IMG/VR virus record: IMGVR_UViG_3300023222_000558
Location: 1 to 39,658 of that record
Direction: 5' to 3' (one strand)
Length of the DNA: 39,658 bases
Source: a virus
Within the stretch, counting starts at the first letter, position 1, and every line of letters begins with the position of its first letter. Below, in pieces: positions 1 through 39,658 of this stretch. The notes beneath the pieces were generated by a model. That model was not told the origin of the DNA, ran no database searches, and worked only from the letters and a program-made list of their open reading frames with translations. The position numbers were made by a program, and so were the translations under genes.

Positions 1-366
1 ATGTATTCTAGAGAAATGAAAGCCTTGGTGTTCACAAAGTAGAGTTAGAGTATTTCCAGTTCCTCCAGATTCATCAGGCTTGAATTTTAGGACCTGGAGT
101 ACATCATCCGTGATAACTCCATTAGGATCTGTGAGTCGCATGTAAATTCTATCAAAAAATTCTATTTTTGGAAATGTGTTATTTCCGATTACTACACCTG
201 ATTTTAAGAATCTAGCAAATTTTCCATTTAGAATTATGCTAGCGTTAGAGATTTCTTCGTTTCCAGTCTCTTCATATTGGAGGTCTTCTAGCCATAGTTT
301 TAGATCAAAATCAGAGCCATGATCTTTCAGCACTAGAGTTAAGAGATAGCGATCATTTACTACCAT
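1..366 (-). CDS. Tail/baseplate protein, N-terminal part (runs off window edge)
   Basis: Starts with ATG overlapping the stop of the upstream tail gene (TAATG) and stays open for 122 codons to base 1. If the window is circular, it continues in frame into 39658..38963, giving 353 codons in one gene. The N-terminus (MVVNDRYLLTLVLKDHGSD) begins as a beta-rich structural protein and contains no enzyme motif. Its position after the small tail genes and before the long fibre gene suggests a tail hub, baseplate or fibre-attachment role; this is inference from order only. Confidence 0.7.
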   Translation of the reverse strand, partial: MVVNDRYLLTLVLKDHGSDFDLKLWLEDLQYEETGNEEISNASIILNGKFARFLKSGVVIGNNTFPKIEFFDRIYMRLTDPNGVITDDVLQVLKFKPDESGGTGNTLTLLCEHQGFHFSRIH

Positions 367-872
367 TATGTTCCTTTACCTTTAGATAGAATTAGGGTAA
401 ATTCTATAGCGTTAGGATCAGCTTCTAGAATATCGAATGTTAAACTACGCATTTCCATTCCTTTAGTGGCGTCAGCAGCTTGAGATAGTTTAGGTGCTCT
501 GTCCATATCAAAAGCGAATCTACCAAACGGCATATCCGTAGATTCTTGACCTTCATCCTCCTCATTCCAGTCTACGAGATTATTCATAAAAATATTAGAA
601 ATTAGGTCAGCTCTTGATATTACACCTTTAATCTCAGTTACAGACTCATCTAATCCAGTGTCTTGTTGCTCGCTGAGGTTTTCGTTTGGGTTATCATGTT
701 TAGCTACGTCTCTAGGTGTGCCTATTCTAAAGCCTGTGGTCCATCCATTAGCTACGTTGTTATCAGTAGCATTTCCGTTAAATGTGAGTTTATCAGCAGA
801 GCTTAGTGAGCCAAAAGTATCAGAAGGAAGAGTTTTTCTAAAAATTCTAAATTCTCGAGCTTCAAATCCCAT
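366..872 (-). CDS. Putative tail protein, 168 aa
   Basis: A 168-residue acidic protein with no family I recognise. It is the first gene after the 35-bp tandem repeat array and is translationally coupled (TAATG) to the gene crossing the window edge. The 20-30 nt before the ATG are T/A-rich with a TATA-like stretch (TTTTTTAATACTTAA on the minus strand), which would suit a separate promoter with a leaderless start. The late-gene context makes a virion tail or baseplate component likely. Confidence 0.7.
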   Translation of the reverse strand: MGFEAREFRIFRKTLPSDTFGSLSSADKLTFNGNATDNNVANGWTTGFRIGTPRDVAKHDNPNENLSEQQDTGLDESVTEIKGVISRADLISNIFMNNLVDWNEEDEGQESTDMPFGRFAFDMDRAPKLSQAADATKGMEMRSLTFDILEADPNAIEFTLILSKGKGT

Positions 873-965
873 AAAAAATAGTAAATGATTAAGTATTAAA
901 AAATAGTTGTAAAAAGGTCCAAGCGTGGCTCTAAAGTCGACTTGAGAGGATGCTCGTAACCTACT

Positions 966-1111
966 GAATTATGAATTATTGTGTGCCTAATAAGGATTAT
1001 GAATTATGAATTATTGTGTGCCTAATAAGGATTATGAATTATGAATTATTGTGTGCCTAATAAGGATTATGAATTATGAATTATTGTGTGCCTAATAAGG
1101 ATTATGAATTA
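966..1111. repeat. Four tandem 35-bp iteron-like repeats plus partial fifth
   Basis: Units begin at 966, 1001, 1036 and 1071. They are identical and contiguous with no spacers; a six-base remnant of a fifth unit at 1106 supplies the stop codon of the minus-strand gene 1109-1840. Each unit contains the direct sub-repeat GAATTAT GAATTAT and the stretch GTGTGCCTAATAAGG. The array fills most of the 236-nt gap between two minus-strand late genes. Exact tandem iterons in an intergenic gap suggest a replication origin or protein-binding array; no function is shown. Confidence 0.9.
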
Positions 1112-1840
1112 CCATTTATATCCCTTTCTTATTTGCCATGATTCAATCTGATTAATTTCTCCTCTTCTCAGTACGTCATAGGAATTGATAGCTAGCTGAG
1201 GTTGAGTAGATCCAGATTCGGAGGTAAATATCACCTGTCTTCCTATGCCTACTTGTGTCTGTCTTCGTTGTAGTGGCCTAACCATTTTGATAAATTCATC
1301 TGTTACTATTCTTCTGAAATGTTTGTCTAATGGTGCTGATTGCATCATAGCTATTTCTAACATAGCCATACCAAATCCAGCAGTTAGTAGAGCAGCAGCT
1401 ACGGCAGGATTTGACAGTAAACCCATGATAAAGCCTCTAGGATTCATAAGCATCTGCATTCCTTCACCTACGCCAAATTCAGCGCCTCCTAGTTTTTCTA
1501 ATGCGCCTTTGAGTTTTTTCTCAATTTCTCCAGGCTCTAGCTCTGCTGCTAAATCATCTACTTGTTCTTTGAGATCGTCATGGATAGCCTGCCTAGTAGC
1601 TTCATCTGTGGCGTCTATATCGCCTTCAGCTAGAGGAGATAGATCAGATTTCTTGGAGGGGGTGCCCCTACCCCCCTTTTGTGGAATCTCCATACCTTCT
1701 TTAGCTTCAGGAGGGAGATCTTCTGCTGCTGCGTGCAGTTGTTCTAGTACATTCTGGAGCTGCTCTAGATTTCCTAGTTTAAACTCGAATGGTACAATAA
1801 TTTTATTTGATCCATCTATAGTAGAGGAATAATCAGACAT
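1109..1840 (-). CDS. Putative internal virion or short tape-measure-like protein, 243 aa
   Basis: Residues 20-115 are charged, helical and Glu/Lys/Leu-rich. A long hydrophobic segment near residues 134-166 (NPRGFIMGLLSNPAVAAALL) follows, then a basic C-terminal third. It lies just after the tail-completion-like genes, where a tape-measure protein is expected, but it is far shorter than usual tape measures. A short-tailed virion with an ejected internal protein would also fit. Codons 53-62 are formed by a GC-rich stretch (GGRGTP) that nearly repeats one beside the terminase. The stop codon lies in the tandem repeat array. Confidence 0.6.
   Translation of the reverse strand: MSDYSSTIDGSNKIIVPFEFKLGNLEQLQNVLEQLHAAAEDLPPEAKEGMEIPQKGGRGTPSKKSDLSPLAEGDIDATDEATRQAIHDDLKEQVDDLAAELEPGEIEKKLKGALEKLGGAEFGVGEGMQMLMNPRGFIMGLLSNPAVAAALLTAGFGMAMLEIAMMQSAPLDKHFRRIVTDEFIKMVRPLQRRQTQVGIGRQVIFTSESGSTQPQLAINSYDVLRRGEINQIESWQIRKGYKW
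1657..1680. repeat. GC-rich element, copy 1 (inside a coding region)
   Basis: GGGGGTGCCCCTACCCCCCT in an otherwise AT-rich genome. It matches the element at 22684-22707 at 19 of 20 positions in the same orientation. It lies in the 1109-1840 gene and keeps the frame open, encoding GGRGTP. Confidence 0.8.
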
Positions 1841-2033
1841 TTTGACCTTTAATTAATTTCTTCATATCTATAATTTGAGGTTTAAGTTGTTTCTTATCAC
1901 AGCAGTTCCTACAAGCTGGTTTCTTTCTTCTAGTTAATAGTCCATCTTTGAAGATATCTATTACATTTCCACATTTTGAGCATTTATAGAATCTATTCAA
2001 AGCTATTCTCTTGTAGGTAATGAGTGGCTCCAT
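1833..2033 (-). CDS. Small zinc-ribbon protein, 66 aa
   Basis: Two Cys pairs (YKCSKCG, then CRNCC) about 24 residues apart form a classic zinc ribbon, followed by a basic tail. The stop overlaps the start of the next gene. The start is uncertain. ATG at 2033 overlaps the upstream gene by 41 nt, whereas TTG at 2000 would overlap by only 8 nt, as is typical here, and would place the ribbon at the N-terminus. It may bind nucleic acid or another protein. Confidence 0.65.
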   Translation of the reverse strand: MEPLITYKRIALNRFYKCSKCGNVIDIFKDGLLTRRKKPACRNCCDKKQLKPQIIDMKKLIKGQNV

Positions 2034-2514
2034 TGATAAGGTTTTCAGCCCATTTATCGACAAATCCCCAATTTTTAAGGGACGCTAGCATGTTATAGCC
2101 ACGAAAACCAGGATGCTTCACAGGCTTAAATTGATGATAGCCTATGTGGACTCCTCCAGGAACAGGCCACGCTAGCCAAGGATTTCCATAGATATCATGA
2201 GGTGCCGTACCAAATTCTAGAAATACGTTTAATGGTTCATTGAATGGGCCAGGAATAAAGTTAATCACAAAAGCAAGTTGAAGAGGTCCTAGTTTGATAA
2301 TATGTAACGAGTCGATATAGCGTTGAGCGTGCTTTCTACTACTAGCGAGACTCTTCATAGGATCTAGAATATCTCTAATTGCATAGTCTACCATATTACG
2401 ATCTATCCAGTCAGCAGCTCGAATAGGAGCGGATTCTAATCTTAGAGAGGCTAAACTTAGAGCGTCGAAGGTGTCTCCACTATCAGAGTAGATAGTACCA
2501 AAAGGAGAGCTCAA
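1993..2514 (-). CDS. HK97 gp10-like tail-completion (neck) protein
   Basis: The 173-residue protein carries the pattern of the HK97 gp10/tail-completion family near its middle: VFLEFGTAPHDI, a short loop, then HPGFRG. That family forms the interface between connector and tail. It overlaps the preceding gene by 4 nt and sits among structural genes in the expected place. Assignment is from motif and order. Confidence 0.7.
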   Translation of the reverse strand: MSSPFGTIYSDSGDTFDALSLASLRLESAPIRAADWIDRNMVDYAIRDILDPMKSLASSRKHAQRYIDSLHIIKLGPLQLAFVINFIPGPFNEPLNVFLEFGTAPHDIYGNPWLAWPVPGGVHIGYHQFKPVKHPGFRGYNMLASLKNWGFVDKWAENLINGATHYLQENSFE

Positions 2515-2969
2515 ATCGTAGAGGATATGACAGGATCGTTATCAATAATGACTAGTGATAATTTAGCGATAGTTTCACCTTCAGCGCCACTAAATAGTCT
2601 TAATTCTTCGGCCTTACATTCCATAGTTTGAGTAGCTACTCCTGGAGAGGCGTTTCTATCAGTTCCTACTAGAAAGAATTTGTTTTGAGGGACTTCTCCA
2701 CTGTTGGCGTTTCTCTGTAACATGGTATTCCAGTCGGAGCCTCCAGATCCTAGCTCTGTAGTGGTATAAGCAAATTCTAATAATAATCGATCATCAGATA
2801 ACATTGTAAAATAAACGGGCCCTGCGCCTGTAGCAAGTCTCTTTTGGGCTGATCTATATACTGCCTCTTTTCTAGTGGCCATAATGTATTGATTAGATGC
2901 ACTCACAGAAGTTAGATAAACTCGAAAAGCGTTAGCATTAACTATCCTTGGTTTACTGCCTAAAGTCAT
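2511..2969 (-). CDS. Putative tail protein, 152 aa
   Basis: I chose the ATG at 2969 because it overlaps the preceding stop as TAATG; an upstream in-frame start at 3020 would overlap that gene by 52 nt. The protein is beta-rich (FRVYLTSVSA, RLLLEFAYTTTEL) and ends in DNDPVISSTI. I recognise no family. Its place between the terminator-like gene and the gp10-like gene suggests a tail or adaptor component. Confidence 0.65.
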   Translation of the reverse strand: MTLGSKPRIVNANAFRVYLTSVSASNQYIMATRKEAVYRSAQKRLATGAGPVYFTMLSDDRLLLEFAYTTTELGSGGSDWNTMLQRNANSGEVPQNKFFLVGTDRNASPGVATQTMECKAEELRLFSGAEGETIAKLSLVIIDNDPVISSTI

Positions 2970-3916
2970 TACGCAATAGTTTCTATCGTAGGTTTTAATA
3001 TTTTCGCGGTAATTTCCCAAGTTTTTAGAGTGGACATTGGACTAGGTTTTCTTATCTCAGTGACTAGACAGAGAGTGGTTTCTGTGTAGAGCTTGCTGTT
3101 AGTATTGGAATATGTCTGAACTATTGCAGCTTCTATTAGTTCTCCGTTTTGTTGTCTTTTGTAGATTTGATTGATTTTACTAGCATCATTTCCTATATCG
3201 TCTTCAGTAAAATAGGATTTCATTATTATAAGACCTGAGAATCTTCCTGCATAAAATAGAGGAATACCAACTCCATCAAGATTAGAAGTAACATCTAATT
3301 CACGAATCCTATGGCCTTGAGTTCCTGTAATATCAAAAACTTCTACAAAATCACGATCAGTAGTAGGAGGGTTATCCATGTTAAGAGACTCTGATAAATC
3401 AAAAAATACACCTCTATCAAAAGTATTGAATGTTTTGTTATTTCTTGAGATTATTCTAGTTAATGACAGGCGTAATTCTCTAACGATATATGGATCTTGA
3501 TCAGGTTGATTAATTTTGTCATTATCAGACCAAGTTAGATCACTAGCGAAAAATAGACCTGTTGCAGTTTGAGGATTAAATACAGTTTTGAGAATAGTTT
3601 CTATCTCGGTCTCCATTAATTCCGTATCTGACTCGGAGATATCCCAGTCTGCTCTAGTGGTACCTTGCAGTTTGTATATTATTCTAATGAGAAATTCATC
3701 AGTTTCATTAGTGTAAAATTCAGTATTTCTCTGAGTAACTAGAGGAGTAGATTTGATAACTTCTATTGCTTTTGATTCTATCTTCTCTTCGAGCTGTTCT
3801 CTTGAGAAGAAAAATACTGGCCTTGGAGTGTTTGTTGTGCCATCTTTAGCTAGCCTGCCTGTGAGGGACCATTGAGCAAATAAGATATTTTTGAGCGTTT
3901 CAGCTTGATAAGACAT
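2969..3916 (-). CDS. Putative tail terminator/adaptor-like structural protein, 315 aa
   Basis: A 315-residue protein; residues 1-170 have the alpha/beta look of head-tail joining proteins, with a long helix followed by strands such as EFLIRIIYKLQG. The C-terminal half is beta-rich with the repeated theme LRLSLTRI and WEITAKILK. It follows the connector-like gene by one nucleotide. The joining or tail role is inferred from position; no diagnostic motif is present. Confidence 0.6.
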   Translation of the reverse strand: MSYQAETLKNILFAQWSLTGRLAKDGTTNTPRPVFFFSREQLEEKIESKAIEVIKSTPLVTQRNTEFYTNETDEFLIRIIYKLQGTTRADWDISESDTELMETEIETILKTVFNPQTATGLFFASDLTWSDNDKINQPDQDPYIVRELRLSLTRIISRNNKTFNTFDRGVFFDLSESLNMDNPPTTDRDFVEVFDITGTQGHRIRELDVTSNLDGVGIPLFYAGRFSGLIIMKSYFTEDDIGNDASKINQIYKRQQNGELIEAAIVQTYSNTNSKLYTETTLCLVTEIRKPSPMSTLKTWEITAKILKPTIETIA

Positions 3917-4303
3917 TTAGTTATTTCCTAGACCATTTCCCTGACGTACACTTCCAGTAGTAAATTGGAATTGATCATCCCCTACAGAGATTCCGTCGTC
4001 AGTAACATTCTGAAGCGAGCTTCTAATGTGGGTTTTAATGTCAGCTCTTGCGTAACTGTAAGGCTTTTCAGCGTGGGATTTAGTGTTAAGAAGAGTATAT
4101 TTTCCTGCTGCGAAATTTTCTATTAGTTGTTGTTGTCTTTTTGTTGGATTTGTGAGAGGTTGTTGGCCTGCTAGTTGGAGTTGTTCGTTCATAAAGGTCC
4201 GTCCATCCTCTAGATATTGCATTAACTTTCCATTAGAATTATCAGTCTCGATATCTAGTTGATGCTTTAGATTAGCTAGAGTCCCTGGCTCATCGTCAGC
4301 CAT
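3917..4303 (-). CDS. Putative head-tail connector protein, 128 aa
   Basis: Mostly helical in the first 80 residues (ANLKHQLDIETDNSNGKLMQ to KYTLLNTKSHAEK), then a Gly/Gln-rich C-terminus. Size, helix content and location are what one expects of gp6-type adaptor proteins under the portal. The ATG overlaps the preceding stop at 4303. The family assignment is a guess from architecture. Confidence 0.55.
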   Translation of the reverse strand: MADDEPGTLANLKHQLDIETDNSNGKLMQYLEDGRTFMNEQLQLAGQQPLTNPTKRQQQLIENFAAGKYTLLNTKSHAEKPYSYARADIKTHIRSSLQNVTDDGISVGDDQFQFTTGSVRQGNGLGNN

Positions 4304-4644
4304 TACTGAGTAGCTCCTCTAGTTACTTGAAGAAAGAATTTTCTAACTGGCTTATTTTGAGTTAGTGACTCTCTAAATATTTGAATCCAATAATCTCCGT
4401 TAGTTGGTACTGGCTTAGATGCTGAGGGAATCCAGCCTAGAATCCCTTGAGAGAATAGAGTATCATCAATTTCAGGCTCACTCTCATCTAAATTAAAGAT
4501 ATTTGTAGAAAAATCAATAGTAGATAGTACGAATTTGACAGTAGGATAAACAGTTAGATCGTCAGGTTGACCGTCAGCTTTTAAGATTAGAAATTGGATA
4601 GTATCTCCAAATTGGCCATTAACTAATTGAAGGTCTGAGGTCAA
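4303..4644 (-). CDS. BppU-like N-terminal-domain virion protein, 113 aa
   Basis: The pattern 'GDTIQFLILKADGQPDDLT' followed by strand-rich segments and a final 'NGDYWIQIF' resembles the N-terminal domain of phage baseplate upper (BppU-like) proteins, a small beta-sandwich that anchors receptor-binding proteins. It lies between the KTLLFKH-repeat protein and the connector-like gene, so it may link a fibre to the virion. Similarity is judged by eye. Confidence 0.55.
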   Translation of the reverse strand: MTSDLQLVNGQFGDTIQFLILKADGQPDDLTVYPTVKFVLSTIDFSTNIFNLDESEPEIDDTLFSQGILGWIPSASKPVPTNGDYWIQIFRESLTQNKPVRKFFLQVTRGATQ

Positions 4645-4664
4645 AGCTATTCCTGTAATGATAT

Positions 4665-5285
4665 CTAACTAGATAAAAATTTCTGTGAATCTCTAGAGAA
4701 TAGTCTATCTATAATCTCTCCAGGAATAATTATTCCGTTTATGATGTGTTTGAATATGAGATTTTTAGCTACAGCTTGGATTAATCTGTGCTTGAATATG
4801 ATAGTTTTGGCGACTATTCCAGTGATTCCGTGTTTGAATATGATAGTTTTAGAGATTATATCTAAAAGAGTGTGTTTGAAGATTAGAGATTTTGAGACTA
4901 CTCCAATAATGACATGTTTGAAGAGTAGTGTTTTAGCTACAGGAACAGTGAGAAAATGTTTGAAGATTAGAGATTTTGAGACTACTCCGAATATTGTGTG
5001 TTTGAAGATTAGAGATTTTGAGACTACTGAGCCTATAGAATGTTTGAAGAGTAGCGTTTTAGCTACAGTTTGGACTATATCATGTTTGAAGAGTAGCGTT
5101 TTGGAGACTATTCCAAAAACTGTATGCTTGAAGAGTAAGGTCTTAGGAGCGAAAGTTAGAATAGTGTGTTTGAATGCTACAGTTTTTGGAGCTGGAGCTT
5201 GTATCTCATGCTTGAAGATTAGAGTTTTAGAGACGGCTGATAATTGAAATGGGATAATATTATGTCTCGTTGCTATAGTTGGCAT
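4665..5285 (-). CDS. 14-residue KTLLFKH repeat protein (fibre-like), 206 aa
   Basis: After a short N-terminus, about 12 consecutive 14-residue repeats fill residues 16-185. The consensus is roughly [IV]VSKTLLFKHxIxG, with Lys, Phe, Lys and His nearly invariant. A short non-repeat tail ends in DSQKFLSS. Alternating hydrophobic and basic residues suggest stacked beta strands, as in a beta-solenoid or trimeric fibre shaft. It sits among virion genes, 2 nt downstream of the preceding stop. I recognise no named family. The repeat also keeps the opposite strand open, which is a shadow. Confidence 0.8.
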   Translation of the reverse strand: MPTIATRHNIIPFQLSAVSKTLIFKHEIQAPAPKTVAFKHTILTFAPKTLLFKHTVFGIVSKTLLFKHDIVQTVAKTLLFKHSIGSVVSKSLIFKHTIFGVVSKSLIFKHFLTVPVAKTLLFKHVIIGVVSKSLIFKHTLLDIISKTIIFKHGITGIVAKTIIFKHRLIQAVAKNLIFKHIINGIIIPGEIIDRLFSRDSQKFLSS

Positions 5286-5286
5286 A

Positions 5287-5613
5287 TCAAGCCTTGAGTA
5301 ACTCCCAACCTATAGTTCTAAATGTGCCTTCAGTGGATTGAGTGCAAGATACTCTATATTTGTCTGTGGCTGTCCAGTTCAAAACTAGAGCTGGATCATC
5401 CTGAGGTCCTACTACTCTAATAGTTCTAGTTATTTTACGTGCTGCTATATTAGGATCATTCATCTCAATTTTGACTATAATTTCTTCATTTCCTTGTAGT
5501 TCATCAAAAAAGATTGTTGGTTGATAGCTTTGAAGGACAGTCTTTTCAGGAAAGAGGAATTGTTCTGAGCCATTCATAAGTAAAGTATCAAAAGAGTCTC
5601 TTGTTACTGTCAA
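5287..5613 (-). CDS. Putative structural protein, 108 aa
   Basis: A small beta-rich protein (RKITRTIRVVG, DDPALVLNWTATDKYRVSCT) of the size of a single immunoglobulin-like domain. The start overlaps the preceding stop by 4 nt and the stop precedes the repeat fibre gene by 2 nt, so the three are probably co-translated. The function is unknown; a fibre cap or adaptor is plausible from context. Confidence 0.6.
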   Translation of the reverse strand: MTVTRDSFDTLLMNGSEQFLFPEKTVLQSYQPTIFFDELQGNEEIIVKIEMNDPNIAARKITRTIRVVGPQDDPALVLNWTATDKYRVSCTQSTEGTFRTIGWELLKA

Positions 5614-6155
5614 TTTACAGATACTCCACTTTCTTTAGTATCGTGGGTGTCAGGTGTAACCACATTTACTGCGTGAGTGTCTGTACCTTTAATGAAAAAT
5701 AATTGTGCAGTTATTGCACCAAAGGCAGCAGCATCATCTTCTACTAGAGTGTAGTCAAATGTTCCAGTAGATGGATTTGCATCAACAAATATGTGCACAT
5801 CTGCTTCTAAGGAATTAGAATCTTGTGCGACAAGTGAGAAAGTGTCAATAGTTGTCGTATCTCTTTTTAAGAGCCAATCTTTGGTAGAATTAGTAGCAAC
5901 AGAAATAACATTTGCAGCAGCCACTATTATGATTAAAACACTTTTTTCTGTAGGTGTTGTAATAGTTGAAAATGTTATCTTTGCAACACCTTCATTAGGG
6001 TTTTGAAAGAGACCAGATACAGAGGAAGTGGGAGTTGTTGCTTGTGTTTGGGTTTGACCTGAATCTAAATCCTTAGACATTACAAGATCTCCTCCTAGAT
6101 CAGTAATCTCGTTAGCTCCATCTAATCGATCTTTTGCGTTAATTGCTACACTCAT
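5610..6155 (-). CDS. Putative virion protein, 181 aa
   Basis: Ser/Thr/Asp-rich and beta-strand-rich, with segments such as SVLIIIVAAANVISVATNS and TFDYTLVEDDAAAFGAITAQ. Low Cys and high Thr/Asp content are typical of exposed virion proteins. It overlaps its neighbours by 4 nt on both sides, inside the tail/fibre cluster. No family recognised. Confidence 0.6.
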   Translation of the reverse strand: MSVAINAKDRLDGANEITDLGGDLVMSKDLDSGQTQTQATTPTSSVSGLFQNPNEGVAKITFSTITTPTEKSVLIIIVAAANVISVATNSTKDWLLKRDTTTIDTFSLVAQDSNSLEADVHIFVDANPSTGTFDYTLVEDDAAAFGAITAQLFFIKGTDTHAVNVVTPDTHDTKESGVSVN

Positions 6156-6505
6156 AATCTAGTCTCTCTCCTTTGGTTTATACCTATATCTACAGAGCCA
6201 GCAGCAGCACTAGATAAAGTGATTTTGATATCTTCTCCTCCTCCATCTAACACATAGATTAAGGCTTGGAGTGAATTATCAAAATTAGCAGGAAAATCTT
6301 TCTTTGAGCTATTTCGATTAGTTACTCCGTTAATGGTTTCTTTTACCTTGATTACTGTGGGATCTACTAGAAGAGTGGCGTCTATGTGAATTATAATCTT
6401 ATCTTTTAAATTAGTAAATGAGATAAAGTCTACGTCTGAGCCTGTGGCTATATAGGCTATAGCCTTGCTAATAAAAGTGGTTTTTACTTCTCCTCCGTCG
6501 ACCAT
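6152..6505 (-). CDS. Putative virion protein, 117 aa
   Basis: A compact beta-rich protein (DFISFTNLKDKIIIHIDATLL, GGGEDIKITLSSAAAG). The final part resembles that of the preceding virion protein in style, suggesting paralogous surface domains, but I cannot prove homology by eye. It is coupled to the 5610-6155 gene by a 4-nt overlap. Confidence 0.55.
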   Translation of the reverse strand: MVDGGEVKTTFISKAIAYIATGSDVDFISFTNLKDKIIIHIDATLLVDPTVIKVKETINGVTNRNSSKKDFPANFDNSLQALIYVLDGGGEDIKITLSSAAAGSVDIGINQRRETRL

Positions 6506-6517
6506 TTAGATCAACTC

Positions 6518-6886
6518 CTAAACATCTAACTTCTTCCAGATATCATATGCAACGGAAGAAGGATCGATATTGATTTTACCAGTATAGGTTTGTTTACATT
6601 TTCTACATTTGATGGAATTAGAATCACAGATAGGACGAAAATTAACACTTGCACATTTGACCTCCATACCATTTTTCTTAATTAAATTGGTGCATGGGAC
6701 TGAAAATATAGGAACAGTTGTAAATTGAAGAGCTGCTATCCATTCCTCTCCTTTAGCATCAAATCCAATGTAGAGTTTTTCTTTATCACTCCACTTTAAT
6801 TCTAAATTATTTTGATTATAGATTTTATTTGGTGCTTTAGCATAGTCTACGGCTAGTCTTTTTTTAAGATAATCTCTCAGACTCAT
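6518..6886 (-). CDS. Small Cys-rich zinc-binding protein, 122 aa
   Basis: The C-terminal half carries Cys residues spaced VPC, KCASV, PIC and a final KCRKCKQ pair, consistent with one or two zinc sites; the N-terminus is basic and helical (LRDYLKKRLAVDYAKA). It is coupled to the upstream LAGLIDADG gene by a 4-nt overlap. Both probably form an accessory insertion within the virion gene block. Function unknown. Confidence 0.6.
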   Translation of the reverse strand: MSLRDYLKKRLAVDYAKAPNKIYNQNNLELKWSDKEKLYIGFDAKGEEWIAALQFTTVPIFSVPCTNLIKKNGMEVKCASVNFRPICDSNSIKCRKCKQTYTGKINIDPSSVAYDIWKKLDV

Positions 6887-7389
6887 GGTAGTTTTACCTT
6901 CAGTTCTTCGTTATAAGATTTTTTGCAGAAAGTAACTAATTCAAAATCTCTTGAGTTGTAGAGTTTAGATCTTCTGTGAACTTTATCATCTTTGGTTATT
7001 CTACCTTTTGCAAATTCTAGAACAGCTATAGCTCTGTCTCTTTTTACTGTCATGTATGGGATTATTTTTTCTAGAAATGGAATTATATGGATTGGGCTTC
7101 GCCATACTGACTGAAATGTATCTTTTCTAGTGGTTATTATTCCTCTTGAAACTTGACCAGCTCTTCCATTAAATGTTACTCTATACGGTACTTCCATTAT
7201 GGTAGCGACTCTTTGTAAGAGTTCTATGTTTTGATTAGTAAGACCCACATACGCTATAATTCTGTGAGAATTATTATCTTTTCTAATAGTTGAGATTAAT
7301 CCTACCCAGCCGTCAGTTTCGATTATTGCTGCTACATAGGCATATTTAGTTTGATCGGACCATTCATCAATATCAATTTTAGTAATCAC
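6883..7389 (-). CDS. LAGLIDADG-family endonuclease-like protein
   Basis: Residues 18-31 (YVAAIIETDGWVGL) match the LAGLIDADG helix and its following acidic residue and glycine, and the spacing to later basic strands fits a single-motif homing endonuclease of 168 residues. Such enzymes cut long DNA sites, often as dimers. The ORF stands alone rather than inside an intron, and it overlaps the virion gene upstream as ATGA, so it is expressed as part of the late operon. A few family members act as RNA maturases or transcription factors instead. Confidence 0.75.
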   Translation of the reverse strand: MITKIDIDEWSDQTKYAYVAAIIETDGWVGLISTIRKDNNSHRIIAYVGLTNQNIELLQRVATIMEVPYRVTFNGRAGQVSRGIITTRKDTFQSVWRSPIHIIPFLEKIIPYMTVKRDRAIAVLEFAKGRITKDDKVHRRSKLYNSRDFELVTFCKKSYNEELKVKLP

Positions 7390-7901
7390 GGAAGGGTGTC
7401 GCCCTCCGCTTTTATAGTATATTGGTCTGCTGAAGTTGCAGCGCTAGCATTTACGATATATTTTACCCAGGTGCCTCTATTATCAGTAGGATCTAAAGAG
7501 CCTATTGATATTCCTGCTCCTTTATTTGCAGGCGTACTAAATGTCACGCCAGCAGGAGGAGTAATTTCTGAGGCTAGAGCCTCTATAGTGACGTTTTTAG
7601 CTTCAAGTGCTACTGCTATCTCTACTGAGGTATTTCCAGAGCTAGTTTGTGATTCAATCCAAAATACAGGTAAAGTCCAGGTTAAAGTAACATTAGTATT
7701 TTCATAATAATAGCCGTGATAAATTGTAATTCCAGTCGAAGCCTCTCCTGAGGTGATATCGTCCATATCATTATTATCAGTATCAGTAATTATGATACCT
7801 CCTACAGCCGTACTCATAGCGCCTCCAATAGAGTCATTAGGATTAGTGTTTGCAACGCCTCCAGAATATCTGAGATTAAGCTCAGCTTCAACTATAGCCA
7901 T
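7386..7901 (-). CDS. Phage-type virion structural protein, 171 aa
   Basis: The order of motifs matches a phage virion protein type I know from bacterial tailed phages: 'LRYSGGVANTNPNDSIGGAM' at the N-terminus, 'DDITSGEASTGITIYHGYYY' in the middle, and 'PPAGVTFSTPANKGAGISIG' with 'TWVKYIVNASAAT' at the end. The exact place in the particle is not known to me. It is the first of a run of coupled virion genes. Confidence 0.65.
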   Translation of the reverse strand: MAIVEAELNLRYSGGVANTNPNDSIGGAMSTAVGGIIITDTDNNDMDDITSGEASTGITIYHGYYYENTNVTLTWTLPVFWIESQTSSGNTSVEIAVALEAKNVTIEALASEITPPAGVTFSTPANKGAGISIGSLDPTDNRGTWVKYIVNASAATSADQYTIKAEGDTLP

Positions 7902-7940
7902 GAGGTGAATTTGTGATAAGTGTATTTAATATTTGAGATT

Positions 7941-8225
7941 CTACTCTAAAGAGATTGGAAAGATTTCACCATTTTCTAGTCTCATGGCTATTCTAGATCT
8001 CATATTTGTAATATCAAGCTGTACTTTATCAATGCCTCTTAGTTGTCGCCTCATAGTCCATTTTATTCCTCTTCCTAATCGTGGAAATCTTGCAAGCATT
8101 TTTCTAGATCTTTCATATAGATTTTCTTTCTTCTCAAGATTGTTAAGATAGAATGTGAGTTGAGCTGTGAGCTGCTTAGTCATGTTACGTTTAGCATGCT
8201 CGGAGTGTGTTTGATTTTTAGACAA
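7941..8225 (-). CDS. Basic helical protein, 94 aa
   Basis: Strongly basic and helical, with Arg/Lys-rich blocks (RSRKMLARFPRLGRGIKWTM) and no Cys. It begins directly after the stop of the holin-like gene. It could be a DNA-binding or core protein, or part of a lysis cassette; nothing in the sequence decides this. Confidence 0.5.
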   Translation of the reverse strand: MSKNQTHSEHAKRNMTKQLTAQLTFYLNNLEKKENLYERSRKMLARFPRLGRGIKWTMRRQLRGIDKVQLDITNMRSRIAMRLENGEIFPISLE

Positions 8226-8486
8226 TTACAGCCCTACTTTAGACATTAATTCTTTGAGTTTCTTTCTGTCTTCATCTGATAGAGTAGAATCTATAGCTTG
8301 TGCTTTTTTGTGTAGTACATAGCCTGATTTCACAACGCTAGCGAGTCCGAATGGTGCTAAAATTGCATATAGAGAGGCCATTTCTGAGTCTGTAATGTCA
8401 TAATTAGTGAAGGTATCAATACTAGTAAATCCTACAGCGATTACTAGAACAACCCAAGGCATTACTTTTCTAGTTGAAAGTGACAT
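8226..8486 (-). CDS. Small membrane protein with two TM segments (holin-like)
   Basis: 86 residues with hydrophobic segments at about 9-27 (MPWVVLVIAVGFTSI) and 38-56 (LYAILAPFGLASVVKSGYVL), then a charged C-terminus (DEDRKKLKELMSK). Length and topology fit holins or membrane proteins found near phage lysis genes. No endolysin is recognisable nearby. A late promoter motif lies 22-29 nt before the ATG, so translation is probably leaderless. Confidence 0.6.
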   Translation of the reverse strand: MSLSTRKVMPWVVLVIAVGFTSIDTFTNYDITDSEMASLYAILAPFGLASVVKSGYVLHKKAQAIDSTLSDEDRKKLKELMSKVGL

Positions 8487-8500
8487 AGAATAAGGATGAA

Positions 8501-8524
8501 TTCTCTAGTATAATAGAATTGATA
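8501..8524 (-). promoter_or_regulatory. Late promoter motif
   Basis: The plus-strand sequence TAGTATAATAGAATTGA (8506-8522) is identical to that before 11216 and close to that before 25599. The TATA-like part lies about 25 nt before the ATG at 8486. Confidence 0.65.
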
Positions 8525-8553
8525 TTTAGATTAATATAAAAAAGAGTGAATAT

Positions 8554-8703
8554 CTATTGAGGTAGTGGATGGAGTTTTTTGTATTCCTCTATAGATATTC
8601 CTGCGTGTTTTGCTGTTGCCTCTAGAATATAATTATTAACTCTTTTTTTAAGAAAAAAAGAAGGATCAATCCACGACCCTTCTAAGTTGGTTTTCAAGTA
8701 CAT
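8554..8703 (-). CDS. Hypothetical small protein, 49 aa
   Basis: The ATG at 8703 is preceded by an A/G-rich stretch (AAGAAAGAGAA) that could serve as a ribosome site and overlaps the previous gene by 38 nt. The product is helical and basic (FFLKKRVNNYILEATAKHAG, then SIEEYKKLHPLP). It is the last gene of the DUF6745 module. Not recognised; the start is uncertain. Confidence 0.4.
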   Translation of the reverse strand: MYLKTNLEGSWIDPSFFLKKRVNNYILEATAKHAGISIEEYKKLHPLPQ

Positions 8704-9007
8704 CCCATTCTCTTTCTTGCAGAATTGCATAATTGCCTTTAGGAATGACTTGGGTTGCATGTTCTTGATGAACTAGTTTTGTGTCTTTTACCACTGTAAC
8801 ATATTTTTGGATTGCTACATATTCATCTCTGACAGAGATAGTGTCGTTTTCTGTTGGTTCATACACTAAAACTTGTCCATCAAATGTGTGATGGTGTCCA
8901 GTTTGTTCACCATACATGATGGTTTTTGTGTCTAAGAGTTTTGCAGATTTGGGAATTGATTTGATTTCCCTAGGATCTACATCCCCCTGTATTGTTAAAA
9001 AAGTCAT
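8666..9007 (-). CDS. Small partner protein of DUF6745-like module, 113 aa
   Basis: The ATG at 9007 has GAGGAAA about 10 nt upstream; an earlier in-frame start at 9115 would overlap the DUF6745 gene. Motifs in order are 'IQGDVDPREIKSIPKSAKL', 'GEQTGHHH', 'LVHQEHATQVIPKGNYAI' and the terminal 'RRVVD'. I recall the same layout in small proteins encoded next to DUF6745 genes in bacteria, for example cyanobacteria. The conserved His residues suggest a metal-binding beta-barrel, but no activity is known to me. It lies 52 nt downstream of its partner. Confidence 0.75.
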   Translation of the reverse strand: MTFLTIQGDVDPREIKSIPKSAKLLDTKTIMYGEQTGHHHTFDGQVLVYEPTENDTISVRDEYVAIQKYVTVVKDTKLVHQEHATQVIPKGNYAILQEREWDVLENQLRRVVD

Positions 9008-9059
9008 GATTGTAATAATTTCCTCATTTGTAATCTTTGAATTGTGGGTCGTTGAGTGA

Positions 9060-10532
9060 TCATATTTTTTCCTCAAGATGTTGTATAATTTCAAGATTAT
9101 TATATTCTTCTTCACTCATATTGTGTTTCCAGCTCATTGCATCGGAGGCTGTTTTCAGGATAGGATTTACAAATGAAATGCGTTTTTTATTTGGGTTATC
9201 AATATCAGGATATGTTAAAAATCGTAATTCCATATTATTAAATTTTGTAGAGTACAATTCATTTCCAAATCTTCCTTTATCAATGAGTGTTTTGTCTAGT
9301 GTATCTAAAATATTTTCAAAACCATAATGTTGTATTGCAACAAATCTCTGATCTGTATTTTTAATAGACAACAACTCCTTAGCACCTAGTTTTCTATTCA
9401 CAACTTTATTCCATAATTCTTCTTCAAATACCACACCATGAATAGCATAAAATCCATAACCTGACTTGAATTCAACTGCTTGAGAAACAGTCGAATGAAG
9501 TCTCCACTTTTCATCTCTTTTTGTTTTGGGGCATTTTGATATTATACAAATATTTTCAAATACTATTAAATCCCATATACCTTTTTTCAAAAATTCAATT
9601 TGTTGGTTTGTTTTTTGTCTTAATTCATCATCTATTTTTATTAACCCTGTTTTTAGATAATATTCAAAGTAAGAATAATACCAACTTCTCCATGACAATC
9701 CCCCTAATTGAAAAAAATACTCTAGATTCTGGTTACGAATCTGGTCATCAATCTGGTTACGAATCTGGTTATCAATCTGGTTATGAATCTGGTTACGAAT
9801 CTGGTCATCAATCTGGTTATCAATCTGGTTATCAATCTGGTTATGAATCTGGTTATGAATCTGGTTACGAATCTGGTTACGAATCTGGTTATCAATCTGG
9901 TTACGAATCTGGTTATCAATCTGGTTATCAATCTGGTCATCAATCGGGTTATCAATCTGGTTATGAATCTGGTTACGAATCTGGTTACGAATCTGGTTAT
10001 CAATCTGGTTATGAATCTGGTTATGAATCTGGTTACGAATCTGGTTATCAATCTGGTTATCAATCTGGTTATCAATCTGGTTATGAATCTGGTTATGAAT
10101 CTGGTTACGAATCTGGTTACGAATCTGGTTATCAATCTGGTTATGAATCTGGTCACGAATCTGGTTATCAATCTGGTCATCAATCGGGTTATCAATCTGG
10201 TTATGAATCTGGTTATCAATCTGGTTATCAATCTGGTTATCAATCTGGTTATGAATCTGGTTATGAATCTGGTTACGAATCTGGTCATCAATCTGGTTAC
10301 GAATCTGGTCACCTTTTTTATTTGATATAATATTAGCAAAATATTGACATTGTAAAGGATCATTAAGAATAATGATAAGGGGTTTTTTTCTTTTATCTAA
10401 TGCGTATAGTTGTTCTATGCCTTTTTCTATATCTTGGACAATGATGTCTTTTTGAGTTTGACATAATTGAAGCCATTCATCTCTTGTTTTTACAATCTCT
10501 AGTTTTTGAGATTTTGTTAATGAGGTAATCAT
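9060..10532 (-). CDS. DUF6745-like protein with a large NQI[RHD] repeat domain, 490 aa
   Basis: Residues 1-70 include 'KKPLIIILNDPLQCQYF'. About 50 four-residue repeats (NQI followed by Arg, His or Asp) span roughly 73-270. The C-terminal 220 residues carry the DUF6745 look: 'GLSWRSWYYSYFEYY', 'WRLHSTVSQAVEFKSGYGFY', 'IHGVVFEEELW', and 'IQHYGFENIL'. Bacterial homologues also have short Gln-Val/Ile repeats before this domain, but here the array is very long and nearly uniform at DNA level. The ATG overlaps the stop of a zinc-ribbon gene (ATGA) and the small partner gene follows. Biochemical role unknown. Confidence 0.8.
   Translation of the reverse strand: MITSLTKSQKLEIVKTRDEWLQLCQTQKDIIVQDIEKGIEQLYALDKRKKPLIIILNDPLQCQYFANIISNKKGDQIRNQIDDQIRNQIHNQIHNQIDNQIDNQIDNQIHNQIDNPIDDQIDNQIRDQIHNQIDNQIRNQIRNQIHNQIHNQIDNQIDNQIDNQIRNQIHNQIHNQIDNQIRNQIRNQIHNQIDNPIDDQIDNQIDNQIRNQIDNQIRNQIRNQIHNQIHNQIDNQIDNQIDDQIRNQIHNQIDNQIRNQIDDQIRNQNLEYFFQLGGLSWRSWYYSYFEYYLKTGLIKIDDELRQKTNQQIEFLKKGIWDLIVFENICIISKCPKTKRDEKWRLHSTVSQAVEFKSGYGFYAIHGVVFEEELWNKVVNRKLGAKELLSIKNTDQRFVAIQHYGFENILDTLDKTLIDKGRFGNELYSTKFNNMELRFLTYPDIDNPNKKRISFVNPILKTASDAMSWKHNMSEEEYNNLEIIQHLEEKI
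9722..10315. repeat. Tandem 12-bp repeat, about 50 units, within the DUF6745-like gene
   Basis: Plus-strand consensus GGTTATSAATCT. Almost all changes fall in the codon that gives Arg (CGT), His (CAT) or Asp (GAT) on the minus strand, with rare Asn/Asp and Gln/Pro changes. As 12 is divisible by three and the unit lacks stops, several frames on both strands stay open; those are artefacts. Confidence 0.95.
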
Positions 10533-10651
10533 ACTATAAACACATTCTCCTGAACTACAAATCGTTCATTACATTCTGAGCACTGACATTCTAGTTCTTT
10601 TTTAGTCTTAAACAAATTATTACAATTAGGACATTTTACCTGTTTTTTCAT
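10529..10651 (-). CDS. Zinc-ribbon protein, 40 aa, first gene of DUF6745 module
   Basis: MKKQVKCPNCNNLF followed by CQCSEC gives two Cys pairs 18 residues apart, a minimal zinc ribbon of the kind that starts transcription-factor-like proteins. The stop overlaps the DUF6745 ATG (ATGA). A TATA-like stretch (TATTAATATAAC) lies about 25 nt before the ATG and is flanked by a 15-bp inverted repeat, so it may be an autoregulator of the module. That role is inference. Confidence 0.75.
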   Translation of the reverse strand: MKKQVKCPNCNNLFKTKKELECQCSECNERFVVQENVFIV

Positions 10652-10653
10652 AA

Positions 10654-10709
10654 TTTGTTATCATAGTAGTTATATTAATAGTTATGGTTATAGTTATTAT
10701 GATAACAAA
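10654..10709. promoter_or_regulatory. Inverted repeat flanking the promoter of the DUF6745 module
   Basis: Arms TTTGTTATCATAGTA (10654-10668) and TATTATGATAACAAA (10695-10709) are inverted with one mismatch; the 26-nt spacer holds the TATA-like element and three TAGTTAT-type repeats. This is the geometry of an operator on both sides of a core promoter. Confidence 0.6.
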
Positions 10710-10793
10710 GTTTAACTTAAAGGTGTATCATAATAGAGCTATGTTGAAAAATATATTAACTTTTAGAGATAATTATTGAATGCTGTTGGTAAA

Positions 10794-10808
10794 TCCATTA
10801 TGGATTAA
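10794..10808. other. Palindrome AATCCATTATGGATT in a 262-nt non-coding gap
   Basis: A 6-bp inverted repeat with a 3-nt centre, inside the gap 10652-10913. Apart from this, the inverted repeat at 10654-10709 and the leader copy at 10871-10904, I see only very short ORFs in the gap. Confidence 0.5.
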
Positions 10809-10870
10809 TCTGAGAATTTGGACCATTTAAAGATTTAAACTCGTCTTCTAGAGACTTTACTCAATATTTT

Positions 10871-10904
10871 ACCTCCTGTAGTTACTTACAAAATTTGTAT
10901 TTAA
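10871..10904 (-). promoter_or_regulatory. Diverged third copy of the early promoter-leader with Shine-Dalgarno
   Basis: On the minus strand, TTAAATACAAATTTTGTAAG (10904-10885) is identical to 26214-26233 and 35714-35733. As in those copies a GGAGGT follows after 8 nt (10876-10871), with a TTG 6 nt later (10864). The upstream palindrome has decayed (CCTTGATTATTTAGC). The ORF that follows stops after 9 codons; a one-base indel in AAA would extend it to 21 codons (MSKSLEDEFKSLNG...). Confidence 0.65.
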
Positions 10905-10913
10905 GCTAAATAA

Positions 10914-11216
10914 TCAAGGATAACATTTTTGATCAGTAGTAGAGGCCATGCCTTGACAGAGTTGTAGTAAAAGATTGTAAATTTTGTCGTTTTGCTCTGC
11001 TTGTTTTTCCATCAAATTCCTATAATGTTTAACATCAGATTGGAGAGATGATAATTGGATCTGTGTGTGACTAACATCTTCTTCTAGATTGACTATTCTA
11101 GGCTCGCTAACATTGTCTCCAGCAGCAGGGAATCCTCCCATAGTTAGCACGATTGTAAGTATCATTAAAGATCCAGTACCAGGAGCTTGTAGTAAAGCGT
11201 CTTTACCTGAAATCAT
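10914..11216 (-). CDS. Membrane-anchored coiled-coil protein, 100 aa
   Basis: One hydrophobic segment near residues 14-34 (GTGSLMILTIVLTMGGFPAA) is followed by a heptad-like helix (SHTQIQLSSLQSDVKHYRNL) and a Cys-containing C-terminus. The layout is like spanin or membrane-anchor proteins of lysis cassettes, or a small virion membrane protein; neither is proven. It has its own late promoter motif about 25 nt upstream. Confidence 0.6.
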   Translation of the reverse strand: MISGKDALLQAPGTGSLMILTIVLTMGGFPAAGDNVSEPRIVNLEEDVSHTQIQLSSLQSDVKHYRNLMEKQAEQNDKIYNLLLQLCQGMASTTDQKCYP

Positions 11217-11232
11217 AAAGTGAGAAACGCAT

Positions 11233-11253
11233 CATAGTATAATAGAATTGACA
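11233..11253 (-). promoter_or_regulatory. Late promoter motif
   Basis: TAGTATAATAGAATTGA at 11235-11251 (plus-strand reading) equals 8506-8522. The flanking ATTAGATTAA-like stretch is also shared. The TATA-like core is about 25 nt before the ATG at 11216. Confidence 0.65.
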
Positions 11254-11261
11254 TTAGATTA

Positions 11262-11281
11262 AACAAAAAAAAGAAAAAATA
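11262..11281 (-). terminator. T-rich terminator after the capsid operon
   Basis: The minus strand reads TTTTTTCTTTTTTTTG just after the stop at 11293, as in archaeal oligo-T termination. No hairpin is evident. Confidence 0.5.
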
Positions 11282-11292
11282 AGAATTGTCGC

Positions 11293-11619
11293 TTAGAGTT
11301 TAGTTGCTTGTTTGGTATTCTTTGGAGTCTCTTCTTTCACAGGAATTTTTGCTTTAGCTTTTGCGTCAGCTTGTGCTTCAGCTTCTGTTACTTTTGTATA
11401 GACTCTTAACAGTTTCTCATATTCAGCCATTTGTAGGACTTTGACGATTGGCTTTCCATCCTGGAGTATTGTAGTTCTGCATGAATCTTTGATAGGACCT
11501 CCATCTTTACGACAACCAGGGAATGTTTTATTACATTCTTTTACTGATTTGCCTAAAGATTCGGCTCCGCAGTCCATACAGATTAATTGATTTTTCCAGG
11601 ATTTTTTTGTCTCAGCCAT
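11293..11619 (-). CDS. Cys-rich zinc-binding protein downstream of the capsid gene, 108 aa
   Basis: ICMDCGAESLG with further Cys at KECNKTFPGC and DSC suggests a zinc fold in the first half; the second half is Ala/Lys-rich and disordered. The ATG at 11619 has GGAG about 7 nt upstream. An alternative ATG at 11631 overlaps the capsid stop (TAATG). Being co-transcribed with the capsid gene, it may be a minor virion component. Confidence 0.65.
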   Translation of the reverse strand: MAETKKSWKNQLICMDCGAESLGKSVKECNKTFPGCRKDGGPIKDSCRTTILQDGKPIVKVLQMAEYEKLLRVYTKVTEAEAQADAKAKAKIPVKEETPKNTKQATKL

Positions 11620-11630
11620 ATCATTCTCCA

Positions 11631-12767
11631 TTAAAAGTCTGTGATGATAAACTGTCCTTCAGAATGTGCAGGCTTGATATCTAATCTCATTGAGAGAGCA
11701 GATTCCGTTAGTCCTGCTACGTCCATATCAAAATCTTCGATTTCAAGATCTTGGAATAGACCAAACACGGCAGCGATATCTCTTTTTACAATTAACACTT
11801 TACCTGATGCTAGCTGTGGCGTCTCAAAGACTCTTTTCAATCCGAAGGCTTTAGCTAGGCCTGAGTTATTTACTACGTCTTCGTCGTTTGGTGCTAAGAG
11901 TCTGTTATCCAAGAATGGATAAAATCCTCCAGACGATTGAGTAGCAACGGTAGTGAATGCGTCTTTTGGTGCCATAAACATACTGTCAGCTCGGTTTCTT
12001 TGAGACCCTGGGAATTGATTTCTAATGACGTTCATGATGGATTCTAACTCTACATGAGCGGGCGAAGCCAGTTGCAAAGAAACTTTCGTGGCTGTGTTGG
12101 TTGTTTGTAAGAGATAAAACTCTATAATTTTCTTTCCTAGTGCAAAATACCAGGCTGCACCTGAATTTTTGAGGTTTTGCTCAACGGCGAGGAACTTATT
12201 ATCACGAATGTCGTTTCTTCTGACTCCGATTTTGGCACGATAGTAACCATTATCGTCTTCAGTATCAAGCTCTACAGCTCGAGAATGACCTCCCATATCT
12301 ATAGGTCCTCCAGCTCCAGCTCTGTATAACTCGAAGTTTTCAGATCCTACCCAGTCAGTATATTTATCGACTGGGACGTTAAATTTAGGAGTTGGCATAT
12401 CCACGATTCGGATATATTCCTTCCATTGTGAGTATGGCTCGGCTCCTTCTAATACCATATCAGCGATTTTGAGCTGTACGAGATTAGCAGGAATAGCCAC
12501 GGCTTCTGAGTAACCCTGCGCATATTCTCCTATTCTAACTCCAAATTCTTCGTGGAATAGTCTAGGTAGATCAGGGTTAATGACGCCTTCTTGGAGAGAC
12601 TTTTCTTGCTTGTATTTGAAAAATGCTTCAAAAGGCATTCCTCTAATAGGTGCCATTGGATTCCATACTTGGCTTTTTTCAGCTACATGAAGGAGACTCT
12701 CTTTCATTTCTGCAAATTCAGGGCTTGCGAAAACCTTTTTACGACTAACTGTTTGTTGTTTAGACAT
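11631..12767 (-). CDS. Major capsid protein, HK97-type
   Basis: 378 residues, between a decoration-like protein and late accessory genes, downstream of a scaffold-like gene. The pattern is that of HK97-fold capsid proteins: a helical N-arm, a middle with a long beta loop (YIRIVDMPTPKFNVPVDKYT), P-domain helix (ELESIMNVIRNQFPGSQRN) and a C-terminal strand set (KVLIVKRDIAAVFGLFQDLE). No delta-domain cleavage site can be identified by eye. Assignment is by order, size and overall pattern. Confidence 0.8.
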   Translation of the reverse strand: MSKQQTVSRKKVFASPEFAEMKESLLHVAEKSQVWNPMAPIRGMPFEAFFKYKQEKSLQEGVINPDLPRLFHEEFGVRIGEYAQGYSEAVAIPANLVQLKIADMVLEGAEPYSQWKEYIRIVDMPTPKFNVPVDKYTDWVGSENFELYRAGAGGPIDMGGHSRAVELDTEDDNGYYRAKIGVRRNDIRDNKFLAVEQNLKNSGAAWYFALGKKIIEFYLLQTTNTATKVSLQLASPAHVELESIMNVIRNQFPGSQRNRADSMFMAPKDAFTTVATQSSGGFYPFLDNRLLAPNDEDVVNNSGLAKAFGLKRVFETPQLASGKVLIVKRDIAAVFGLFQDLEIEDFDMDVAGLTESALSMRLDIKPAHSEGQFIITDF

Positions 12768-12768
12768 T

Positions 12769-13254
12769 CTAGAATGAGCCTCCCATAAATATTAGAATTG
12801 TATCACCTGTGACTCCAGCAGCTTGTAACGCTTTCCCTATGACATTGACAGGGTTAATAGTTGCGGTTAAAGGTATCAAAGCTGCTGCGCCTGAAGTCGT
12901 TGAAGACTTTAGAACACTTCCGAGTACGATAAGCGTACCTACGGTCTTTACTTTGGTGATTACACCACTATTTAGGACGGCTACGTCTACAATATCTCCT
13001 GTTCCATCAGCAGCAGTTCCAGTGGTTCCGTCAGGATTTACTGGAGTACCTGCGCCACCTACAGCGATTCCAATTACTAGAGGATCGTTGTCTGTAGTGG
13101 TTACTGAAACATCAGGAATTATTCCTGTACCAGCTCCAACTAGTTTAACAGGCGCCCACATTGGGATAGCGCCCACAGCTACAAAGCTAATGATGCCTAG
13201 ATTAGGTGCCTTGAGTGTTAGTTCTTTGAGCTCAGGAAATTTATCAGTTGCCAT
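12769..13254 (-). CDS. Capsid decoration/stabilisation protein (DUF2190-like)
   Basis: 161 residues, Gly/Ala/Val/Thr-rich and all-beta, with the progression 'VAVGAIPMWAPVKLVGAGTG', 'DPLVIGIAVGGAG' and the ending 'GKALQAAGVTGDTILIFMGG'. This is the style of DUF2190-type proteins that decorate capsids. The stop is 1 nt before the capsid ATG, so both are one operon. A TATA-like TTATAAATATG lies about 30 nt before the start. Confidence 0.7.
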   Translation of the reverse strand: MATDKFPELKELTLKAPNLGIISFVAVGAIPMWAPVKLVGAGTGIIPDVSVTTTDNDPLVIGIAVGGAGTPVNPDGTTGTAADGTGDIVDVAVLNSGVITKVKTVGTLIVLGSVLKSSTTSGAAALIPLTATINPVNVIGKALQAAGVTGDTILIFMGGSF

Positions 13255-13290
13255 TTGAGATTAGAATAGTATTGACATATTTATAATTCG

Positions 13291-13318
13291 ATAAAAAAAT
13301 AAAAAAAGAGAAAGATTT
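13291..13318 (-). terminator. T-rich terminator after the scaffold gene
   Basis: The minus strand reads TCTTTTTTTATTTTTTTATC immediately after the scaffold stop. It separates the scaffold transcript from the capsid operon, which has its own TATA element next to it. Confidence 0.55.
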
Positions 13319-14164
13319 CTAGTTATAGATAGTGTCGTGAAGTTTCTCAGAGATTTCGTTTCTATGATCTGCTAGTGAGCGTTTATCTTGGACAGGTACA
13401 TCAGGGATAATTATTTTTTGACCAGGTATGATCTGAACAGCTTCATTTAGTCCCTTATTTTCTCTTCTCATAGCTTCGAGTTTTTGATCGTAACCTATGA
13501 TAGTTTCTTTAAGAGAGTCTACATAAACTGCTTGAGCTTTGAAGATAGGTACTAACAATTTGGCTACCTGTTTGTTAAAGACAGCTTCCATTAGGTTATT
13601 ATCTGCGCTTGCTGCGTTTGTAGCTTCTATCTGTGACATTCCATTGGCCATTCCTGCTATAACAGATTGATTCATTGGATCAACTCCATTCCCTACGTCA
13701 TAGACTTTCTCTATGGCTTCTTTGAGTTGACTCTCTCCCTTTTGTGCGTGAGCTCCTTCTGGAGCTTCTGCTGGAGGGTTTTTGTCTATTATATCATCTA
13801 CAGAGCTTCCGTCGTTTTGAGCGCTAGCACCTGTTTTATCGGCTATACTCATTTCTTTTGGATGCTCTTGACCACTAGAAGGATTACCTTCAGTTTCTTT
13901 CATATTCTGTTGATATCCCATGAGTTTTTTCTCTTCGACTTCTTTATCCTTTTCATCTTTATTGAGAGTGTTTTCTGTCTCTCTAAGCTGTTGATCTAAC
14001 CATGTTTTAGAGGCTGGATTTGTCAGGTCAACCTTAAACATGTTGGTAAGATGGCTTGTGTAGATTCTAGGAGCTCTACGTGCATTTAGCACTTGAATAG
14101 CTTCCTGCAAGGATTGAATACCTACTAAACTAGGTTTGTTTTGTTGCTTTTTACTAGATAGCAT
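13319..14164 (-). CDS. Putative capsid scaffold protein, 281 aa
   Basis: Low in Cys, highly charged, with long helical stretches (DEKDKEVEEKKLMGYQQNM), a disordered Ser/Gly/Asn middle, and a helical C-terminal third (QVAKLLVPIFKAQAVYVDSL). Scaffold proteins have this composition and lie directly upstream of decoration and capsid genes. The N-terminal 45 residues may be a separate domain. A TATA-like TTATAAATAATTA lies about 25-30 nt before the ATG. Confidence 0.6.
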   Translation of the reverse strand: MLSSKKQQNKPSLVGIQSLQEAIQVLNARRAPRIYTSHLTNMFKVDLTNPASKTWLDQQLRETENTLNKDEKDKEVEEKKLMGYQQNMKETEGNPSSGQEHPKEMSIADKTGASAQNDGSSVDDIIDKNPPAEAPEGAHAQKGESQLKEAIEKVYDVGNGVDPMNQSVIAGMANGMSQIEATNAASADNNLMEAVFNKQVAKLLVPIFKAQAVYVDSLKETIIGYDQKLEAMRRENKGLNEAVQIIPGQKIIIPDVPVQDKRSLADHRNEISEKLHDTIYN

Positions 14165-14210
14165 ATAGTTTAGACTTGAAGTAATTATTTATAATTAGGG
14201 TTCTGTTGGG

Positions 14211-14342
14211 TTATCGAGACCCACTTTCTAGTTTGTCTTCAAGTCTGTTGAGCCGTCTCGCAATATCTCCAAGATATACATCGAGTTTTCTAGTGAGTTC
14301 GTCAAATTCTTTTCTTTTAATATTTTCCGTATCAATCCCAAT
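14211..14342 (-). CDS. Small coiled-coil ORF with non-canonical start, about 43 aa
   Basis: The sequence 'KRKEFDELTRKLDVYLGDIA' continuing into 'RRLNRLEDKLESGSR' is an ideal heptad pattern and looks coded. The frame is closed by TAA just upstream and has no ATG, GTG or TTG; the only candidates are ATT at 14342 or ATT at 14336. It overlaps the end of the preceding gene as neighbours do. It may use an ATT start, depend on re-initiation, or be fused by a frameshift. Confidence 0.4.
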   Translation of the reverse strand: MGIDTENIKRKEFDELTRKLDVYLGDIARRLNRLEDKLESGSR

Positions 14343-14469
14343 TTACTAACCCCAGATTTTTTACAAATACACAAACATTGACTTTTTCTGCTCGCAATAC
14401 AAATCGATGTTCTGCAAAACAGTCATTATTAGAACATAATACAAAGCATTCGTCAGTAGATTTAATCAA
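14332..14469 (-). CDS. Small zinc-binding protein, 45 aa
   Basis: The TTG at 14469 is chosen because GGAGGT stands 6 nt upstream (14481-14476) and the start overlaps the preceding stop; a more upstream ATG at 14538 would cover the neighbour gene. The motif 'ECFVLCSNNDCFAEHRF' gives three Cys and one His for zinc. Part of a five-gene run of mini-proteins between the MuF fusion and the scaffold. Confidence 0.65.
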   Translation of the reverse strand: MIKSTDECFVLCSNNDCFAEHRFVLRAEKVNVCVFVKNLGLVNWD

Positions 14470-14557
14470 TGCTATACCTCCATTTCCATTCACAAGGAAG
14501 ACAGGCAGGTAAATCGGATTCAGGCCATTTTCTTCCACAATTTTTACATTTCCTCAT
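14462..14557 (-). CDS. Zinc-ribbon mini-protein, 31 aa
   Basis: MRKCKNCGRKWPES followed by CLPCEW: two Cys pairs 13 residues apart. The ATG overlaps the preceding TGA (ATGA) and GAGG-like bases precede it. At 31 residues it is close to the smallest possible zinc ribbon. Role unknown. Confidence 0.65.
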   Translation of the reverse strand: MRKCKNCGRKWPESDLPACLPCEWKWRYSID

Positions 14558-14664
14558 TTTGTTTGGGCCTCCAAATCTTCAAGGCATTCACATATGTCAA
14601 AGTCAGTAGTATATGATATTTCTCCGCATTCTATGCAAGTGTTTTGTGCTTCTGTGTTAGTCAT
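14554..14664 (-). CDS. Zinc-ribbon mini-protein, 36 aa
   Basis: Cys pairs in 'NTCIECGEIS' and 'DICECLEDL'; acidic overall, unlike its basic neighbour. Start overlaps the previous stop (TAATG) and its stop overlaps the next start (ATGA). An acidic ribbon suggests protein rather than DNA contacts; inference only. Confidence 0.6.
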   Translation of the reverse strand: MTNTEAQNTCIECGEISYTTDFDICECLEDLEAQTK

Positions 14665-14798
14665 TATGACCAATCCTCAACATAACTCATAATAGTATTA
14701 AATTCTGAATTAGATATTTTTTTATGGAAAATTGGCTTTTTTACAACAAGAGTCAAAATCTCATTTTCTAACAATGCAAAATCGTACTTTTTTTCCAT
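14664..14798 (-). CDS. Hypothetical small protein, 44 aa
   Basis: First of the mini-gene run after the MuF fusion, starting 13 nt beyond its stop. Alternating hydrophobic and charged residues (YDFALLENEILTLVVKKPIF) suggest a small alpha/beta fold without Cys. Not recognised. Confidence 0.5.
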   Translation of the reverse strand: MEKKYDFALLENEILTLVVKKPIFHKKISNSEFNTIMSYVEDWS

Positions 14799-14811
14799 TA
14801 AAGATTAATGG

Positions 14812-16902
14812 TTATTCCACTAGATAAATCTTTGTGAATTTCATTCCTGGAGGTAATGGATAAAGCCATTGACCGTTATATGTGAATCCCTTAGGGCTAG
14901 TTACTACATACGATAACGCTACTCCTTTATGATTTCCTAAGTGAGTGCCTTTAGGCTCTAGAAGACATTCTCCAGTATTACAGTTTAATTCTATAGTTCT
15001 AGGAGGTCCTGTATTAATTGAGACAGCCCCGATTATGTCTGTTCTAATAGCGTTTAGTATCTCTTGGTCAGTTTCAAAGAGAATCATTTCTCCTTTTTTA
15101 GTGGTCTCATTCCAGTTAGCATCAAAAATACCTCCTGAATATGGATCTTTCTTTGGCACTAAATGATTGATATCTATCAATTTACCCTTTCCAGTTCTAA
15201 TATTTTGCCTCATTTCGTCTTCTGTCCAGTGGCGCCTATGCTTCTCTGTTCCTTCTATTCTGTGATCCGTATAAGATTCTCCAGATACTACAGCTAGAAT
15301 GAATCTTCCTGGTTTATTTTGCTCTGCGTGTTTCTGCATTTCATTAATGGTACTAGAGTCTATCCAGCTAAATTCTGCTGGAGATTTCTCTCGATAATTT
15401 ACAGCTTCATTTAGAGGTCTAAGATATTCCTGAGTAATTCTTTTACGTTCAGCTAGTGAGTCTCTAGTTACTTTTGATTTTCCTTTATCTGATTTGGGAG
15501 TCTTATTTTCAGATAGTAATTTGATAAATGGAATGTTTGAGCATTTACAGTTAGGATGAGTATTAAACACGCCTGCGCCTAGATTCTCACTAGGTACGAT
15601 AGGTCTAGCTGGATCATCTACCCAAAATTCCAGATTATCTAGAGGCTTGCAGATAGGACAGTTTTCTTGTCGATTATACTGGAATCTCATGAAATCATAA
15701 GGGATTAGTTTCTTTTCTGTGCCTGTTGAAATAATGTCCTTTAGTTCGTCTATCTGTTTGTAGTTACCTTTCTTCATAGCTTTGAGGAATGCAGAAAGGG
15801 ATAATGTGATTAGGCCAGCAGCAATTAACAGAGCGTAAAGATCTTTACTGTCTTCTTCTTTTTTATGTACTTTGGTAATTTGAATATCCTCTTTTAGCTC
15901 GTTAGGAATTAAAAAGAGTGTTTCATTCTTATCTTGTAATTCAGGCACAATTCCAGACACATTATGAGGCGCTTTACCGTCATAGTAGGGAGTAGCTATG
16001 TTTAGCTTGATATCTCCTGGAGAGGATTCATATCTTTTGATATTGTAAGAATTGCTAGGCTCGGCTCCTCCTGGTCCAGTTCTAGTTAAATCGTCGCCTG
16101 TGTCTGATTTTTCATTAAATGGCTTTCCTAGTTTGGTATAATCCATGTCTGAATACATCTTTTCAGCGTTTGGATCTAGTTCTACCTCAGGCACAATATG
16201 AACATTATTTCCAGTATCAGAGAAAGCTTGAGAGATAGGGAGAGATTGTTTAAGGTCTCCTGCCATTGGATCTAGTTTTACAGCTTCATCTAAGTGAGTA
16301 ATTATGTGAAATTTATCACACCAACCTATAGGGGATATAATGTCGTCTCCTGGAGAGCCTACTATTTCACAGTGATTAGGCTCTACAAAATGCACACATT
16401 TAACGCATTTATCCTCTTTTGTGGCAAAATCTGTGTACTGTGTCTCTTGTTTGGTGAATTTATCAATTTGGATTAGTGGCTCTGTAGTCTCATTCCAGTT
16501 AATCTTATCGTTAAAGTTCATGCCGTGCATGTTATGATCAGGGACTTCTAGCCCTGGCTGAGACGCTCCAGTTGGGAGAGTTGGCTGTGTAACATTAGCG
16601 CCTACAGAGCCTTCTCCTGTAGATGATACATTAGGAATAGTTTCACGTTTTACAGCTCTGTCTACGTATCTGGATTCATTATTAATCACTATCTTACCAG
16701 GATATTCGTGAGAAGAATTTTCTCCTAATCCAAATAAGAGAGGCTCCTTATTAGAATAGTCTATAATGTTTGGTTGTCCGTTATCATCTAATGTATTAGG
16801 TATTGCACCCTCTCCTCTGGGATCAATTACTATAGTTTCTTGTTTATTTTCTACTGCTGATTTGAAATCTGTAAATATCTTGTCTTCTATGGTTATTGGC
16901 AT
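14812..16902 (-). CDS. HiPIP-like / MuF-like / prohead-protease-like fusion protein, 696 aa
   Basis: Residues 166-195 hold four Cys in the spacing of the small HiPIP-like proteins encoded near phage capsid genes (CVKC, HC, GWC). A hydrophobic segment spans 354-371. Residues 405-458 match the end of MuF-type minor head proteins (CPIC at 415-418, HPNCKC at 449-454). Residues 530-690 look like a prohead serine protease: 'IDINHLV' with His580, then 'GAVSINTG' with Ser628 as candidate catalytic residues. In most phages these are separate genes. The protein probably sits in the portal/capsid shell and processes capsid proteins during maturation; the protease role is by analogy. Confidence 0.75.
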   Translation of the reverse strand: MPITIEDKIFTDFKSAVENKQETIVIDPRGEGAIPNTLDDNGQPNIIDYSNKEPLLFGLGENSSHEYPGKIVINNESRYVDRAVKRETIPNVSSTGEGSVGANVTQPTLPTGASQPGLEVPDHNMHGMNFNDKINWNETTEPLIQIDKFTKQETQYTDFATKEDKCVKCVHFVEPNHCEIVGSPGDDIISPIGWCDKFHIITHLDEAVKLDPMAGDLKQSLPISQAFSDTGNNVHIVPEVELDPNAEKMYSDMDYTKLGKPFNEKSDTGDDLTRTGPGGAEPSNSYNIKRYESSPGDIKLNIATPYYDGKAPHNVSGIVPELQDKNETLFLIPNELKEDIQITKVHKKEEDSKDLYALLIAAGLITLSLSAFLKAMKKGNYKQIDELKDIISTGTEKKLIPYDFMRFQYNRQENCPICKPLDNLEFWVDDPARPIVPSENLGAGVFNTHPNCKCSNIPFIKLLSENKTPKSDKGKSKVTRDSLAERKRITQEYLRPLNEAVNYREKSPAEFSWIDSSTINEMQKHAEQNKPGRFILAVVSGESYTDHRIEGTEKHRRHWTEDEMRQNIRTGKGKLIDINHLVPKKDPYSGGIFDANWNETTKKGEMILFETDQEILNAIRTDIIGAVSINTGPPRTIELNCNTGECLLEPKGTHLGNHKGVALSYVVTSPKGFTYNGQWLYPLPPGMKFTKIYLVE

Positions 16903-16999
16903 AAATTGTATATAATTTTTAACTATTTACTATTTTATTTTTGGTGATATTTTTTTAGACATTATTGCACATTTTAGATAAACATGCTTCTAAAATATA

Positions 17000-18526
17000 T
17001 TATTCTTTTATAACAAATGTCATTTCTGGGGCTATTATAGAGTCTGTTCCTGAATCAACTTCAATCTGAAGCTCAAATTCATCACCATTAACTGCTTCAA
17101 CTCCACCTGCTAGAGGTATTGGCATAGGGGCTGATATAGGAATGTCACCAGATTCGGTAATTACGGTAGCAGCACCATCTGGGTCTTTTACTAGGGCTAT
17201 ATTGTAATCTTTTCCTGAACTTGCAGCTATATTGACAATCGTAGCCAATGGTCCCTGAAATGGGTCTTGTCCTATATATCGAACTCTTGCTGTTTGTGAG
17301 CTTACTAATTCCCATCTCTGCATTGCATTACCAGCAACAGCAGATGTTCCAAAGTCAAATGGACCAAGTGATGTGCCTGGTATAAAACTTGTAGTGTTTC
17401 CTGCTACATTTACAACTGCTTGATTTTTAGAGTCTAATACTCCTTGATTATCTAGACCCTTTACTCTAACGTCTGTACTATCAATAGATGCTTTATCCAG
17501 AGTTCCTGTGGAAGTTCCTATAAATGTAATTTTATCTATTTCAAACATAGTTCCACTTCCTGGAGTGTCTACTGCTGTGACTACACCTGTTACGTTATAT
17601 GTAATAAATGCAGGCTCTGGAAATCCAATTAAAGATACAACTGTACCAACTGTTACACCATGTGCAAGAGCAGTGGTAAATTGTGCTTTTCCACTACCAT
17701 TATCTGCAACTGAAGATATTGCCTCAAGATTCCCCATAGACTGAAAAATTTTACCTGCTATTGTTCTTGAATCATTAACAATATAACGAGACCCAGATAG
17801 AGAATTTGGATCTATAAACACTAATGAATTATTTGGAAATGTTGTTCTATCACTAAGATTATTCATTGTAGCAAAAGTTACAACATTTGTTATAATAGAG
17901 AAAAATGTAGTTAAGAATGCTGAAGCACCATTATCTAACTCTCCTATATCTATGAATAATGAAGATGGATTACGAATTACCAACCCATTAATAATATTAG
18001 AAGCAGATGTGTTAGTAATATGTACTTTTGGCGCACCAGTCTCTCCAATTCTCTCGAAATCTTTTATAGTGACATTTTCAAATATTACACGGTCTACACA
18101 TTCAACATCAATTACTGAATTATTAGGAAAATCTCCAACTAACTCAACATTTTCTATTTCAACAAAGTTTGGTACATCACCTGGATTTAGAGGTTGAAAC
18201 ATTGCTCCAGTACCAGTATATGTAATAGTTATATTTGCACCTTCGGCAATAAATTTTATACCTGTGCCTGTACCAAGTTTGATTGGTTTATCTATAATGA
18301 GATCACCGAGAAGAAATACAGTTGGAAAATCACCAAGCGTTAATTCAAGATTTGGAAATCTGTCTTCGAATTGAGCTTGTATTGCTATGTATAGATTGTT
18401 ATTGGCTTTCCCAATAATTGTTCCTTTGAATGTTACACCATTATTCTGTATTACACTATTTGCATTAAACTTTTGATTGTCTTCAATAGAAGGAAGATCA
18501 TCTATAGGTATTGGTATAAAAGCCAT
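17000..18526 (-). CDS. Putative beta-helix virion surface protein, 508 aa
   Basis: Repeated short strands and Asn/Thr/Gly turns from about residue 60 to 250 (NVELVGDFPNN, RVIFENVTIKDFERI, NIINGLVIRNPSSLFIDIG) are typical of a right-handed parallel beta-helix. The last 150 residues form another beta-domain ending in MTFVIKE. It overlaps the LamG protein gene by 1 nt (TAATG). Placement between portal and MuF genes suggests a head fibre or head-attached adhesin. CTAG tetramers are scarce compared with the flanking morphogenesis genes, a hint of separate origin. Confidence 0.65.
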   Translation of the reverse strand: MAFIPIPIDDLPSIEDNQKFNANSVIQNNGVTFKGTIIGKANNNLYIAIQAQFEDRFPNLELTLGDFPTVFLLGDLIIDKPIKLGTGTGIKFIAEGANITITYTGTGAMFQPLNPGDVPNFVEIENVELVGDFPNNSVIDVECVDRVIFENVTIKDFERIGETGAPKVHITNTSASNIINGLVIRNPSSLFIDIGELDNGASAFLTTFFSIITNVVTFATMNNLSDRTTFPNNSLVFIDPNSLSGSRYIVNDSRTIAGKIFQSMGNLEAISSVADNGSGKAQFTTALAHGVTVGTVVSLIGFPEPAFITYNVTGVVTAVDTPGSGTMFEIDKITFIGTSTGTLDKASIDSTDVRVKGLDNQGVLDSKNQAVVNVAGNTTSFIPGTSLGPFDFGTSAVAGNAMQRWELVSSQTARVRYIGQDPFQGPLATIVNIAASSGKDYNIALVKDPDGAATVITESGDIPISAPMPIPLAGGVEAVNGDEFELQIEVDSGTDSIIAPEMTFVIKE

Positions 18527-19695
18527 TATGTCGTTACCTCTATCGTATTACCTTGACTAGTTACCAGGAGATTTGGCACACCAGGTGTAAGTCGTGGAGT
18601 CTTTAACCAAAAGGCATCATTATCATTTTGGTTGTTATGTTTTACAGTAATGTAATCTTGATTTCTAACAACATCTGATATTGTTACCTCATCTAATATT
18701 CCATTTAGTGCTTGACTACCCTGAAATCCACCGCCTACTGTATCTTGGTCTTGTCCCAATACCAGAGAGCCACCATCAGTTAAACTTGCACCTTGTTGAT
18801 GTATTGTGGAAAACATAACTACATCACCATCATATGCTATTAATTGACCATCAAATGAACGCCATGTTACCGTAATGTGATGAAAATTACCATCATCAAA
18901 TGAATCGAAACTAAATGCTATAGCATCATTAATGAATACTAACAGACTTTGTTGATCAAACATAAGAAACTCCCTAATAGAACCAATAACAGCATACGAA
19001 ATCATCCCATCATTAACACCAGTTGTTTTTATCCAAAAATCAACAGTTATTGCAGTTGATGGAAATCCTGTAAATGGATTTCTTATAAGATAATCATTTA
19101 TGGTTCCTGGAAAATTTAACGCAGATCCTAATTTGCCTGGAACTGTAGTAGTACCAAAGACTGTAAGGTTTTGTGCATTTGATGTGGAGTCCGTACCAAC
19201 ACCATTAAGATGGTACACTCCTTTATGGCTACTGTCATATATGGCATTTGGGTTAGAGCCATTAGTTGCGCCAGCCTTTCCAAACACCATCTGGATAATC
19301 TCACCTTCTTGAACTGTTCCAATATCCACCCACACTGCAATATCGCCTGATCCATCTGGATTAACATCTACACTTTCAGCATCATAAGCAAGTGGTACCC
19401 CTGCCGAGTCAAACACCCTAATGTCAAAGCCTAATGTTCCAACAAATGTGCCAGCTGGCAGACTATCTGTTATTACTAGAGGTAATCCTGTTTGTGGTAC
19501 TGGAACCTGATCTGGTTTAATCTGATAAATCTTTTGATGATTAAAAGTCGCATCAGGTATTGGAAAAAAGTCTACTGCCAGCAAATTTCCTGTTAAAGGT
19601 GGAATGATTTCACCACCAAATCCTTGAGGTGAATTATTAGAGTTTGTTAAGATAGTCCTACTTCCTAGACCTTGAGGCTTGGAATGATATACCAA
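18526..19695 (-). CDS. DUF2341 + LamG/concanavalin-like surface protein, 389 aa
   Basis: Residues 75-150 follow the DUF2341 pattern (FDIRVFDSAG, DIAVWVDIGTV, IIQMVFGKAG), continuing into 'GVYHLNGVGTDSTSNAQNL', which opens a Laminin-G_3/concanavalin-like lectin domain through about residue 355 (VDFWIKTTG, HHITVTWRSFDG, LNGILDEVTISDV). Such pairs bind glycans in archaeal and bacterial surface proteins. Coupled to the beta-helix gene, so the two probably form one host-binding appendage. Confidence 0.75.
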   Translation of the reverse strand: MVYHSKPQGLGSRTILTNSNNSPQGFGGEIIPPLTGNLLAVDFFPIPDATFNHQKIYQIKPDQVPVPQTGLPLVITDSLPAGTFVGTLGFDIRVFDSAGVPLAYDAESVDVNPDGSGDIAVWVDIGTVQEGEIIQMVFGKAGATNGSNPNAIYDSSHKGVYHLNGVGTDSTSNAQNLTVFGTTTVPGKLGSALNFPGTINDYLIRNPFTGFPSTAITVDFWIKTTGVNDGMISYAVIGSIREFLMFDQQSLLVFINDAIAFSFDSFDDGNFHHITVTWRSFDGQLIAYDGDVVMFSTIHQQGASLTDGGSLVLGQDQDTVGGGFQGSQALNGILDEVTISDVVRNQDYITVKHNNQNDNDAFWLKTPRLTPGVPNLLVTSQGNTIEVTT

Positions 19696-19698
19696 AAT

Positions 19699-20115
19699 TT
19701 AGGCTCCAGCGATAATTTTTTGGAAGTCAAGTAGATCTATAGTCGTAATTGACACTCCTGTGATAGAGCCATCAGGGGAATTAGCAGATTGGAGTTGTAC
19801 AGTAACACCTTCTAAAATAGACACATCAAACCAATAGATACCTTTTGATTTGATTATAAAATCATTGTCAGCATTCACAAAGGCTGACTCATTTTCGAGA
19901 GGAGTAGTTCCTGCTGGATTTGTTTTAATAACTTTAATGGCCGTATCAGCATTACCTGCTGTAGTGACTGCGAACCACACACGCATAATACCTCCTCCTC
20001 CAGGCTTTAAAGCATCTGTAAGAATAGTAGGCGGAGTTGAAAAGAAATTAGTATCTACAGAAATAGGTAAATTTGCGATTATTACTGGACTAGTAATACG
20101 ATAAACAGGAGCCAT
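19699..20115 (-). CDS. Putative virion protein, 138 aa
   Basis: All-beta composition with strands such as IMRVWFAVTTAG, IYWFDVSILEGVTVQLQSA and GVSITTIDLLDF. It begins the surface-protein trio downstream of the portal and is followed 3 nt later by the DUF2341/LamG gene. A trimeric adaptor or decoration role is plausible. No family recognised. Confidence 0.6.
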   Translation of the reverse strand: MAPVYRITSPVIIANLPISVDTNFFSTPPTILTDALKPGGGGIMRVWFAVTTAGNADTAIKVIKTNPAGTTPLENESAFVNADNDFIIKSKGIYWFDVSILEGVTVQLQSANSPDGSITGVSITTIDLLDFQKIIAGA

Positions 20116-20155
20116 TCAAGAATAAAAACAGAATATTCTATTTAATAATTATTGA

Positions 20156-21796
20156 TCATGTGCCTGTTGGGTTGGTTTTCATTTGAGTTTTAGCTGATTT
20201 GTCGCCTATTCCTCCTTTATCATCTATGCTCATTTGTGGCTCTACTAATTCATCTAAATTTATATTTCCTTCAACTTCACTCATTAACTCAGGTACTCCT
20301 GCTTTAGCTGCAATATTTCTTAATTCTCGTTTAGTTAAGACTTGATTAGATCCTAGAATTTGCGCCCATTGAGCCAGCTCCTCAGGTAGTAGATCTTTTT
20401 TCGTCTGTTTACCAAATTCTAGTTTAAACTCGGCCATATCCCAGGTGACAGCTAGAGCGCCATTGTGGATCTTTTCATCAGTGATACGATTCATTTCATA
20501 CCAGGGTTTAGTGATAAAGGATTGTACCATTCTCTTTAGTTGAATTGGAAATTGAGCTAGTCCTATCTCATCTAATACTGCTGACTGCTCACCATTAGCG
20601 TAGGTAGGTCCTTGAGATTGGCCTGCTATTCTACCTTTAGAGGTGCCTATAGCCTTAAAGATAGAAGACTGAAACATATCCATAAACACATTCACATCAA
20701 TAGGTCGAGTATCATTGTTTATTGTCTCTACTTTTAGTCCATCAATTCCATGTATGATATCTTCCGAGTCGTGAATAGTTCGCATGGTTGCAGCTATCGC
20801 ATTTCTAGCTGAGATATCTGATCTAGGTGCTGATATGACATTTCTAGGTAGGTATCTCTTCATTATTTTACTAGAGACGTTTTGCATTTGGTGTTTGATA
20901 TCCAATAGTGATTCTCTTTCTTTAATTACTGGGCCGTCGGCAGTATCTTCTGAATAGATGACTCGATTAGTTAGTTGGGCCATAATACCAAATCCTATGA
21001 GTTGGCCGTTAGTTCTATTCCAGGAGAAATGAAATACTTCTCCAGGTCTGAAATATCCATTATATTCAGCACCTCTAAATTCATACCATAAAGGACGCCT
21101 ATCAGGTGTCCACCAAATACGAGCTAGAGAAGAAATAGGAATAACTTGGAAATCTTCAGGCCTTGATACTTCCCATAGTGGGACTCTAACTCTAACAAAA
21201 CAATTACCAAAAGCTAAAAGTTCCTTAGCTATGGTCCATATTAAACCGTCTAAATTAACTTCAACTGCCCAATGTTCTAGATATGATGCAAGTGCTTGAG
21301 TTTTTGCTTTAAAGTATAATTCCCCTCCCGTAGTTTTAGCAGCTAGGAAATCAATACCCATTCTAGCGTCTTCATCATCAAAATATCCTTTAAGTTGTTC
21401 AGAGATAGGCACGACTGGAATATCATAAGGTCTATACGTAAAGCCTTCTCTAGGAAATTGATTTCCTCCAATATTTGAAAACCAAAATGGCTGACCAATA
21501 TCTCCTTGTGGAAAGTCATAGCCAATTCCTCCAGCGCCTATTTTCTTGTAGGTGTCTAATGCTTCTTTAAGTTCAGGAGGTGCGTTAATTGGGACTGGAG
21601 CCATATCAAGATAGGTTAGTTTTCTAGTTTTCTTTATGTAACCTCTATCTCCACTCTTTCTAAAACCATCTTTTGATCGTGTAGTAGTAAAAGCCTCAGA
21701 AGTATGAGGCGAGGCTGCTCTTTCTTTGGGTAGTGCGTTAAATGGTGAGCCTGTAGCTTCTTTAGAGTATGGATTATTTACTCCTAGAATGCTCAT
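20156..21796 (-). CDS. Portal protein, 546 aa
   Basis: The ATG at 21796 is favoured over an upstream in-frame start at 21883 because TTTTTAAATA lies about 30 nt before it, giving a near-leaderless start. The pattern is that of phage portals: 'DDEDARMGIDFLAAKTTGGE', 'LAFGNCFVRVRVPLW', 'IPISSLARIWWTPDRRPLWY', 'GEVFHFSWNRTNG', then 'RESLLDIKHQMQNVSSKIMK' and a helical C-terminus with a possible crown. The portal is the dodecameric DNA channel of the capsid vertex. Order with terminase and MuF supports it. Confidence 0.85.
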   Translation of the reverse strand: MSILGVNNPYSKEATGSPFNALPKERAASPHTSEAFTTTRSKDGFRKSGDRGYIKKTRKLTYLDMAPVPINAPPELKEALDTYKKIGAGGIGYDFPQGDIGQPFWFSNIGGNQFPREGFTYRPYDIPVVPISEQLKGYFDDEDARMGIDFLAAKTTGGELYFKAKTQALASYLEHWAVEVNLDGLIWTIAKELLAFGNCFVRVRVPLWEVSRPEDFQVIPISSLARIWWTPDRRPLWYEFRGAEYNGYFRPGEVFHFSWNRTNGQLIGFGIMAQLTNRVIYSEDTADGPVIKERESLLDIKHQMQNVSSKIMKRYLPRNVISAPRSDISARNAIAATMRTIHDSEDIIHGIDGLKVETINNDTRPIDVNVFMDMFQSSIFKAIGTSKGRIAGQSQGPTYANGEQSAVLDEIGLAQFPIQLKRMVQSFITKPWYEMNRITDEKIHNGALAVTWDMAEFKLEFGKQTKKDLLPEELAQWAQILGSNQVLTKRELRNIAAKAGVPELMSEVEGNINLDELVEPQMSIDDKGGIGDKSAKTQMKTNPTGT

Positions 21797-21820
21797 GTAG
21801 ATAATACACACAGTTCTATT

Positions 21821-21832
21821 ATTTAAAAATCT
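21821..21832 (-). promoter_or_regulatory. TATA element before the portal gene
   Basis: The minus strand reads GATTTTTAAATA about 30 nt upstream of the ATG at 21796, an archaeal TATA box with purine-rich BRE position. Confidence 0.5.
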
Positions 21833-21884
21833 GCGAGCTGGTTGAATCATCTGGGAGAGTGAACAGCTCGCAGGAGGAATCAAT

Positions 21885-22208
21885 CTATTGAGTAGTGTGT
21901 GTTAGTATTTTTTTGTTAGATTTCTTCCTAACTCGCATCGGTACAACTTGATTAAAAGGTATTGGGTTTATACTATTGCCATATCTTCCTCCTCCTTTAC
22001 GTGGAGCTGATCCTTTTGGATATTCTTCAGGATGAGAGATAGCTGCATGCAACCCACAAAGATACCATAATTTCCAGCATTTAGCTGAAGTTATTTTCGT
22101 AGTGGTTGGACATTGTAGCCATATCCACATTCTACCCTTGAATGGCTCTTTACCTGTGTATTTGATAAAATCTGGATTCCAGACTTTAACAAGACCTCTA
22201 CACCTCAT
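21885..22208 (-). CDS. Hypothetical basic protein, 107 aa
   Basis: Rich in Trp, Cys, Lys and Arg (GRMWIWLQCPTTTKITSAKC), with Cys/His spaced so that a metal site is possible, and a Gly/Arg/Lys-rich tail (APRKGGGRYGNSIN, RVRKKSNKKI). The ATG overlaps the HNH gene stop (ATGA). Sitting between nuclease and portal, it may assist packaging; this is context only. Confidence 0.5.
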   Translation of the reverse strand: MRCRGLVKVWNPDFIKYTGKEPFKGRMWIWLQCPTTTKITSAKCWKLWYLCGLHAAISHPEEYPKGSAPRKGGGRYGNSINPIPFNQVVPMRVRKKSNKKILTHTTQ

Positions 22209-22672
22209 ACAAACACCTCTAATTTTTTAATGTTCTTTGATTTGCGTTTGTGTGCTAGTTTAGCCATGTCTTTGGCAGTTTTGATTTTATGGCATTTTTT
22301 ACATAGTGGTCGAACATTCTCAATATCGTAACACATTCCTCCTAGTGAGATTGCTAGATCGTGATCCACATCAAAGTATTTATCACCTCTATTGTATTTT
22401 TTATCGGGTGCTTCATATCCACATTCAGCACATTTGTAATTATGTAAACGTAATATTCCATGTCTAAATCCATCCCAATAAGCTCGAATTGAAAAATACC
22501 ATAAATTAGAATGAGTCTCACAGCAGTATTTTCGTCTAGGCCATGTTATTTTCCTACCACACCAACAAAGTTTATTCCACATATTCATTTTCATCCATAA
22601 AGGAGGCTGTCTGTTCTGATACCTAATTCCTGGCTGTTGGAGTCTATAATGATGAACTCCATACTTATTCAT
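22205..22672 (-). CDS. HNH endonuclease, 155 aa
   Basis: C81AEC84 with C124KKC127H forms the structural zinc site. The HNH core is at 101-128: DVDHDLAISLGG, then ENVRPLCKKCHKIKT. An N-terminal CWCG and CCETH may form a second zinc site. HNH genes directly next to the large terminase are common in long-genome packaging phages, where the enzyme takes part in DNA cleavage for packaging. A free-standing homing nuclease is the alternative. Confidence 0.85.
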   Translation of the reverse strand: MNKYGVHHYRLQQPGIRYQNRQPPLWMKMNMWNKLCWCGRKITWPRRKYCCETHSNLWYFSIRAYWDGFRHGILRLHNYKCAECGYEAPDKKYNRGDKYFDVDHDLAISLGGMCYDIENVRPLCKKCHKIKTAKDMAKLAHKRKSKNIKKLEVFV

Positions 22673-22683
22673 GAGTGCTTCCT

Positions 22684-22707
22684 GGGGGTACCCCTACCCC
22701 CCTCCAA
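22684..22707. repeat. GC-rich element, copy 2, between terminase and HNH genes
   Basis: GGGGGTACCCCTACCCCCCT, with the palindrome GGGGTACCCC. On the minus transcript, GGGGG TAGGGGTA CCCCC could form a short hairpin after the terminase stop. Nearly identical to 1657-1680. Confidence 0.75.
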
Positions 22708-22711
22708 CCGA

Positions 22712-24706
22712 TCATCTTTGACGGCCTCCTGTACCTCTAAACAATTGAGAATAATTAATACCTGTAGATGATACATTTCCAGGCTTACTTTTATGTGAGA
22801 ATGTTCCTTCAAAAGTTCCTGTATTATTAAAGTAGCCATCAGCTACAAAACAGTGAGCCTGAGATACTACAGCGTCAGCAGGATGAGCATATTTCTTCTT
22901 TGGTGACTCACTCGTTACTAATTTAGATGTAAGGAAATCAGCTTCAATATCTGATCTAGTGATAGAGGTCATATCTTTGATTAGTCCATGAGTGAGGTAT
23001 TGTTGAGCGTAGGGAATAGCTAGTTTTCTTCTACTAAATCTCTCCTGAGTCTCTTTATCTTTGGTGATATATGCAGGATGAGATACTTTCCATTTTACCA
23101 TATCGATATAATCCTCAATTAGATGAGTGTGATCTAATAGTAAATGATGGACGGTTTCAGAGCCTTCGTCGTCGAAATCAGTAGGGATTGAATCTTCTAT
23201 TTTGGTTATTTTTCCTCTAGTCCATGTGCCTATAAAGTGTGAATATCCCAGTCCCTCAACATATTCATTATTTCTAGGATCATGGCCTCCATGGATCATA
23301 GCGTTTACTTGTTTAGTACCAAATCCTAGATCAGCAGCGCCATATTCACAGTGGTATAATCTAAACAATTCCATACAGTGAAAGGCTTCAGACATATCGC
23401 TGGATAGCTCAGGAGATAGCCTCTCCATATATGCCACGAAATACCTGTCTCTATTAGCTGCAAAATTACCATTTTCATCTATGCCTATCCATTTGAGCAT
23501 TATAGTTACTACAGTTTGGCCTTGGCCATCATTACCACTTCCCCAGTCGATACCCATTAGCATTTTAATTCTTCCTGGAAATACAGCGATAAACTCTGCA
23601 ATATCAGCAGGAGAGAAAAATGAGAGATAGGTGTAAGGCTGTAATGTAGCTAAAGCATCAGCTCTAGTGATTGGTTTACGAGGTGCTTTATAGAATAGAG
23701 CGTGGACATGAGCTAGGCACATCAATCTAGGATAGTTTAGCTCCTTGTATTCTATTGATTTATCGACTGGGATATGATATAGATTAACAGCATCAGCTTG
23801 AGATAATGGTACGTGGCAGGCTTTATTTTGAGAGAGGTGATAGCCTGGGAAATCTGCATTTTCAGGAGCTTTCTCAGTCCAATAGCCAGCACATGTTTTT
23901 CCCATGTAGGGAGCATATATCAGACCGTCGAATACTTCTCCATATTTATCCTCATGGATTCCAAATTCTAACTCGCTGCGCCAGCCTTGACCTGGAAATA
24001 CTGTGCCTGCTGAGTCGGTATAATCCTCCTCATTGTTGTAATGCCATTCATTCATTGTAGTATCATTCCATAGCTTTTCTTGCTCAGTACCGTACTCACC
24101 TCCTATTCCTCCATACAGTTCTTTACCTATTTTGAATGACTGTGACTCTTTAGCTTTAGATAATGCGATTAGATCATGGAGCTGAATTTCATCATATATG
24201 GTTAGATCAGGAGACTTTCCTTCAGCTTTACGATAGCCTCCCTCATCTGTGATATTCCAATTAAAAGATCCATTATTCCAGGATATCTTAGTCCGTCTAC
24301 CTGGTAGGCCTGTTTTGGTGCCAAACACACAAGAGCGCAATAAAGGCGACGCCTGTAATATCTCAGCTCTATACTTTTGATCAGCGAATGTAGATAGCTT
24401 ATCCTCATCAGGTGCGATATAGATTGTAGTTGATCTAGCCTTAGTGGTTGATAGATGTGCTGAAGCTAGGCCAAAAAAGGTAGTTTTGAAGAGTTGTCTA
24501 GCAAATTCAATAAATATTCGTGAGGCCTTGGAGTTTATGATATCGAGCCAATACTGATATGGGACATAGGAAAAATCATTATCTATCATATTATTAATGA
24601 TTAGGATAAACCATTCGAGCCTATCTTTAGGCAATACAGGAAAATCAAAGCTTTCAGCTTGGTACTGTTGGAATAGATCATAGCCGTTATCGCTCTTTTG
24701 TCTCAT
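22712..24706 (-). CDS. Terminase large subunit, 664 aa
   Basis: ATPase domain: an atypical Walker A at 67-76 (EFARQLFKTT, where the usual Gly before Lys is Phe) and Walker B at 168-173 (LTIYDE, catalytic Glu173). RNase-H-like nuclease domain: Asp387 in LMGIDWGSG, Asp459 in YGAADLGFG, and a C-terminal acidic region (KYAHPADAVVSQAH). It translocates and cuts DNA into the procapsid through the portal. Start overlaps the upstream mini-gene stop (ATGA). Confidence 0.92.
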   Translation of the reverse strand: MRQKSDNGYDLFQQYQAESFDFPVLPKDRLEWFILIINNMIDNDFSYVPYQYWLDIINSKASRIFIEFARQLFKTTFFGLASAHLSTTKARSTTIYIAPDEDKLSTFADQKYRAEILQASPLLRSCVFGTKTGLPGRRTKISWNNGSFNWNITDEGGYRKAEGKSPDLTIYDEIQLHDLIALSKAKESQSFKIGKELYGGIGGEYGTEQEKLWNDTTMNEWHYNNEEDYTDSAGTVFPGQGWRSELEFGIHEDKYGEVFDGLIYAPYMGKTCAGYWTEKAPENADFPGYHLSQNKACHVPLSQADAVNLYHIPVDKSIEYKELNYPRLMCLAHVHALFYKAPRKPITRADALATLQPYTYLSFFSPADIAEFIAVFPGRIKMLMGIDWGSGNDGQGQTVVTIMLKWIGIDENGNFAANRDRYFVAYMERLSPELSSDMSEAFHCMELFRLYHCEYGAADLGFGTKQVNAMIHGGHDPRNNEYVEGLGYSHFIGTWTRGKITKIEDSIPTDFDDEGSETVHHLLLDHTHLIEDYIDMVKWKVSHPAYITKDKETQERFSRRKLAIPYAQQYLTHGLIKDMTSITRSDIEADFLTSKLVTSESPKKKYAHPADAVVSQAHCFVADGYFNNTGTFEGTFSHKSKPGNVSSTGINYSQLFRGTGGRQR

Positions 24707-24819
24707 CTTCTCTCCCTGTTACGTTTACAGATAGCACAGTAAGGCATTTTATCAGGTTTTAAATCTATTCCACAGCTCCAGCACTTATCAGTCAAAATAG
24801 TTTCGCCTGCTTTACGCAT
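24703..24819 (-). CDS. Zinc-ribbon mini-protein, 38 aa
   Basis: CWSCG and CAICK pairs 15 residues apart, basic C-terminus (KRNRERR). GAGGT lies a few nucleotides upstream of the ATG, and its TGA overlaps the terminase ATG. Third of three mini zinc genes between small and large terminase, so perhaps a packaging cofactor. Confidence 0.65.
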   Translation of the reverse strand: MRKAGETILTDKCWSCGIDLKPDKMPYCAICKRNRERR

Positions 24820-24923
24820 TCTACCTCATGAGCATCTTGTTCTAGCCTAGAGAGGTTTTCGACACTCTGAAGACAGTTACTACAGATATTATCATTTGAG
24901 CGCCATTTTCTCTTAGAGGCCAT
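24792..24923 (-). CDS. Cys/His mini-protein, 43 aa
   Basis: A CSNC pair is followed by His and Cys in 'DAHEVECVKQ', a CxxC-H-C arrangement for zinc, with a basic N-terminus (ASKRKWR). The ATG abuts the preceding stop at 24923. Unrecognised. Confidence 0.6.
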   Translation of the reverse strand: MASKRKWRSNDNICSNCLQSVENLSRLEQDAHEVECVKQAKLF

Positions 24924-25039
24924 TAGGATTTCCTCATTTCAGGCCACGGATCATTAGGACAGTGATCTTTATGTACATGATGATGAAGATCCAAAAAATT
25001 AGAGAATTTTGTAAGGCACCATTCACACTGATTAATCAT
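24923..25039 (-). CDS. Zinc-finger-like mini-protein, 38 aa
   Basis: CEWC at the N-terminus followed by 'LHHHVHKDHC' gives a C2H2-like or C2HC site. The ATG overlaps the stop of the small-terminase candidate (ATGA). A single finger of this size suggests a DNA or protein clamp. Confidence 0.6.
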   Translation of the reverse strand: MINQCEWCLTKFSNFLDLHHHVHKDHCPNDPWPEMRKS

Positions 25040-25599
25040 GTTTCTAGTTCCTTAGGCGTGACTGGAAGTTGTTTAGAGTCTTTACGTTTTCCTCCCTCTA
25101 TTACATTCTCTTTGATAAATTTGTTAAAGGCCATGGCGAGAGGGGTTTTCTCCTGCATTTCTGTGACTATCTGAGTAGCAACGTTTAGAGTCTGTCTAAT
25201 GTGAGATTCTGCATAAGCTAGCTTGCGATCTTTAGGATGAAGCTCACACTGTTTAGATAATTGCATGGCTCTCTTTTCTAGAGCGATAACATTTTTCCAT
25301 TGAATTTTTAGGACATTAACTAAATTTTGTACGTGGCCTGAGCGTGCCTGATATGTGAGATATGCCTCCACTAGACTCGTGGCTTTTTGATCTAACATGT
25401 TAAAAGCTGCCTTAGATGGGATAGCCAGGTGTTTTATGATTTCTTCTTCAGAGTAACCCATACCACGCATAAACTGAAATTTCTCGAATTTGGTCTCTCC
25501 TGGTATTTGGAGCATAAGTTCTTTTGAGGAGGCTCGCTTAGGCATAGGTTTTTGATCTCCTATAGAATCATCTTGAGCGTACAGATTATTAAAAGCCAC
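25036..25599 (-). CDS. Putative terminase small subunit, 187 aa
   Basis: An N-terminal helix-turn-helix-like segment (FMRGMGYSEEEIIKHLAIPSKAAF, residues about 42-66) is followed by a long helical middle (SHIRQTLNVATQIVTEMQEK) suited to oligomerisation. It is the first late gene, upstream of the large terminase, and small terminases recognise the packaging site. The product type is inferred from position and helix-turn-helix. Its late promoter lies about 25 nt upstream, divergent from the early operon. Confidence 0.65.
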   Translation of the reverse strand: MAFNNLYAQDDSIGDQKPMPKRASSKELMLQIPGETKFEKFQFMRGMGYSEEEIIKHLAIPSKAAFNMLDQKATSLVEAYLTYQARSGHVQNLVNVLKIQWKNVIALEKRAMQLSKQCELHPKDRKLAYAESHIRQTLNVATQIVTEMQEKTPLAMAFNKFIKENVIEGGKRKDSKQLPVTPKELET

Positions 25600-25616
25600 T
25601 AATAATTAAGGGCAAT

Positions 25617-25638
25617 TACTATAATAAAAGAATTGATA
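25617..25638 (-). promoter_or_regulatory. Late promoter for the morphogenesis operon
   Basis: The plus-strand ACTATAATAAAAGAATTGATA matches the motif before 8486 and 11216, with two extra A in the middle. The TATA-like core is about 25 nt from the ATG at 25599. Confidence 0.6.
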
Positions 25639-25643
25639 TGGTA

Positions 25644-25665
25644 ATAACAACCCTTAAACATTAAG
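25644..25665 (+). promoter_or_regulatory. Early palindromic promoter element
   Basis: AACAACCCTTAAACATTAAG; centre at 25659 is 24 nt before the TTG at 25683. Six nucleotides from the divergent late promoter, so factors bound here could switch both. Confidence 0.75.
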
Positions 25666-25682
25666 ATTATGATTCTTCAATA

Positions 25683-26009
25683 TTGACTCTAGTTAATTTC
25701 TACGTGACAGGCATAAATTACCAAAACAAACAATGCTTTATCACTCTCCATGAGATTCTAGCTACTGGAAAAAAAGAAAAAATTGTAGATAAGATAAAAT
25801 CACAATTACCCTCATTCCTACAAAGTACAATTCCTAAAGATTTCGAGGATCATTTAGGTCACCAAATTAGTATCTCTACTACTCCTGAAGAATACGAATC
25901 CACAGATATTAAAATAGGCCAGGTAGTAAAGGTTGATATGCCTACGAAGCTCGCAGATATCATATTGATAGAAAAACCATACGAAAAATCAGAAATAAAG
26001 CTAGAATGA
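25683..26009 (+). CDS. Hypothetical early protein, 108 aa
   Basis: The TTG start fits a leaderless transcript from the element 24 nt upstream; GTG at 25704 is an alternative. The sequence has alternating beta strands and helices (YQNKQCFITLHEILATG, KIGQVVKVDM, KLADIILIEKP). It has an Sm/OB-like look but is not recognised. It overlaps the next gene by 4 nt. Confidence 0.6.
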   Translation: MTLVNFYVTGINYQNKQCFITLHEILATGKKEKIVDKIKSQLPSFLQSTIPKDFEDHLGHQISISTTPEEYESTDIKIGQVVKVDMPTKLADIILIEKPYEKSEIKLE

Positions 26010-26197
26010 CCTGTAAAGGAAAATGCAATAGATACATAGCTCCTAAAGTAGCTTTTGCCAAATATTCATTAGGTCAAAAACGCTGTAGTAGATGCGACGT
26101 ATTTCTAATTTGGGAGGGAATCCACTGTCCCTGCTGTGGTTGTATGCTACGACTAAAGCCTAGAAGAAAAGTCCTACCTGAGCCAGTAGTGCAATAA
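26006..26197 (+). CDS. Nitrososphaerota-type double zinc-ribbon protein, 63 aa
   Basis: The N-terminus MTCKGKCNRY, then 'LGQKRCSRCDVFLIWEG', then 'CPCCGCMLRLKPR' is a pattern I know from many small proteins of ammonia-oxidising archaea, with three Cys groups that can hold one or two zinc ions. This is one of the best host markers in the window. It probably binds nucleic acid or a transcription factor. ATGA coupling to the upstream gene. Confidence 0.8.
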   Translation: MTCKGKCNRYIAPKVAFAKYSLGQKRCSRCDVFLIWEGIHCPCCGCMLRLKPRRKVLPEPVVQ

Positions 26198-26250
26198 CCC
26201 TTAAACATTAAGGTTAAATACAAATTTTGTAAGCCACGTTGGAGGTGAAA
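26196..26250 (+). repeat. 55-nt promoter-leader, copy 1
   Basis: Identical to 35696-35750: palindrome (CCCTTAAACATTAAGG), TATA-like TTAAATAC, the small palindrome ACAAATTTTGT, and a Shine-Dalgarno GGAGGTGA 6 nt before the ATG at 26254. The first bases overlap the stop of the upstream gene. Confidence 0.85.
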
Positions 26251-26253
26251 CAA

Positions 26254-26463
26254 ATGAATAGCGCTGATGAAGATCTTATCAAAATTCTCCTGGAGCAATT
26301 AGTAAAATTAGACGCTTCTATAGAATATCTCAACCAACTAAAAACAGATATGCACAATGGAGACGACGTAAAAATAGCAGATATCGAGACTTCACTCAAA
26401 ATCATTATTGAGTCAAAAACATACAAGTTGAAAAGACTGCATGAATTAATATCTAAAAACTAG
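26254..26463 (+). CDS. Helical hypothetical protein, 69 aa
   Basis: The ATG at 26254 follows GGAGGTG by 6 nt; a TTG at 26239 in the same frame lies within the Shine-Dalgarno and is unlikely. The product is two or three helices (DLIKILLEQLVKLDASIEYL, DIETSLKIIIESKTYKLKRL), probably a coiled-coil dimer. Driven by the same promoter-leader as the secreted protein at 35760, so the two should be co-regulated. Confidence 0.7.
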   Translation: MNSADEDLIKILLEQLVKLDASIEYLNQLKTDMHNGDDVKIADIETSLKIIIESKTYKLKRLHELISKN

Positions 26464-26546
26464 AATCCTGAAGCAATTCTATTACACCATTTTTCTTTTT
26501 AAATTTTAATCTTTAAATCTAACATTAACTTATATTAAATCAGTAA

Positions 26547-27518
26547 TTGAAATTGAAGAAAATAATAGTAATTTTGGTATTTCTAGTGATCTTTACTGTT
26601 CCTGTTGTATATGCTCAAGGTACTTCAAATCTGTTTGTTACACTAGATAAAACAGAATATCATTTAGGAGATACACTAAAAATTAGCGGAACTACAAATC
26701 CACATTTTAATGATCATCCTGTTAGAATTTATGTATCTAATGATGATGGCAAATCCATATTAATTTCAAACATATATGCAGACCAAAATGGTAATTTCAC
26801 ACAAAATATTTTGTTAGATATAGATAGTTTTTCATATAAAGAGAATACAATTAAAGTACACTTTAGAGGAGAAGTAACAAATCTAGAGTTTGTTCTTGAT
26901 GAGTCAAATATAGAAGAACCATCATCTAAAACAGAACATGACATAAAGAAATCAAATGGAGGATGCTTTGATTGTGTTCCGCCAACCTTAGGTTATGATA
27001 GACATGGAATTAAAAAAGTAGATAACGGAATTTGCATAAACAAATCCTGCATTGATGGTGGTAAATATCATACATATTTTACACAGAATACTTTTTTGTA
27101 TTATCCAACCACAGTATCTCTAATTTATTATGAAAATTATGGACCACACAATATAAAAATAGTACAGCTTGGTGTTGGGTCTGAACATGGATCTCCAATT
27201 AATAAATCTGAGGCACTCATTGAAGTCTGGCTGAATAGATTTTCAAATGATATGTATAATCCTACAATAAAAGAGGTAAAAATTATAGATCCTGATGGAT
27301 TGTTGTATTTTACCAATATATCAGTCGAAATAGTACCTTGTCTTAGTGGATCTTGTCTGAAGACTGATTTTGTTTTTTCATATACAAAAGTACCAGATAG
27401 TAGCATTCTAGTAACTAATGCAATTGATTGGAATGGAAGTGCAATAAATAATTATATTATGGATGGATTGGATGTAATCTCAACTTCTAAAAGAAATATC
27501 GTTATTCAATTTAGTTGA
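26547..27518 (+). CDS. Secreted beta-sandwich protein of archaeal type, 323 aa
   Basis: A signal peptide (about residues 3-23, KKIIVILVFLVIFTVPVVYA) is followed by 'VTLDKTEYHLGDTLKISGTT', the opening of a beta-sandwich domain widespread in Nitrososphaerota secreted proteins. The C-terminal 200 residues hold several Cys (CFDCVP, CINKSC, CLSGSC) that may form disulfides. The start is TTG at 26547 or 26553; no Shine-Dalgarno, so leaderless. It may alter the host surface, for example to exclude superinfection. Few CTAG sites and the host-like domain suggest acquisition from the host. Confidence 0.7.
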   Translation: MKLKKIIVILVFLVIFTVPVVYAQGTSNLFVTLDKTEYHLGDTLKISGTTNPHFNDHPVRIYVSNDDGKSILISNIYADQNGNFTQNILLDIDSFSYKENTIKVHFRGEVTNLEFVLDESNIEEPSSKTEHDIKKSNGGCFDCVPPTLGYDRHGIKKVDNGICINKSCIDGGKYHTYFTQNTFLYYPTTVSLIYYENYGPHNIKIVQLGVGSEHGSPINKSEALIEVWLNRFSNDMYNPTIKEVKIIDPDGLLYFTNISVEIVPCLSGSCLKTDFVFSYTKVPDSSILVTNAIDWNGSAINNYIMDGLDVISTSKRNIVIQFS

Positions 27519-27526
27519 ACTGTCAA

Positions 27527-27802
27527 TTATAGGATCACCAAATCAGGCTGTTTTGTCTTTATACCATCAACTTTAACCCACCAATGTCTAAAATGATCAT
27601 ACTTGTCATATTGATAATTACATTCTGCAATATCCCAAACCTCATAACCTACCATAACCAATTCATCTATGACATGTTGGCTTTCACCCTCGTAAACCTC
27701 AGCACAATTATTACACCTTTCTTTTCCTAACTCATAATCACATTTTTTTCCATAGATAGTTTCACATTTATTAGTATTAAGTTCAATTATCAAATACTTC
27801 AT
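27527..27802 (-). CDS. Cys-containing hypothetical protein, 91 aa
   Basis: CETIYGKKC followed by CNNC gives four Cys for zinc in the first third; the remainder is acidic and aromatic (YQYDKYDHFRHWWVKVDG). GAAGGA lies a few nucleotides before the ATG, and the gene is 114 nt from the preceding mini-gene, so it may have its own promoter. Convergent with the secreted protein gene. Not recognised. Confidence 0.6.
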   Translation of the reverse strand: MKYLIIELNTNKCETIYGKKCDYELGKERCNNCAEVYEGESQHVIDELVMVGYEVWDIAECNYQYDKYDHFRHWWVKVDGIKTKQPDLVIL

Positions 27803-27916
27803 AATTCCTTCCCATGAACCTCTTTCATATGTAAGATGTATATGGAATTTCTACTAGTCTTAAAGGAGCAACATATACAATGAAATGTTGATTGTTGCCT
27901 AGGAGTGCCTGATTTT

Positions 27917-28039
27917 CTAGTCATCTCTCATCTCCATAAACCGTCTAGCCTCACCACTTTTAACATGAGTGTTCATTATATGATGTCCTAACTGGTCTAA
28001 AATGTTGAATTCTTTATCACAAAAGTTACAGTTATGCAT
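27917..28039 (-). CDS. C2H2-type zinc finger mini-protein, 40 aa
   Basis: CNFCDKEF, then LGHH and NTH: Cys-x2-Cys-x11-His(His)-x5-His, the classical C2H2 finger with Phe and Leu core residues in place. The ATG overlaps the upstream stop by 8 nt. Single C2H2 fingers are known in archaeal viruses as DNA-binding regulators; the role here is inference. Confidence 0.7.
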   Translation of the reverse strand: MHNCNFCDKEFNILDQLGHHIMNTHVKSGEARRFMEMRDD

Positions 28040-28172
28040 TATTCCCCCCATAATGTACATAATCAAATTCTTCAAATTCATATCCATCACAATTTTTACA
28101 AATTCTTGGAACTGACGAATATTGTTTCCTACACCAAGGAGTTTTACAAACGATTGTTTTTATCATTTCCAT
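28032..28172 (-). CDS. Zinc-ribbon mini-protein, 46 aa
   Basis: CKTPWC and CKNC groups 19 residues apart, followed by an acidic tail (DGYEFEEFDYVHYGG). It begins directly at the end of the previous stop (TAAATG). Member of the run of tiny zinc proteins transcribed from about 29.6 kb. Confidence 0.6.
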   Translation of the reverse strand: MEMIKTIVCKTPWCRKQYSSVPRICKNCDGYEFEEFDYVHYGGNNA

Positions 28173-28271
28173 TTAGTAAGGCAACCCCCTTTTATCAGCA
28201 CATCTTTTACAATGACCCCAGTTTCTTTTTAGATGTGTAGACCCACAATAGAAACATTCTTGCTCAGTCAT
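28173..28271 (-). CDS. Zinc-ribbon mini-protein, 32 aa
   Basis: ECFYCGSTH followed by HCKRCADKRG: two Cys pairs with flanking His, basic C-terminus. ATGA overlap with the upstream gene. Only 32 residues, so the zinc site is essentially the whole protein. Confidence 0.65.
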   Translation of the reverse strand: MTEQECFYCGSTHLKRNWGHCKRCADKRGLPY

Positions 28272-28522
28272 TGCTTATCCTCCAATAATGTATATGGCTG
28301 CGATACGATAAAACCTAACATATTCAATAATACAGTCTTACAATCTGGACAACAATGTTCACCGTTAGCTAATCCTGTACAGTAATCTAATTTATGAATA
28401 TTACATTTCATTTCCTCTACATATTCAGGACTTGCACAGTCATCACAAATATCTACCATTCCTCCAAAGAATTCTTTTCTTCTTTGAGAACCACAATCAG
28501 CACAGACTTTAGTCATTTTCAT
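28268..28522 (-). CDS. Double zinc-ribbon protein, 84 aa
   Basis: Two sites: CADCGSQ with CDDC, and a second with CNIHKLDYC and CCPDC. Two ribbons in tandem suggest an adaptor for protein or RNA. The start overlaps the preceding stop by 14 nt. Unrecognised beyond the folds. Confidence 0.65.
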   Translation of the reverse strand: MKMTKVCADCGSQRRKEFFGGMVDICDDCASPEYVEEMKCNIHKLDYCTGLANGEHCCPDCKTVLLNMLGFIVSQPYTLLEDKQ

Positions 28523-28715
28523 CCCTCCCTAAACATTTGTTACAAAAATTAACATCATCAATGACGTTTTTATTAGTTGACATTATCTCTCTTTTCTCTT
28601 CACAAGAAGCACATGTTACTGTGTATCTGGCCCAAGTTTTAAGACTACCATCAAAAACATCGTTAAAAGATTTACCATCAACCAAATTATAGAGTTTTTT
28701 TGTGAATTCAGTCAT
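28509..28715 (-). CDS. Zinc-ribbon protein, 68 aa
   Basis: A helical N-terminal half (FTKKLYNLVDGKSFNDVF) precedes a ribbon with CASC and CNKC separated by about 20 residues. Overlap of 8 nt with the upstream gene and 14 nt with the downstream gene shows a tight operon. Function unknown. Confidence 0.65.
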   Translation of the reverse strand: MTEFTKKLYNLVDGKSFNDVFDGSLKTWARYTVTCASCEEKREIMSTNKNVIDDVNFCNKCLGRDEND

Positions 28716-29133
28716 TATTTCTCTCCAAATAAATTATAGTCTTTATCTTTGCATACTCAGTTAGTTGATTATAGTCATCAGTTTCACAGTCAATTAGTCT
28801 AGGCTCAATACCAACTATGTGAAAACCTGATTTTTCAATTCCCTGAACTTGTCTAATTGTTAATCTAAAATCTTTGGCATAATGAATAATGTATACTTTG
28901 GATGTTTTAGTTTGTTCATCATATGTTACCCCATACTTTCTATTAGGAAATAACAACTCAACATCATGTTCTAGTGTTATAACATCACAATTCCAAATTC
29001 TAACATCGCAATTAGGATGTTGCATACAAGAAGCACATTTACAATCTATCATTTCTTCTTCTCCTGAAATGCTATCAAAGGCATCAAATGACTTGAAAAC
29101 AAAACAACGTCTGGAGGTATTTAATTTCCTCAT
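28708..29133 (-). CDS. Cys-rich hypothetical protein, 141 aa
   Basis: A Cys cluster (CKCASCMQHPNC, then NCD) lies at about residues 30-52; the rest is an alpha/beta domain (KVYIIHYAKDFRLTIRQVQG, FHIVGIEPRLIDCE). An internal ATG at 29052 has GGAGAAG upstream and could be the true start, placing the Cys cluster at the N-terminus. Not recognised. Confidence 0.55.
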   Translation of the reverse strand: MRKLNTSRRCFVFKSFDAFDSISGEEEMIDCKCASCMQHPNCDVRIWNCDVITLEHDVELLFPNRKYGVTYDEQTKTSKVYIIHYAKDFRLTIRQVQGIEKSGFHIVGIEPRLIDCETDDYNQLTEYAKIKTIIYLERNND

Positions 29134-29163
29134 CTAGCCTCTGATAACTATAATGTTTATTCA

Positions 29164-29358
29164 TTATTTACTCCGAAGTTTTACAAGATATTTTTTTCGT
29201 GCTGTGATTTGTTTAGGTGTTCTATTAGCATATCTTATTCTTTGTGCTTTAGCTATCTCTTCTAAATGCTCGTGGGAATATTTCTTGGCATATTTGAGTT
29301 GTTTCACTCGAAAGACGGTATCTGTTCTATACCTCTTTTGCATGTATGTTTCAGTCAT
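29164..29358 (-). CDS. Small basic protein, 64 aa
   Basis: Very Lys/Arg/Tyr-rich and helical (KQLKYAKKYSHEHLEEIAKA, NRTPKQITARKKYLVKLRSK), net strongly positive. Repeats of a Y-A/R-K pattern resemble small nucleic-acid-binding proteins. ATGA-like overlap with the upstream mini-gene. Confidence 0.6.
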   Translation of the reverse strand: MTETYMQKRYRTDTVFRVKQLKYAKKYSHEHLEEIAKAQRIRYANRTPKQITARKKYLVKLRSK

Positions 29359-29476
29359 TTCTCAATCCTTCAGTTATTAAACGATCAAAAATAGCTTTAA
29401 TTTCAACAGCTTGCTTAGGTGTAATTCCTCTCAAATGATCATCTAAATATTTCTCTATTACTTTTACATTATTCAT
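29351..29476 (-). CDS. Helical mini-protein, 41 aa
   Basis: MNNVKVIEKYLDDHLRGITP followed by KQAVEIKAIFDRLITEGL: two helices. Start and stop both overlap neighbours (ATGA and 8 nt), which supports expression although it is short. Unrecognised. Confidence 0.6.
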   Translation of the reverse strand: MNNVKVIEKYLDDHLRGITPKQAVEIKAIFDRLITEGLRND

Positions 29477-29595
29477 AAGGCATCAATCTCCTTTAACACA
29501 GTAATAATCTCACCAATCTTATCATACTCCTCCCAGTCACCAACGTATAGATCTTGTTTTCTCTCTAACTCTATGATCTTCTCTTGGAGATTCAT
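29473..29595 (-). CDS. Helical mini-protein, 40 aa, first gene of its operon
   Basis: MNLQEKIIELERKQDLYVGD, then an amphipathic helix. The ATG lies 27 nt from the centre of the palindromic element at 29614-29630, the leaderless spacing used by the other early operons. Coiled-coil type; function unknown. Confidence 0.6.
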   Translation of the reverse strand: MNLQEKIIELERKQDLYVGDWEEYDKIGEIITVLKEIDAL

Positions 29596-29613
29596 TATAC
29601 TAGATATGAGAAT

Positions 29614-29641
29614 CCCTTAACGTATAAGGGTTATGGTGTCT
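29614..29641 (-). promoter_or_regulatory. Early palindromic promoter element (TACGT variant)
   Basis: The minus strand CCCTTATACGTTAAGGG is shared, with flanks totalling 28 nt, with 36588-36615 on the plus strand. It overlaps the stop codon of the upstream gene. Confidence 0.75.
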
Positions 29642-29900
29642 TTATAATCAAATTTTTAATCTTGATTTTCCATTGGCGCTGCTCTTCCTCAGTCATAATT
29701 AACTGACCATACGATAAATTTCGAGCTTTACGATATTTCCCATAAGATACAATATCTTCTAATAAATTATCTATGAGCACCTCTAGAATCTTCTTAGGCT
29801 CATTAGTGTGAAATGCCTGCATAAATGTTCTATCAATATTGGCTTTCTTCACTATAAGATCTATTAGAACAACCATAGATTCTTGATTAAGATCCTTCAT
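29631..29900 (-). CDS. Helical hypothetical protein, 89 aa
   Basis: All-helical (MVVLIDLIVKKANIDRTFMQ, ILEVLIDNLLEDIVSYGKYR, EEEQRQWKIKIKNLIIK). GAGGA stands immediately before the ATG, and the start overlaps the preceding gene by 14 nt. The stop falls in the next promoter element. Not recognised. Confidence 0.6.
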   Translation of the reverse strand: MKDLNQESMVVLIDLIVKKANIDRTFMQAFHTNEPKKILEVLIDNLLEDIVSYGKYRKARNLSYGQLIMTEEEQRQWKIKIKNLIIKTP

Positions 29901-29991
29901 TCCTCATCCCTTTTACTGTATTACCAAATAATATCCACTGGATACTTTCACTAGGCACAAGTCTCTCTATCTCATCCAAAGTATATTCCAT
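29887..29991 (-). CDS. Mini-protein, 34 aa
   Basis: The ATG at 29991 sits 23 nt from the centre of the element at 30011-30030, the same spacing as in the other early operons, so I prefer it to an in-frame ATG at 30009 that would lie inside the promoter. The product (MEYTLDEIERLVPSESIQWI) is acidic and helical. Function unknown. Confidence 0.5.
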   Translation of the reverse strand: MEYTLDEIERLVPSESIQWILFGNTVKGMRNEGS

Positions 29992-30008
29992 AGTAGAGAG
30001 TAAATCCA

Positions 30009-30260
30009 TTATTGTTTAAGGGTTGTTATTTTCTTTTTAGGTTTTGGCTTCATTAATTCATTTTTGATAAATTCATAGATTTGTAATTTTTTAAGATCAG
30101 TTTCAACTCCAATTAGTCGATTTAGGAGGATTACAGCTTCAGTTGTAGTCACACCTGTTTTTTCTCCTGGATTCTTGCAGGAGTTACAAATTGGCTGTCC
30201 TGTCTTAGATATGGTAATTTCTGTATTAGAGGAAAGGCATTCATGGCACAAACCTCTCAT
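30009..30260 (-). CDS. Zinc-ribbon protein with basic tail, 83 aa
   Basis: CHEC and CNSC pairs about 17 residues apart at the N-terminus (MRGLCHECLSSNTEITISKT), a helical middle, and a Lys-rich end (KPKPKKKITTLKQ). The last five codons double as part of the next promoter element. ATGA coupling with the upstream gene. Confidence 0.65.
   Translation of the reverse strand: MRGLCHECLSSNTEITISKTGQPICNSCKNPGEKTGVTTTEAVILLNRLIGVETDLKKLQIYEFIKNELMKPKPKKKITTLKQ
30011..30030 (-). promoter_or_regulatory. Early promoter element, half-palindromic
   Basis: The minus strand AATAACAACCCTTAAACAAT keeps the left half only. Its centre is 23 nt before the ATG at 29991 and it is embedded in the end of an upstream gene. 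Confidence 0.6.
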
Positions 30261-30583
30261 TTCATATCTTTGATGTATTGGATAACTTCTGTGAGTGGTT
30301 TAGAGTTCCCTTTTAGAATCATTATAGATTGACTACTACGATTTTTGATCTCAGCTTGATAGATTGGAAATTTTGCATACATAAAATGAGTAAAAAGCAT
30401 TATTTTTTTATCGAATAATGTTTCATCAAATAGTTTCGCATGTGGGGCTATAATAGTGAAGAGATAGCCATCAGTCCAATAGAGAGGTGCTTGATTTGTT
30501 ATATCTGCTAATTCTTCAGGTGAATACTCGCTTATCTCACCTATGAGAACTTCTTTGATATCTATCTCAGATATGATAGTCAT
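30257..30583 (-). CDS. Hypothetical protein, 108 aa
   Basis: Alpha/beta composition (DGYLFTIIAPHAKLFDETLF, KIMLFTHFMYAKFPIYQAEI, SIMILKGNSKPLTEVIQYIK), no Cys. Four-nt overlaps with both neighbours. It is not a family I recognise; a small enzyme-like or anti-host factor fold is possible. Confidence 0.55.
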   Translation of the reverse strand: MTIISEIDIKEVLIGEISEYSPEELADITNQAPLYWTDGYLFTIIAPHAKLFDETLFDKKIMLFTHFMYAKFPIYQAEIKNRSSQSIMILKGNSKPLTEVIQYIKDMK

Positions 30584-30768
30584 GCTTTCATCTTGGTTAA
30601 TCTTGCTTCTTGCATGTCCTTCTCTAGTTTAGCTGCTTTTTGTCTCTCCCTCTCAGGAAGGACTACAACATAAAAACAATCAGCACAATAGGCATTAATG
30701 AAACTAATCGTAACGCTACAAAAGGGACATTTACGATTGAAGAATGTAAGTCCTGGAGGAAGATTCAT
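30580..30768 (-). CDS. Zinc-ribbon protein with coiled-coil tail, 62 aa
   Basis: CPFC and CADC pairs 13 residues apart, then a charged helix (ERERQKAAKLEKDMQEARLT). The ATG overlaps the stop of the ribbon-helix-helix gene (ATGA), so the two may be partners. Confidence 0.65.
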   Translation of the reverse strand: MNLPPGLTFFNRKCPFCSVTISFINAYCADCFYVVVLPERERQKAAKLEKDMQEARLTKMKA

Positions 30769-30923
30769 TCGCCTGTAATTCCTAACTGCTTTCTGAGGGC
30801 TACACGAATCACTTTAGATCTATTAGCTTGATCATCAGTTTCTCGTTGTTTAGTTACTTCCACATCCACTTTCTCAATATCATTCTGAGTTAGACCTATA
30901 GTTATCGGTAGTTTCTTAGCCAA
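30765..30923 (-). CDS. Ribbon-helix-helix (CopG/Arc-like) regulator, 52 aa
   Basis: 'KKLPITIGLTQNDIEKVDVE', then 'QANRSKVIRVALRKQLGI' gives a beta strand, helix A, turn (NRSK) and helix B, the full ribbon-helix-helix core. The TTG start lies 25 nt from the centre of the promoter element at 30941-30967 and fits a leaderless mRNA. Such dimers bind short palindromes and often repress their own promoter, so this is my best candidate for the factor that reads the palindromes. That link is inference. Confidence 0.7.
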   Translation of the reverse strand: MAKKLPITIGLTQNDIEKVDVEVTKQRETDDQANRSKVIRVALRKQLGITGE

Positions 30924-30940
30924 TTTGATTAGAGTTAGAT

Positions 30941-30967
30941 TCTTAAGGTTTAAGGGTTGTTATGACA
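30941..30967 (-). promoter_or_regulatory. Early palindromic promoter element
   Basis: The minus strand CATAACAACCCTTAAACCTT continues into AAG. It overlaps the end of the upstream gene and is centred 25 nt before the TTG of the ribbon-helix-helix gene. Confidence 0.75.
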
Positions 30968-31183
30968 TGGGAGAGAGCCGTCTCTCCCTATTCCTTTCCA
31001 TAGTTTTTCAGCTTCTTCTGGAGTGTGAATCTGAACATAATTTTCGGTGTAATCTGTGCATAATCTGATAAAATCATCTTTACATACTGCGTCGTTACTA
31101 TCTTGATTTTTAATTATCTTGCAGCCATCTTTGAGAGTGTTACAAATAAAACACTTGTATTTACCTTCAGTCTGTGGGTGCAT
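30950..31183 (-). CDS. Cys-rich zinc-binding protein, 77 aa
   Basis: CFIC, a second group CKIIK, AVCKDDF and RLC give four to six potential ligands, an RING/treble-clef-like spacing rather than a plain ribbon. The C-terminus is helical. The start overlaps the preceding mini-gene by 17 nt. Confidence 0.6.
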   Translation of the reverse strand: MHPQTEGKYKCFICNTLKDGCKIIKNQDSNDAVCKDDFIRLCTDYTENYVQIHTPEEAEKLWKGIGRDGSLPCHNNP

Positions 31184-31310
31184 CAGTCTTCTTTATGGCT
31201 TCTTTATTGATATAATTAATGATTTCATTGGTTTTGTTGAAATTATCCATAATGGAGGTATCTTTCTTATTCATTGGTTCTATGACATTGGTATATTTCT
31301 TTTTGGTCAT
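31167..31310 (-). CDS. Hypothetical mini-protein, 47 aa
   Basis: MTKKKYTNVIEPMNKKDTSI, then a helix (MDNFNKTNEIINYINKEAIK). Start is coupled to the upstream stop (TAATG). Lys/Asn-rich, no Cys. Unrecognised. Confidence 0.5.
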   Translation of the reverse strand: MTKKKYTNVIEPMNKKDTSIMDNFNKTNEIINYINKEAIKKTDAPTD

Positions 31311-31633
31311 TACTTAGCCTCAGTAGGTCTTAGTGCTGGCTGTTGTACTTTAAAGTCTAACTTAAGCATGGTGCCACAGAAGGCGTGATATGTATTTTTT
31401 TCAAAGTAAATACAGTGCATTCCAAACAAGATCTCTTTGGTTTTAACAGGGCATTTATCATAATCACAGATTTGGACTTTATCATATTTTGGTTCTAAGA
31501 TTTTAGATGTGGCTTTTTTGATTGGAGTTTGAGTTGAGATAGTAACAGTCTCAGTGGTATCAATTCCAGTAGCGGTAGTATTTTGAATGTCTGCTGTACC
31601 TGAATTGTCTACTTTATCCTGTGGTATGGCCAT
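31310..31633 (-). CDS. Thr-rich protein with Cys-rich C-terminus, 107 aa
   Basis: A disordered, Thr-rich first half (TTATGIDTTETVTISTQTP) precedes a Cys/His segment (CDYDKC, HCIYF, HAFC) that may bind zinc. It heads a three-gene operon 23 nt downstream of the diverged element at 31650-31675. Function unknown. Confidence 0.6.
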   Translation of the reverse strand: MAIPQDKVDNSGTADIQNTTATGIDTTETVTISTQTPIKKATSKILEPKYDKVQICDYDKCPVKTKEILFGMHCIYFEKNTYHAFCGTMLKLDFKVQQPALRPTEAK

Positions 31634-31649
31634 AAATAGTGAAATTTAC

Positions 31650-31675
31650 CATAGTTTATCAAGGTTGTTATGTCA
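31650..31675 (-). promoter_or_regulatory. Diverged early promoter element
   Basis: The minus strand TGACATAACAACCTTGATAA keeps the left flank and a weak palindrome; centred about 23 nt before the ATG at 31633. Confidence 0.55.
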
Positions 31676-31876
31676 AAAAGGATTGTCTTTCTCTAAACTG
31701 ATAACTTTCTCAGACTTTTCTAGGTATTCGGTAGGAGGATTTACAATATCAGGAGCTTCGACAGCAGGAGAAGGTGATTTAGCTTCTAAATCTAGTCTCA
31801 GTCTAGCTACTTCTACTTCTAGAATTTCAATTCTTTCCTGCATTAATGCTATTCTTTGATCATCTTCAGGCGACAA
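31673..31876 (-). CDS. Coiled-coil protein, 67 aa
   Basis: An uninterrupted heptad helix (DDQRIALMQERIEILEVEVA, RLRLDLEAKS) is followed by a Pro-rich linker and a charged end. Probably a dimeric coiled coil. The start overlaps the upstream zinc-ribbon gene by 11 nt. Confidence 0.6.
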   Translation of the reverse strand: MSPEDDQRIALMQERIEILEVEVARLRLDLEAKSPSPAVEAPDIVNPPTEYLEKSEKVISLEKDNPF

Positions 31877-32066
31877 TTTTTAACTCTTGGGTCTTTTCTA
31901 GTTTTAGGCGCTCTCGTCTCTTCTTAACGATAACTGCGAGTTGTAGTTTTTTTCTCTCTACTTGGCATACATTACAGTATAATCTAGTAGATAGAGCGTT
32001 TATTGGAAGTTGATTAGTGCATTCCCCACTACTGCAATATAGATTATAATCGTTAGATTTACTCAT
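31866..32066 (-). CDS. Zinc-ribbon protein with basic helix, 66 aa
   Basis: CSSGEC and CNVC groups form the site, then a long basic helix (KKRRERLKLEKTQELKIVA). TAATG coupling to the upstream gene. The helix suggests nucleic-acid contact. Confidence 0.6.
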   Translation of the reverse strand: MSKSNDYNLYCSSGECTNQLPINALSTRLYCNVCQVERKKLQLAVIVKKRRERLKLEKTQELKIVA

Positions 32067-32266
32067 TAGTAGCCTCTTCCCTTGGTTTCTTTCATTAGAA
32101 CTTCTAAGTGTTCCTTAAAGATAGTGATAGTGACTTCAACACATTGGTTTCGCTGTTGAGTTGATAAAAGAGGATATTTTTGTTTTAAAACTACTAAAAC
32201 TTGTTTTTTGTTGATAATGGCTGGATTTAATAGGATTTTTTCAATAATTTTAGAGATTTCAGGCAT
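32066..32266 (-). CDS. Helical hypothetical protein, 66 aa
   Basis: Helical throughout (ISKIIEKILLNPAIINKKQV, CVEVTITIFKEHLEVLMKET). Start coupled as TAATG. No family seen. Confidence 0.55.
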   Translation of the reverse strand: MPEISKIIEKILLNPAIINKKQVLVVLKQKYPLLSTQQRNQCVEVTITIFKEHLEVLMKETKGRGY

Positions 32267-32421
32267 TACAGATACTCCATAGGAATTATAATAGATTTAG
32301 GCACTATTTTAATTGTATAAGCTAATTTCACTAATTTTTGAGAGTCTCTTTTAGTTATTGGTTTTCGTGCCAATATCTCCATAGTGTAGTCGTAGAGTTT
32401 ATCAATCTGAGGTAATTCCAT
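32266..32421 (-). CDS. Hypothetical mini-protein, 51 aa
   Basis: MELPQIDKLYDYTMEILARK followed by KRDSQKLVKLAYTIKIVPKS: helices with a basic C-terminus. Both ends coupled to neighbours by TAATG, which supports it as a gene. Function unknown. Confidence 0.55.
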   Translation of the reverse strand: MELPQIDKLYDYTMEILARKPITKRDSQKLVKLAYTIKIVPKSIIIPMEYL

Positions 32422-32714
32422 TATTCTATCATTTCCCTTGGTGCGTTACGAATACCCAAATAACAGACTAATTTTAGATACATTCCTACCCTGCTAGAGT
32501 TTGGAGGAGTCTTTCCAATAGTTAATTTATTAATAGTTCTATGCTCTAATGCTCTCAATAAATCTATATTATCATCAAAATTTTTAAGAATATTAGGAGG
32601 TAATTGCTCCAAGAGAAAGTCTAAGAATTTAGCATTAGTCTCGTTACTAGCTAGAATTTCGTCTCTACGTGTGAGTAAAAATTCCTCTTCTTTTGTGAGT
32701 TGTTTAGATGACAT
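32421..32714 (-). CDS. Helical hypothetical protein, first gene of operon, 97 aa
   Basis: Helical and charged (KEEEFLLTRRDEILASNETN, NFDDNIDLLRALEHRTINKL) with a C-terminal segment 'GMYLKLVCYLGIRN'. The ATG is 26 nt from the centre of the perfect 7+3+7 palindrome at 32732-32748, consistent with leaderless expression. Unrecognised. Confidence 0.6.
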   Translation of the reverse strand: MSSKQLTKEEEFLLTRRDEILASNETNAKFLDFLLEQLPPNILKNFDDNIDLLRALEHRTINKLTIGKTPPNSSRVGMYLKLVCYLGIRNAPREMIE

Positions 32715-32731
32715 AATGGTAATTCTAGCAT

Positions 32732-32757
32732 CCCTTAATGTTTAAGGGTTGTTATTG
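32732..32757 (-). promoter_or_regulatory. Early promoter element, perfect palindrome
   Basis: CCCTTAAACATTAAGGG, the most symmetric copy. The AATAACAA flank overlaps the stop of the methyltransferase gene. Confidence 0.8.
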
Positions 32758-33198
32758 CAGAATTGCGATCATAGAGTCGAAAGGTGCGCCTGCTGCATTT
32801 GAGGCTGAGCCGTCAGCGTCTCCAAATTTTATGCGTCTATCACATAATCGAAACTCAGCTCCAGCCTTTCTTAGAGTTTTGAAATAGTCTGAATTTCTGA
32901 GAGGAATTAGGAATACTGCTAATTCTGCGTTACCACGCTTAATTTCATAGATGGCCTTTTGTACCCATACATTAACTAGACCTCGCTTATAGGGAGGATT
33001 GATATAATTTCGTGTTTTTTTCTTACTAGAAATAACCCATTTAGAGCGCAGGCCATCTTTTAGACCTGGACCAATTAGAGGTTTATTGGTAGGATCTTGG
33101 TTAAAGTGAAATTCTTTATGAAGATCATTAAAAATAGGTAGTGGCGTATCCCAATGTATAGATTTAGAGCTGAAGATTACTTTTTTAAAATCAGTCAT
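32752..33198 (-). CDS. Dam-type DNA adenine-N6 methyltransferase (phage family)
   Basis: 148 residues with 'WDTPLPIFNDLHKEFHFNQD' at the start, the catalytic 'INPPY' at 66-70, and 'RRIKFGDADGSASN' plus 'GAPFDSMIAIL' at the end, the signature order of the phage-type Dam family (DNA N-6-adenine methyltransferase, PF05869-like). It transfers a methyl group from S-adenosylmethionine to adenine in DNA, probably to evade host restriction. Coupled to the upstream gene by a 4-nt overlap. Target site not deducible. Confidence 0.88.
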   Translation of the reverse strand: MTDFKKVIFSSKSIHWDTPLPIFNDLHKEFHFNQDPTNKPLIGPGLKDGLRSKWVISSKKKTRNYINPPYKRGLVNVWVQKAIYEIKRGNAELAVFLIPLRNSDYFKTLRKAGAEFRLCDRRIKFGDADGSASNAAGAPFDSMIAILQ

Positions 33199-33524
33199 TT
33201 TTGTTGAGGGATAGCGCCTTGTGGTTTCTCTTTTGGAATATTGGTAGCTGGACTTGTTTCTGGAGTGTTTGGCTCGTCTTTTTCTTCTACATTTAGGACT
33301 ATTTTCTCAGCGTCTTCTTTGGCTGCTCTATCTTCAGATTCTCCTAAGATACAGGCATCATTTACGACGGTAGCTCCTAATTCCTCAGCTACTTGATCAA
33401 AAGCGAATTTTGCTATTTGTGCATCTTGCACATTATCAAAACTGCCAATAAAGTAGCTTAGAGAGACCTTTTGTTTGTCTTCGTTATTGACTTGGCCTAT
33501 GGTGATATTTGCTTTACCTTCCAT
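33195..33524 (-). CDS. Hypothetical early protein, 109 aa
   Basis: A beta/alpha domain (ANITIGQVNNEDKQKVSLSY, AQIAKFAFDQVAEELGATVV) followed by a disordered Pro/Glu tail. The ATG lies 23 nt from the centre of the promoter element. It precedes the methyltransferase in the same operon, so the two may act together. Not recognised. Confidence 0.6.
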   Translation of the reverse strand: MEGKANITIGQVNNEDKQKVSLSYFIGSFDNVQDAQIAKFAFDQVAEELGATVVNDACILGESEDRAAKEDAEKIVLNVEEKDEPNTPETSPATNIPKEKPQGAIPQQK

Positions 33525-33540
33525 AATGAGAAGAATTGAT

Positions 33541-33566
33541 CTTAGCCTTTAAGGGTTGTTATGACA
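33541..33566 (-). promoter_or_regulatory. Early promoter element
   Basis: The minus strand CATAACAACCCTTAAAGGCT continues into AAG. The right half is diverged; spacing to the ATG at 33524 is 23 nt. Confidence 0.7.
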
Positions 33567-33698
33567 CAGACACCTTCATTTCCTATCAACTTTAAATGAG
33601 GTTTATGTTAATTTTATTTATTTTCTAAAAAATAATTTTTTAAAAAATACCTAGTGGAAGTATAGGTGTCTCACCTTTAATAGAAGGTGTGTGGGTTA

Positions 33699-34007
33699 AT
33701 GATTGTGGCGAAAAAAGGAAGCCTAAAACATGAAGAAAAGGTAAAAGAATTTTTAAAGAAATTGGAATTTGAAGGCTGGCGAGTAATTAATCTAAATGCT
33801 AAATCACCTGACGGTATAGCTGTTAAAGATGGAAAGATTTGTGCTGTAGAGATACTCAAAAAAATTAAAACATTAAGAAAGAATCCGATAACAGCAGCTA
33901 AAAAAGGAAAATATGTATGGAGATTTTCAGGAGGTTTCACTATGACACAAAAGAGATCTATCTATTCTATGTTTGATGAGGTACTCTTTGAGACTTATAC
34001 AGATTAG
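33699..34007 (+). CDS. PD-(D/E)XK nuclease-like protein, 102 aa
   Basis: The ATG at 33699 has AAGGTG about 9 nt upstream; a GTG at 33687 lies inside that site. 'GWRVINLNAKSPDGIAVKDG' followed by 'CAVEILKK' gives Asp38, Glu51 and Lys54 in the PD-(D/E)XK nuclease pattern. The size fits minimal archaeal and viral nucleases such as resolvase-like proteins. It stands alone on the plus strand, convergent with 34004-34540. Substrate unknown. Confidence 0.6.
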   Translation: MIVAKKGSLKHEEKVKEFLKKLEFEGWRVINLNAKSPDGIAVKDGKICAVEILKKIKTLRKNPITAAKKGKYVWRFSGGFTMTQKRSIYSMFDEVLFETYTD

Positions 34008-34540
34008 GAGGCTATAAGATTCATATTATCAGATCTAGCCTTGGAAAATTCCTCTACAGTCATAAATCCATTAGAGTAGATAGTTAGATCTCTTTTTGTG
34101 TAACAGTCAGCTAGGAAATAATGTAGTTTAACCTCTACAACCTCAAAAGGCTCTGACTCCCAAATTTTACAAACTGAGAATCCTAGATAATTTCTGTCTC
34201 GTTTAGTGTCTCTAGGATTAGATAAATCTCCAGGATGGCCATGTCCTTTTTTCGCTAGGTGAGCGCCTGGTTTACGTGGTCCATTTTCTTCCTCATATTC
34301 TATAATAATTTTAGAGTAATAGTCGCAAATATCGGGTTCCTGGAGAGTCCAGCCGTTCTTATTGACTTCTTTCCAGTCTTTGAAATCTGTAGGGATCATA
34401 GTTGCTCCATCTTTAATGAGGAATGCTGTCTCATAGGTACCTAGATCCTCTTTGAATTGGTATGGCCAGCCAAATTCCTTACACTGTTTAGTCACAATTC
34501 TATAGATAGGGTAGATACGCGCGATATCACCAACACCCAT
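34004..34540 (-). CDS. Hypothetical protein, 178 aa
   Basis: The largest gene of this early operon: alpha/beta, with Trp- and Tyr-rich strands (GWTLQEPDICDYYSKIIIEY, EVVEVKLHYFLADCYTKRDL) and a basic Gly/Pro/His loop (RKPGAHLAKKGHGHPGDLSN). GAAGGAGAAG precedes the ATG. No family recognised. Confidence 0.6.
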   Translation of the reverse strand: MGVGDIARIYPIYRIVTKQCKEFGWPYQFKEDLGTYETAFLIKDGATMIPTDFKDWKEVNKNGWTLQEPDICDYYSKIIIEYEEENGPRKPGAHLAKKGHGHPGDLSNPRDTKRDRNYLGFSVCKIWESEPFEVVEVKLHYFLADCYTKRDLTIYSNGFMTVEEFSKARSDNMNLIAS

Positions 34541-34687
34541 TATCCGTCTTCTCCTTCTTCAATCTCTCAGTTTCTAAATCAAAACAGATCGTACATGAAA
34601 ATGAAAGGGTGCTTTTGAACTTTTTAGAGCGTAAATATCAAAAGCGTGTTTATTTTTTGGATGATTACAGATAGGGTATAGACTCAT
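34527..34687 (-). pseudogene. Zinc-ribbon ORF split by an apparent frameshift
   Basis: Begins ATGA-coupled at 34687 with 'SLYPICNHPKNKHAFDIYAL'. In frame 0 it stops at 34574 after 37 codons without the second Cys pair. A minus-one shift at the A5 run (34625-34621) gives 53 codons with 'KSTLSFSCTICFDLETERLK', which completes a C-x-H and CxxC site and ends inside the next gene. The run could be a real slip, a mutation or an assembly error. Confidence 0.5.
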
Positions 34688-34872
34688 TTCATTTTTCTCC
34701 TTAGTTTTGGCTCTTTAATTGGTACATCACACTGACGGCAAATTTTAGCTGAGTTGGTATTTTGAGCGTTACAGTTTCTACAAAATACTTTCTTTGATTT
34801 TGATGCTTGAGGTAGTTTGGTTTTCTTCATATATATGGTTTCTTTTTTCCATTTGGAGGAGTAGAGGCTCAA
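34684..34872 (-). CDS. Zinc-ribbon protein, 62 aa
   Basis: CRNC and CRQC pairs about 14 residues apart, Lys-rich flanks (KKTKLPQASKSKK, PKLRRKMK). The TTG at 34872 overlaps the preceding TGA (TTGA); ATG at 34830 is an alternative without a clear ribosome site. A zinc-ribbon of the 'zinc-ribbon plus basic tail' type. Confidence 0.6.
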   Translation of the reverse strand: MSLYSSKWKKETIYMKKTKLPQASKSKKVFCRNCNAQNTNSAKICRQCDVPIKEPKLRRKMK

Positions 34873-35042
34873 TAGTACATTTCCTCATAACATTTTTTAT
34901 GATACCTGTGACACATTTTACTTTTTGTAGATATAACCAAATCATTAATTTTCAAGGTTTTATCGCATTTTCTACAATGTTGTAGATAAGTATTGTTTCC
35001 TCTACTTATGTCGGCTAGTCTTAAGATTAATTCTCTGCTCAT
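34869..35042 (-). CDS. Zinc-binding protein, 57 aa
   Basis: CRKCDKTL followed by CHRYHKKC: Cys pair, then Cys, His and Cys ligands. The ATG at 35042 overlaps the upstream stop (ATGA) and has GGAG 8 nt upstream; a longer reading from 35075 is less likely. Helical N-terminus. A treble-clef or PARP-like short zinc fold is possible. Confidence 0.65.
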   Translation of the reverse strand: MSRELILRLADISRGNNTYLQHCRKCDKTLKINDLVISTKSKMCHRYHKKCYEEMYY

Positions 35043-35239
35043 TTGGTCTTCTCCACATATTTTCTGCAAGGACATAATTTTCTAGGAGGATAAGTAACGC
35101 CAGGCTCTACTACTGTATAGATAACGTGCATACAGTGATTATTTGGTCCATTATGCTCTTTCTCATAGTGAGTGCATTTCTCACATTGAGGACCTAATTC
35201 TTGAGATACGAATGGAGGAGATAGTTTAATTTCAGGCAT
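35039..35239 (-). CDS. Cys-rich zinc protein, 66 aa
   Basis: CEKCTHYEKEH, then NHCMH and CPCRKY: five Cys and several His. TAATG coupling to the upstream gene. The N-terminus is a short Pro-rich strand. Unrecognised. Confidence 0.6.
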   Translation of the reverse strand: MPEIKLSPPFVSQELGPQCEKCTHYEKEHNGPNNHCMHVIYTVVEPGVTYPPRKLCPCRKYVEKTK

Positions 35240-35568
35240 TAGATAGATTGTTTATAGGTTCCTTTCGGTTCTTGTGGAGATTCTCCTGCTAGTTGTTCAG
35301 ATCTAGGAGGAGGTGCTGCTATATGTTCAGGTTTAGGAGTTGGAATAGTAGTATCTACATTATTTTTCTTACACAAATCCATCAATCTGATATTTTCCTG
35401 ACTGATTAGTTCTATTTGGTTATTAAGGTGCATTGTCATTTTAAGATATGGATCTAAAATGCCAAATATATTATCTTGAAAATGAATAAATTCTAACTTT
35501 AGAGTTTCTCTATGCTTCATGGTATTTTCTTCCCAGGTTATTCGAGTGGAATTATCCTCAGGCTGCAT
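35239..35568 (-). CDS. Helical hypothetical protein, first gene of operon, 109 aa
   Basis: Residues 15-70 form an alpha-helical stretch (HRETLKLEFIHFQDNIFGIL, NNQIELISQENIRLMDLCKK), followed by a Pro-rich tail. The ATG is 23 nt from the centre of the diverged element at 35588-35612. Function unknown. Confidence 0.55.
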   Translation of the reverse strand: MQPEDNSTRITWEENTMKHRETLKLEFIHFQDNIFGILDPYLKMTMHLNNQIELISQENIRLMDLCKKNNVDTTIPTPKPEHIAAPPPRSEQLAGESPQEPKGTYKQSI

Positions 35569-35587
35569 ACAGAATTTTTAGTGTAGA

Positions 35588-35612
35588 TATTAATTAACGT
35601 TATTATGTCAAA
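35588..35612 (-). promoter_or_regulatory. Diverged early promoter element
   Basis: The minus strand TGACATAATAACGTTAATTA keeps the TGACATAA-AA flank; the spacing to the ATG at 35568 is 23 nt. The 191-nt gap here also carries the plus-strand leader at 35696. Confidence 0.5.
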
Positions 35613-35695
35613 AAAGAAGAAATGAAATTGGGATTAATTTTCTTTAGACTTTTTATTGTCCATAGATTAGACTTTATAATTAGATAATAAATAAC

Positions 35696-35750
35696 AACCC
35701 TTAAACATTAAGGTTAAATACAAATTTTGTAAGCCACGTTGGAGGTGAAA
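35696..35750 (+). repeat. 55-nt promoter-leader, copy 2
   Basis: Identical to 26196-26250, ending in GGAGGTGAAA. The ATG at 35760 is 12 nt after the Shine-Dalgarno, slightly far. Confidence 0.85.
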
Positions 35751-35759
35751 AAATAGAAG

Positions 35760-36521
35760 ATGAAAAATGAAGCATACATTATGGGAATTACACTCTTAAT
35801 GATGGGTTCTGTTGGTTTTGCATACGCAGGCCATGAAGGCTCTACCTTCACATATAATGAAGGATATGGCCCTGAACAAATCAAAGAATGTCAATTCTCA
35901 GCGTACATTGAAAAATCTTGGATCTTCTTTACAGAAAGGAGTCCTTGGGTTTCAGGCTGGATAACAGACTGTGATTCGAGTAATTTCTGGGAGAAGAACA
36001 GGTTATTTGTACGGATATTAGACATTAATGGAGACTTGGTAGAAGACACCTGGCAACCTCACGCAACAAAAGCCGATCCACTAGTTATGCCTTCCCTGTA
36101 TGAATTTACAGAGAGTGTTTATCGTGGAGGTAGTTATACAGGAAATGCCAATGTAGAAAGAGTTGAGTTAGTGCATATCGCACCTAATCAATACTTTTTT
36201 TACATGCCACAAGTCAACTCGATAGATTTTGAACATAGAGGAATCTATCAGATAGAATTGACATATGGTGACCATGTCAGAACCATTTGGTTCGCTTCAC
36301 TCGATCCTCAAATTCCTTGGAATGTTGATAAGGTTCCTGAGGAAGATCCATGTAACAACTATAAAAACAAACTGGACTTGTTAGAGAATACTCGCTTAGC
36401 CCTTGAAAGACAAATAGATAGATATGAAGGCTTAGGTCAAAAGGAAAAACTACAAGCCACTATAGCGTTATTGGATGAGAATCGAGAAGAGATAGAATCA
36501 TTAGAAAAATGTCAAGAATAA
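35760..36521 (+). CDS. Secreted protein with C-terminal coiled coil, 253 aa
   Basis: A signal peptide (ITLLMMGSVGFAYA, cleavage near residue 23) is followed by a beta-sandwich region (NRLFVRILDINGDLVEDTWQ, GIYQIELTYGDHVRTIWFAS) of the type seen in Nitrososphaerota surface proteins, then a helix (NKLDLLENTRLALERQID) ending in Cys. Cys pairs may form disulfides. It is expressed from the same promoter-leader as 26254-26463 and followed by a terminator. Possibly alters the host envelope or aids egress. Confidence 0.7.
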   Translation: MKNEAYIMGITLLMMGSVGFAYAGHEGSTFTYNEGYGPEQIKECQFSAYIEKSWIFFTERSPWVSGWITDCDSSNFWEKNRLFVRILDINGDLVEDTWQPHATKADPLVMPSLYEFTESVYRGGSYTGNANVERVELVHIAPNQYFFYMPQVNSIDFEHRGIYQIELTYGDHVRTIWFASLDPQIPWNVDKVPEEDPCNNYKNKLDLLENTRLALERQIDRYEGLGQKEKLQATIALLDENREEIESLEKCQE

Positions 36522-36551
36522 TATCTTACACCCCTCTTTTTTTTCCTCCTT

Positions 36552-36586
36552 CCTTTGTCCAGACGTGGACAAGGGCTATTTTTCTT
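36552..36586 (+). terminator. Hairpin terminator followed by T-run
   Basis: CCTTTGTCCA and TGGACAAGGG pair over ten bases (one G-T) around a GACG loop, followed by CTATTTTTCTT. A T-run also precedes it at 36537-36544. It ends the secreted-protein transcript. Confidence 0.7.
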
Positions 36587-36587
36587 C

Positions 36588-36615
36588 ACCATAACCCTTA
36601 TACGTTAAGGGATTA
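36588..36615 (+). promoter_or_regulatory. Early palindromic promoter element (TACGT variant)
   Basis: CCCTTATACGTTAAGGG; the 28-nt block is identical to the one at 29614-29641 on the minus strand. GAGGTGA (36628-36634) precedes the ATG at 36640. Confidence 0.75.
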
Positions 36616-36639
36616 TTCTATCTACAAGAGGTGAAATGA

Positions 36640-36882
36640 ATGAATAATGAAATACAGATCAGAATAGCGTTAATATCTCTGCTAAGTTTGATGGTCATAT
36701 TACTAATTTTAGTGCTGAGTTTAGATCGTGCTGAAATTAATGGTTTAGAGGATAAATTAGAAAAATCTCAGAGAGAATATGGCTACCTGGAAGAAATGTT
36801 AGAAGGTCCACTAACTAGAGGTTTTGAAGAATCTAATGATTTTAAAGAGAAAATCATGGAAGCGAAAGCCTCTCACACCTAA
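36640..36882 (+). CDS. Membrane-anchored coiled-coil protein, 80 aa
   Basis: One transmembrane segment at about 10-28 (LISLLSLMVILLILVLSL) is followed by a heptad helix (RAEINGLEDKLEKSQREYGY) and an acidic tail. The ATG follows GAGGTGA by 5 nt. Its stop overlaps the stop of the convergent fibre gene. Possible spanin- or membrane-organiser-like role, not established. Confidence 0.65.
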   Translation: MNNEIQIRIALISLLSLMVILLILVLSLDRAEINGLEDKLEKSQREYGYLEEMLEGPLTRGFEESNDFKEKIMEAKASHT

Positions 36883-38963
36883 GGAATTAGTTCAAGTTTC
36901 GCAAATACGGAAGGAGTCTCTACTTCAATAGCTGTCATATCATCAGGTGCAGTTCCTCCTAGTGTCGTAGTTGCGAAAAATCCATGAATGGCAGCAAAAA
37001 TATCTAGGGAGGTGTTTAGGTGCCATCCTACAGAAGTAGCCGTCTCTGTGAGATATTTCATTATAGTTATAGTAGATAGTGGACGTATTGCTAACCAAAA
37101 TAATCCTGGAGTGGCAAGATCAGTAGCAGATATTGTATTAACTTTAGTACCTGCTGAATTATTATGAAAGTCGCTCTGAAGTTCTAGTCTAGTTTCTGGA
37201 TAGTTTTGGCCATCAGTTCTATTAGTGTAAAGTGCCACTTCTAAAGTAAATCCAGCAGCAGCACTAGCCAGGTAAATTCCGATTTTTGTCATTCTTACAG
37301 GAGAGCCTATGAAAATAGGAACAAAAACAGCCACTCCAGCGCTAGAGGTTCCTGTGTTAGTAAAGGCTCCTCCTTGTTTGGAATTGCTATGGAATACCTC
37401 ATCACCAAATTCAGAAGTAGGTGAATCAACCCATAAATTAACATCTTGGAGACCTGAGAGTGCTGGAGGGCTTCCTGCTAGTCCTTGAGTGATTCCATTT
37501 TCTCTAAATTGGAATAAACCAGTAGCTTGATCTCTCCATTGGGCGCCATTTAGAAGAGGAGAAGGAATAGGAGCCGAGCCAAAAAACGCTTGCGCTCTAA
37601 TTGTGTGAATGTCTCCAGCGATAGAGAAAGTGTCTACCTGTCCCTGATTAGAGCCTATTCTAGATATAGTAGCTAGATTTTCACCTCCAGATCTAAATCT
37701 GTGAGAATCTGAGGTCAATGGCATATTATACAGCATACTTTGAGTTTGAAGATCAAATCCTAAAGCTAGAATGGTTGTAGGATTAAAGTTAGTAGTCCGA
37801 TCAAATTCAATAGAGCCTACTGTGTTTATGATGGATTTGGACATGTTGATAACTTTATTAGTTTTCATGAGGAGGCCGTTAGCACTCACTTCTAAAACAT
37901 CAGTAACATTCTCTCTGATAACGAGAATTTTTCCACTAGTAAGAGTAATTCTAGTTCCAGTATCAATGCCTGCAAAAAGCGCTTGATCTAATCCTACTGC
38001 ATCAACTAAAGTCACACCTTGAAGTTTTGTGAGAAATTTTGAGCCTGCGTTATGATCAGCAGTCCAAGGACCTAAAAACTCTCCAGAGGTTAAATCCACT
38101 AAATCAGCTCTAAAACTGGCTCCTGCATCTTCAGTGATAAAGTGGAATGTAGTTTTAGAATTGGCTGTTTTGTCTAGAAGAATGTTTAGTTGACTAGCAT
38201 TTTTGAGAGTTGCAGGGACGGTAGTAGTTATCTCTCGCCCTCCTGTGCCGTCCTGTTGAAATGTTATCCAAAATTCTTCTAGGACTGTATTATCTGGAAG
38301 TCCTACAAAGGCAAATCCAATAGATCCAGTCATACGGATTCTCTTATTTTGGCCTGAAGTTCCTGAAATATCGATGTTGAGATTTACTGCGCCCTGATCT
38401 CCAAAATCATCGATTGGATATAGTATAGGAAATGAGCCAGCGCCTCCTCCTGCACCTGACCAGGCTTTCCATTCTTGATCTAGAGAAGCATCAAAGATAA
38501 ATGAGATTGTATTTCCAGCTTGTACCTCTACGTCATTTCCTTGAATGTTATTAACATTTGAAAATATTACAGAGGCGTTAGTTATTTGAAATGTTACTAT
38601 TTGGCCTGGAAAGGCTGCTCCTTGTATTCTATCTAGTGTATCAGTGACTCCAGCCTCAGGATTTAGTAAAACGTATGAGGTGTAAGATATGCCTAACTCT
38701 ACAGAGATATCTATCTCGCCGTTTACGATAGTATTTACTGCTGGAGCAAAAGCGAAAGGCCCTGTTATTTGATCTCCAGTGTCTTTTAGAAATCCAGTAA
38801 TTCCAGCACTAGAGGCTCCTGAAGAGGTTCCTATGGGTTTAGTTTCCGTACTAGAGAAGCCTCTCCTATCTCTAAGATTAGATTCTAGAATTTGGAATCT
38901 CTTCATAAAGTCAGATAGGAAGGTCTGTAAAGTTGGCGACTCACGAGCTGCTCCATTTACCAT
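36879..38963 (-). CDS. Large tail fibre / receptor-binding protein, 694 aa
   Basis: An N-terminal helix (PTLQTFLSDFMKRFQILESN) for attachment, then a long beta-rich body with Gly/Ser/Asn-rich turns (GNDVEVQAGNTISFIFDAS, GQNKRIRMTGSIGFAFVGL), a middle with repeated strand motifs, and a C-terminal jelly-roll-like domain (VRMTKIGIYLASAAAGFTLE). It is the last late gene in transcription order, coupled (TAATG) to the tail gene crossing the window edge. The beta-sandwich tip probably binds the host. Confidence 0.75.
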   Translation of the reverse strand: MVNGAARESPTLQTFLSDFMKRFQILESNLRDRRGFSSTETKPIGTSSGASSAGITGFLKDTGDQITGPFAFAPAVNTIVNGEIDISVELGISYTSYVLLNPEAGVTDTLDRIQGAAFPGQIVTFQITNASVIFSNVNNIQGNDVEVQAGNTISFIFDASLDQEWKAWSGAGGGAGSFPILYPIDDFGDQGAVNLNIDISGTSGQNKRIRMTGSIGFAFVGLPDNTVLEEFWITFQQDGTGGREITTTVPATLKNASQLNILLDKTANSKTTFHFITEDAGASFRADLVDLTSGEFLGPWTADHNAGSKFLTKLQGVTLVDAVGLDQALFAGIDTGTRITLTSGKILVIRENVTDVLEVSANGLLMKTNKVINMSKSIINTVGSIEFDRTTNFNPTTILALGFDLQTQSMLYNMPLTSDSHRFRSGGENLATISRIGSNQGQVDTFSIAGDIHTIRAQAFFGSAPIPSPLLNGAQWRDQATGLFQFRENGITQGLAGSPPALSGLQDVNLWVDSPTSEFGDEVFHSNSKQGGAFTNTGTSSAGVAVFVPIFIGSPVRMTKIGIYLASAAAGFTLEVALYTNRTDGQNYPETRLELQSDFHNNSAGTKVNTISATDLATPGLFWLAIRPLSTITIMKYLTETATSVGWHLNTSLDIFAAIHGFFATTTLGGTAPDDMTAIEVETPSVFAKLELIP

Positions 38964-39658
38964 TATGTTCTAAACCTCTTTACAGCTATAGTTTTAGTGG
39001 TATATCCACGTTTTTTAGAATAGATAAAGATATTTTTCTTACACACTAGATCAATAGAGTCAGCACTACCGAAATCAGTATCATCTACTACATTTGGATT
39101 GATGTATGTAAATTCGTCTCCAAATTTGATATTACATCTGAGAGGTCTATTAATTTCATATTCTACTCTCTTGAATCGCTCTAGCTCTAACTGGGATAAA
39201 GCATCATTTTCAAGTTGTTTAGAGTTGCTAATCTGACCCCTATCTAGTGGCTCACGCTCAAAGATGATATCAGGTTTATTGACCTGATCAGTCTCTAGCT
39301 GAGTCATAGCTGTAAGTGGTTTTACGAAGTGATATCCATCTAATTGAATCTCAGTCCCATCAGTGAATTTAGTATATTTGTTTAATGGGACATATCTACC
39401 GTCTCCATCATAGGAATCTAGAGAAGATATGGCTACTCTCACTACGTTTCTAGTCTCAAAAATATCTAAAATTTCTAATTCCTGGAGGGGAGTGAAGGGT
39501 ATGCCGTGCCTGCCTCTCCAAATTTCCATATCTGTTATTTCCAACTCTACCTCTGAGAAATTGAAATTATGTGTAGTAGTTACGTCTCCTACTATGACAT
39601 TATCTGAAGAGTCAAAGAGTGCTATTCTTGCTTTAAAATCTCCTCCAGGAAGAATTAA
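38963..39658 (-). CDS. Tail/baseplate protein, C-terminal part (runs off window edge)
   Basis: Open from the window end through 231 codons; the TTG at 39544 is only an internal codon, since upstream codons continue in frame (LILPGGDFKARIALFDSSDN). Read across the junction, it continues the 366-1 ORF. The C-terminus is strand-rich with basic tail (KKNIFIYSKKRGYTTKTIAV). TAATG coupling to the fibre gene supports a baseplate or fibre-anchor role. Confidence 0.7.
   Translation of the reverse strand, partial: LILPGGDFKARIALFDSSDNVIVGDVTTTHNFNFSEVELEITDMEIWRGRHGIPFTPLQELEILDIFETRNVVRVAISSLDSYDGDGRYVPLNKYTKFTDGTEIQLDGYHFVKPLTAMTQLETDQVNKPDIIFEREPLDRGQISNSKQLENDALSQLELERFKRVEYEINRPLRCNIKFGDEFTYINPNVVDDTDFGSADSIDLVCKKNIFIYSKKRGYTTKTIAVKRFRT

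Follow-up and report, generated by a model that had tools for sequence, protein, structure and literature searches.

Within the 39,658-nt stretch of viral DNA analysed here (the window), an element of the form ATAAYAACCCTTWWASNNTAAG is present in nine strong, almost identical copies and two weak ones, all confined to 11 kb between 25.6 and 36.6 kb. The strong copies, numbered by the first base of AAYAA, begin at 25646, 26193, 35693, and 36590 on the plus strand and at 29635, 30027, 30961, 32753, and 33560 on the minus strand. All 11 sites of the first-pass annotation (4 plus, 7 minus) were recovered, and one further candidate is uncertain:

25596..25619, minus strand: very weak candidate copy (6.1 bits, in the range of chance; uncertain) before a conserved gene, 25036-25599, that adjoins the terminase gene
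25646..25667, plus strand: copy, leaderless TTG 25683 (24 nt from the centre; matrix and spacing)
26193..26214, plus strand: copy with leader and Shine-Dalgarno (SD) sequence, gene at 26254; overlapped by the TAA stop of 26006-26197
29614..29635, minus strand: copy CCCTTATACGTTAAGGG, leaderless ATG 29595 (27 nt)
30006..30027, minus strand: copy, leaderless ATG 29991 (23 nt) rather than 30009; includes the stop of 30009-30260
30940..30961, minus strand: copy ahead of an RHH-like gene, leaderless TTG 30923 (25 nt); includes the stop of 30950-31183
31648..31669, minus strand: weak copy, 13.3 bits, ATG 31633 (23 nt)
32732..32753, minus strand: best copy, full dyad CCCTTAAACATTAAGGG, ATG 32714 (26 nt)
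33539..33560, minus strand: copy, ATG 33524 (23 nt)
35583..35604, minus strand: weak, degenerate copy (GACATAATAACGTTAATTAATATC), ATG 35568 (23 nt, counted from the sequence)
35693..35714, plus strand: copy with leader and SD
36590..36611, plus strand: copy CCCTTATACGTTAAGGG, leader with GAGGTGA, ATG 36640

Repetition of the element is well beyond chance. A 24-column matrix, built from the nine strong copies and three copies of relatives and hence trained on the very sites scored, gave the strong copies about 31.5 to 38.5 bits; the next-best sites in the window reached 13.6 (the 32753 copy read in reverse), 13.3 (weak copy 31669), and 11.6 bits, and random windows with the same dinucleotide make-up held 0.27 sites of at least 12 bits. 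The core CCCTTWWASNNTAA, likewise derived from these sites, occurs 9 times against 0.017 expected. The matrix scan found no copy in the structural region and no strong copy without a nearby start. None of the 11 copies lies inside a gene body. The first-pass annotation placed the element before every early operon, which is too strong, as a copy is missing from two transcription units of the region, 26547(+) and 33687(+).

The spacing to start codons is equally regular. In eight copies the centre of the palindrome stands 23 to 27 nt before a start codon (24, 27, 23, 25, 23, 26, 23, and 23 nt), as first described, and no SD is present. The three leadered copies of the window have centre-to-start distances of 48, 54, and 37 nt and, as previously noted, carry an SD (GGAGGTGA or GAGGTGA). 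When the relatives are included, each of the four copies with a leader has an SD, and no copy of the leaderless type has one. With longest-ORF starts only, five of the nine strong copies have a start 23 to 27 nt downstream, compared with 1.3 to 1.9% of positions (binomial p about 3e-7). Copy 30027 stands 23 nt before ATG 29991, in line with the proposed correction of that start from 30009. The 66-nt promoter-leader of the 35693 copy is 94% identical to 26193-26258.

On the upstream side, distances to the preceding stop are variable. Upstream genes end in or right beside copies, as had been reported, and their stop codons are in differing reading phases (ITTLKQ*, HNNP*, LQ*, TP*); the constraint is therefore on the DNA and not on a peptide.

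Other leaderless genes of the same virus are preceded by an archaeal TATA box of the ordinary type at −25 to −28, the position occupied by the element, with centres mostly at −25.5 to −27.5. Four of these boxes serve as contrast:

7923..7930, minus strand: ordinary TATA ATTAAATA, gene 7386-7901, centre −25.5
13278..13285, minus strand: ordinary TATA TATAAATA, gene 12769-13254, centre −27.5
14186..14193, minus strand: ordinary TATA TATAAATA, gene 13319-14164, centre −25.5
20139..20146, minus strand: ordinary TATA ATTAAATA, gene 19699-20115, centre −27.5

In the window and six relatives together, 8-mers resembling a TATA box are most frequent at −27.5 to −25.5, with 14 in three positions versus 1 to 3 per position elsewhere. 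The centre of the A/T-rich box of the element fits 25 to 28 bp if the start codon is the transcription start. Its TTWWAS, however, is a poor match to the virus's own boxes TATAAATA and ATTAAATA, and no match to seven of eight positions of the TATA consensus was found before the starts at 25683, 32714, 33524, 35568, and 36640. We therefore treat the element as a variant that works at the place of the TATA box without matching a canonical one, and not as a member of the standard core promoter.

The palindromic core described in the first-pass annotation was borne out in part. A dyad axis at position 9 is real, being the best of all axes tested with 69% of symmetric pairs complementary over ±8, but the CCCTT/AAGGG dyad is imperfect and forms a complete 17-bp palindrome in only three window copies (32748, 29630, and 36595). 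CTTA/TAAG is nearly invariant, giving the inverted-repeat symmetry of RHH operators of the SvtR/AvtR type. The most conserved part, the near-invariant AACAACCCTT, extends beyond the axis on one side only, and the right arm is variable past TAAG. Conservation is thus asymmetric and extends upstream (AACAA), as expected for BRE/TATA; TAA at positions 12 to 14 is invariant, though downstream of the presumed TATA contacts.

A candidate regulator is encoded directly behind copy 30961:

30765..30923, minus strand: RHH-like 52-aa protein, first gene behind copy 30961 (Pfam RHH_1)

The RHH_1 match is weak (E=0.006, below the curated cut-off), and a single-sequence, single-chain AlphaFold model showed one long helix and no strand, which neither supports nor excludes an RHH fold. 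A sequence search of the PDB returned no relative of the RHH-like proteins. An action of this protein, or of any one factor, on the element is plausible on circumstantial grounds, namely the weak match and the gene's place at the head of an operon behind a copy; an operator role of the dyad is likewise plausible.

Relatives were sought with the large terminase subunit:

22712..24706, minus strand: terminase large subunit, query for relatives (phrog_675, E=1.2e-13)

Two close relatives, L021 (also L064) and L022, are contigs whose terminases are 74 to 78% identical. They carry three further copies, found after the rule had been formulated, which obey it as well; the spacing to the start is 24 nt in L021 and 23 nt in L022. 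In both, a copy heads a cassette of small genes that is inserted ahead of the portal gene, inside the morphogenesis block; the window has neither the cassette nor a copy at that site. The portal gene keeps its own TTTAAATA box, matching that of the window. In more distant relatives the element is absent, including one with a syntenic small-gene region; one relative, L103, lacks the element although it carries an RHH-looking gene, a point against the proposed regulator. A core-like repeat of L103, CATCTTAAACATTGGC, occurs in two copies and was not counted because its position is that of a start codon and a TATA-like stretch precedes it. Many single, non-syntenic motif matches in viral contigs were judged chance, leaving L021 and L022 as the only relatives that carry the element. 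In 257 Gb of prokaryote genomes there were 8 scattered single matches, and on this basis the element is virus-specific. A terminase-alignment search of genome contigs found no provirus, PADLOC gave no defence-system match among proteins of the element region, and an NCBIfam search was uninformative. The virus very probably infects archaea, judging from the geometry of its TATA boxes and from a terminase that weakly matches the haloarchaeal virus HHTV-1, in a match list that also contains bacterial phages. A search for promoter data in the literature on viruses of ammonia-oxidising archaea yielded nothing useful.

We consider it probable that the element is a virus-specific core promoter that one class of small-gene operons has in place of the TATA region, with a dyad that probably serves a dimeric factor. 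A promoter at the TATA position is well supported by a distance to leaderless starts that is fixed both in the window and in two relatives, by the restriction of SD sequences to longer distances, by other genes having their ordinary TATA boxes equally far from the start, and by the lack of a canonical TATA in leaderless element promoters. The left part, AACAACCC, would lie at the BRE position and TTWWAS at the TATA position, about 25 to 30 bp before a transcription start that, for most copies, would be the start codon itself (leaderless mRNA). Two promoter classes would then coexist in one genome: several structural and other units of the late region would use ordinary TATA boxes, and most operons encoding small, largely uncharacterised proteins would use the element. 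Since copies lie exactly where a start signal is expected, most small accessory-gene operons look wired to common control. We infer that host machinery reads the element, that transcription starts from it, and that the genes are early; through the conserved CCTTA-N5-TAAGG dyad, which covers the TATA position, a dimeric factor probably binds and either competes with TBP/TFB or assists them, and all element operons would be switched together. In the simplest case the virus itself would encode this factor as an autoregulator, for which the RHH-like protein is a candidate. Of the earlier description as a combined TATA box and operator, the promoter part is well supported, and the operator part has a real yet imperfect axis. 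A further-reaching version is doubtful, in which host machinery alone would read the palindromic element poorly, a viral or host dimeric factor would select the promoters that have it in place of a TATA box, and cassettes would move between viral genomes with their private promoter.

A sizeable minority possibility is that the element is a core promoter only, a BRE+TATA variant favoured by a particular host TFB/TBP pair, with the palindrome a by-product and no dedicated operator. The asymmetric conservation fits this, as do the A/T interchange within TTWWA, typical of a TATA box, and the absence of strong copies away from a start, and the dyad, incomplete in most copies, may simply come with the AT-richness of a TATA region; the best-scoring axis at position 9 and the invariant TAA point the other way. 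It is unlikely that the element is instead an upstream activator or repressor site beside a separate weak TATA, with transcription starting elsewhere, for example 10 to 15 nt before the codon. TTAAATA lies immediately downstream of the long-leader plus-strand copies 26193 and 35693, so the element could be an upstream site at those two. The class II repeats of HF2 offer a model, being proven promoters with AAACCCTTTACCATTAATAG between TATA and start site; they score 16 bits with our matrix, a likeness that is selected, as the repeat was chosen because the paper prints CCCTTTAC, and the TATA placing is our reading of the paper's numbers on the sequence (PMC8707807). Against such a site, the upstream stretch AATAACAA does not form a TATA box, and leaderless-type copies have neither an SD nor another TATA at −26.

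Termination of the preceding operon by a CCCTTA...TAAGGG hairpin followed by T-rich DNA is highly improbable: two copies are flagged terminator-like and copies overlap upstream stops, but stems are short, the fixed distance is to the downstream start, and the divergent copies 25646, 33560, and 35693 end no gene on their own strand. Equally improbable is a replication, packaging, or recombination site, for which a short repeated dyad and the cassette insertion beside copies in relatives could speak; strict orientation and spacing to start codons, over 11 kb and in both orientations, speak against it. Both the terminator and origin readings were rejected as the upstream side has no fixed geometry.

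The element yields a rule, readable from sequence, for predicting where transcription starts, which genes form operons, and which start codons need correction in a lineage of tailed viruses whose genes are almost all unannotated. Following the reasoning published for SIRV2, genes under the shared promoter may have early or anti-defence functions, with the RHH-like gene as a candidate for their regulator, and two promoter classes in one genome would make timing control directly testable.

The arrangement is a further example of a kind known from a few other archaeal viruses. Early genes of SIRV2 and other rudiviruses share a consensus regulatory sequence with Aca8, of which SMV2 has a variant (Bhoobalan-Chitty et al. 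2024, PMC11065993). There as here, one regulatory sequence with a core promoter (a probable one here) is common to most small-gene units of one region (early there; here the structural region has no copy), a small virus-encoded DNA-binding protein (here the RHH-like candidate) stands behind the same sequence, and an annotated start was corrected by the promoter; the SMV2 version has inverted repeats overlapping the BRE. Unlike here, SIRV2 and SMV2 have a canonical TATA (TTTAWATA) with a strong BRE, measured early expression, and a wHTH regulator, whereas the present virus is tailed and has a non-canonical TATA, a dyad over the TATA position, and a putative RHH regulator. HF2, also a tailed archaeal virus, has repeated intergenic promoters in two classes split between gene regions (PMC8707807). 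These were proven by reporter and primer extension and are conserved in relatives; the sequence of our element is kept in two close relatives and is absent from more distant ones. Class II, containing AAACCCTTTACCATTAATAG, drives late genes (PMC8707807), and on our reading the CCCTTTAC part appears to have the TATA on its upstream side. SvtR (SIRV1), AvtR (AFV6), and F55 (SSV1) are small RHH proteins that repress their own promoters, SvtR and AvtR binding imperfect inverted repeats at several viral sites (reviewed in PMC5569661). Their operators differ in sequence and can lie away from the TATA box. The GTC motif downstream of TATA in SIRV1 and SIRV2, as Kessler et al. (2004) are cited in that review, is also a virus-specific promoter signature, of 3 bases beside a normal TATA, where the present element is a 20-bp dyad in its place.

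A matrix scan of the window, a 39,658-bp IMG/VR virus record, run alongside a pattern search, returned nine sites scoring 31.5 to 38.5 bits, with the rest of the window at or below 13.6 bits by matrix, and the core CCCTTWWASNNTAA, which was derived from the same copies that it counts, occurred 9 times against 0.017 expected. Given these high-scoring sites and the excess of the core over expectation, we conclude that the element is real. The first-pass annotation had listed eleven copies, and its observation of a repeated element is confirmed with small corrections: nine copies are strong by matrix, the tenth (31669) is weak, being one of two sites above 13 bits outside the strong nine, and the eleventh (35604) is degenerate and was spotted by eye and by its 23-nt spacing to the ATG at 35568.

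Distances here run from the centre of the palindrome to the start codon's first base. The eight leaderless-type copies gave 24, 27, 23, 25, 23, 26, 23, and 23 nt (the value for 35568 was counted from the sequence), in agreement with the 23- to 27-nt spacing initially claimed, and the three leadered copies gave 48, 54, and 37 nt, all three with the Shine-Dalgarno (SD) sequence that had been reported. When longest-ORF starts only were taken, five of the nine strong copies had a start 23 to 27 nt downstream, compared to 1.3 to 1.9% of positions (p about 3e-7); among positions no more than 60 nt ahead of a gene start, the background was 8%. Because of this spacing rule, and since ATG 30009 falls within the element, 29991 is the better start, as had been proposed.

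TATA-like 8-mers at 85 gene starts from the window and six relatives peaked at −27.5 to −25.5, and the other leaderless genes of the window carry TATAAATA, ATTAAATA, or similar boxes with centres mostly at −25.5 or −27.5. The TTWWAS of the element lies at the same distance from the start as these ordinary boxes, and no canonical TATA precedes those element-driven leaderless starts that the 8-mer survey covered. Chiefly for these two reasons, the element is likely to be the core promoter itself. The genes that it drives probably form a co-regulated class. Copies also run into, or lie directly against, the 3′ ends of upstream genes, which read them in different phases (CATAACAACCCTTAA as HNNP-stop, ATAACAACCCTTAAACAATAA as ITTLKQ-stop, CAATAA as Q-stop), so selection acts on the DNA. 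Two further promoter-associated repeats were seen in the window:

8506-8559 and 11235-11288: 54-nt repeat (74%) located ahead of genes 8226-8486 and 10914-11216, both copies having TCAATTCTATTATACTA in the TATA position; these may represent a third promoter subclass.
26193-26258 and 35693-35758: 66-nt promoter-plus-leader module, 94% identical, downstream genes unrelated; the regulatory unit was probably duplicated recently.

Across 12 copies, the best symmetry axis fell at position 9 (69% of pairs), and CTTA and TAAG were nearly invariant, except in one copy ending TAAT and one with CTTT. The palindrome thus stands as to its axis, but the full 17-mer originally printed is found in 3 window copies, and AACAA, upstream and outside the arms, is conserved to the same degree as the arms; positions 16-17 are not conserved. 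Overlying the TATA position, such a dyad would be well placed for a repressor or activator competing with, or helping, TBP/TFB, although we rate a dedicated dyad operator as possible, slightly below an even prospect. A perfect palindrome, CCATTAATCTTTAATGG, at 14790-14818 (minus strand), at the stop of 14812-16902, has a 7-3-7 build like the element and a different sequence (11.6 bits).

The candidate factor named initially, the protein of 30765-30923 (52 aa, TTG read as M), has a ribbon-helix-helix (RHH) look by eye, and its gene is the first behind an element copy, as that of an autoregulator would be. Its match to Pfam RHH_1 (E=0.006) is below the curated cut-off, no PDB relative was found, and the AlphaFold model, from one sequence, is a single helix. 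The related contig L103, a genome without the element, has another RHH-looking gene (3270-3413), for which no Pfam match was found. The link to the element is thus hypothetical, and this protein is a possible, though not the more probable, factor acting on it.

Searches with terminase and portal recovered L021 and L022 (terminase 74 to 78% identical) and L094, L103, L104, and L105 (portal about 60%); L142 and L143 were found via a protein of the small-gene region. The scan suggested at first pass found one copy in L021 and two in L022, and none in the more distant relatives. Of the three copies, two are followed by an ATG at 24 and 23 nt (measured from the centre) and lack an SD; the third, at 46 nt, comes with an SD-like GGGAGAAGG. 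L103 has the Dam-like methylase and the 34004-34540 and 25036-25599 proteins in the same order as the window. Since more distant relatives have no copy, the element seems limited to one narrow lineage. In cellular genomes (257 Gb, 84,980 species), a longer element pattern gave eight single matches, six in Vibrionales, which rules it out as a common cellular promoter. The first 310 or so bases of L021 1-860 are a repeat and mirror image of 661-860, apparently an assembly artefact where the contig ends.

The portal locus was compared from the 21885-22208 homologue to the portal gene. In the window and in L094, L103, and L104, this interval contains just an ordinary TATA (TTTAAATAATA or ATATTAAATAA), some 26 nt ahead of the portal start. 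L022 carries a small-gene insertion (1560-2491) with two element copies ahead of it, and L021 a cassette remnant (4110-4260) that has a single copy and a reading frame of 18 codons; this cassette is absent from the window. The portal gene's own TTTAAATA box is kept in both. The element travels with the small-gene cassette and is not tied to genome position, and the adjacent structural gene, portal, keeps the other promoter class. The range of the element therefore extends beyond any separate "early region."

Further features of the window are as follows:

930-1139: 35-bp unit, TGAATTATGAATTATTGTGTGCCTAATAAGGATTA, repeated exactly in tandem about four times, intergenic.
4747-5228: 42-nt repeat run within gene 4665-5285.
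9605-10400: long 12-bp repeat run (48 registers) within gene 9060-10532, whose product has a C-terminal DUF6745 domain (E=2e-10).
18526-19695, minus strand: structural-region protein with a Pentaxin/Laminin_G-like domain (E=2e-16), perhaps binding the host surface.
22712-24706, minus strand: terminase large subunit, phrog_675.

The terminase large subunit identifies a tailed virus, and no close match to its lineage was found in the phage collection. An archaeal host is suggested by the promoter geometry, together with a weak match of the terminase to HHTV-1; ammonia-oxidising archaea would be a guess from protein style.

Literature was compared after the sequence analysis. Nearly all early genes of SIRV2, and of other archaeal viruses, have shared regulatory sequences surrounding their core promoters, with Aca8 the likely repressor in SIRV2, and SMV2 has inverted repeats over the BRE (PMC11065993). 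Imperfect inverted repeats are the binding sites of archaeal-virus RHH regulators (PMC5569661). The intergenic repeat promoters of HF2 fall into two classes (PMC8707807); AAACCCTTTACCATTAATAG, searched for because CCCTTTAC is printed in that paper, occurs in the class II repeat (16 bits with the element matrix), within proven promoters at 14919-14966 and 36605-36652 of L148 (HF2), and resembles the element, although by the paper's numbers the class II TATA appears further upstream. Among regulatory sequences of this kind, the element described here has a non-canonical TATA with the dyad placed over it.
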